34,299 nucleotides of DNA, from assembly GCA_026984835.1 (NCBI GenBank), contig JALSRI010000212.1:1-34299 (forward strand). Direction: 5' to 3'. Each line of letters begins with the position of its first letter. The first letter of the stretch is position 1. The notes under the pieces were generated by a model, which saw only the letters and a program-made list of their open reading frames with translations, ran no database searches and was not told the DNA's origin. Source of the DNA: Thiohalobacter sp. GTDB lineage: Bacteria > Pseudomonadota > Gammaproteobacteria > DSM-19610. The translations under genes were made by a program, and so were the position numbers. This document shows, piece after piece, positions 1-34,299 of the stretch.

Positions 1-206
1 TGGGTCCGGGAGACTGCTGCGGATTTCCGGCCGGGTCGGGCCTGGCTTCGCAGCTCGTCAATCGCTCAGCCGCAGCGACCCGCTTCCTGGAGATCGGCGA
101 CCGCACGCCGGGTGACGAGGTCGAGTACCCGGATGACGATCTCAAGGCCGTCCAGCGGCCGGACGGCAGTTGGGAGATGATGCACAAGGACGGCCGGCCC
201 TATTGA
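1..206 (+). CDS. Cupin domain protein, C-terminal part
   Basis: Only the last 67 codons lie in the window, read in the frame with codon starts at position 3 and ending at TGA 204-206. The translation contains GDCCGFPAG, then LVNRS, then LEIGDRTPGDEVEYPDDDL. This order is typical of the second half of small single-domain cupin (RmlC-fold) proteins: the barrel strand, the NRS turn and a conserved acidic tail. Those proteins are cytoplasmic metal-binding barrels of about 150-165 residues and most have no known substrate. The metal-binding histidines of the first cupin motif would lie upstream of the window. The family is fairly certain; the function is not assigned. Confidence 0.75.
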   Translation, partial: GPGDCCGFPAGSGLASQLVNRSAAATRFLEIGDRTPGDEVEYPDDDLKAVQRPDGSWEMMHKDGRPY

Positions 207-331
207 ACCGGCCGGCCGGCGCGCCAGGCAGCAGGATCGGCACCGTGGCCAGCACTTCCGGCGCCACCTGTAGAACCCGCGCCGACCGGTGACAAGCCTG
301 GCCGTGAATCACACGCCATAGATCCGCCCTG

Positions 332-685
332 CTAACCACCGCGTGGCATGCGTTCGTAGATCTCGCGAAGCAGGTAGCCGAAGTGATAGGTATAGCCCCA
401 CACCAGCAGCGCAGTCAGAATGACGCCGATCAGGCCCAGCACGATGGTGACGCCCTCGTTGCGCTGCCAGCCGCGGTAGATCCAGAAGGCCTCCAGGCCG
501 GCGAAACCGGCCGCCGCGCCGGTGAGCAGGACGACGTCTTTCCGTTCCATGTCCAGCGGCAGCATGAAAATGAAGAAGAAGGCGAAGGCGACGCCCAGCG
601 GCAGCAGCGAGAACAGCCAGCGCTGGATTTCCTTCAGGTCGCGTTCGGAATGGACGATATCATGGAGTTTATTGCGGATAGTCAT
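332..685 (-). CDS. Small membrane protein, three predicted helices
   Basis: The 117-residue product has a charged N-terminus (HSERDLKEIQRW) and three hydrophobic segments at roughly residues 23-42, 49-66 and 80-100, followed by a short basic tail. I do not recognise a family. The downstream boundary is the TAG at 332-334. ATG 685 is used as the start, but a GTG at 697 adds four residues and neither start has a clear ribosome binding site. The gene lies just downstream of the dodecin gene on the same strand, with a gap of about 40 bases, so the two may be co-transcribed. Hydrophobicity and reading-frame integrity support a real gene; its function is unknown. Confidence 0.6.
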   Translation of the reverse strand: MTIRNKLHDIVHSERDLKEIQRWLFSLLPLGVAFAFFFIFMLPLDMERKDVVLLTGAAAGFAGLEAFWIYRGWQRNEGVTIVLGLIGVILTALLVWGYTYHFGYLLREIYERMPRGG

Positions 686-723
686 GTCCCGTATCACTGC
701 CTGTCGTCGGCCGTCGGCCCGGA

Positions 724-930
724 TCAGTCGAGTCTGAAGCCGACTTTCAGCTTCACCTGGTAGTAGGCGATCCCGCCGTCTCGGATCTGGCCACGGCTCT
801 CGATCACCTCGAACCAGTCCAGGTTGTGCAGGGTCTCGGCGGCCTTGGCGATGGCATTCTCGATGGCCTGGTCGGTGCTGCTGCCGGACGAGCCGACGAC
901 TTCGATCATCTTGTACACATGCTCATTCAT
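724..930 (-). CDS. Dodecin family flavin-binding protein
   Basis: The 68-residue protein starts MNEHVYKMIEVVGSS and has the dodecin layout: a beta strand, then a helix (TDQAIENAIAKAAETL), then two strands. The conserved NLDWFEV segment carries the tryptophan that stacks on flavin, and GQIRDGGIAYYQVKLKVGFRL closes the fold. Dodecins form cytoplasmic dodecamers that store or buffer FMN, riboflavin or lumichrome. The length matches the family. The start is fixed by a strong GAGGGGAA ribosome binding site just upstream on the minus strand. The same frame stays open further upstream to 1434, but that part is low-complexity shadow translation over the neighbouring GGDEF-EAL gene. Confidence 0.93.
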   Translation of the reverse strand: MNEHVYKMIEVVGSSGSSTDQAIENAIAKAAETLHNLDWFEVIESRGQIRDGGIAYYQVKLKVGFRLD

Positions 931-1098
931 GGGCTTCCCCTCTTCGGTCTGGCGGATTCCGGCGGCAGGACGGCTGCCGTGCCTGCCGTCGCCGCCTCGC
1001 GCTTCCGATCCTCTCATATTTTCCGCCTGTGTGCGCGCTGCCGGTCGGCCTAAATGAAACGGGCGTGCGGCCGTCACAGTTTCCGGGGGACGTTGTTC

Positions 1099-3129
1099 AT
1101 GAGTTTCATTCTGGGTATATCCGTCGTCATCAGGCTGCTGGCCCTGGTCTGGGCGCTGCGCCTGTGGCACCGCATCCAGGACTGGCGCATCGGTTTTCTC
1201 GGCGCCATGGTGGCCCTGATGGCCCTGCGCCAGACGCTCACGCTGGCCAAGAAGGGCTTCGGATGGCCGCCGCAGCTGAGCGCCGGCATGGACGAGATCC
1301 CGGGGCTGCTGGTCAGTATCCTGGTACTGCTGGCGATCGTCTTCCTTGGCCGCATGATAGCCGACGAGCGCCGGCGTTCGGCCGAGTTGCTGGTCACCAA
1401 CCGTGAGCTGGAACGCCAGATCGCGCGTCGCCACCAGGCCGAGGATCGCCTGCTCACCCTGTCACAGGCCATCGAGCAGAGCCCCGAGAGTATCTTCGTC
1501 ACCAACGCCGATGGGCGGATCGAATACGTCAACGCGGCCTTCGTGCGCGATACCGGTTACCAGCCACAGGAGGTGACGGGCAGGAATCCACGCCTGCTCA
1601 AGTCCGGCCGTACCCCAAAGGCCACCTACCGGTCGCTGTGGAAGGCATTGCTGGCTGGCGATTCCTGGGAGGGGGAACTGTACAACCGTCGCAAGGATGG
1701 CAGCGAGTGTATCGTCCGTTCCATCATTTCCCCGGTGCGCGACGCTGCTGGAGAGATCAGCCACTACGTGGCCATCAATCAGGACGTCACCGAAAAGAAG
1801 CAGGCCGAGGAGCGGATCCGCTACCTGGCCTATTACGATCCGCTCACCGGCCTGCCCAACCGTACCCTGTTGATGGAACGGCTCAACCACGCCCTGGTGC
1901 AGCCCCGCGGGGCAGCGAACAAGGGGGCATTGCTGCTCGTCAACATCGACCGCTTCAAGACCGTCAACGAAGCCCGCGGCCACCTGCTGGGTGACGCGCT
2001 GTTGCGCGCCATCGGCGAGCGTCTCGGCCACTTGCTGCACGACGACGACACCGTGGCCCGCCTCGCCTCGGACGAGTTCGCCGTGCTGGTGAGGGAACTG
2101 GCCGGGAGCGACGACCGGGCGGCGGCTCGGGTGAAGCGCATCGCCGAGCGGATGCTGGAGGCGCTGCGCGAGCCGGTCGACATCGACCACGAGGACATCT
2201 ATGTCACCGCCAGCCTGGGGGTCACCCTGTTCCCGGAGAGCGCACAGGAGAATGCCGGCGCCATCCTGCGCCGCGCCGATACCGCCCTGCACCAGGCCAA
2301 GGCGGGTGGCGGGAACCGCAGCGCTTTCTTCGAGACCGGCATGAGTCACTGGGCCGAGCAACGTTTTCAGATCGAACGCGAGCTGCGGCAGGCGGTCACC
2401 AATGAAGAGCTGCGCCTGTTCATCCAGCCGCAGGTGGATGCGCGGGGGCGGCTGGCCGGCGCCGAAGCCCTGGTGCGCTGGCAGCACCCGCAGCGAGGCC
2501 TGGTCCCGCCCGGGGTGTTCATCCCGGTGGCGGAAGAGTCCGACCTCATCATCGATGTCGGCGGCTGGGTGCTGTCAGAGGCGCTGAAGCTGATGGCGCG
2601 GGGCGACATGGCCGGCCACCCCTTCCACCTGGCCGTCAACCTGAGCCCGCGCCAGTTCCGCGTATCGGGCTTCATCCCCTGGCTCCAGGATCTGCTGGAA
2701 TCGACCGGTGCGGACCCCAGCCACCTGACCCTGGAGGTCACCGAAGGGCTGGTTATCCAGAACATCAATGAAGTGATCGCCAGGATGAATGAGATCGCGG
2801 CGCTGGGTGTGCACTTCTCGATCGACGACTTCGGCACCGGCTACTCGTCGCTGTCCTATCTCAAGCGCCTGCCGGTACACGAGCTCAAGATCGATCGCAG
2901 CTTCATCCAGGACGCGCCCGTCGACGAAGGCGATGCGGCGCTGGTGGAGACGATCCTGGCGGTGGCCGAACACATGCACCTCCGGGTAGTGGCGGAAGGA
3001 GTGGAGACGGAGGCGCAGGCGGCGTTCCTGAACGCGCGGGCCGATGTCATCCACCAGGGTTACCTGTACGGCAAGCCGGAGCCGGCCGAGGCCTGGTTCG
3101 AGCGCTGGTTCGGGAAAGCCGCGGGCTGA
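1099..3129 (+). CDS. Membrane PAS-GGDEF-EAL c-di-GMP signalling protein
   Basis: This 676-residue inner-membrane protein has three hydrophobic segments (about 1-22, 32-48 and 66-86) and a short coiled region. A PAS domain follows (about 115-235), then GGDEF (about 240-410) and EAL (about 425-670). The GGDEF signature is ASDEF at 323-327, a degenerate form, so cyclase activity is doubtful and the domain may only bind GTP. The EAL domain looks complete: E456-A457-L458, the N of NLSPRQF, E in LEVTEG, DDFGTG from 576, K597 and EGVET near 633. A c-di-GMP phosphodiesterase is therefore the likely activity, tuned by the PAS domain. ATG 1099 is preferred because GGGGGAC lies 7 bases upstream and the first helix begins at once. 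An in-frame ATG at 1054 would add 15 basic residues. Confidence 0.92.
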   Translation: MSFILGISVVIRLLALVWALRLWHRIQDWRIGFLGAMVALMALRQTLTLAKKGFGWPPQLSAGMDEIPGLLVSILVLLAIVFLGRMIADERRRSAELLVTNRELERQIARRHQAEDRLLTLSQAIEQSPESIFVTNADGRIEYVNAAFVRDTGYQPQEVTGRNPRLLKSGRTPKATYRSLWKALLAGDSWEGELYNRRKDGSECIVRSIISPVRDAAGEISHYVAINQDVTEKKQAEERIRYLAYYDPLTGLPNRTLLMERLNHALVQPRGAANKGALLLVNIDRFKTVNEARGHLLGDALLRAIGERLGHLLHDDDTVARLASDEFAVLVRELAGSDDRAAARVKRIAERMLEALREPVDIDHEDIYVTASLGVTLFPESAQENAGAILRRADTALHQAKAGGGNRSAFFETGMSHWAEQRFQIERELRQAVTNEELRLFIQPQVDARGRLAGAEALVRWQHPQRGLVPPGVFIPVAEESDLIIDVGGWVLSEALKLMARGDMAGHPFHLAVNLSPRQFRVSGFIPWLQDLLESTGADPSHLTLEVTEGLVIQNINEVIARMNEIAALGVHFSIDDFGTGYSSLSYLKRLPVHELKIDRSFIQDAPVDEGDAALVETILAVAEHMHLRVVAEGVETEAQAAFLNARADVIHQGYLYGKPEPAEAWFERWFGKAAG

Positions 3130-3155
3130 GGCGGGCAGACCGGCTTCCTGCCTCA
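3127..3155. terminator. Inverted repeat between convergent genes
   Basis: TGAGGCGGGCAG at 3127-3138 faces CTGCCTCA at 3148-3155. The outer TGA and TCA are the stop codons of the GGDEF-EAL gene and of the convergent yihY-like gene. The two arms can fold into a short GC-rich hairpin with a bulge on either transcript. No T-tract follows, so calling it a terminator is an inference. Confidence 0.3.
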
Positions 3156-4040
3156 GTTCCACAGACCCGCTTCCCGCTCCCCGCTGCCGATGCGCTCGTA
3201 GTTGGCGATCACCTGCGCGCCCAGCAGCAGGATGAGGGCGGCGGCTTCCAGGCTCAGCAGAATCACCACGGCGGTCGCCAGGGTGCCGTAGATGACGTTG
3301 ACGAACGACAGGGTCGAGAAATACCAGACCAGGAAGTGGCGCGTCAGCTCCCACAGTACCGCCGCCGTGACGCCACCGACCAGGGCGTGGCGCCAGGCCA
3401 GCCGGCCGACCGGCATCACCAGGTACAGCGAGCTCAGCAGCAGCACCTCGCCCAGCACGCCAACGATGTACATGAAGGTGGCGCCGTGGCCGCTGAACAC
3501 CCAGTGGCCGCCGAGCAGCCGGCCGCCGTCGTCGGCGATGGCATCGATGCCGCCGCTGACCACGCTGACCACCAGCAGGCCGAAGCCCAGCAGCAGAATA
3601 TAGAAATAGGGCAGGATGGCGGACACCAGGAAGTGGCGCCGCTGGATCCTGACACGGTGGTGGAAGATCACCGACATGGCGTTCTCGAGCACCGTGAAGG
3701 CCAATGAACTGAAGAACAGCATGACCGCCAGGCCGACAATGCCCACCAGTTTCCAGTTGGCGAGAAACACCTCGATCTGTGCCATCAGGGCCTCGGCCTC
3801 GCCCGGCGCCACCAGCGCCAGGTAGCCGCGGGTGATCTCCAGCAGGCGCTGGGGTTCGATGACCTGCGACAGCACCACCAGGATGAGCGCGAACAGCGGC
3901 ACGATGGACAGCAGTGTGTAGTAGGCGACTGCCCCCGCCAGCAGCAGCCCCTGGTTGGCGCGGAAGGTGCGCACGACCCCAGCGACGAAACGCCAGGGCC
4001 TGCGGGTCACCAGGGCGAGGCGGGCAGCGGAAGAGGGCAT
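3153..4040 (-). CDS. YihY/BrkB family inner-membrane protein
   Basis: The 295-residue protein matches the YihY/virulence factor BrkB family in length and order. It has a basic cytoplasmic start and then LLLAGAVAYYTLLSIVPLF, the family's first-helix signature. Further helices lie near residues 97-117, 138-163, 185-209, 220-240 and 250-275, giving six in all, ending GAQVIANYE. Members are inner-membrane proteins of uncertain role. Early claims that the family is RNase BN were withdrawn, and some members are discussed as transporters. The gene converges with the GGDEF-EAL gene and lies 28 bases downstream of the giant beta-helix gene on the same strand, so it could be read through from it, but I see nothing linking the two functionally. 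Confidence 0.9.
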   Translation of the reverse strand: MPSSAARLALVTRRPWRFVAGVVRTFRANQGLLLAGAVAYYTLLSIVPLFALILVVLSQVIEPQRLLEITRGYLALVAPGEAEALMAQIEVFLANWKLVGIVGLAVMLFFSSLAFTVLENAMSVIFHHRVRIQRRHFLVSAILPYFYILLLGFGLLVVSVVSGGIDAIADDGGRLLGGHWVFSGHGATFMYIVGVLGEVLLLSSLYLVMPVGRLAWRHALVGGVTAAVLWELTRHFLVWYFSTLSFVNVIYGTLATAVVILLSLEAAALILLLGAQVIANYERIGSGEREAGLWN

Positions 4041-4068
4041 GCGGGCGATCCCTGTGGTGGCGGCGTGC

Positions 4069-7000
4069 TCAGTTCTCGCGCTGAGGAATCAGCGTCTGGA
4101 TCAGGCTGGCCAGCAGCAGCGGCCAGAGGATCCAGTGGATGACGTTGACTGCGCCGGCATACAGCCACATCTCGCCGCGCGGCGCCAGGTAGGGCCAGGG
4201 GTCCCAGCCGATGATGGGCAGGTGATAGCGCGTCGCCAGGGCAAAGCCGTGGCCGAGGCGCGCCAGCCAGCCCTTCGACGTGAGGGTGGCGGGAACACGA
4301 TGCGTTCCGTCAGGGTCCGGCGCCGGAACCGTCCAGCCGCACGACCCGCCACCGTTGCGGCACCCCGGATCGAGCGCCTCTGCCAGGACGCCGGCTGCCT
4401 CCGGATCCTGGGTGATCTCCAGCAGCGACATGCGCGTCTCCGGTGTCAGCGTGACGGCGTCGGCATGGTCGACCGCGAACCACAGGGCTGTGAATACATA
4501 CCACACCGCCATGAAGGCCAGAATGGGCGCCCGCTTGGTGCCATAGCCGACGATGGAGTGCAGCAGCATCAGGGCGGTGGCGAAGCGCCGCTGCTCGCGC
4601 CACTGTTCCTGGCGGCGCATGGCGCGGTGCACCTGGTCGGCCAGCTGGCGGTTGCCCTGGTTGCGCTGTGTGCGTTCCATGCTGCTGTAGGTGGAGCGCT
4701 TGAATTCCGAGGAATGTTCCAGAATGCGGAGGATGCGCTTTTCCCGGTCGCCGTCGCCGCTGCCCAGCGTCCAGCGGTCGACCGACACATTGCTGAGATC
4801 CACCTGGTCCGGGAAGGGTTCGCTCATCTGCCAGTGGCCGATGCGGGCGCGTTCCACGATCACCTTGGGCTCGGGCGGAGCGATGCGGGTGGCGATGGGC
4901 AGGCCCAGCACCTGCAGGACGTCGGCGAAGGCCAGCTGGCGGGCGCGCAAGCGCCCACGCAGTTGCTGGAAGCCGGTCTCGTCTTCGCCGCCGGGCGGGT
5001 CGCTCCGCCCCTGCCGGCCCAGGGCGCGGTGTGACAGCCAGTTGATCTGCCAGACGTCGAACAGCAGGTAGAACAGGTAGCCGAGCAAGAAGAACAGCCC
5101 CGTGGCCCAGAACGGGATGCCGATGGCCGGGCCGTCCGGCCAGTGCCACGCCGCCAGGGCGAGCACGCCGCCGGCGGCGAGCATGGACGCCAGGGCCGAA
5201 ATCGCATGGAAGGTCCGAAACGCTATCCGCCTTGCGTTCGCCGGGCTGCCCGCTTCCTTTTCGCCAGGCAGCGGCAGCACCGAGCGCGCCATGGGGAGGC
5301 CGCGGTCCCACTGGTCGTAGCCGCAATGTACGCGCGCGCCCATCTCGCCGGCGAGCAGCCAGAAACGGCGCGCGATAGAGAGGCTGGCGGCCAGCAGTAC
5401 CGCCCAGGTCAGCCGTTCGCCGACCCCGAGTCCGGTCGGCTCCAGCAGCCCGAAGGGGTTGACCAGGAACAGGACGACGATCACCGTCAGCAGGCCCAGC
5501 GCTGCCACGGCCCGGCCCGCGACATGGGCGAGCACCGCCAGCAACGTGCCGGCCAGCAAGGCGAGGGGCAGCGGCCAGGCGCCTGCCTGGGCGAGCCGGG
5601 GTGCGGTCGGTACCAGGCAAGCAGCGAGCAGGGCCAGCGGATACAGGGCAAACAGGGCGGCCATCGCACCGGCGGCGCCGGACCAGCTGGCGTGCCCGCG
5701 GGCCGGTGCAGCCTGGCGGTGCGGTCGCTCGCCGTCGATGCAGCTGCCCGACACCACGAGGTGATCGACGCGGGCGCTGGACAGGTCGATGCCCCGGCCG
5801 TTCAGCCTGGCGCAGGCGCCTGTGCCACTGTCCGCAGCCCCTTTCTCCGGGCACAGCCGGAGCTTGCCCTTGATCGCGGCACCGCGCGCCTGGATGGCGC
5901 GCCCGGGGTGGTCCGCGTCGTTGCCGGTCTTGTCGATGCAGAGACCTTCCAGCCTGGCATCACCCTCGATGGTCGCCATGTTGAGGGTGACCGAAGTGCA
6001 GTGAACCTGGCGCACGCCTTCGCCAGCCACGCCGAGGAACAGGTTGCCGGCTGTGACATCGTCCAGATCCAGTGCCGTCACGTGGCCGCCCAGGATGCCG
6101 ATGTCCCCCTTGACCCGGGTGCCTGCCAGCGTCAGCGTGCCCAACTGCTTTGTCCCGTCGATCTCCCCGTCGGCGATGTCGACGTCTTCGATCACCAGAT
6201 CGCCGCCGCCGGCGCAGTCGGTCAGCGAAACCGGCCCCCGGGAGACCAGCCTGCACAGGCTGATGTCGCCGATGACCGGGAAGGCGGCCCCGGTGATCCG
6301 GTCGATGCGGGTTTCGGCCACCGCTTCGTCTTTTTTCCTTTTTCGTCCGCCCAGCTCGAGGGCGCCGATCTCCCGCAGCCGGTTCAGGCGCAGCTCACCC
6401 CGGACGGTTACGCCATCGATTGCCAGCTTTCCGCCGATCCGGCTCTCGGTGAGGTCGACGTCGGACAGTTCGATCGGCGCATCGCCGCTGCTGTCCCCGG
6501 CCGCTTCCGGCCGGCCCTCCAGGCGTATACGGTAGGGGCTGATGCGCAGATCGCGTCCCACCTTCATACTGCGCATCCGGGCCTCGCCGCCAATCGAGGT
6601 GCCCGCCAGCTGCAGGGTGCCCTCGAGTTCCAGCCCGTCCAGGTGCAGCGGCCCTTCCAGCCGGGCCCGTTGCAGATACAGGTCCCCTGCCAGGTCCGAA
6701 TCCGAGAGGTCGGTCACCCTTGAAATGGTCATGGCATCGTAGCGCCATCCATACAGGCGCATTCGTCCGCCGACCCTGGCATGGCGCATCTGCAGCTGCT
6801 CGACGCAGCTGTTGTCGAGTTCGAAATCCGAGCCCACGTCGATGAAATCGGCCAGGATTCCGGTTCTCTGGTCTCGCCCGGCCAGATACGCACTGTGCCG
6901 TCCGCGTCCGCCCGCCTCGTCCGTGACGTCCAGGTGGCGGCGTGCCTCGGGCCGCAGACTGCCGTCCGCTTCCAGCAGCCCGGCGCGAACCTTTTTCAGG

Positions 7001-10000
7001 AGCAGCCGGTGCCGGCAGCGCAGTCCGTTCATGTGGATCACGCGACAGTCGAGCAGCCAGCCGTCCTCGCCCACCTCGGGCAGATCGGCCACCGGTTCGC
7101 AGACCACTTCCCCGGCCTGCAAGCCCTGCAGATCGAGCAGGCCGCCGGCATCCCAGCTGCGCTGGCAGTCGGTCAGCACCTCGAGCCCGGTCAGGTCCAG
7201 CCTCCCGCCGATGGTGCAGTTTTCGAGCTGGACCTTGCCGAGGCGGGCGCGGGGCATGGCGAAGCCTGGCGCGCCCGCGTACTCCTGGCGCAGCTGTTTG
7301 GCGAGCGCCGGGTTGAAGAACGACAGGTTGCCGGAAATCCGGCAATCCGCCAGGACCAGTGTGCCGTTCTGGTCGAATACCGCATGCCGCTCGCCCCTGG
7401 CGGTTTCCTGCGGCGCCAGCATCCGGAGGCCGGTCAGATCCAGCGTCTCGGTCACCAGCCCGCGGATATAGAGGCCATGGCCGATGCGGCAGGGCTGTGG
7501 CCGGTCCGAGGCCGGCACCCGGCCCGGCCGGAAATAGACCGCCATGGCCTTGCCGGGAGACACCATGTCGACGCTGCCGCGCACGGTCAGGGCCTCGAAC
7601 TCCATGTGCCCGTCCACCCGGGCGCCACCCAGTATCAGGTTGCCGTCGATCTCGACCGGGCCGCTGTCGGCGGTAGTGCGGGCGTAGACGGCGTCGCGCA
7701 CGCGGCAGTGCGAGAGCGTCATGTCGCCATCGACCAGGATGGCGTCGAGGAGCACGCTGCCCGCCGACAGCTGGTTCAGGCAGACGGCGATGCCATTGTG
7801 GTCCGCCTTGAAATGGCTGGCCTCCAGTTGCAGGTTGCCCGACAGGGTGGCGGCCTGGAAACTCGCGCCACCGCAGAACAGGCACTGGTCCCAGACGATC
7901 AGGTCACCGCCTACCTGTGCATGCGCGGCGCTGAACGCTCGCCGGACGGCGCAGCGCGACAGGTGGACGTGACCCCGGGGGGCATGCAGGTAGTCCGCCT
8001 CGATCCGGTGGGCCAGCAGTCGGTCGCCGCGCAGCCCGCTGCGCAGCGTGGCATCGCGCAGCGTCAGGGAAGGGAGGTAGTCGCCAGCCTCCCTGCCCAC
8101 GTCATGCAGGGTGGTGGAGCCCTTGACGGACAGGCCGCGCAGGTCCAGGTCGAAGCGGTTACGGCCCCGTTTGCCGAACGATTTCCTGAAATCGATATCC
8201 GCGAGCGCGAGATCCTCCTCGATGCGGCTGTTGCGCAGTCGCAGTACGCCGTCGATACGGAAGCGGTCCAGTGTCAGGGCGGCAGGAAGGGTCATGTTGC
8301 CCAGGTCCAGGTCACCGGTGATCCAGACCCGGGTGTCCACTGCGGCCTGCCGGTACCGCTCGATGAAGCGGACCAACAGGGTCAGCGTCCGGCCGGAATC
8401 CGGCCGGACGGTCCCGCCGCCGGCCTGCAGGCACAGCCAGCGGCGGGTGCCGGGCGCCTCCATCAGGACCTGTTGCCAGGCTTTGCCGTCGCCGCCGAGG
8501 ACGTCCTCGAGGGCAAAGTCGCCAGCCGGGTCGCCGCGCCCGGCGGCCTGTTCCAGGCCCGACAGCAGCCGCTCCGTGGTGAGGATGTCGACCACGGCTT
8601 CCTCGAGCACGAACAGGCCGATGCGCTGCAACTGCTGGATCTCCTCGCCGGGGGGCGTCTCGCAGGCCTCGTCTTCCAGCATTTCGACCCGGCCGTCCGG
8701 CTGCACCCGGAACCGCGCCAGGCGTTGTCGTGAGCCGTGGGCGACCAGAACCCTCGAGACCACGAAGGAGCCGTCTTCGGCCCTTTCGATGCAGTCGCGG
8801 CCGACCGGTGCACCCAGCGCAAACGTGGCGATGCCCGCGTCGGCTGATTCCGGCGCCAGGGAACTGCAGAAGAACTCCAGGTAGTCGCCGACCCGTTCCT
8901 CGTCGCCGGCCGCGAACTGCAGGCCCAGTTCCCGGTTCAGCGCATGGATGACGTTGGAGCGCCAGTCGAGGCACACCAGCCGGGTGCGTTGTTCGTCCCG
9001 GTCGGCGATGGCGATGAACCGGGCGCGTTCCACTCTGCCGCCGTCTCCCGGCCGGAACACCTCGAACAACACACTGGTGGCATGCCCGCCGTCGTAGCAG
9101 GACAGCGGCCGGGCGCGGATGAGGGCGTCGTCGGCCTGGAACAGGCGGTCGAGTTCATCGGTCCAGAGGATGCGGTGGGCGAAGCGGAAGTCATCGGTGG
9201 TGTCTGCCGGCGCCAGGATGTCGCGCAGGGTGCCGGGGAACCGGCTGCCGACGTGGAAAGCGGACCAGGGGATGCGCTGGCCGGCCGGCCCGGCCTGCGG
9301 CTCGGTCAGCGCAGCATCCACCAGGCCCAGCTTGTCCAGGCTGCCCACCCAGGGCGGCGCCTCTCCCTCGATCGGCTCGTCGTCGAGCATCTCGACCCCG
9401 CCGTCCGCCTCCAGCAGCAGGCGGATCCGGAACAGCGCGCCGTCATAGGCCATGCGGGCCGCTTCCACCTCGGCGCGGCCTGCATCGCTGTTCCAGCGAA
9501 AGCCGTCGGGTGGATCCTTGCCCAGCAGGACGAAGGCCGTCTGCTGGCCCGACAGCGAGCCGCAGAAGTAGTCCAGGTAGTCCCAGGCGCGCTGCGGGTC
9601 GTCGAAGGACTTCAGGCCGAGGAGGGTGTTCAGCCGGTGGATGGGGGCCGAACTCCAGTCGAGCTGGTAGGGTCCGCCGCTGATGCGGTCTCCCTCCAGG
9701 GTGACCAGGAAACGCCAGCGGGCCAATGCGCTGCCTTCCAGCACTTCGAACAGCCAGGTCTCCTGCGGCGCCGGCGTGTCGAAGAACGACAGCCGCCGCG
9801 CGCACACTGCGCTGCCGTCGTCGTCGGCGACCCGCCCCAAGCGCTCACGGACGGCCCGGAGCAGGCGCGCCTCGATGCTGTCGGCCGTCGCCGATGACGC
9901 AGGTCCTGCCCGTGCTTCCGCCCCGGGGGCTGCCCAGCCGCGCTGCTCGAGCACGGCCCGGCAGACGGCGTTGATGCCCGGCCCGGCCCGCACGACCCGC

Positions 10001-10035
10001 CAGTCGACGGCCGGGGCGTCGGCAGGGTGGGTCAT
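4069..10035 (-). CDS. Giant beta-helix membrane protein with duplicated N-terminal module
   Basis: The 1988-residue product has three parts. Residues 1-500 hold two copies of a module, starting at LSFFD (about 82) and LSCYD (about 311). Each has an LDW-S motif and a DYLxFFC motif, then a strand unit containing VEMLxDE. Residues about 570-1445 are a long run of short degenerate repeats such as LDLGNMTLPAALTLDRFRID and LYLQRARLEGPLHLDGLELE, which predict a right-handed beta-helix like pentapeptide or bactofilin-type solenoids. Residues 1455-1988 contain about eight membrane helices. A segment with YSSMERTQRNQGN and IVGYGTKRAPIL resembles the C-termini of pentapeptide-repeat, ion-channel-like membrane proteins. 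No enzyme motif was seen. ATG 10035 is chosen because the open frame upstream (to 10413) would overlap the divergent protease gene and is not conserved-looking. The ribosome binding site is weak. The function is unknown; a ligand- or protease-controlled channel is my inference. Confidence 0.85.
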   Translation of the reverse strand: MTHPADAPAVDWRVVRAGPGINAVCRAVLEQRGWAAPGAEARAGPASSATADSIEARLLRAVRERLGRVADDDGSAVCARRLSFFDTPAPQETWLFEVLEGSALARWRFLVTLEGDRISGGPYQLDWSSAPIHRLNTLLGLKSFDDPQRAWDYLDYFCGSLSGQQTAFVLLGKDPPDGFRWNSDAGRAEVEAARMAYDGALFRIRLLLEADGGVEMLDDEPIEGEAPPWVGSLDKLGLVDAALTEPQAGPAGQRIPWSAFHVGSRFPGTLRDILAPADTTDDFRFAHRILWTDELDRLFQADDALIRARPLSCYDGGHATSVLFEVFRPGDGGRVERARFIAIADRDEQRTRLVCLDWRSNVIHALNRELGLQFAAGDEERVGDYLEFFCSSLAPESADAGIATFALGAPVGRDCIERAEDGSFVVSRVLVAHGSRQRLARFRVQPDGRVEMLEDEACETPPGEEIQQLQRIGLFVLEEAVVDILTTERLLSGLEQAAGRGDPAGDFALEDVLGGDGKAWQQVLMEAPGTRRWLCLQAGGGTVRPDSGRTLTLLVRFIERYRQAAVDTRVWITGDLDLGNMTLPAALTLDRFRIDGVLRLRNSRIEEDLALADIDFRKSFGKRGRNRFDLDLRGLSVKGSTTLHDVGREAGDYLPSLTLRDATLRSGLRGDRLLAHRIEADYLHAPRGHVHLSRCAVRRAFSAAHAQVGGDLIVWDQCLFCGGASFQAATLSGNLQLEASHFKADHNGIAVCLNQLSAGSVLLDAILVDGDMTLSHCRVRDAVYARTTADSGPVEIDGNLILGGARVDGHMEFEALTVRGSVDMVSPGKAMAVYFRPGRVPASDRPQPCRIGHGLYIRGLVTETLDLTGLRMLAPQETARGERHAVFDQNGTLVLADCRISGNLSFFNPALAKQLRQEYAGAPGFAMPRARLGKVQLENCTIGGRLDLTGLEVLTDCQRSWDAGGLLDLQGLQAGEVVCEPVADLPEVGEDGWLLDCRVIHMNGLRCRHRLLLKKVRAGLLEADGSLRPEARRHLDVTDEAGGRGRHSAYLAGRDQRTGILADFIDVGSDFELDNSCVEQLQMRHARVGGRMRLYGWRYDAMTISRVTDLSDSDLAGDLYLQRARLEGPLHLDGLELEGTLQLAGTSIGGEARMRSMKVGRDLRISPYRIRLEGRPEAAGDSSGDAPIELSDVDLTESRIGGKLAIDGVTVRGELRLNRLREIGALELGGRKRKKDEAVAETRIDRITGAAFPVIGDISLCRLVSRGPVSLTDCAGGGDLVIEDVDIADGEIDGTKQLGTLTLAGTRVKGDIGILGGHVTALDLDDVTAGNLFLGVAGEGVRQVHCTSVTLNMATIEGDARLEGLCIDKTGNDADHPGRAIQARGAAIKGKLRLCPEKGAADSGTGACARLNGRGIDLSSARVDHLVVSGSCIDGERPHRQAAPARGHASWSGAAGAMAALFALYPLALLAACLVPTAPRLAQAGAWPLPLALLAGTLLAVLAHVAGRAVAALGLLTVIVVLFLVNPFGLLEPTGLGVGERLTWAVLLAASLSIARRFWLLAGEMGARVHCGYDQWDRGLPMARSVLPLPGEKEAGSPANARRIAFRTFHAISALASMLAAGGVLALAAWHWPDGPAIGIPFWATGLFFLLGYLFYLLFDVWQINWLSHRALGRQGRSDPPGGEDETGFQQLRGRLRARQLAFADVLQVLGLPIATRIAPPEPKVIVERARIGHWQMSEPFPDQVDLSNVSVDRWTLGSGDGDREKRILRILEHSSEFKRSTYSSMERTQRNQGNRQLADQVHRAMRRQEQWREQRRFATALMLLHSIVGYGTKRAPILAFMAVWYVFTALWFAVDHADAVTLTPETRMSLLEITQDPEAAGVLAEALDPGCRNGGGSCGWTVPAPDPDGTHRVPATLTSKGWLARLGHGFALATRYHLPIIGWDPWPYLAPRGEMWLYAGAVNVIHWILWPLLLASLIQTLIPQREN

Positions 10036-10198
10036 GTCGGACAACCTGTGTTCATGGGACGGCCTTGCAGTGGGGCGACTACAGGGTATGTCCGGGCCGG
10101 GTGCCTTTTCAAGCGAACGCCGGATCGCGCGAATTTGAGAACCCCGCGCAACTCGGTTATGGTCACGACAAAACAACGACCTCCGAAGCAGGGGATGC
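10036..10198. promoter_or_regulatory. Divergent promoter region of the beta-helix/protease locus
   Basis: This 163-base spacer separates the two oppositely transcribed arms. For the plus strand there is a good sigma70-like promoter: TTGAGA at 10135-10140, a 17-base spacer, and TATGGT at 10158-10163. It would start transcription near 10170, about 29 bases before the ATG. For the minus strand the best match is TTGAAA (plus-strand TTTCAA at 10107-10112) with only a poor -10. A shared control region would allow co-regulation of both arms. No clear operator palindrome was seen. Confidence 0.45.
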
Positions 10199-13100
10199 AT
10201 GCCGTACTGGACCACCCTGGGACGTGATCCACGCGCGCCCGAGTCGCCGGGCGCCTGGCAGGCCGTGGAAGACAGGGAAGCCGCGTCCGTATGGCAGGCC
10301 TTGCCGCAGCTGCTGCGCCATGCCATGACGCTGCCGGAGGGGGCCGAACGGCGGGTGCTCAAGATGCCGCTGTCGTTCTGCCCCGACCGTGTTCTGTACG
10401 AATTCGTCGCCACCGATACGCTGCCGCGGCTGCCACGCTATGTGCTGGGCGGCGCGGCGGGCGCGGTGCTGCTCGACGGGTCGAATGCGCCCGTCTACGC
10501 CCTGGGCCGGTCGGGCGCCCTGCGGCTGGACGAGCAGACGGTCGCCGACTACGTGCGCTTCTTCCTCTCCCACGTGGTGGGCCGCGACGGCCGCTTCCTG
10601 CCGCTGGAATCCGTCGACACAGTGCCGCGCCTGGACGGCTTCGGCGCCGGGCACCAGGCCCTGCTGGCCCGGCATGCACGTCCGCTCGCAGCCGGGAGGG
10701 TGAAACGCAGGGGGGAGTGCTTCGAACTGGAGACGAGCCTGCTGCTCGGCCAGTCCCTCGCACCCGTGACCGTCCGCGTCGATGCGGCGGGGCGCGTCGA
10801 TCTCGACATCGGCGAAGTCGTGGCCGAGGCGCTGCCGCTGGCGCCGGACCGGCCGGCCGACGCCGACCATCCGGGCCGGCCGCGCTTCGATTTCCTGGAC
10901 GGCTGGCGCGCCGCCGCCGCCCTGGATCCGGCCCTGCGCGCGCAGCTGCAGCGTTCGCCCGATCTGGCCGCTGCCATGGAGGAGGGCGGTCTTGCATTCC
11001 AGGCGCTGCCCTTCTTCGATGGCGTGGTGCTGCTGCGCCGCGGCAAGGACCGCCCGCCCCTGGGTTTCGGCGCCCATGCGCTGCTGTCGGCGCAGGGCAT
11101 CTTCCCCCTGCACGGCAGCTCGACGCCCATCTTCGAAGCCATCGAGCGCGAGACCTTCCGGCTCGACGACGCCAGCGTCGCCGACTACCTCACCTTCTTC
11201 TGCGACTTCGTCCACGGGGAGGAAGGCCCGTTCCGGCTGGTCGCCAGGCCGCGGGAACTGAACGCCGCCACCGCCCCGGCCGGCGACGGCGACCCGGCCC
11301 GGCTCGACGCACCGCAGCTGCCCTACCGGCAACTGTCGCCGCGCCAGCTGGACAGCCTCATCGGCCCCGTGCAGGCGCGCCGCGACGGAGACGGCTGGCG
11401 CTGCGCGGCGCTCAACCAGTATGGGAACAACCTGTTCATGGCCCGTTTCCTGGTCCGGCCCACGGGCGAGATCGAGATGACCGAAGACCAGGTCCTGGTC
11501 ACCGACATCCCCATCGACGCCTCGCTCGACCGCATGCGCACCTGGATACAGCCGGTGTCTGCGGGGGCGGAGGGCGGCCTGTCTGCGCCGGGCAGCGACA
11601 AGTGGCCCGCCTACCTCAACGCCCGCAAGCTGGAATCGTCGATCCTCGACGAATACGTGCGCCAGCAACTGCTGCGTGCGCTGCGCGAGGGGCAGGGCGG
11701 CCCCCTGCTCGATGTCGACGCGGCGGCCGACGACGAGACGCTGCTGCGGGCGCTGGCCGTCTTCCTGTACCGGGCCTGGCCGGTCGTGATCATCGAGTCG
11801 CCGATCCCCTGCATCGAGGAGATCGTCGCCCGCCTGCTGCGCGAGCGCATCGACCGGTCCGGTCCGTGCAAGAAGATGCAGGCGGCACCGCAAGACGCCT
11901 CGCAGGGCGTGCTGCCCTCCATCGACGATGGCGACACGCTGCTGGTGTCGCTGCACCAGTGGCATCGCATTCTGCGGCCGGAGGCGGTCGCCTACCGGCT
12001 CGGGGTCACCGATGCCGTCACCCTCGTCGGCTGCGATACGCCCGCGGTGGTGCCGGATGCCCTGCAGCGGGTGGCGGACATCGAGCTGACGCTGGGCGGC
12101 GTCGATGACGCGCTGTTCCGAACCCTGTTCTGCGGGCTGTTCGACTGCGACTGGCCGGACGGCGGCGCCGGCGGCGACGGGCTCTGGCCGCACTATGTGA
12201 TGCCCGGCGATTTCTACGTGCCGGTGCGCGACATGCTGCAGCGGCGCTATGCGGTGGCGGAACCCGCCGACGCCGGGCCGGACACGGACGACGCCGGGGC
12301 GTCGCCGCGCTGGACACCGGCCGCGGCGCTGGCCGCCGTCCGGGCGCGGGTGCAGGCGCGGCTGTCGGCGATCGAGGTCGACGACGGTCCGGGGCTGGAC
12401 GAGCTGCACGGGCTGGGCGAGGCCCGGGCGGTGTTGAAGGACCTGCTGGCCGACATCCGGGCGGCGGTCTCCGGCGCCATCCCCTGGGACGCGGTGGACC
12501 GCGGCATGCTGCTGGTGGGCGAGCCGGGAGTGGGCAAGACATTGCTGGCGCGCGCCCTGGCGCGCGACGGCGGCGTGCGCTTCATCCACGCCAGCGAGGC
12601 GCGCTGGATCGAAGGCACCGACGGCCTGTCGGCGCACATCCTGGCCATCCGCGCCACCTTCGCCGAGGCGCGCCGCAGCGCCCCCTGCATCCTGTTCATC
12701 GACGAACTCGATTCCATCGGTAACCGGCAGCTGTTCGAAGGGCGCAACAAGGAATACTGTACCGAGATCGTCAACACCCTGCTGCAGGAACTGCAGGGCG
12801 TCATCGACCGCCAGGGTGTATTCGTCATCGGCGCCACCAATTACCTGGAGTACGTCGACCCGGCGCTGACCCGCGCCGGGCGGCTGGACCAGGTGGTGCG
12901 GGTGCCGCGGCCCGACCGCCGGGCGCTGCAGGGCATACTGGACTACTATCTGCAGCCCTACGCGCGCGACGGCCGTCTCGACGCCGACATCGACAGCAGC
13001 GCGCTGGCGGGCATGGCGCTGGGTGCCACCGGCGCCGACATCGAGTTCTTCGTGCGCGATGCCGCGCGGCGCGCCCGCAAGGCGGGTGTGCCGCTCGGTC

Positions 13101-13753
13101 ACGGCCATCTGGCGGCCGCCATCACCCGGGCGCCGCGCGACCGCGGCGCCGCGCGGCGGCTGGCGCCGGAGGAACAGGCGCGCACCGCCGTTCACGAGGC
13201 CGGCCACGCCATCGCCCTGCTGGCCTGCGGGCACTACCCGGCGCGCCTGTCGGTGGTCTCCATCATTCCGCGCAGCAACGGCAGCCTGGGGTTCACGGGG
13301 GCGCTGCCCGACGCGCGCAACACCCTGACGCGCCGTGCCTGCGACGAGTATCTGCAGGTGCTGCTGGCGGGCAGGGCGGCGGAGGAGCAGGTCTATGGCA
13401 GCGATGGCGTCAGCAGTGGCGCCGGTGGCAGCAGCGACAGCTCGGACCTGGCCCTGGCCACGCGCTGGGCGGCGCGCATGGTGGGTGAGCTGGGTTTCGG
13501 GCCCGCCGGCGAGCTGCGCTGGCAGCCGCAGCCGGAGTCGGCGGCCGCTGCCGACCGGGTGCGCCGTCTGCTCGACCAGGCCTACACCGCCGTGTCGGCG
13601 CGTCTGGCCGGTCACCGGCCGCTGATCCACGCCCTGCGCGACGCGCTGCTCGACGAGCATGAACTGTACGCGCCGGCGCTGTACCGGCTGGCGGCCGAAC
13701 ACGACCTGCCGGTCGCCGCCGGGGAGGAGGAACGCCATGTCCCGGGTCCCTGA
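10199..13753 (+). CDS. FtsH-like AAA+ zinc protease with duplicated sensor module
   Basis: The 1184-residue soluble protein has no membrane segments, unlike FtsH. Residues about 55-210 and 265-440 are two copies of the module also found in the beta-helix protein (LSFCPD and LPFFDG starts, DYVRFF and DYLTFFC). Residues about 480-650 look like a degenerate AAA+ domain with no Walker A (VVIIESPIP, VTLVGCDTP). Residues about 715-960 are a complete AAA+ domain: GEPGVGKT 774-781, ILFIDE 831-836, GATN 878-881 and arginine fingers R892 and R895. Residues about 985-1170 are a peptidase M41 domain with HEAGH 999-1003 and D1083 as the likely third zinc ligand. It should unfold and degrade protein substrates using ATP. 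ATG 10199 has AGGGG upstream and follows a good promoter. The next gene overlaps its end. Confidence 0.88.
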   Translation: MPYWTTLGRDPRAPESPGAWQAVEDREAASVWQALPQLLRHAMTLPEGAERRVLKMPLSFCPDRVLYEFVATDTLPRLPRYVLGGAAGAVLLDGSNAPVYALGRSGALRLDEQTVADYVRFFLSHVVGRDGRFLPLESVDTVPRLDGFGAGHQALLARHARPLAAGRVKRRGECFELETSLLLGQSLAPVTVRVDAAGRVDLDIGEVVAEALPLAPDRPADADHPGRPRFDFLDGWRAAAALDPALRAQLQRSPDLAAAMEEGGLAFQALPFFDGVVLLRRGKDRPPLGFGAHALLSAQGIFPLHGSSTPIFEAIERETFRLDDASVADYLTFFCDFVHGEEGPFRLVARPRELNAATAPAGDGDPARLDAPQLPYRQLSPRQLDSLIGPVQARRDGDGWRCAALNQYGNNLFMARFLVRPTGEIEMTEDQVLVTDIPIDASLDRMRTWIQPVSAGAEGGLSAPGSDKWPAYLNARKLESSILDEYVRQQLLRALREGQGGPLLDVDAAADDETLLRALAVFLYRAWPVVIIESPIPCIEEIVARLLRERIDRSGPCKKMQAAPQDASQGVLPSIDDGDTLLVSLHQWHRILRPEAVAYRLGVTDAVTLVGCDTPAVVPDALQRVADIELTLGGVDDALFRTLFCGLFDCDWPDGGAGGDGLWPHYVMPGDFYVPVRDMLQRRYAVAEPADAGPDTDDAGASPRWTPAAALAAVRARVQARLSAIEVDDGPGLDELHGLGEARAVLKDLLADIRAAVSGAIPWDAVDRGMLLVGEPGVGKTLLARALARDGGVRFIHASEARWIEGTDGLSAHILAIRATFAEARRSAPCILFIDELDSIGNRQLFEGRNKEYCTEIVNTLLQELQGVIDRQGVFVIGATNYLEYVDPALTRAGRLDQVVRVPRPDRRALQGILDYYLQPYARDGRLDADIDSSALAGMALGATGADIEFFVRDAARRARKAGVPLGHGHLAAAITRAPRDRGAARRLAPEEQARTAVHEAGHAIALLACGHYPARLSVVSIIPRSNGSLGFTGALPDARNTLTRRACDEYLQVLLAGRAAEEQVYGSDGVSSGAGGSSDSSDLALATRWAARMVGELGFGPAGELRWQPQPESAAAADRVRRLLDQAYTAVSARLAGHRPLIHALRDALLDEHELYAPALYRLAAEHDLPVAAGEEERHVPGP

Positions 13754-15758
13754 CAACCGCGCCAGGCTGGATCACCGCGTCTACAAGGTCTGGATCGAGG
13801 TCCTGCTGCGCGAGGCGCTGCGACGCAGCCCGGCCTGGCGCGAGCCGGCGCCGGCCGCGGCCGACGGTGACGGGATGGGGGAGTTTGCTCGCTATGTGCA
13901 GCGCGTGGCGCCGGTCATGCTGGTCGAATCGTCGCTGCCCTATGCCGAGCACCTGGTGATGGAACTGATTGCCGAACGTGGCAGTTTCCGTGACCCGCTG
14001 CATCAGCCGTCGCTGCTGTCGGGGCAGTGGCAGACCAGCGGCAAGCGGCCGCTGAGCGCGCGGACGCCGCTGGTGTTGTCCTTTCACGAGCCCAACGAGT
14101 GGCACCAGAGCCTGGAGCTGGTGCACGACATCGAGACCACCGACAACCCGGTGCTGATCGGCTGCGATCACATCAGCCAGGTGCCGGCCGAGTTCCACCG
14201 CCTGATCGACTTGCGGCTGGCCCTGGCGTCGGCGGACGCCGACCGCTTCGACGCCATCTTCGAAACCCTGTTCGGGGAGCCGTTGCCCGACGCCGGGCCG
14301 GAGGACGGGCGCTGGCGCGATTTCGTCACGCCGGCCGATGTGCAGCCGCCGCTGCGACTGGACTATCCGCCCGCCGAGGCCGCCCGCTACATCCGCCAGC
14401 GGGTCACCAGCCGCCTGAGCCGCCTGGAGGTGGACGACGCCCCCTCGATCGACGAGCTGCACGGCCTGGGCGAGGCGCGCCGGATCGCGCTGGATCTCAA
14501 GCACGATCTGCGGCTGGCGCTGCAGGGGCGGCTGGACTGGAGCGAGGTGGACCGCGGGCTGCTGCTGGTCGGCCCGCCCGGCACGGGCAAAACCACGCTG
14601 GCGAAAGCCATCGCGCGCGACTGCGCGGTGAAGTTCATCAACGCCAGCGCCAGCGACTGGCAGTCGGCGGATGGCCTGGGTCTGCACCTGGCGGCCATCC
14701 GCGCCACCTTCGAGGACGCGCGGCGCTTTGCGCCCGCCATCCTGTTTATCGACGAAATCGACTCCATCGGCAACCGCGAGACCCTGAGCGGCGCCAGCCA
14801 GACCTACCAGGCCACGGTCACCAACTACCTGCTGGAACAGCTCGACGGTTTCGCCGAGCGCGGCGAGCTGGTGGTCATCGGCGCCACCAACGACGAGGAC
14901 AGGGTCGATCCGGCGCTGCGCCGCGCCGGGCGCCTGGACCAGGTGGTGCAGATCCCGTACCCGACCATCCGCGCCCTGGCCGGCATCTACGCCTGGCACC
15001 TGAAAGCGCACGCCGGGGCCGGCCGGCTGGCGGACGACGTGGACTGCGACGCGCTGGGGCGCCTGTCGTTCGGGCTGACCGGCGCCGACGTGGAGTTCTT
15101 CGTGCGCGGCGCCGCGCGGCGCGCACGCAAGCGCCGCGACCTGATTCGCCACGACGACCTGGTGGCCGAGATCCTGCGCCGCCCGCGCGACGGGGCGGGC
15201 GCCGCGCCCTTCGATGCAGCGACCATCCGGCGGCTGGCCGTGCATGAAGCAGGCCACGCCACCCTGCGCCTGCTGGGCAGGCGTGGCGGCGAGGAGATCA
15301 GCTATGTCTCCATCGCACCGCGCAGCGATGGCCGTATCGGTTACCTGGCGGCCTTCGACGACGAGCGCGTGTCCATGACCCGGGACGACTACCTGCACGA
15401 GATCCGGGTGCTGCTGGCCGGTCGCGCGGCGGAAGACCTCCTGTTCGGCACCGAGGGCGTCTCGGACCTGGCCGGCAACTACGGCGAGCACAGCGATCTG
15501 GCGCAGGCGACCCGCATCGCCCGCCACCTGCTGGGTGTATCCGGCCTGGCGGGCGAGGGCGACCTGACCTGGTACGCGGCCTTGCCGGCGGGGCTGCACC
15601 GGCCCGTCGAGACGGCGATCGAACCGCTGCTGCGCGAGGCCTACGAGACGGCGCTGCGCGAGCTGGAGGAACACCGGCCGTTGCTCGAGACCATCGCCAC
15701 GGCGCTGAACCGGCAGCAGGAACTCGACGGCGCCACCCTGCGCGCCTGGCGCGGCTGA
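13737..15758 (+). CDS. Cytosolic FtsH-like AAA+ zinc protease
   Basis: The 673-residue protein is a paralogue of the C-terminal 700 residues of its upstream neighbour but lacks the duplicated N-terminal modules. Residues about 50-200 are a degenerate AAA-like domain (VMLVESSLP, VLIGCDH). Residues 230-460 are an intact AAA+ domain preceded by IDELHGLGEAR: GPPGTGKT 279-286, ILFIDEID 335-342, GATN near 382, R396 and R399. The M41 peptidase has HEAGH 503-507 and D587 as the probable third zinc ligand. No membrane helix is present, so it should act in the cytosol. ATG 13737 follows a near-perfect GGAGGAGGAA site and overlaps the preceding gene by 17 bases, so translation is probably coupled and the two proteases may form a mixed ring. 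The frame extends upstream to 13659, but that is overlap shadow. Confidence 0.9.
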   Translation: MSRVPDNRARLDHRVYKVWIEVLLREALRRSPAWREPAPAAADGDGMGEFARYVQRVAPVMLVESSLPYAEHLVMELIAERGSFRDPLHQPSLLSGQWQTSGKRPLSARTPLVLSFHEPNEWHQSLELVHDIETTDNPVLIGCDHISQVPAEFHRLIDLRLALASADADRFDAIFETLFGEPLPDAGPEDGRWRDFVTPADVQPPLRLDYPPAEAARYIRQRVTSRLSRLEVDDAPSIDELHGLGEARRIALDLKHDLRLALQGRLDWSEVDRGLLLVGPPGTGKTTLAKAIARDCAVKFINASASDWQSADGLGLHLAAIRATFEDARRFAPAILFIDEIDSIGNRETLSGASQTYQATVTNYLLEQLDGFAERGELVVIGATNDEDRVDPALRRAGRLDQVVQIPYPTIRALAGIYAWHLKAHAGAGRLADDVDCDALGRLSFGLTGADVEFFVRGAARRARKRRDLIRHDDLVAEILRRPRDGAGAAPFDAATIRRLAVHEAGHATLRLLGRRGGEEISYVSIAPRSDGRIGYLAAFDDERVSMTRDDYLHEIRVLLAGRAAEDLLFGTEGVSDLAGNYGEHSDLAQATRIARHLLGVSGLAGEGDLTWYAALPAGLHRPVETAIEPLLREAYETALRELEEHRPLLETIATALNRQQELDGATLRAWRG

Positions 15759-16036
15759 TCGATCAGGCCGACTTGCGGCGGTTCCCGGTGCGCGGCCCGC
15801 CCGCCAGGCTGATGTCCAGCCGCTGCCGGTTGATATCCTGCGCAGTCGGCATCTGCATGGGCTCCATGGAACGCCCGAGATGGCCATGAACAGCGGCGGC
15901 GCGAGTTGCATGCCGGCGAAGCCGGTGCGGGGGTCGTGTGTCCGCATGGTGGCGGTTTCCTGCAGGAGCGGGCTTGCCCGCGAGCCGGCACGACGGAGGG
16001 AACGATTTGTCCGGTCCTCCGAGGCCCGGTGACCGG
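15759..16036. other. Intergenic region with possible ORF remnant
   Basis: This 278-base gap separates the convergent protease and carbonic anhydrase genes. On the minus strand, a short ORF from ATG 15867 to TGA 15763 encodes 34 residues including TAQDINRQRLDISLAGG. An adjacent frame from ATG 15947 reads THDPRTGFAGMQLAPPLFMA. The two would join with a single frameshift, so this may be a decayed small gene; the call is weak. A REP-like palindrome lies at 15961-15992. No terminator with a T-tract is visible. Confidence 0.3.
15961..15992. repeat. REP-like palindromic element, copy 1
   Basis: GCAGGAGCGGGCTTGCCCGCGA followed by GCCGGCACG. It contains the inverted repeat GCGGGC-TT-GCCCGC and resembles the extragenic palindromes common in Pseudomonas and related gammaproteobacteria. 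A close second copy occurs at 31215-31246. Both lie in intergenic DNA, as expected for REP elements. Confidence 0.6.
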
Positions 16037-16669
16037 TCAGCCGGCCGGGGTGAACCGGCCGCTGACGGGGTCGCGGCACAGCAGTTCGCCCGATGTCAGG
16101 TCGTAGTACCAGCCGTGCAGCTCCAGGCTGCCCTTGTCGATGCGTTCGCGGATCCAGGGGAAGCTGGCCAGGTTGGCCAGCGAGATGCCGATGGCATCCA
16201 GTTCGCAGGCATGGGCGCGTTGGTCGAAGTCGTGCAGGTCATCGCGCTCCAGGGCGTTGCGGCGGGCGGCGGCGGCGATGCGCATCCAGTCGGCCACGAA
16301 GCTGTCTTCGCCGCGTTCGTCCCGGCCTTCCAGCAGGGCGCGGATGCCGCCGCAGCGTGCGTGGCCGAGCACGACCAGGTGCTCCACGTCCAGGCCGCAG
16401 ACGGCGAATTGCAGGGCCGCGCTGGTGCCGTGCCAGATGCCCTCGCCCTCGCAGGGTGGCACCAGGTTGGCGACGTTGCGGATCACGAACAGCTCGCCAG
16501 GCGCGCTGTCGGTGATGACGGCCGGGTCGACGCGCGAGTCGCAGCAGGCCACCATGGCGACGCGCGGCGACTGGCCGGCGGCCAGGTCGGTCAACCGTTC
16601 CCTGTTGTCCTGGAAATAGCCTTCCCGGAAGCGGCGATAGCCGGCGAGCAGGTCGTCGATGGCGGTCAA
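16037..16669 (-). CDS. Beta-class carbonic anhydrase
   Basis: The 210-residue protein interconverts CO2 and bicarbonate at a zinc site in the cytoplasm. The beta-class ligands and catalytic pair are present: C42, D44 and R46 in CCDSRVDP, and H103 and C106 in GHARCGG. The conserved FVIRNVANLVPP and GTSAALQFAV segments sit between them. Length fits the family. The start is TTG 16669, which overlaps the aldolase stop as TTGA. AAGGGGAA lies just upstream, so translation is probably coupled to the aldolase. Longer open sequence upstream on this strand is shadow. The tight pairing with an aldolase suggests a link between bicarbonate supply and sugar-phosphate metabolism, which is an inference. Confidence 0.95.
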   Translation of the reverse strand: MTAIDDLLAGYRRFREGYFQDNRERLTDLAAGQSPRVAMVACCDSRVDPAVITDSAPGELFVIRNVANLVPPCEGEGIWHGTSAALQFAVCGLDVEHLVVLGHARCGGIRALLEGRDERGEDSFVADWMRIAAAARRNALERDDLHDFDQRAHACELDAIGISLANLASFPWIRERIDKGSLELHGWYYDLTSGELLCRDPVSGRFTPAG

Positions 16670-17856
16670 TCGGGTTCCCCTTCTTCGTTCAATCGGTAGT
16701 CGATGCTGACGCGGTCGCCGGCCACCGGCCGGAAACGGTGGTCGGCGAAATCCCGGTGCGCCGGGTGCTCGCGGTAGCTGTCGATCACCGCCGGGTGGGT
16801 GAAGGTGACCAGCCAGCAATGGCGGTAGCGGGCGTCTTCCGCGACGGCTGTGCCGGTGGCCACGCGGCGCACGCCGGGTATGGCGCCGAGCACGCGCCGG
16901 CCCTCGGCCATCATGTCCCGGGCGCCGGCGTCGTCCAGGCCGGTGGTATTGTAGAGGATCACGTGTTCGACCGGCTGCCAGGCCGCGCAGGCGGCGCGCA
17001 GCGCGTCGGCCCGGCCGGCACTGCCCCACAGGCGCATGCAGCGTTCCGCCTCGGCGGCCACGGCCTCGCGGACGCCGCGCGTCAGCTCGGTGTAGCTGCC
17101 GCCGCCGTCGCCGGCGTTGGCGCGGATGCGCGCGCCGGCGGCGTCGGCCAGCGCCGTGTAATAGTTGATCTTGGCCACGCCCGCCGCGATCAGGCGCCGG
17201 AACTGCTCGTCGGCCAGGCCGGTCCCGCCGTGGATGACCAGCGGCAGGCCGAGCGCCGCGTCGATGGCCCGCAGGCGGTCGAAGTCCAGCCGTGGCTCGC
17301 CGCGCATGCGGCCGTGCACGGTGCCGACCGACACGGCCAGGAAGTCGACACCGGTCTGCTCGACATAGGTGCGGGCCTCCTCGACCGAGGTATAGACGAC
17401 CTCGCCGGGGTGGCGCTCGGCGTCCTCGCCTTCCACGCCCGGCACGTAGCCCAGTTCCCCTTCCACCGGAATGCCGCAGGCATGCGCCATGTCGACCACC
17501 TCGCGGGTACGGTGGATGTTTTCCGCCAGTGGCGCCTGCGACGCGTCGACCATGACGCCGTTGCAGCCCAGGCGGATGCCGCGCACCGCCGATTCCAGTG
17601 ATTCGCCGTGGTCCAGGTGGATGGCCACCGGGACCGCTGCGCGCCGGGCGGCCGCCACCACCGCGGGCATCACCAGCTCGAAATCGAAGTACCCGAAGTG
17701 GGATTCCGCCAGGCTCAGGATGATGGGCGACCGGCAGCGTTCGGCCGCCGCCATCAGGCCTTCCAGGAAGTCGAGGCCGACCAGATCGAAGGCGCCCACC
17801 GCGTAGCGATTGCGGTGGGCGTGACGCAGCATGTCGCCCATGTCGACCAGTGCCAT
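16666..17856 (-). CDS. Class II aldolase fused to a Dabb domain
   Basis: Residues 1-290 are a class II (zinc) ketose-bisphosphate aldolase of the Fba/GatY type. Visible features are D82 and H83 in HLDHGES, EGELG at 132-136, H181 in GTVHG and H209 in VIHGGTGL, matching the catalytic aspartate and zinc histidines. Residues about 296-388 (VEHVILYNTTGL ... FADHRFRPVAGD) form a stress-responsive A/B barrel (Dabb) domain, an unusual partner for an aldolase. The substrate cannot be told from sequence; fructose- or tagatose-bisphosphate are the family precedents. The gene overlaps the carbonic anhydrase gene and is divergent from the nhaR-like gene across 124 bases. The start ATG 17856 begins MALVDMGDMLRHAH, the usual family N-terminus. 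Confidence 0.88.
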   Translation of the reverse strand: MALVDMGDMLRHAHRNRYAVGAFDLVGLDFLEGLMAAAERCRSPIILSLAESHFGYFDFELVMPAVVAAARRAAVPVAIHLDHGESLESAVRGIRLGCNGVMVDASQAPLAENIHRTREVVDMAHACGIPVEGELGYVPGVEGEDAERHPGEVVYTSVEEARTYVEQTGVDFLAVSVGTVHGRMRGEPRLDFDRLRAIDAALGLPLVIHGGTGLADEQFRRLIAAGVAKINYYTALADAAGARIRANAGDGGGSYTELTRGVREAVAAEAERCMRLWGSAGRADALRAACAAWQPVEHVILYNTTGLDDAGARDMMAEGRRVLGAIPGVRRVATGTAVAEDARYRHCWLVTFTHPAVIDSYREHPAHRDFADHRFRPVAGDRVSIDYRLNEEGEPD

Positions 17857-17980
17857 AGCGGTATCCTCTCGTGACTGCGGGGTGGAATCTGTTCCCGATC
17901 AGGATAAACGTTGTGCATACTAAGAAAAAATCGATTATAACTACACTACCATTCGTATAATACGAGGGTACCATGGGGCT
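17857..17980. promoter_or_regulatory. Divergent promoter region with LysR-type palindrome
   Basis: The spacer is AT-rich compared with its surroundings. TCGTAT-A-ATACGA at 17953-17965 is a perfect interrupted palindrome with the T-N11-A form of a LysR-type operator. It contains a consensus TATAAT at 17956-17961 pointing towards the regulator gene; the matching -35 is weak. A second TATAAT lies on the minus strand (positions 17939-17934) and would serve the aldolase-carbonic anhydrase operon. An operator overlapping its own promoter is typical of LysR autoregulation. Confidence 0.5.
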
Positions 17981-18907
17981 GTGATCAACTACCGGCATTT
18001 GCATTATTTCTGGATGGTGGCAAAGGAGGGCAGTATCGCCCGCGCCGGCGAGCGCCTGCACCTGACGCCGCAGACCATCAGCGGTCAGCTCGGTGTGCTG
18101 GAAGACAGCCTCGGTGAACCCCTGTTCGTGCGCGCCGGCCGCAACCTGGAGCTGACCGAGACCGGCCGCCTGGTGCTGGGCTACGCCGACGAGATCTTTT
18201 CTCTCGGCAGCGAACTGGAAGAGATGCTGCGTGGCCTGCCGGAAGGCCGGCCGCTGGTGTTCCGCGTCGGCGTGGTCGACGTGGTGCCCAAGTCCATCGC
18301 CTACCGGCTGCTGGCGCCGGCCCTGGAGCTGGCCGAGGCGGTGCGCATCCAGTGCCGCGAGGGTGGTGTCGATTCGCTGCTGGCGGAGCTGGCGGTGCAC
18401 CGTGTCGACCTGGTGATCGCGGACGGCCCGATCCCGCCCGGCGTCAACGTGCGCGGTTTCAATCATCCGCTCGGCGAATGCGGCGTCACCTTCTTTGCCA
18501 CGCCGCCGCTGGCGCGCCGCTTCGGGCGGGATTTCCCCGCCAGTCTGGACGGCGCGCCGCTGCTGCTGCCGGGCGAGACCGGTCTGGTGCGGCGGCGGCT
18601 GACCCAATGGTTCGACGGCCTGCGCATCCACCCGCGCATCGTCGGCGAGTTCGACGACAGCGCCCTGATGAAGGCCTTCGGGCAGAGCGGCGCAGGCATC
18701 TTCGTGGCACCCACCCCCATTGCGGCGGAGGTCGAAGCGCAGTACGGCGTTACCGCCCTGGGACACACGGACGAGGTGCGCGAGCAGTTCTACGCCATTT
18801 CCGTGGAACGCAAGATCTCCCACCCGGCGGTAGCCGCCATTGCGCAGACGGCGCGTCAGTGGCTGTTTCGCGAGTCGCCCGCAGCCGGCGGGGGCAGGCG
18901 TGCATGA
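17981..18907 (+). CDS. nhaR: LysR-family regulator, NhaR-like
   Basis: The 308-residue protein begins MINYRHLHYFWMVAKEGSIARAGERLHLTPQTIS, the helix-turn-helix start typical of NhaR rather than generic LysR proteins. The effector-binding domain follows from about residue 90 (FRVGVVDVVPKSIAYRLL). NhaR activates Na+/H+ antiporter genes in response to sodium, and in some bacteria also biofilm polysaccharide genes. The next gene is a cation:proton antiporter 48 bases downstream, which supports the call. The start is GTG 17981; the ATG at 17973 runs into a stop. A LysR-type palindrome lies directly upstream. It may also control the divergent aldolase-carbonic anhydrase operon. Confidence 0.85.
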   Translation: MINYRHLHYFWMVAKEGSIARAGERLHLTPQTISGQLGVLEDSLGEPLFVRAGRNLELTETGRLVLGYADEIFSLGSELEEMLRGLPEGRPLVFRVGVVDVVPKSIAYRLLAPALELAEAVRIQCREGGVDSLLAELAVHRVDLVIADGPIPPGVNVRGFNHPLGECGVTFFATPPLARRFGRDFPASLDGAPLLLPGETGLVRRRLTQWFDGLRIHPRIVGEFDDSALMKAFGQSGAGIFVAPTPIAAEVEAQYGVTALGHTDEVREQFYAISVERKISHPAVAAIAQTARQWLFRESPAAGGGRRA

Positions 18908-18955
18908 AGCGGCAGGGCAGGCGCTGCCCGTCCATGGGAGGCTGAGGAGGGCTTC

Positions 18956-20176
18956 ATGGAAACCCACCAGTTCTTCTTCCATCTGCTGATCATCCTGCTC
19001 ACGGCGCGCGTGTTCGCCGAACTGTCGGTGCGCTTGAAGGCACCGGCGGTGATCGGCGAGCTGTTGGCCGGCGTGGTGCTGGGTCCCAGCCTGCTGGGCT
19101 GGATCGAACCGGCCGAGGCCATCAAGCTGATGGCCGAGATCGGCATCATCCTGCTGCTGTTCGAGGTCGGCCTGGAGACCGACGTCAAGCGCCTGGTGCA
19201 CACCGGTCTGAAATCCATGGTGGTGGCGCTGGCCGGGTTCGTGCTGCCCCTGCTGTTCGGGTTTGCACTCGGCTACTGGGTGTTCGAACTGTCGTTGCTG
19301 GTGTCGTTGTTCGTCGGCGGCACGCTGACCGCCACCAGCATCGGCATCACCGTGCGGGTGCTGGCCGATCTGCGCCGCCAGCAGGCGCCGGAAGGGCAGA
19401 TCGTACTGGGGGCCGCGGTACTCGACGACGTCCTGGGCGTGGTACTGCTGGCGCTGCTCTACGAGTTTTCCCTGGGTGGCGGCGTGAGCCTGCTCAACGC
19501 CGGCAGGGTGCTGGTGTTCGTTGGCGCCTTCTTCGTGCTGGCGCCGATTGCCGCCAGGCTGATCTCCCTGGTCATCAAGCGTTTCGACGCCGTCAGCACC
19601 ATTCCCGGGCTGCTGCCCACCACCATCGTGTCGCTGGTGTTGTTCTTCGCCTGGCTGGCGCATGTCATGGGCGCGCCGGAACTGCTGGGCGGCTTCGCCG
19701 CCGGCCTGGCCCTGTCGCGGCGCTTCTTCCTGCCGCTGGGCGTGGCGCTGCATGCCGACGAGAGCTTCGCGCACCGCATCGAGGAGCAGATGCAGCCCAT
19801 CGTGCATCTGTTCACGCCCATTTTCTTCGTGTTCGTCGGCCTGTCGCTGAATCTGCGCGACATCGACTGGGGCTCGCCCTTCATCTGGGGTTTCTCGGCG
19901 CTGCTGCTGCTGGCGGCGGTGGCGGGCAAGGTCATGGGCGCCCTGTTGATACGGGAGTCCTGGCCGGCCCGCTGGGTGATCGGCACGGCCATGATCCCGC
20001 GTGGCGAGGTCGGGCTGATCTTCGCCGAGCTGGGCCGGGTGAGCGGCATATTCGACAACGAGATCTATGCCGGCATGGTGATGGTCATCGCGCTCACCAC
20101 CCTGCTGCCGCCGTTCGTCATGAAGACGATGTACGGGCGCTGGGGCGCGCGCCTGTCAACGCCTGCCGGCGGCTGA
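18956..20176 (+). CDS. CPA2 family cation:proton antiporter (Kef/NapA type)
   Basis: The 406-residue protein has about 12 hydrophobic segments in the CPA2 monovalent cation:proton antiporter pattern. It starts with FHLLIILLTARVFAELSVRL and AVIGELLAGVVLGPSLLG, the first two helices of Kef/NapA proteins. LLLFEVGLETD and AAVLDDVLGVVLLALL follow, the latter with the paired aspartates of the ion site. There is no C-terminal TrkA-N domain, so it is nearer to Na+/H+ or K+/H+ exchangers than to gated KefC. A GAGGAGGG ribosome binding site precedes ATG 18956. It follows the nhaR-like regulator in the same operon and should serve sodium and pH homeostasis in the inner membrane. Confidence 0.92.
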   Translation: METHQFFFHLLIILLTARVFAELSVRLKAPAVIGELLAGVVLGPSLLGWIEPAEAIKLMAEIGIILLLFEVGLETDVKRLVHTGLKSMVVALAGFVLPLLFGFALGYWVFELSLLVSLFVGGTLTATSIGITVRVLADLRRQQAPEGQIVLGAAVLDDVLGVVLLALLYEFSLGGGVSLLNAGRVLVFVGAFFVLAPIAARLISLVIKRFDAVSTIPGLLPTTIVSLVLFFAWLAHVMGAPELLGGFAAGLALSRRFFLPLGVALHADESFAHRIEEQMQPIVHLFTPIFFVFVGLSLNLRDIDWGSPFIWGFSALLLLAAVAGKVMGALLIRESWPARWVIGTAMIPRGEVGLIFAELGRVSGIFDNEIYAGMVMVIALTTLLPPFVMKTMYGRWGARLSTPAGG

Positions 20177-20193
20177 CTTCCAGGGCCCTGTCC

Positions 20194-20634
20194 CTAGTGC
20201 GTGTGGCCGTTGCACAGCCGCCGGTACTGGTTGGCTACCACGGAAGCCAGGCGCAGCATCTGGGGCAGATCGGAGGCCGGCTGCCAGGTGGTCGCCAGCA
20301 GCAGGCCCTCGAACAGGTCCCTGCCGTCCCATTCGCAGTTCGCCAGCGCCTGCAGCAGGCGGCGCTGGCTGCCGTCCAGCCCGGAAAAGCGCGCCGCGAA
20401 GCCGTTGCGTGCCGTTCTCGCCACCTGGCAGCGCAGGCAGGCGACCCGGCCTTGCCGGGGCAGGTGCAAGGTGATCTCCAGCTCTTCGCCGCAGTGCAGG
20501 TCGGGTGCCGCGGCGATGAAGAGTCCACCGGTGCCGATGTTGCGTGTGTGGCCGTAGCGGCTGGTGGCAAGACGCGAAGGCTTGAATTCGACGGGCAGCG
20601 CCAGGTTGGCGCGGGCACAGGCACGAAGCTCCAT
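20194..20634 (-). CDS. PilZ domain c-di-GMP receptor
   Basis: The 146-residue protein has a single PilZ domain. RACAR at residues 4-8 fits the RxxxR c-di-GMP clamp, and RNIGTGGLFI near residue 31 fits the (D/N)xSxxG motif with threonine in place of serine. The barrel continues through ELEITLHLP and GFAARFSGLDG. The roughly 45-residue C-terminal tail is of unknown role. Receptors of this kind pass c-di-GMP levels to motility, adhesion or exopolysaccharide machinery. The gene converges with the antiporter gene and lies downstream of the HDOD gene on the same strand, but a 144-base gap with its own promoter candidate separates them. Confidence 0.9.
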   Translation of the reverse strand: MELRACARANLALPVEFKPSRLATSRYGHTRNIGTGGLFIAAAPDLHCGEELEITLHLPRQGRVACLRCQVARTARNGFAARFSGLDGSQRRLLQALANCEWDGRDLFEGLLLATTWQPASDLPQMLRLASVVANQYRRLCNGHTH

Positions 20635-20754
20635 GGCGGAGTGCTCCTTCGTTGGCTGGTTCCAGGCCCGTCCCCTGCCAGCGTGCGTGGTGTCGTATGT
20701 TATTTGCCCGGCGACACATTTGGTCGCTGTCGGGCTTGGTGATTGTACGGCAAA

Positions 20755-20782
20755 ATCTAGAAGTGCGTGCCCGCGTTGTCAA
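20755..20782 (-). promoter_or_regulatory. Sigma70-like promoter candidate for the PilZ gene
   Basis: On the minus strand a perfect TTGACA (20782-20777) is followed after 16 bases by TAGATT (20760-20755). It overlaps the end of the HDOD gene and would start transcription near 20748, about 115 bases before the PilZ start. A bulged inverted repeat (GCCCG-ACA-GCGAC with GTCGC-CGGGC) lies in the resulting leader, near 20709-20735. Confidence 0.4.
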
Positions 20783-21840
20783 GCAGGGGCTCGGCCCGCG
20801 TCCAACCTGGCGAGGCTCTCGTAGCAGGCGGCACAGCTGTCGGTGAGGCGGCCCTGCAGGCGGCACTGGATACGCCTGCGCTCTTCCCCGCCCAGCAGGC
20901 CGCGGCTCGACAGGGTGTGGATCTTGGCCAGCTTGTCGGCGGCATACAGAATGTTGGCCAGCCCGCTGCCGCGCTGTTTGTCGCCATCGATCCCGGCGTA
21001 GGACGCCATCGCCGTGACGACGGATCCGGGGAAATCCCAACCGCGGGTGATGCGGGTGGTCAACTGCCGTGCGTGCCGGGACAGCCTGCTGCGGAACTCC
21101 GGCGAACGCGGCACATTGGTGCCGTCCCAGATGCGGTCCAGCGTCGTCATCGCCACGCTGAATCCGACATTGTGCACGATGCCCGCCAGGTAGGCGTGGA
21201 AGCGGTCGCCGCCCTCCCGTTTCGCCAGGCAGTCGGCGGCGACGGCCGTCTTCTTGGCCTGCTCCCAGAGCGCCGGGCTGGACAGGCGCGTGAAGTGACC
21301 GGACTCCAGGTTGAGCAGCGGCTTGAACACCGCCCGGCTCACCAGCTGGCGGATGCCGGTCCTGCCGACGCGCACGATGGCCCCCTCCAGGCTGTCGACT
21401 TGCCTGCCGGTGCGGTAGAAGGGGCTGTTCGCCAGCCGGATCACTTCGCCGATGAGGACCGAATCGCGGCCGATCTCCCGGGCCAGGCCAGCGGCGGACG
21501 AGTCGTCGTCGCGCAGCGCCTGCATCACGCGCGGGATGATGGCGGGCAGCCGCGGCACCTGCCCGGCGAGGTCGTCCCGGCTGGCCGTCAGCCGCTCCAG
21601 CTCGCGCAGGGCGCGGCGCTCGAATGCATTGGGGCCGTGTTCCGTGACAGAGCTGGCACCGAGGATGCAGCCGCTGAAGGCCAGTTCGATATCGCCGTCC
21701 TCCGTCGCCAGCGGGCCGTCCTGCAGTTCGACGGAAGTGGCGGCCCCGGTCGAGGTCGCGGCCGCCGGCTGTTGCCGGTCGCGGCCGGCCGGTGCCGCCT
21801 TCGAGCCCGTGATCCAGTGGCCCAGTCGTCTGAACACCAT
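20779..21840 (-). CDS. HDOD domain protein
   Basis: The 353-residue protein has a low-complexity N-terminal region of about 100 residues. An HDOD domain follows from LPRLPAIIPRVMQALRDDDSSAAGLAREIGRD to about residue 330, with LIGEVIRLANSPFY and VGRTGIRQLVSRAVFKPL as in the family. HDOD proteins are HD-like folds without the catalytic metal residues and act as signalling scaffolds, often next to c-di-GMP proteins as here. The start is ATG 21840 because GGAG stands 7 bases upstream. The longer frame to 21882 adds only basic residues. Its divergent neighbour starts 138 bases away. The partner protein is unknown. Confidence 0.85.
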   Translation of the reverse strand: MVFRRLGHWITGSKAAPAGRDRQQPAAATSTGAATSVELQDGPLATEDGDIELAFSGCILGASSVTEHGPNAFERRALRELERLTASRDDLAGQVPRLPAIIPRVMQALRDDDSSAAGLAREIGRDSVLIGEVIRLANSPFYRTGRQVDSLEGAIVRVGRTGIRQLVSRAVFKPLLNLESGHFTRLSSPALWEQAKKTAVAADCLAKREGGDRFHAYLAGIVHNVGFSVAMTTLDRIWDGTNVPRSPEFRSRLSRHARQLTTRITRGWDFPGSVVTAMASYAGIDGDKQRGSGLANILYAADKLAKIHTLSSRGLLGGEERRRIQCRLQGRLTDSCAACYESLARLDAGRAPA

Positions 21841-21978
21841 CGGTGTTCTCCATGGTCGTTGCCGTGGCCGTATTCTGTCCAAGTGTCGCCATGGTGTCCA
21901 TGCCGGATCGCGTCGCGGCTTACCTTTTTTCGATAGTTGTCGCTAGAATGGACGAAGGTACAGGGCACGGGAGGTGCC

Positions 21979-22629
21979 ATGCTGAATGTCCTGCAACAGG
22001 TGCTGCAACGGCTCTATGGAATCGAGGTGAGCTACCGGGTTTCCGATTTCGTCATCACCGACGCCCGCCTGGCCCGTCTGCTGGGCGGCACCGCGGCCGC
22101 CGATGCACCCGAGAACCTGCTCATCCGCCAGGACGGCGAGGACGTCGACCTGAGCCTGTACCTGGATGCCGCCCTGTTCGAGCGTTTCGAGGGCGGGAAC
22201 CCGCTGCGCTACCTGCACGCGAGCAATATCGACAGCTTTTGCGTGGTGCTGGAGGGAGTGAGCCACTTCCTCTACCTGGCATGGCACGCCGCGGCTGATC
22301 GTCGCATCAGCCTGCTGGAGCTGGAGATGCAGGCCGAGGTCGACAAGTACGCCGTGCTCGCCATGCTGCTCAAGTCGCAGCGGCGTTGCTCCCTGCCGGC
22401 CTGGTTGCGGCGCTGGTTGTTCGAGAAGGTCAGTTTCCATTCCAGCCTCGACAGCCGGCAACTGGAGCGCTATCTGCACGCGAATCATTTCGCGAGGCGC
22501 TACTGCCGCCACCTGGAGCGGCGTTTCCGCTGGCGCTGGAACGGTGTCGACCTGGTGCAGGAGCTGCGCCGCTTCTACCGTCTCGGCCAGTCACAGAAGA
22601 TACGTTTCATCAACCACGCCTGCAGCTGA
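21979..22629 (+). CDS. Conserved-looking protein of unknown function
   Basis: The 216-residue protein begins MLNVLQQVLQRLYGIEVSYRVSDFVITD and is rich in acidic and aromatic residues. It has no signal peptide or membrane helix. The segment NIDSFCVVLEGVSHFLYLAWHAA and the late basic, arginine-rich region (YCRHLERRFRWRWNG) look structured. I do not recognise a domain. The start is supported by GGGAGG just before ATG 21979; an upstream in-frame ATG at 21937 lacks a good site. A TAGAAT at 21944-21949 could be its -10 box. It sits 7 bases before the acyltransferase gene, so the two probably form an operon and may work together. Confidence 0.75.
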   Translation: MLNVLQQVLQRLYGIEVSYRVSDFVITDARLARLLGGTAAADAPENLLIRQDGEDVDLSLYLDAALFERFEGGNPLRYLHASNIDSFCVVLEGVSHFLYLAWHAAADRRISLLELEMQAEVDKYAVLAMLLKSQRRCSLPAWLRRWLFEKVSFHSSLDSRQLERYLHANHFARRYCRHLERRFRWRWNGVDLVQELRRFYRLGQSQKIRFINHACS

Positions 22630-22636
22630 TTCCCTG

Positions 22637-23803
22637 GTGCCGAACGATCCGACTGTAACCGTGGTGTCCTCCGCATCGGCGTTCCGCTCCCTGCGCGGGG
22701 AGTGGGACGGGCTGCTGGATGCCGCCGCCTCGCCCAGTATCTTCCTGGGATGGGACTGGCTGTACAGCTGGTGGGAAGTGTATGCCGGTCCTGCCGACCG
22801 GTTGCACATCGTGCTGGTGCGGGATGGCGGCCGCCTGGTCGGTCTTGCGCCGCTCTACGTGACGCCGGTGCACTGCCTCGCCGGGCTGCGCGCGCGACGA
22901 CTGCAGTTCATCGGCATGGGCGAGCCGGAATGGGAGGAAGTGGCGTCGGAGCGCATGGACGTCATCGCCCGGCGCGGCTGCGAGGCGCAGGTCGTGTCGG
23001 CCCTGTGGCGCTCCCTGTCCGCCGACCACGGCTGGGACGAGGCCCTGCTGGACAACATGCCGGAGGACGGGGTGCTGCTGTGCCGCCTGAGCGGGCTGCT
23101 GGCGGCGGCCGGCTGGTTCCACCGGCTCGCTGACGAGGGCATCGACTACCACATCGACTTCAGCGGCGACTGGGAGACCTACCTGGCCTCGTTGTCGCGC
23201 AACCGCAGGAAGCAGATCCGCAGCAACCTCAGGCGTTTTGCCCGGGAGGGACAGCTGGTGCACAGGCGCATCCGTTCCCGGGACGAGCTGGAAGCCGCGT
23301 TCGAGGAGCTGGTGAGGCTGCACACGCTGCGCTGGCGGCGCCGCGGCGAGAGCGGGGTGTTCGGTGCGCCGCGTTTCCACGCCTTCCAGCAGCGGGTCAT
23401 GCCGCGCCTGCTGGAGTCCGGATGCCTGGACCTGCACCTGGTCGCGCTGGACGGGGAAACCATCGCGGCGCTCTACAACATGCGCCTCGGGGATACGGTC
23501 TATTCCTACCAGAGCGGCTTCAGCTACCCGCGCCATTCGCCGGGCCTGCTGTCGGATACCCTGGCCATGGAGCAGGCCATCGAGGAGGGTTGCCGCCGCT
23601 ACGACTTTCTCAAGGGCGGGGAGGACTCCTTCAAGGCGGGTTTCGGCTGCAATACCACCCGCATCTGCTCGCTGTCGGTCTGCAACCGCACCCCCGCGGG
23701 ACGGCTGCTGGCCACGGCGAGGCGCCTGCAGCGGCTCGCCGGGCGGTTGAGCCGCCTCGCCGGCAGGGACGCCGGCCGCCGTTGCCGGCGCCACTGCCGC
23801 TGA
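22637..23803 (+). CDS. CelD/BcsL-type GNAT acyltransferase
   Basis: The 388-residue protein fits the CelD/BcsL family of GNAT-fold acyltransferases. LRGEWDGLLDAA and FLGWDWLYSWWEVY open the N-terminal half. SLSRNRRKQIRSNLRRF marks the start of the second half, and ALYNMRLGDTVYSYQSGF and YDFLKGGEDSFKAGFG are the characteristic C-terminal strands. Members are cytoplasmic and are linked to exopolysaccharide or cellulose modification, but the substrate here is unknown. The start is uncertain: GTG 22637 follows the previous stop by 7 bases but has no strong ribosome binding site, while upstream in-frame codons would overlap the previous gene. The C-terminal 35 residues are strongly basic. Confidence 0.85.
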   Translation: MPNDPTVTVVSSASAFRSLRGEWDGLLDAAASPSIFLGWDWLYSWWEVYAGPADRLHIVLVRDGGRLVGLAPLYVTPVHCLAGLRARRLQFIGMGEPEWEEVASERMDVIARRGCEAQVVSALWRSLSADHGWDEALLDNMPEDGVLLCRLSGLLAAAGWFHRLADEGIDYHIDFSGDWETYLASLSRNRRKQIRSNLRRFAREGQLVHRRIRSRDELEAAFEELVRLHTLRWRRRGESGVFGAPRFHAFQQRVMPRLLESGCLDLHLVALDGETIAALYNMRLGDTVYSYQSGFSYPRHSPGLLSDTLAMEQAIEEGCRRYDFLKGGEDSFKAGFGCNTTRICSLSVCNRTPAGRLLATARRLQRLAGRLSRLAGRDAGRRCRRHCR

Positions 23804-23837
23804 TGCCGTGCCCCTGTCGGAGCCGCGCCGGGTTGGG

Positions 23838-23855
23838 GTAGAGTAGCCGCTCTAC
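23838..23855. other. Short hairpin upstream of the TauE/SafE-type gene
   Basis: GTAGAG and CTCTAC flank a six-base loop (TAGCCG) between the acyltransferase stop and the next ATG at 23880. It could weakly separate the two genes or sit in the leader. There is no T-tract, so no terminator is claimed. Confidence 0.3.
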
Positions 23856-23879
23856 TGCTGCCCCGGGGCAAACCCGTCG

Positions 23880-24596
23880 ATGGATTTCGCCGTCTTCGTT
23901 CCCGTCACCATCGGGTTGTTCAGCGCCGTGCACTGCGTCGGCATGTGCGGCGGCATCATCGGTGCGTTGTCGATGAGTCTTCCGGCGGCGGTGCGCGACC
24001 ATCGCTGGCAGCTGTTGCGCTACGTGACGGCCTACAGCCTCGGCCGCGTCTGCAGCTATGCCGCGGCCGGTGCGCTGGTCGGCCTGCTGGGCCGGCAGGT
24101 GTTCGGTCTGCTCAGCCCGCGTCACGGTCACGCCGTGGTGCAGGTCTTCGCCGCCCTGTTGCTGATCGGCATCGGCCTGTACCTGGCCGGCTGGTTTCCG
24201 CGGTTCGCCCGGCTGGAGCGGATCGGTGCGCCCCTGTGGCGGCGCCTGGAGCCGTTCGGCCAGCGGCTGCTGCCGGTGCGTTCCCTGCCCCGGGCCTTCG
24301 GCTTCGGCCTGGTCTGGGGCTGGCTGCCCTGCGGACTGGTGTATTCCACCCTGTTGTGGAGCGCCTCGGCGGGCAGCAGCGCCCGGTCGGCCCTGTACAT
24401 GGCCCTGTTCGGCCTCGGCACCCTGCCGGCGGTAATGGGCGCCGGGATGGTGACCGGCTGGATCGGCCGGCTGGCCCGCAGCCGGCGCCTGCGCCAGCTG
24501 GTCGGCGTTCTGCTGATCCTGATGGCGCTGGCAACCCTGTGGTTCGAGCCGGCGGCCCTGCACCAGGCCGGGCACCTGCCGGCGCAGGATCTCTGA
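23880..24596 (+). CDS. TauE/SafE (DsbD-like) six-helix membrane protein
   Basis: The 238-residue protein has six membrane helices in two repeats. HCVGMCGGI near residue 18 and GWLPCGLVYSTL near residue 155 are the paired cysteine motifs of the branch annotated as sulfite exporter TauE/SafE, which is closer to DsbD and CcdA transmembrane domains. This branch often accompanies cytochrome oxidase or copper genes and is thought to move reducing power or copper across the inner membrane. True sulfite export is doubtful. Copper delivery would fit the nos genes 4 kb away, but that is inference. ATG 23880 has no obvious Shine-Dalgarno sequence. Confidence 0.85.
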   Translation: MDFAVFVPVTIGLFSAVHCVGMCGGIIGALSMSLPAAVRDHRWQLLRYVTAYSLGRVCSYAAAGALVGLLGRQVFGLLSPRHGHAVVQVFAALLLIGIGLYLAGWFPRFARLERIGAPLWRRLEPFGQRLLPVRSLPRAFGFGLVWGWLPCGLVYSTLLWSASAGSSARSALYMALFGLGTLPAVMGAGMVTGWIGRLARSRRLRQLVGVLLILMALATLWFEPAALHQAGHLPAQDL

Positions 24597-24665
24597 CCTG
24601 GCTCAAGTCTTTTGTTCGGCTGGCGGTGTAGAATCCGTCCGGAATTCTGATCCGAGGGTAGTACG

Positions 24666-25616
<951 letters not shown>

Positions 25617-25619
<3 letters not shown>

Positions 25620-25663
25620 GGGGAAGGCCGCCGTCTGGACGGCTGCTGGCCGCCAACCCCTCA
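25617..25663. terminator. Bidirectional hairpin between convergent genes
   Basis: TGAGGGG at 25617-25623 pairs with CCCCTCA at 25657-25663. The outer TGA and TCA are the stop codons of the sigma54 activator and of the copper receptor. Inside lie GGCC arms and GCCGTC-TG-GACGGC at 25629-25642. The whole spacer can fold as one imperfect hairpin on either strand. There is no T-tract. Confidence 0.4.
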
Positions 25664-27739
25664 GAACACGGCCTTCGCCTTCATCCACAGGGTTCGCCCC
25701 GGTTCGTTGATCTGTACCTGCACCGGGTCGAAGTCGTTGGCCCGGTTCAGGTGTTCGGCGTAGGTCTTGTCCAGCAGGTTGTCGACGCCCAGTTCCACCT
25801 TCAGCCCGGCACGGGGGGTGAGTGACGCATACAGGTCGAGGGTCGCCCAGCCGGCCGTCTCGCCGGTATCCAGGCCGCTGCCGCTGGCGGGGTCGTCGTC
25901 GACCCGGTCCTGGCGGGCGGCGCCGCGGATGCGGCCGCCGGCGGTCCAGGCCGCAGCCTGGTAGTCGAGGTCGAGGCTGTATTCCAGCGGCGGGATCTGC
26001 GCCAGCGGCCCGCCGTCGTCACGGTTGCTGCCGAACACCCGCGCCAGCGTCAGGCGGCTGCTCCAGCCGCGCGCCCAGCTGCGCGTCAGTTCCAGTTCGC
26101 CGCCGCTCAACCGGGCGTCGATGTTGCGGTAGATGGTGGCGAGGTCGGTCTGCAGGACGCCGTCCTGGCCGCGCGCGGTGTCACGCAGGATGAAGTCGGC
26201 GACGTAGTCGACGTAGACGCTTGCGCGTACCCGCCAGCCGGGCGCATCGAGGCTGGCGCCGGCTTCCAGCTGCCGGTGGCGCTCCGGGTCCAGGCGCGGG
26301 TTGCCGATCCAGCGCAGGGTCGGGTCTGCCGGGTTGTTGGCGGCGATGAAACGTTCCGTGGCGTCGGCCGTGCGCAGGCTGCGGGACAGGCCCGCGAACA
26401 GCGTCACCGGCCAGTGCGCCAGGTCCTGTTCCAGGCGCAGGAAGCCGCCCAGGTTGTGCTCGGTGACATGGTCGGCGCGGCTGCCGTAGTACAGGGTGTA
26501 GAGCTGGTCCGGTCCCAGCAGCGCGCCGCCCGGCGTGCGCCCGGCATCGCCGGCGCTGGCCTGCACGAGGTCGTAGCGCAGCCCCGCGCCGAGCCGGCGG
26601 TCCTCCGACAGGTCCATGGCCAGTTCCAGGAACAGGCCGCGCTGGTCCAGCTCGACGTCGGGCCACAGCAGCGAGTTGAGGGTGGCCAGCGTCGGGCCGG
26701 CGTAGCGGGTGGCGCTGCGCTCGTTGATCTGCACGTCCACACCCAGCGTCCACAGCGCACCGGCCCCGGTCACGTGTTCGACGCTGATGCGGCCGCCGCC
26801 GGTGTTGGAGCTGGACGGCACTTCCATCTTCATGGACGCGCCCGGGGGGCGCAGTGAGAAATTGTCCATGACGTGGTCGACGTCCGAGTAGTAGAGTTCC
26901 GCTTCCACCCGGCTGACGAAGCCGTCCATGCCCTGGCGGCTGAATTTGAGGCGGTAGACGTCGTCGTCGCTCTTCGGCGCATCCATGCGGCCGGCGAACA
27001 GTATGTCCTCGCCGCGGCTCGCCTCGATGCTGGCCTCCAGGCGGGTGTCGGCGTCCGGGGTCAGGCCGAGGATCAGCAAGCCGCCGCGCTCCCGGTAGGC
27101 GCTGCGGACCTTTTCGCCGTCGCCGTCCTCGTAGTCGTTCGATTTCGAACGGCCGACCAGGGCGCGCACGAAGCCCCGCTCGTCGCCGGCGGCCACATCG
27201 GCGTGCAGGCTGCGGCGTTCGCCGTTGCTGCCATAGGCGCCCGACAGCCTGCCGCGCAGGTGCTGTCCGGTGTCGAAGGCCGCGGTACGGCGTTCCAGCA
27301 GCACGGTGCCGCCGCTGCCGCCGCCGCCGTAGCGCACGGTCTGCGAACCGCGCAGCACCGTGACCCGTTCGTAGCTGTCCAGCGGTGCATAGGAGGTGGG
27401 CGGGTCCATGCGGTTGGGGCAGCCGCCGTGCACATAGGCATCGTCCAGCAGGATGTTCAGGCGGTTGCCGGACTGGCCGCGGATCACCGGGTCGATGCCG
27501 TGGCCGCCGAGACGCTTGCCCGATACGCCGGGGACCGACCGCAGCCATTCGCCGGCGTCGGCCGGGATGCCGCCGCCGGCCGCGTCCGCCCCGGCGCTGT
27601 AGCTGGCGGGGTCGGGCAGCAGGCTGTCTTCCACTTCGATCAGCGGGCGTCCGCCGTCGCCGTCGGCCCGGGCGAGGCCGGAGCCCAGCGTCGCGAGCAG
27701 GGCAAGGTTCATCAGAAGGTCCATCGATCGGGTGTGCAT
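25661..27739 (-). CDS. oprC: TonB-dependent copper receptor, OprC/NosA type
   Basis: The 692-residue outer-membrane receptor has a signal peptide (about 1-25, ending GLARA), a plug domain (to about 150) and a 22-strand barrel ending AKAVF with the usual terminal phenylalanine. The plug carries HGGCPNRMDPPTSYA at 104-118, diagnostic for the OprC/NosA copper receptors. The copper site described for OprC is a CxxxM-HxM pair, and both halves are here: C107 with M111, and H289 with M291. It should import copper using TonB energy. A TonB gene lies divergently 255 bases away and nosZ, a copper enzyme, follows. ATG 27739 is used; the frame upstream to 27865 lacks a signal peptide at its start, and a second ATG at 27724 is possible. 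Confidence 0.93.
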   Translation of the reverse strand: MHTRSMDLLMNLALLATLGSGLARADGDGGRPLIEVEDSLLPDPASYSAGADAAGGGIPADAGEWLRSVPGVSGKRLGGHGIDPVIRGQSGNRLNILLDDAYVHGGCPNRMDPPTSYAPLDSYERVTVLRGSQTVRYGGGGSGGTVLLERRTAAFDTGQHLRGRLSGAYGSNGERRSLHADVAAGDERGFVRALVGRSKSNDYEDGDGEKVRSAYRERGGLLILGLTPDADTRLEASIEASRGEDILFAGRMDAPKSDDDVYRLKFSRQGMDGFVSRVEAELYYSDVDHVMDNFSLRPPGASMKMEVPSSSNTGGGRISVEHVTGAGALWTLGVDVQINERSATRYAGPTLATLNSLLWPDVELDQRGLFLELAMDLSEDRRLGAGLRYDLVQASAGDAGRTPGGALLGPDQLYTLYYGSRADHVTEHNLGGFLRLEQDLAHWPVTLFAGLSRSLRTADATERFIAANNPADPTLRWIGNPRLDPERHRQLEAGASLDAPGWRVRASVYVDYVADFILRDTARGQDGVLQTDLATIYRNIDARLSGGELELTRSWARGWSSRLTLARVFGSNRDDGGPLAQIPPLEYSLDLDYQAAAWTAGGRIRGAARQDRVDDDPASGSGLDTGETAGWATLDLYASLTPRAGLKVELGVDNLLDKTYAEHLNRANDFDPVQVQINEPGRTLWMKAKAVF

Positions 27740-27994
27740 CGGTACTCTCTGGCTCCGGTCGTCGGGGTTGCCGCTCCCCAAGCAACTACCAGACCAGGCA
27801 TCCAAGTGCCCGCCGGACAAGGCCGGGGCAGCGCAGCACCTGAACCGGGCCGTGTGAAATGCCACAGTCGCCGGGTCATTTCACGCGCCGGCGGCGTCGC
27901 CGGCGCGCGCGTCTCCCGTCGGATCAAGCGATTGCGAGCGGCATGTTCACTGCATGCGGGCAGCTGTCTCCGCGACCGACGACGAGTTCCGCGC
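27740..27994. promoter_or_regulatory. Divergent oprC/tonB spacer with two inverted repeats
   Basis: GTGAAATG at 27854-27861 and CATTTCAC at 27877-27884 form a perfect 8-base inverted repeat with a 15-base gap, a possible operator for a regulator serving both genes. Next to it, 27884-27907 is a 10-base-pair GC hairpin (CGCGCCGGCG, loop GCGT, CGCCGGCGCG). I saw no cobalamin riboswitch landmarks and no strong sigma70 boxes. Confidence 0.4.
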
Positions 27995-28681
27995 ATGCCC
28001 CAACGCAGCCTGTTCGCCCTGGCGTTGTTCTTCTCCCTGGTCACCCACACCCTGGCGGCCCTGTACTGGCGTCATGCCGCCGGCAGCATGGCCGGCGGTG
28101 ACCGGGGCAGCGTGGTGTTGCGCGTGCGGGTGGCCGGTCCGGCACCGGGACCGGTTGCAGCCCGGGTGGAACAGAAAGCGCCGCCAGCAGGGAAAAGGGT
28201 CCGCCGGAAGCGACCGGCGGTGAGGAAAAGGTCACGCCCGCGACCGCCGGCCGAAGCCCCGCGGCGCGCGCAGCCGGAACCGGAGCCGGTGAGGGAACGG
28301 ACGCGACAGACGGCGGTCGCGGCCCTGACGGCGGGCCCGCCGGCGCCGGCCGGGGAGGGTCGGCCCCGGCAGGCGCCGGCCGTGGCCCGCGAAGGGCTGG
28401 CAGAGGACTACCTGAGCCGGGTGGTGGCCCGTATCGAGGCGTTCCGCAAGTACCCGGTGACGGCGCGCCGGCGGCGCCTGGAAGGGCGGGTGGATGTCGA
28501 CCTGGCCATCGATTGCAGCGGCCGGCTGGCGTCCCTGCAGACGCACGGCGGGCCGGTGCTGCTGCGCAGGGCGGCGGCCGGTTCGGTGCGGCGTGCCCTG
28601 CCGCTGCCGCCGCCGGCCGACTGCCCGCGCACCGTGCGTTATACGATGGTCTATAGCCTGCGCCCGGCCAGCGATCGCTGA
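27995..28681 (+). CDS. TonB-like energy transducer
   Basis: The 228-residue protein has the TonB plan. An N-terminal membrane anchor (SLFALALFFSLVTHTLAALYW) is followed by a periplasmic stretch rich in arginine, lysine, proline and alanine (about 55-130), and then a C-terminal TonB domain. The C-terminal domain starts at DYLSRVVARIEAFRKYP, continues RLEGRVDVDLAID and ends YTMVYSLRP. It would pass the proton-motive force from an ExbBD complex to an outer-membrane receptor. No exbB or exbD is in the window. Its position divergent from the OprC-type receptor suggests it is dedicated to copper uptake. ATG 27995 is chosen because the anchor starts there; the ribosome binding site is weak. Confidence 0.88.
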   Translation: MPQRSLFALALFFSLVTHTLAALYWRHAAGSMAGGDRGSVVLRVRVAGPAPGPVAARVEQKAPPAGKRVRRKRPAVRKRSRPRPPAEAPRRAQPEPEPVRERTRQTAVAALTAGPPAPAGEGRPRQAPAVAREGLAEDYLSRVVARIEAFRKYPVTARRRRLEGRVDVDLAIDCSGRLASLQTHGGPVLLRRAAAGSVRRALPLPPPADCPRTVRYTMVYSLRPASDR

Positions 28682-28713
28682 GCCAAGCCTGCCGCGACCC
28701 GGCAGAGTGTCAT

Positions 28714-28755
28714 TTGACACAGATCAAGGCATGTCACACACCCGCCCCCTATGCT
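28714..28755 (+). promoter_or_regulatory. FNR/DNR-type class II promoter of nosZ
   Basis: TTGAC-ACAG-ATCAA at 28714-28727 differs from the FNR consensus TTGAT-N4-ATCAA at one base. Its centre is 28720.5. A TATGCT -10 box at 28750-28755 is placed exactly as in class II FNR promoters (site centred 41.5 bases before a start near 28762). Transcription would then begin about 65 bases before the nosZ ATG. This predicts induction at low oxygen or by nitric oxide through an FNR, ANR or DNR protein. Confidence 0.75.
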
Positions 28756-28826
28756 CCGGTCGCATATCGCCCATCCAGGACAACGATCGTTTCTCCCTAC
28801 ACGCGCCCAGCAGAGAGGTTCCCACC

Positions 28827-31136
28827 ATGAAGATACCGCGAAAATCCCTGTTCACAGCAGTCACCGCCGCGCTGTTCAGCCTGTCGGTCGCCGCACCGGT
28901 ATGGTCGGCGGACACGCTGAAGGACGTGATGAAGAAACGCGGCCTTACCGAGAAGGACATACTGGCGGCGGCCAAGACCTATACGCCCACGGGCGGCCGC
29001 GACGAGTACATCGTGCTCAGCTCCGGTGGTCAGAGCGGGCAGCTGATCGTCTATGGCATACCGTCCATGCGCATCCTCAAGTACGTGGCGGTGTTCACCC
29101 CCGAGCCCTGGCAGGGCTATGGCTTCGACGACGAGTCCAAGGCCGTGCTGGCGCAGGGCCGCATAAACGGCAAGGACATCACTTACGGTGATACCCACCA
29201 TCCGGCCATTTCCGAGACCAACGGCGACTACGACGGCCGTTACGTGTTCATCAACGACAAGGCCAACCCGCGCATCGCGGTGATCGACCTGCACGACTTC
29301 GAGACCAAGCAGATCGTCGTCAATCCCTTCTTCAGTTCCGCACACGGCGGCACGTTCGTCACACCGAACACCGAGTATGTCATGGAGGCCGCACAGTACC
29401 CGGCCCCGTTCAGCAGGGACTTCGTTCCGCTGGAAGAGTTCAATGACAAGTACCGCGGCGGCCTGACCTACTGGAAGTTCGACAACGAGAAGGGCCGCCT
29501 CGACCCCTCGCAGTCGTTCACCTTCGAGCTGCCGCCCTACAGCCAGGATCTGTCCGACGCGGGCAAGGGTCCCAGCATGGGCTGGGGATTCACCAATTCC
29601 TTCTGCTCGGAGCGCTACGTCGGCGGCAACGAGCGTGGTCGCCCGCCCTTCGAGGCAGGCTGTTCGTCCAAGGACACCGACTTCCTGCACGTGACCAACT
29701 GGAAGAAGGCGGCCGAGCTGGTCAAGGCCGGCAAGGTCAAGAAGGTCAAGGGCAGCTACCTGATCCCGATCAAGCAGGCGATCAAGGAGAAGTTGCTGTA
29801 CCTGGTGCCGGAGCCGAAGAGCCCGCATGGCGTGGACGTGACACCGGACGGCAAGCGCATCGTGGTATCCGGCAAGCTCGACAGCCACACCTGGGTATAC
29901 AGCTTCGACAAGATCATGAAGGCCATCAAGGCCGGCAAGTTCGAGGGCAAGGATGCCTATGGAATCCCGATCATCGCCCTGAAGGATGCGCTGGACAAGT
30001 CGGTCAACGTCGGCCTGGGGCCGCTGCACACGCAGTTCGACTCCAAGCCCTGCGTGGCCTATACCTCCATCTACGTGGATTCCATGATCACCAAGTGGGA
30101 CTACTGCAAGGGCAAGGTGCTGGACCAGCTGCCCATCCACTACAACGTCGGTCACCTGATGACCATGGAGGGCGACACCGTCAGCCCGGACGGCAAGTAC
30201 CTGGTGGCGTTGAACAAGCTGGCCATCGACCGCTTCAACCCGGTCGGCCCGCTGCATCCCCAGAACCACCAGCTCATCGACATCAGCGGCGACAAGATGG
30301 AGCTGCTGTATGACATGCCGCTGCCGCTGGGCGAGCCCCACTACGCGGTGGCCATCAAGGCCGACAAGCTGAAACCGGCCATCCGCTACAAGTCGGGCTG
30401 GAACAGCCGTGCCGACAAGCGTTCCGAGTACAAGACCCGTGCCGGGCGCGAGAAGACCGAGCGCACCTGCGACGCCAGCGGCAAGTGCACGGTCGAGGTC
30501 TATGGCACCACCATCCGTTCCCACATCACGCCGGAGATCATCGAGGCGCAGGAAGGCGACACCGTCAAGCTGCACTTCACCAATCTCGAGCGTGCCGAGG
30601 ACGAGGTGCACGGTTTCGCCATGTACGGACAGAACGTGCAGCTCTCCATGGAGCCGGGCAAGACCGCGTCCGCGACCTTCGTGGCAGACAAGGCAGGCGT
30701 CTATCCCTACTACTGCACCGAGTTCTGCTCGGCCCTGCACCTGGAGATGGAAGGCTACCTGCTGGTCAAGCCCAAGGGCTACAAGGCGACCAAGGCCAGC
30801 CTGAAGGCGGGTACCAACTACACCAAGGCGGACTACGAGAAGCAGGTCAAGACCAACCTGGAGACCCAGAAGGTCATCGACCAGGTGGTCGGCTTCATCA
30901 CCAGCCACAACTACAAGGACTTCCCGACGGTAGTGGCCCTGGTGGAGGATGCCACCGATCAGCTCGGCTTCGCCAAGGATGCCCGCGCCAAGGCCGAGGC
31001 AGCCGCCGCCAAGGGCGACTGGAACAACGCCATGCTGTGGGCCAACCAGTGGTGGCAGTACCAGGTCAAGACCGCCGACCTCGGTCTGCGCGCCAAGACC
31101 TACCTGGAAGAGCACGGCGCGAAGAAGGTCAAGTGA
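28827..31136 (+). CDS. nosZ: Nitrous oxide reductase, Sec-type signal
   Basis: The 769-residue periplasmic enzyme reduces N2O to N2. All seven CuZ histidines are present: H124, H125, H173, H334, H401, H443 and H505. The CuA ligands are H595, C630, C634, H638 and M641. The signal (MKIPRKSLFTAVTAALFS, cleavage near SA-DT) is of Sec type without a twin arginine, as in clade II (atypical) NosZ. After the CuA domain (about residue 650) there is a further helical extension of about 115 residues (from GYKATKASLKAG to the end). It has no CxxCH, unlike the cytochrome-fused epsilonproteobacterial enzymes, and clade I proteins stop near residue 640. GAGAGG precedes ATG 28827. An FNR-type promoter drives it. 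Confidence 0.96.
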   Translation: MKIPRKSLFTAVTAALFSLSVAAPVWSADTLKDVMKKRGLTEKDILAAAKTYTPTGGRDEYIVLSSGGQSGQLIVYGIPSMRILKYVAVFTPEPWQGYGFDDESKAVLAQGRINGKDITYGDTHHPAISETNGDYDGRYVFINDKANPRIAVIDLHDFETKQIVVNPFFSSAHGGTFVTPNTEYVMEAAQYPAPFSRDFVPLEEFNDKYRGGLTYWKFDNEKGRLDPSQSFTFELPPYSQDLSDAGKGPSMGWGFTNSFCSERYVGGNERGRPPFEAGCSSKDTDFLHVTNWKKAAELVKAGKVKKVKGSYLIPIKQAIKEKLLYLVPEPKSPHGVDVTPDGKRIVVSGKLDSHTWVYSFDKIMKAIKAGKFEGKDAYGIPIIALKDALDKSVNVGLGPLHTQFDSKPCVAYTSIYVDSMITKWDYCKGKVLDQLPIHYNVGHLMTMEGDTVSPDGKYLVALNKLAIDRFNPVGPLHPQNHQLIDISGDKMELLYDMPLPLGEPHYAVAIKADKLKPAIRYKSGWNSRADKRSEYKTRAGREKTERTCDASGKCTVEVYGTTIRSHITPEIIEAQEGDTVKLHFTNLERAEDEVHGFAMYGQNVQLSMEPGKTASATFVADKAGVYPYYCTEFCSALHLEMEGYLLVKPKGYKATKASLKAGTNYTKADYEKQVKTNLETQKVIDQVVGFITSHNYKDFPTVVALVEDATDQLGFAKDARAKAEAAAAKGDWNNAMLWANQWWQYQVKTADLGLRAKTYLEEHGAKKVK

Positions 31137-31155
31137 GCCGCGCGTCGTGATCGCC

Positions 31156-31190
31156 TGAACGAGGGGGGCGCCAGGCCCCCCTCGGGTTCA
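31156..31190. terminator. Strong hairpin downstream of nosZ
   Basis: A 10-base-pair GC stem (CGAGGGGGGC, loop GCCAG, GCCCCCCTCG) is extended by TGAA/TTCA outside a two-base bulge. It starts about 20 bases after the nosZ stop. There is no T-tract, so it may be a partial terminator or a 3' stabiliser that raises nosZ mRNA over the downstream cytochrome genes. Confidence 0.5.
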
Positions 31191-31214
31191 GCCACCGACC
31201 ATGATCGTTTACCC

Positions 31215-31246
31215 GCAGGAGCGGCTCGCCCGCGAACCCGGCACGG
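31215..31246. repeat. REP-like palindromic element, copy 2
   Basis: GCAGGAGCGGCTCGCCCGCGA followed by ACCCGGCACGG. It matches the element at 15961-15992 over most of its length, in the same orientation, with a variable loop. It lies between the nosZ hairpin and the cytochrome c gene. Confidence 0.6.
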
Positions 31247-31335
31247 CCGGGGCAGACCGTCCAGCGGCTGCCGTCCTCGCGGCCGGACCCGTTCCTGCGG
31301 TACTTCAGGCCCGACAGGGTGACAGGAGAATACAC

Positions 31336-31665
31336 ATGAACCGATCCATGACCCGATCCATCGTCTCCGCGGCTGTGCTGCTGGCGTCTCTGACACCGCT
31401 GGCAGCCTCGGCGCTGGATGGCGCCAAGCTGTTCAAGGAGAAGACCTGCCTGACCTGCCACGGCAAGGACGGCAAGACCACCATCATGCCGAACTACCCG
31501 AAAATCGCCGGCCAGAACCGCGACTACGTGCTGCAGCAGATGAAGGACATCAAGAGCGGCGCCCGGAACAACGGCCAGACCGCGGCCATGAAGGGCATCA
31601 TGCACCTGGTCAACGAGGAGGAGATGGAGGCGCTGGCGGATTACATCGCCACCATGACCCCCTGA
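31336..31665 (+). CDS. Small monoheme cytochrome c
   Basis: The 109-residue periplasmic protein has a signal peptide (about 1-26, ending ASA) and one class I heme site, CLTCH at 38-42. A methionine in AAMKGIMHL (about 84-91) is the probable sixth ligand. GGAGAA precedes ATG 31336. Clade II nos clusters commonly include small cytochromes c after nosZ, thought to pass electrons to its CuA centre. The gap of about 200 bases after nosZ contains a hairpin and a REP-like element, so expression may be lower than that of nosZ. Confidence 0.93.
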   Translation: MNRSMTRSIVSAAVLLASLTPLAASALDGAKLFKEKTCLTCHGKDGKTTIMPNYPKIAGQNRDYVLQQMKDIKSGARNNGQTAAMKGIMHLVNEEEMEALADYIATMTP

Positions 31666-31766
31666 GCGACGCCACGCGGCGCCGCATCCCGTGACAGCCG
31701 GCCTGCACCCGTTCCGGATGCAGGCGGCGTCCTGTTTCGGCCAACCCGGAAAACCTTCCTTCGAGC

Positions 31767-32969
31767 GTGAAGAAATACTGCCTGTCCATTACCGGCGGCC
31801 TGTTGCTGATCCTGGCCGGCGTCATCCTCTGGGGTGGTTTCAACACCGCCATGGAGTGGACCAACACGCTCCACTTCTGCATCTCCTGCCACGAAATGGA
31901 GAGCACGGTTTACCAGGAGTACCGTCACACGATCCACTACACCAACCCCTCCGGTGTGCGCGCCGCCTGCCCGGACTGCCACGTGCCGCGCGACTGGGTG
32001 CCCAAGGTGGTCCGCAAGATCAAGGCTTCGCGCGAGCTGTGGTACTGGGCCACCGGCGCCATCGATACGCGCGAGAAGTTCGAGGCGCGCCGCCTGCACC
32101 TGGCCGAGCGCGTCTGGCAGACCATGAAGGACACCGACTCGCGCGAGTGCCGCAACTGTCACGCCTTCACGACCATGGACCTGGCTGGCCAGGGTCGTTT
32201 CGCGGCCCGCATCCATGGCGATGCGGTGGGCGAGGGCAAGACCTGCATCGACTGTCACAAGGGCATCTCGCACCACCTGCCGGCGATGTCCCCGGAGACC
32301 GTTGCGGCGGGACAGGACATCGACATGGAGTACGGCGAGGAAATCCATGAAACCTGTGCGGGATGTCACGGCGAATTCGGCGAGGGCACGCCGGACGGCG
32401 AATATCCGCGCCTGGCGGGCCTGGATGCCCGCTACATCGCCCGCCAGCTGCGCCTGTTCAAGGCCCGCAAGCGCGAGAACATCCCCATGATTCCCTATGC
32501 AACCGAAAGGGAATTGCCGGAAGACGATGTGCGCACCATCGCCGCCTACCTGTCTTCCATCGAGCTGCCCACCCGGCTGCCGCCGCTGGGGGAATCCGGC
32601 TTCGACGCCTTCGAGCGGCTCCAGGCCAGCAAACGGGTGGTGAACATCGCCCGTTACGCCGGCGATATCGAGGCGGGCGGACGCCTGTACGCGAAGGAAT
32701 GCGCCGCCTGCCACGGCCGTGACGGCTACGGAGACCGGCGCCGGGCCATTCCGCAGCTGGCCGGCCAGCGCAGCCTGTACCTGCGCCGGCAGATAGAAAA
32801 TTTTCGCAAAGGCAAGCGCTTGCACGACGACCCGCGCGACGCCGAGATCTTCCGCAGTTTCCCCGACAGCGACATCGACGACCTCCTGGCCTGGTTGTCG
32901 GTGCAGGACGACGCCGTCGGCGGGCAGGGCGACTTGACCTATCTCAAGGAGCCGGCGCCGGCCCGGTAG
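31767..32969 (+). CDS. Hexaheme NapC/NirT-cytochrome c fusion
   Basis: The 400-residue protein has one N-terminal membrane anchor (YCLSITGGLLLILAGVILWG). A NapC/NirT-type tetraheme domain has CISCH 38-42, CPDCH 68-72, CRNCH 128-132 and CIDCH 160-164. Two further class I cytochrome domains follow, with CAGCH 197-201 and CAACH 312-316. NapC/NirT proteins oxidise membrane quinol and hand electrons to periplasmic partners. Here the extra domains could carry them on towards NosZ, so one protein could replace a separate quinol dehydrogenase and diheme carrier. The start is GTG 31767 with a weak ribosome binding site. The gene lies 101 bases after the monoheme cytochrome gene. Confidence 0.92.
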   Translation: MKKYCLSITGGLLLILAGVILWGGFNTAMEWTNTLHFCISCHEMESTVYQEYRHTIHYTNPSGVRAACPDCHVPRDWVPKVVRKIKASRELWYWATGAIDTREKFEARRLHLAERVWQTMKDTDSRECRNCHAFTTMDLAGQGRFAARIHGDAVGEGKTCIDCHKGISHHLPAMSPETVAAGQDIDMEYGEEIHETCAGCHGEFGEGTPDGEYPRLAGLDARYIARQLRLFKARKRENIPMIPYATERELPEDDVRTIAAYLSSIELPTRLPPLGESGFDAFERLQASKRVVNIARYAGDIEAGGRLYAKECAACHGRDGYGDRRRAIPQLAGQRSLYLRRQIENFRKGKRLHDDPRDAEIFRSFPDSDIDDLLAWLSVQDDAVGGQGDLTYLKEPAPAR

Positions 32970-33037
32970 TAGCATTTCCCCGGATACTGTTGAACCGCCA
33001 GTGTGCGGTCCATCCAAGCAACAGGGGAGCACTGTTC

Positions 33038-33751
33038 ATGAACAAGCGATTGATGGTTTCCGTTGCCGCCGCCGCATTTGGCGTGGCCTTTTCCTCCGCA
33101 AGCCTGGCCTGGCTGGAAAAGGGCGGCGAGCGCGAGGAGGCACTGCACCTCAAGCCCGATCTGGAGAACGGAAGGGACGTGTTCGAGGTCTGTGCCGGCT
33201 GCCACCTGACCGAGGGCTGGGGCAAGAAGGACGGCACCTTCCCGCAGCTGGCCGGCCAGCACAAGGAAGTGCTCATCAAGCAGCTCGCCGATATCCGCGA
33301 GGGCAACCGCGACAACCCCACCATGTATCCCTTTGCGCAGCCGTCGGCCATCGGCGGTCCGCAGGCGCTGGCCGACGTGGTGGCCTATATCCAGAAGCTG
33401 CCCATGAACCCCGACAACGGCAAGGGTGAATGGCCCGAGGGCACGCCGGAGTTCGAGCAGGGCAAGAAGCTGTTCCACGACAACTGCGTGAAGTGTCACG
33501 GCGAGCACGGTGAGGGCAAGGCCGCCAAGTTCTACCCGCGCATCCAGGGCCAGCACTACAAGTACATGCTGCGCCAGTTCGAGTGGATCCGCGACGGCAA
33601 GCGCCGCAACGCCAATCCGGACATGGTGAAGCAGATCAAGAACTTCAGCGACAAGGAGATGAAGATGGTGATCAACTACGTGTCGCGCATTCCCGTGCCC
33701 AAGAAGGACCTGGCGCCTTCGGCCGACTGGCTCAATCCCGACTTCGATTGA
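33038..33751 (+). CDS. Diheme cytochrome c (c4-like)
   Basis: The 237-residue periplasmic protein has a signal peptide (MNKRLMVSVAAAAFGVAFSSASLA) and two class I heme domains, with CAGCH at 52-56 and CVKCH at 150-154, separated by about 95 residues as in cytochrome c4. FPQLAGQH and YPRIQGQHYKYM are the matching repeats in the two halves. Both also occur in the C-terminal part of the upstream hexaheme protein, so the two share ancestry. It probably carries electrons between the quinol-oxidising protein and NosZ. GGGGAG precedes ATG 33038, 68 bases after the previous gene. Confidence 0.92.
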   Translation: MNKRLMVSVAAAAFGVAFSSASLAWLEKGGEREEALHLKPDLENGRDVFEVCAGCHLTEGWGKKDGTFPQLAGQHKEVLIKQLADIREGNRDNPTMYPFAQPSAIGGPQALADVVAYIQKLPMNPDNGKGEWPEGTPEFEQGKKLFHDNCVKCHGEHGEGKAAKFYPRIQGQHYKYMLRQFEWIRDGKRRNANPDMVKQIKNFSDKEMKMVINYVSRIPVPKKDLAPSADWLNPDFD

Positions 33752-33797
33752 TCCGGTATTCCCCGCAACGCTGTGACCTGACCGAGGGGTCCCGAAC

Positions 33798-34299
33798 ATG
33801 AACGGCAAACGCGCGCTGGTGGCCAACCTGCTGGTACTGGCATCCATTGCCCTGCTGGCAGTGATCTACTATTCGCCCATCTGGTGGGTGTCGCTGACGG
33901 CGCCCAACTACCCGAAGGAGGCCTTCCCCGAGGGGGTGCGCATCGAGTTCCACATGAACGGCGTCTTCAACGGCTGCAGAAAGGTCGAGAAGGCAGAGAT
34001 CCAGGAAGAGGAAGCACTCGACTGCGTGCACGAGATGGACACCATCAATCACTACGTCGGCATGTATCCCATCGCCGCCGGCGGCGTGATCGAGCGGGCC
34101 TTCTCGCCCTTCCTGGTGTCGATGCTGGTGGTGAGCCTGGTCGGTTTCATGTTCACCCGACCGGCGCTGCGGGTGGCGGTGCTCGCCATCGGTTTCTCGG
34201 CCATCGCCGCGTGGATGTACCTGACCTACTATGGTGAGAACGGAATCGAGTACGAGAACACCGGCTACATCAAGGCGCTGGTGACCGCGCTGGACCAGG
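33798..34299 (+). CDS. nos-cluster-associated membrane protein, 3' truncated by window
   Basis: The frame is open from ATG 33798 to the window end (167 codons). It starts with a membrane helix (ALVANLLVLASIALLAVIYY), then a periplasmic stretch with NYPKEAF and a cysteine pair (NGCRK, LDCVHE). MDTINHYVGMYPI follows, and then at least two more helices (SPFLVSMLVVSLVGFMF, VAVLAIGFSAIAAWMYL). The INHYVGM segment is, as I recall it, characteristic of membrane proteins encoded in clade II nos clusters and discussed with NosB/NosL accessory proteins. A role in NosZ copper assembly or electron transfer is inferred. GAGGGG lies 8 bases before the ATG. It is 46 bases after the diheme cytochrome gene, so it is in the same operon. 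Confidence 0.75.
   Translation, partial: MNGKRALVANLLVLASIALLAVIYYSPIWWVSLTAPNYPKEAFPEGVRIEFHMNGVFNGCRKVEKAEIQEEEALDCVHEMDTINHYVGMYPIAAGGVIERAFSPFLVSMLVVSLVGFMFTRPALRVAVLAIGFSAIAAWMYLTYYGENGIEYENTGYIKALVTALDQ

Follow-up and report, generated by a model that had tools for sequence, protein, structure and literature searches.

Three neighbouring genes in the window (the whole 34,299-nucleotide stretch of Thiohalobacter sp. DNA that was analysed) may form one rare, module-linked system, in which a shared module would serve as an adaptor or sensor that connects a membrane effector with an NTP-dependent protease. From sequence comparison we give this reading a probability of about 0.42. Both the module domain and the three-part arrangement appear to be undescribed so far; no description was found in the open-licence literature on soluble FtsH, M41 with STAND, beta-helix pore systems or STAND–patatin–ankyrin combinations.

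Locus layout

The genes were called as follows.

4069..10035, (-) strand, P0001: 1988 aa; two N-terminal modules, long beta-helix, about seven TM helices, conserved C-terminal domain
10036..10198, no strand, divergent intergenic region between P0001 and P0002: 163 bp, start to start
10199..13753, (+) strand, P0002: 1184 aa; two modules, N-domain, AAA and Peptidase_M41, soluble
13737..15758, (+) strand, P0003: 673 aa; N-domain, AAA and Peptidase_M41, soluble; start inside the end of P0002

The first-pass annotation had placed the three genes around a shared divergent region of 163 bases, and the start-to-start gap (10036–10198) is exactly 163 bp. A scan of this interval gave one sigma-70-like site (0.0 expected), at 10135–10163 and directed at P0002. 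The start of P0003 was set at ATG 13737 rather than at position 13659. This ATG follows a GGAGGAGG site and falls within the final part of P0002; the two genes are probably translationally coupled.

The main flanking ORFs around the three-gene block are ordinary or housekeeping genes and do not make up a defence island. No flanking exact direct or inverted repeats of at least 10 bp were found around the block. Its GC3 resembles that of the neighbouring genes, and composition thus does not indicate a recent foreign origin. The set is absent from the sampled genomes of the same family, which suggests either gain or widespread loss.

The shared module

A module of about 180 residues occurs twice in P0001 and twice in P0002.

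9355..9861, (-) strand, module copy 1 of P0001: residues about 59–227; HMM domain E=2.6e-33
8653..9141, (-) strand, module copy 2 of P0001: residues about 299–461; HMM domain E=1.2e-29
10253..10855, (+) strand, module copy 1 of P0002: residues about 19–219; HMM domain E=1.2e-22
10955..11521, (+) strand, module copy 2 of P0002: residues about 253–441; HMM domain E=5.7e-46, and E=4.3e-17 with an HMM excluding P0002

That modules are repeated across both arms was confirmed reciprocally: an HMM made without P0002 matched P0002 at E=6.6e-23, and one made without P0001 matched P0001 at E=4.7e-54, whereas the best of 2000 shuffles scored 7.4 bits. With a larger HMM each of the four copies reached about 1e-22 or better per domain. 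The modules in P0001 and P0002 are homologous, which supports the earlier statement that they tie the two arms together. Pfam, NCBIfam, PADLOC and the PDB contain no such family. AF2 modelling of copy 2 of P0001 gave pLDDT 75 and pTM 0.70 from shallow alignments of sequences from the window and related loci, and Foldseek comparison of the module model with the PDB and BFVD returned no match at E<=0.001.

Elsewhere the module was found free-standing, on beta-helix membrane proteins, on an AAA protease-type protein and at the C-terminus of STAND-ankyrin/TPR proteins; it was not found in viral contigs. Modules as lone proteins are common in Alphaproteobacteria, and for many of these free-standing copies no conserved partners were found beyond local synteny.

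The proteases P0002 and P0003

The following domains were assigned.

11711..12406, (+) strand, P0002 N-domain, common to P0003 (A8 alignment), possibly a degenerate AAA domain
12506..12907, (+) strand, P0002 AAA ATPase domain (GEPGVGKT, ILFIDE, AGRLDQ): PF00004 E=1.8e-29
13160..13669, (+) strand, P0002 Peptidase M41 domain (HEAGH): PF01434 79.7 bits, cut-off 29.9
13839..14459, (+) strand, P0003 N-domain (A8 alignment)
14559..14960, (+) strand, P0003 AAA ATPase domain (GPPGTGKT, ILFIDE, AGRLDQ): PF00004 E=2e-35
15228..15737, (+) strand, P0003 Peptidase M41 domain (HEAGH): PF01434 66.6 bits, cut-off 29.9

AAA and Peptidase_M41 passed the Pfam cut-offs in both proteins. Each keeps intact Walker A and B motifs, an arginine finger within AGRLDQ, the HEAGH site and, as third ligand, the Asp of SDLA.AT. 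No TM anchor precedes the AAA domain in the hydrophobicity scan (P0003 has no hydrophobic peak and P0002 one marginal peak inside the N-domain). The initial description of two anchor-free AAA+ zinc proteases with intact catalytic sites is therefore upheld by the motifs and the scan. At the pore-1 position P0002 has DGLSAH and P0003 DGLGLH, where the membrane-type relative L006 has FYG; the F-V/Y-G aromatic motif is missing from both.

P0002 and P0003 share with FtsH the order of the AAA and M41 domains, the Walker motifs, HEAGH and the Asp that serves as third ligand. Unlike FtsH they lack a TM anchor and a periplasmic domain and carry the N-domain in that place; the pore-1 loop is altered, and the NCBIfam FtsH equivalog scores (218 and 215 bits) lie far below the cut-off of 600. 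PADLOC gave no specific whole-protein model, and only the AAA part matched IetA/TRIP13 models. The N-domain occurs in three of 29 genomes and was not found in viral contigs or plasmids. When aligned with the sensor/lid region of AAA domains it falls into the expected register; it is possibly a degenerate AAA domain, the hhalign match to AAA not being significant. Two more M41 proteins are encoded in the same genome outside the window.

The membrane protein P0001

Beyond the modules, P0001 was divided as follows.

5716..8448, (-) strand, beta-helix of pentapeptide-like type: residues about 530–1440, ~910 residues, about 41 coils if there are 22 residues per coil
5071..5667, (-) strand, five hydrophobic helices (Kyte–Doolittle scan): residues 1457–1655, partly common to G100
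4072..4878, (-) strand, C-terminal domain: helical linker, TM 1837–1855, loop, TM 1961–1979

The size of 1988 aa and the very long beta-helix stood as first annotated; the 'eight or so' membrane helices did not, since seven were counted in the Kyte–Doolittle scan. The beta-helix was assigned from a period of 5.4–5.6 residues (5.5) in residues 530–1440, with a z against shuffles of about 6 whether hydrophobic residues or glycine were scored, and from Pentapeptide_3, which lies below the Pfam cut-off in P0001 and above it in the relatives from G645 and G570. The same periodicity test gave no signal in the N-terminal part, and a test for an exact period of 5.0 in the beta-helix was negative.

Within the C-terminal domain the linker carries the motif STY..E..LRNQG..LAD.VHRAMRRQEQWR and the inter-TM loop the motif RYHVPII.WDPWPYLAPRG. 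The domain is 55–58% identical in G289 and G100, and its HMM profile weakly matches pentapeptide-type proteins of G1100 and G1071 (E 5e-4 to 3e-5). An AF2 model of this domain from shallow alignments was of low confidence (pLDDT 49) and was set aside. PADLOC models did not match P0001, its relatives were not found on plasmids, and the C-terminal domain was not found in viral contigs. P0001 resembles pentapeptide-repeat membrane proteins in the signature of a 22-residue-coil beta-helix and possibly in the helical linker followed by TM–loop–TM at the C-terminus. It differs from them in its two N-terminal modules, its about 41 coils, the five extra TM helices and the Pentapeptide_3 score below cut-off.

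Occurrence in other genomes

Homologs of P0001 were found in G289, G100, G645, G310 and G570. In G289, a Chromatiales MAG, P0002-like, P0003-like and P0001-like genes form a compact operon with an ATGA overlap, in an order different from that of the window. This genome belongs to another family of the same class. Protease orthologs in the window and G289 share 56% identity each and the paralogs 44–45%, so the two proteases have been kept as a pair. Relatives of the complete set are very few.

The three genes do not always go together. G970 encodes both proteases but no beta-helix protein. Of the six beta-helix relatives, four (G100, G645, G310 and G570) come from genomes that lack such a protease; the membrane protein thus does not need the protease in general. 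In G645 and G570 the module is fused to the beta-helix protein, and in G310 it is a gene of its own directly upstream of the beta-helix gene. In G970 the module is fused to an AAA protease-type gene, whose neighbours are another AAA-M41 gene, a TY-Chap1 gene and a STAND-TPR gene; in G692 the module overlaps a STAND-like gene.

On plasmids, relatives of the module adjoin STAND, CBASS-like phospholipase and BREX genes. The module lies at the C-terminal end of nSTAND1-ankyrin proteins adjoining a patatin phospholipase gene, whose product is CBASS-like (E=7e-47 against PADLOC phospholipase-effector models). A plasmid with BREX and toxin–antitoxin genes encodes a STAND-TPR protein ending in the module. 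In the Sinorhizobium plasmid pairs of STAND NTPase and CBASS-like patatin, the module is carried both by the STAND protein and by a small protein that is encoded divergently. Those pairs combine a STAND-ankyrin sensor with a phospholipase, whereas the window combines AAA-M41 proteases with a beta-helix protein.

Discussion

In the adaptor/sensor reading, P0002 and P0003 would form a soluble ATP-driven zinc protease, probably as a mixed ring. P0001 would be the membrane effector or receptor, its long beta-helix held by the C-terminal two-helix membrane domain and the extra helices. The module may be a signal-recognition or adaptor element, which by docking would recruit the protease to P0001 or set both under one trigger. 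ATP-dependent unfolding or degradation could then switch P0001, or a client that it holds, from one state to another. The presence of the module on STAND ATPases encoded next to a CBASS-like phospholipase suggests a membrane-directed response to conflict or stress. Counting against a joint system are the ordinary window neighbours, the few relatives with the full set, the occurrence of beta-helix proteins or proteases alone, and the many free-standing modules with no partner.

P0001 might instead be a scaffold for envelope proteostasis, recruiting the anchorless FtsH-like protease in trans so that membrane or envelope proteins held by the beta-helix are degraded. Such a role would suit FtsH-related proteases without TM segments, a large membrane partner sharing modules with P0002, and the keeping of two further M41 proteins outside the window. 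We consider it somewhat unlikely: most P0001 relatives occur without such a protease, the FVG-type aromatic pore-1 motif is missing, unlike in L006, and the STAND proteins that also carry the module are not proteostasis factors.

Independent genes with a promiscuous module could also have been made neighbours by horizontal transfer and have no joint function, as the solitary proteases of G970, the four solitary beta-helix proteins and the many lone alphaproteobacterial modules would allow. The complete, rearranged operon in a genome as distant as G289 and the retention of the module in both arms make this quite improbable.

AAA+ M41 proteases normally degrade processively and do not make single cuts. 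A gasdermin-like execution, in which the proteases cut P0001 and a released or opened pore kills or arrests the cell, is very unlikely on this account and because no gasdermin homology (Pfam) and no conserved cleavage linker were found and four of six relatives lack the protease, even though a membrane protein is paired with proteases and ends in a two-TM domain with a conserved inter-helix loop, weakly related to pentapeptide-type membrane proteins. The likeness to bacterial gasdermins, drawn in the first-pass annotation, is confined to the general idea of a membrane protein beside proteases: there is no sequence relation, and Pfam matched neither a gasdermin nor a caspase- or trypsin-like protease in these proteins, the M41 enzymes being of another class.

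Another comparison is with the FtsH-containing vWA–MoxR ternary conflict systems. In these NTP-dependent multi-gene systems the N-terminal part of the FtsH protein is described as an additional FtsH-type AAA domain that is inactive and is accompanied in some cases by one more N-terminal domain (Kaur et al. 2020, eLife 52696, PMC7159879). An FtsH-type AAA protein with an N-terminal extension is common to both, although the N-domain in the window is only possibly an inactive AAA domain. The locus differs in encoding a pair of M41 proteases together with a membrane protein of beta-helix type, and Pfam detected no MoxR or vWA domains in the window proteins that were scanned, the main flanking ORFs among them.

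The locus would be the first example of a soluble AAA+ zinc protease pair using a new sensor/adaptor domain, one also found on STAND immune-type ATPases, to operate a pore or receptor of beta-helix type in the membrane; in this full form the proposal is unlikely. The module family joins four kinds of protein: soluble M41 proteases, beta-helix membrane proteins, STAND ATPases and free-standing proteins. Should it be an adaptor, it would offer a direct, testable handle on how NTP-dependent enzymes are linked to membrane effectors in bacteria, and M41 proteases with altered pore loops would become further candidates for enzymes of conflict or stress.

Locus organization

The window is contig C212 (34,299 bp) of a draft genome of 2.87 Mb in 259 contigs with an estimated contamination of 4.3%. 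The three genes of the first-pass annotation were all located in it as described:

10035-4069, minus strand: P0001, giant beta-helix membrane protein, 1988 aa
10199-13753, plus strand: P0002, soluble AAA-M41 protease, 1184 aa
13737-15758, plus strand: P0003, soluble AAA-M41 protease, 673 aa

The divergent starts of P0001 and P0002 are separated by 163 bp, containing a single sigma-70-like site that points at P0002. P0002 and P0003 are probably co-translated, as the P0003 start overlaps the P0002 end and its ribosome-binding site is strong. Elsewhere in the window, a NosZ-like nitrous-oxide reductase gene (28494-31136) lies close to cytochrome c and copper-receptor genes, and the host is therefore probably a denitrifier. 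A tRNA-Ala(ggc) called by ARAGORN at 23303-23378 falls within an acetyltransferase ORF (22544-23803, plus strand), and one or other of these features was probably miscalled.

The shared module

The element that recurs in P0001 and P0002 (the module) is a single homologous domain, about 180 residues long, with the consensus LPFY..LDGSS.PIH.LN..VADYL.FFC.FV.GEEGPF...ArF.V...G.vEMLEDEP, a finding that confirms that repeated modules link both arms. An HMM built without P0002 matched P0002 at E = 6.6e-23 (the highest of 2000 shuffles reached 7.4 bits), and with a larger HMM each of the four window copies was significant on its own. No model of the module was found in Pfam, NCBIfam or PADLOC, and no sequence match in the PDB. 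The AF2 model calculated from the four copies was moderately confident (pLDDT 75, pTM 0.70), with a predicted order of strands, two helices and strands; it matched no PDB or BFVD fold at E ≤ 0.001. The module is a real, undescribed domain.

Proteases P0002 and P0003

Both proteins matched the Pfam AAA domain (P0002, E = 1.8e-29; P0003, E = 2e-35) and Peptidase_M41 (79.7 and 66.6 bits, respectively; cut-off 29.9), while their FtsH scores (218 and 215 bits) fell below the equivalog cut-off of 600 bits. In the alignment the Walker A/B, arginine-finger and HEAGH sites, reported earlier as intact, were so in both, as was the SDLA.AT aspartate; the pore-1 loop was altered. Neither protein has a TM anchor ahead of the AAA domain, again as first read, and the anchor position is occupied by a common N-domain of about 200 aa, present in 3/29 genomes checked (G000, the source genome, G289 and G970). 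The N-domain sequence may resemble a P-loop-less AAA domain in the sensor-1 to lid register, a likeness kept tentative because hhalign against AAA gave no significance. Two further M41 proteins are encoded in the source genome outside the window.

Soluble AAA-M41 proteases without the module were also seen on alphaproteobacterial plasmids (Methylorubrum, L008; Rhizobium, L010; Bradyrhizobium, L100), often adjoined by metallophosphoesterase genes and in two cases by DUF6634. Those of L008 and L010 carry a WQ..HL-type pore loop, and TIR, S8 protease and MBL genes lie near some of the three.

Membrane protein P0001

The very long beta-helix was corroborated by hydrophobic residues and glycine recurring with a period of 5.4-5.6 residues over positions 530-1440 (z about 6), a signal absent from the P0001 N-terminus and from P0002. 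It is of the pentapeptide type, since relatives in G645 and G570 exceed the Pentapeptide_3 cut-off. Seven hydrophobic helices were counted, rather than 'eight or so' membrane helices. The C-terminal domain is strongly conserved (55-58% identity to G289 and G100), and the N-terminal part is only 28% identical in the G289 relative. The C-terminal profile weakly matched membrane proteins of the pentapeptide type in G1100 and G1071 that terminate in a helix-TM-loop-TM arrangement, an analogy that makes a channel-like end plausible; the AF2 model of this domain failed (pLDDT 49).

Distribution of the three-gene set

P0001 relatives were found in 2/274 other genomes of the class, 1/368 others in a second draw from the class and 3/397 others in a phylum draw, and in none of the other same-family genomes sampled. 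The proposal of a three-gene system gained support from a Chromatiales MAG (G289), where P0002-like, P0003-like and P0001-like genes form a single operon with an ATGA overlap, the last gene being divided between two contigs. Against it, the beta-helix protein occurs without proteases in G645, G570, G310 (where the modules form a separate gene immediately upstream) and G100, and no P0001 relative was found in G970, which carries the following cluster:

L068:3037-10559, G970 contig 92: a divergent pair of soluble AAA-M41-type genes, one of them module-bearing

Its module-AAA gene is truncated by the contig end before the M41 part, and TY-Chap1 and STAND-TPR genes accompany the pair. Overall, the set of three genes is rare, and one distant genome conserves it as an operon. 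The protease orthologs of G000 and G289 share 56% identity, against 44-45% for the paralogs, indicating from sequence comparison that the pair is older than the split of these lineages and was then kept paired. G289 contig C282 begins in a (GSGKD)n-coding repeat within the P0001-like gene (L017:1-126), which probably caused the assembly break.

The module in other contexts

The module was detected in 23/337 genomes of the class draw around G310, which are probably Alphaproteobacteria judging from the named plasmid relatives; in most cases it is a stand-alone protein of about 200-270 aa with no conserved partner. A STAND-like gene overlaps the module in G692, and a STAND-TPR protein encoded on a Thiodictyon plasmid, about 10 kb from BREX pglW and toxin-antitoxin genes, has the module at its end. 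Sinorhizobium plasmids encode a 1650-aa nSTAND1-ankyrin protein that likewise ends in the module. Adjoining it is a patatin gene matching PADLOC phospholipase-effector models (E = 7e-47), while a divergent gene supplies another module copy, an arrangement paralleling that of the window:

L103:5409-12552 (Sinorhizobium meliloti pEm1132b): nSTAND1-ankyrin, CBASS-like patatin and divergent module genes
L104:5701-12645: the same set

These genes make up a separate candidate conflict system. A free-standing module gene was observed in G780 (L074:8364-16122), flanked by the rnpA/yidC region and by genes that, judged by sequence alone, resemble a type IVB (Dot/Icm-like) secretion system, and three module genes lie within about 3 kb in G752 (L072:7795-10886).

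Interpretation

As it is found on NTP-dependent enzymes (AAA-M41, STAND), on membrane proteins and also free, the module behaves like an adaptor or sensor domain. A real rival for the set as a whole is that P0001 would anchor the protease in trans in a proteostasis role. The parallel drawn earlier with bacterial gasdermin pore-plus-protease pairs found no specific evidence in its support. The NTP-dependent conflict systems described by Kaur et al. (PMC7159879) count among their components FtsH proteins whose N-terminal AAA domain is inactive. By analogy with these, the best reading of the three-gene set, whose function we infer, is that an NTP-driven protease would be coupled to a membrane effector via the shared domain.

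Follow-up and report, generated by a model that had tools for sequence, protein, structure and literature searches.

The window analysed here, 34,299 nucleotides long, is an entire contig (G000:C212) of a Thiohalobacter sp. genome that comprises 2.87 Mb across 259 contigs and has an estimated contamination of 4.33%. Two divergently transcribed genes encode a membrane protein and an FtsH-like protease, and both products carry two copies of a module of ~150-180 residues, N-terminal to their remaining domains. The features are as follows.

4069..10035, minus strand: gene of the membrane protein, 1988 aa, starting MTHPADAP
9295..9840, minus strand: module B1, membrane protein residues ~66-247 (profile envelope and outside-only profile)
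8620..9159, minus strand: module B2, membrane protein residues ~293-472 (profile envelope, outside-only profile, model pLDDT 88)
10036..10198: divergent intergenic region of 163 bases between the membrane protein and protease genes
10199..13753, plus strand: gene of the FtsH-like AAA+ M41 protease, 1184 aa
10319..10870, plus strand: module P1, protease residues ~41-224 (profile envelope and outside-only profile)
10952..11551, plus strand: module P2, protease residues ~252-451 (profile envelope, outside-only profile, model pLDDT 85)
13737..15758, plus strand: gene of a second FtsH-like AAA+ M41 protease, module-free, with its ATG at 13737 behind GGGGAGGAGG

The two protease genes overlap by 17 bases, and one sigma-70-like site in the intergenic region (10135-10163, plus strand) is directed toward them. 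The scan of window proteins showed no MoxR, vWA, STAND or GTPase core gene. A PAS-GGDEF-EAL protein (1054-3129, plus strand) adjoins a BrkB-family membrane protein (3153-4040, minus strand); this pair is unlinked to the modules. Downstream of the protease pair, a carbonic anhydrase (PF00484, 2.8e-44; ~16080-16560, minus strand) lies within a 1256-aa ORF (16037-19807). A tRNA-Ala(ggc) gene (23303-23378, plus strand) lies ~7.5 kb away from the gene of the second protease and is a possible insertion site.

The original prediction had placed four copies of one module, two per protein, between 8600 and 11500. Their coordinates and motif positions hold: LSFFDT starts at residue 82 of the membrane protein, VEMLDDE at 214, LSCYDG at 311 and VEMLEDE at 450; in the protease, LSFCPD starts at 58, VDLDIGE at 200, LPFFDG at 270 and IEMTEDQ at 425. 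The end of the range shifts slightly beyond 11500, because the profile envelope of P2 covers 10952-11551. We built an HMM from 38 relatives outside the window, with no window rows, and searched every window ORF with this outside-only profile (Z=100,000), using 400 shuffles and 2 reversals as controls. All four copies were found, with E values of 3e-30 for P2, 8e-24 for P1 and 1e-27 for the membrane protein as a whole. The B copies are divergent and were each matched in two pieces (B1: 8.7e-6 and 0.006; B2: 3.2e-8 and 0.65). No further window ORF, none of the 400 shuffles and neither reversal was matched. The profile and the shuffles together rule out chance similarity. In pairwise comparison, B1 and B2 share 31% identity (blastp 2e-16) and P1 and P2 matched at 2e-8, while the B-versus-P cross pairs were weak (in a database of the four sequences only).

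A common predicted fold had also been named as support, and at the level of fold order this was borne out for P2 and B2. AlphaFold models were obtained from input alignments of 42 and 40 sequences, respectively, drawn from the same pool of relatives with one plasmid locus (two rows) excluded; the P2 model reached pLDDT 85 and pTM 0.82 and the B2 model pLDDT 88 and pTM 0.85. In both, four strands are followed by two helices and three strands. When secondary structure was compared over the alignment, the models agreed at 65% of 153 aligned positions, versus a mean of 34% and a maximum of 44% for circular shifts. Across 42 module copies, we found no conserved catalytic set. One Tyr and one Gly are the only invariant residues, and a near-invariant Asn occurs in 40 of the 42 copies, the two exceptions being exactly P1 and P2; an active site within the module is therefore unlikely, and on these residue patterns the module looks non-enzymatic.

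That the pattern belongs to no named domain was confirmed as far as databases were searched. No family was matched at E 0.01 when the 42 members were compared with Pfam-A and NCBIfam, PHROGs gave no module match, and PADLOC, run with the whole window proteins, returned AAA-type matches only, all outside the modules. A known domain was thus rejected as the identity of the module. Searches with the module models by Foldseek gave nothing at E 0.001, nor did BFVD, and no sequence relative was found among solved structures. VIA yielded partial matches with best Z values of 4.8 and 4.0 for the module models; the partial resemblances to Whirly/PUR-like, RWD-like (CENP-P) and monellin/cystatin-like folds, all with Z under 5, serve as leads only.

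The four window copies do not form a single clade (AU p 0.003), and a clade of P1 and P2 gave an AU p of 0.028, which is to be read with caution given the long branches. B1 and B2 are sisters (support 99/88) and stand beside the module of a membrane protein of the same kind (L035). P1 clusters with a stand-alone copy and P2 with copies from L027 and L036, although the long branches make the exact positions unsure. The module is shared and present twice in each protein, as predicted, but it is not one common duplicated pair; the tree rules out a simple duplication that would have given both neighbours the same pair. Since the tree does not unite the four copies and places P1 and P2 in different subgroups, each protein brought its own versions of the module. 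The same tendency appeared in a quick tree of lower support that included Sinorhizobium rows: VirD4-linked and NTPase-linked copies separated, even when they came from one locus. The two modules of L160 are also far apart. From the position of B1 and B2 beside the L035 module and from the separation of VirD4- and NTPase-linked copies, we conclude that module copies track their partner protein and not the other module of the same locus.

The 1184-aa protease consists of the two modules, a region at residues 485-700, the AAA domain (PF00004, 1.8e-29) and an M41 domain with the HEXXH motif HEAGH (PF01434, 3.3e-22). As in FtsH, to whose solved structure it gave a strong match, the Walker A and B motifs, the HEAGH zinc motif and the Asp ligand position are kept and the arginine-finger region is present. 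Its score against NCBIfam TIGR01241 was 218.3 bits, below the cut-off of 600, which by score places this FtsH relative outside the equivalog. Where FtsH has its N-terminal anchor, the protease carries the two modules together with a region of 220 residues. Simple hydropathy showed no clear TM segment, N-terminus included; the best 19-residue value (1.66, at ~residue 514) lies within the 485-700 region. This region matched the second window protease only and has no solved relative, and we read it as a putative degenerate AAA domain. A putative inactive region before an active FtsH-type AAA domain also occurs in the vWA-MoxR kind of FtsH ternary systems (PMC7159879, section 21). The window differs from those systems in that the M41 domain follows the AAA domain and the scanned neighbours include neither MoxR nor vWA.

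In the 1988-aa protein, the two modules are followed by a pentapeptide-like beta-helix, several hydrophobic segments (the strongest at 1457-1658, 1837-1855 and 1965-1983) and a C-terminal two-TM region. L033, L035 and L036 share this two-TM region; the resemblance to module-free proteins in G483, G571, G612 and G664 is weaker. Module-free proteins with this C-terminal region occur at L156-L159. The helix, earlier described as a beta-helix, is probably a pentapeptide-repeat helix: the homologues L033, L035 and L036 pass the Pfam cut-off, whereas the window protein scores 15.4 against PF13576, for which the gathering threshold is 27. The protein resembles pentapeptide-repeat membrane proteins in its two-TM region and differs from them in its two modules, ~five extra hydrophobic segments and this low pentapeptide score. 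Because its N-terminus is not hydrophobic, its modules are probably cytoplasmic. The protein was absent from all 55 other relatives searched.

With the A1 profile, the module was detected in 11 of 398 sampled genomes of the phylum (Pseudomonadota, ~3%), own genome included, or in 10 of 397 without it; a wider profile detected it in 25 of 385 genomes from the class of G684. A scan of genome contigs yielded 80 loci, mostly with single-module proteins of ~206 aa in Micavibrio and unnamed Alphaproteobacteria. For many stand-alone copies, including those of this ~206-aa type, no obvious protease or NTPase partner was found. The module had no match among viral contigs or phage records, and a phage or virus origin was rejected on this basis. 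Among the genomes searched, its fusion to a protease was found in the window genome only.

We inspected the neighbourhoods of ~15 loci, so that the counts for each type of partner are small. On nSTAND1 NTPases, the module is C-terminal, either with ankyrin repeats (L028, residues 1327-1500) or with a long TPR-like region (L027, where a gene with SIR2 and TIR domains adjoins the module gene). It is likewise C-terminal of the repeats in the NTPase of L160 (residues 1467-1649), and it occurs in a Thiodictyon P-loop protein annotated as TPR (L161, residues 591-748). At L008 and L029, the module adjoins nSTAND1-ankyrin genes. Ankyrin proteins with the module directly follow vWA-CoxE-like genes in Thalassobaculum and Woeseiaceae (L086, L117), and in the Woeseiaceae locus L117 an AAA gene lies upstream of the vWA gene. 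At L008, L030, L037 and in S. meliloti, the module is directly upstream of a VirD4/TraG-like ATPase; in L030, a separate module gene overlaps the partner gene. Pentapeptide/two-TM membrane proteins carry the module as a fusion in the window, in L035 (two copies) and in L036, and in L033 the end of a separate module gene overlaps the start of the gene for such a protein.

On S. meliloti pEm1132b, an nSTAND1-ankyrin-module gene and a patatin phospholipase gene are divergent from a module gene and a VirD4-like ATPase gene, with caspase and SUMF1/FGS genes within ~20 kb of the module genes. The two module genes of pEm1132b thus point away from each other, as in the window, and a second S. meliloti plasmid has the same gene order. 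Patatins are known as defence effectors. PMC7159879 and PMC8195603 count caspase-like peptidases, FGS and TIR domains among the components of conflict systems, and the islands in which module proteins are linked to STAND or vWA/AAA proteins look like bacterial conflict (defence-type) systems.

Other arrangements were seen as well. In 12 loci of the Micavibrio type (including L049, L050, L052, L066, L077 and L097), a very large gene ends ~200 bases before a stand-alone module gene; its product exceeds 3000 aa in the open-ended cases and, in the two scanned, contains a right-handed, NosD-like beta-helix. Three consecutive module genes occur at L151:8797-11885 with a DUF6782-like protein between them. 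The latter was considered as a metallopeptidase partner, but no HEXXH was seen in its sequence and it was not counted as protease evidence. At L154:7336-15046, a module protein is flanked on one side by an unnamed 1414-aa gene and on the other by an SLT_2 lytic transglycosylase, with coding ends that share one base; a DPBB/SPOR protein comes next.

In its manner of work, the module may be closest to the effector-associated domains (EADs) that Kaur et al. (2020; PMC7159879, eLife e52696) described in NTP-dependent conflict systems, and to the adaptor idea extended in PMC8195603. Like the EADs, it is a small domain, apparently non-enzymatic, of which different proteins in one locus carry several copies and which is linked to NTPases, repeat proteins and peptidases. 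With EADs, a copy fused to a core NTPase is paired with a copy on an effector of the same operon. The Sinorhizobium loci each have two module-bearing genes, one for an nSTAND1-ankyrin protein and one a separate module gene. The window has the module on its AAA protease and its membrane protein, and the scanned neighbours showed no MoxR, STAND or GTPase core. The differences are that the 42 members, compared with Pfam-A, matched no Pfam family at E 0.01, that copies in adjacent genes are not closest relatives (AU p 0.003; the two distant L160 modules), and that the module is alpha+beta and ~150-180 residues long, whereas most EADs are alpha-helical. Because both the Pfam-family match and the closest relationship between adjacent genes fail, we do not file the module as an EAD.

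Elsewhere the module occurs on various proteins, immune-like NTPases among them, and it probably acts as a plug by which its carriers are coupled. We tentatively favour, at somewhat less than an even chance, a non-enzymatic alpha+beta coupling domain that here docks a soluble FtsH-like protease onto the membrane protein. Docking is proposed because the protease has active-site motifs but no anchor, its modules occupy the anchor's place and the modules of the membrane protein are probably cytoplasmic. The modules would replace the membrane anchor of true FtsH at the same N-terminal place, and two of them per protein would let the protease bind the membrane protein; the second, module-free protease would probably share a mixed ring with the first. 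Proteolysis would then be directed to the membrane in response to a signal sensed at the membrane protein, or alternatively the protease would control a putatively pore-like two-TM effector. Coupling is supported by the finding of four genuine copies in a divergently transcribed gene pair and by the occurrence of the module both fused to pentapeptide/two-TM proteins (window, L035, L036) and separate from them (L033). A shared partner or hetero-association through the modules is plausible and consistent with their wider occurrence. Against docking, module copies group in the tree by partner protein, a pattern not best predicted by a matched homotypic pair; many copies are stand-alone single genes, the protease-module fusion was seen in the window genome only and the scanned window proteins include no MoxR, vWA or STAND.

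That copies track their own partner protein and not each other would suit a module whose ligand is a single small molecule or peptide shared by all carriers, which would respond in parallel without contact. A conserved LDGTSPPIHxxN loop could line a pocket, and on NTPases the module is C-terminal of the repeats (L028, L160, L161), where STAND proteins often sense. Yet the most conserved polar positions are gone in P1 and P2 and no known ligand-binding family was matched by fold, and we regard such sensing as unlikely. In the protease the module precedes the AAA ring, and in other proteins it precedes or follows repeat regions. This also fits a substrate receptor that replaces the FtsH N-terminal domain, feeds the ring and caps repeat stacks, its presence in two neighbouring genes being coincidental. 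Action in trans is instead suggested by the separate module genes that overlap partner genes in L033 and L030, and we rate the receptor reading as quite improbable. Finally, the modules might mark the membrane protein as a substrate, so that the protease holds a putative toxic pore at a low level as long as no invader blocks this protease. Divergent neighbours that both carry modules, and two proteases with intact motifs beside a single membrane protein, are in line with such regulation. No similar protease was found within the 20 kb fetched around the module-bearing L035 and L036, and we consider it very improbable.

The coupling role proposed here for the protease and the membrane protein would extend to module-bearing ankyrin or TPR proteins linked to STAND or to vWA/AAA, and the module systems may serve in defence. 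It is a doubtful but conceivable generalization that one coupling domain links STAND-ankyrin, vWA-ankyrin, VirD4-like and pentapeptide conflict-type systems and also makes a soluble FtsH-like protease a recruitable membrane effector; a protease arm of this kind is not described in the cited conflict-system papers (PMC7159879, PMC8195603). The module family is large enough for study, and its ~206-aa stand-alone members suit crystallography and binding work. If the module is a coupling domain, it would offer a handle for conflict-type systems missed by Pfam, NCBIfam, PADLOC and PHROGs, none of which names the members tested, and it would pose a testable question: by what means a soluble AAA+ protease is recruited to the membrane.
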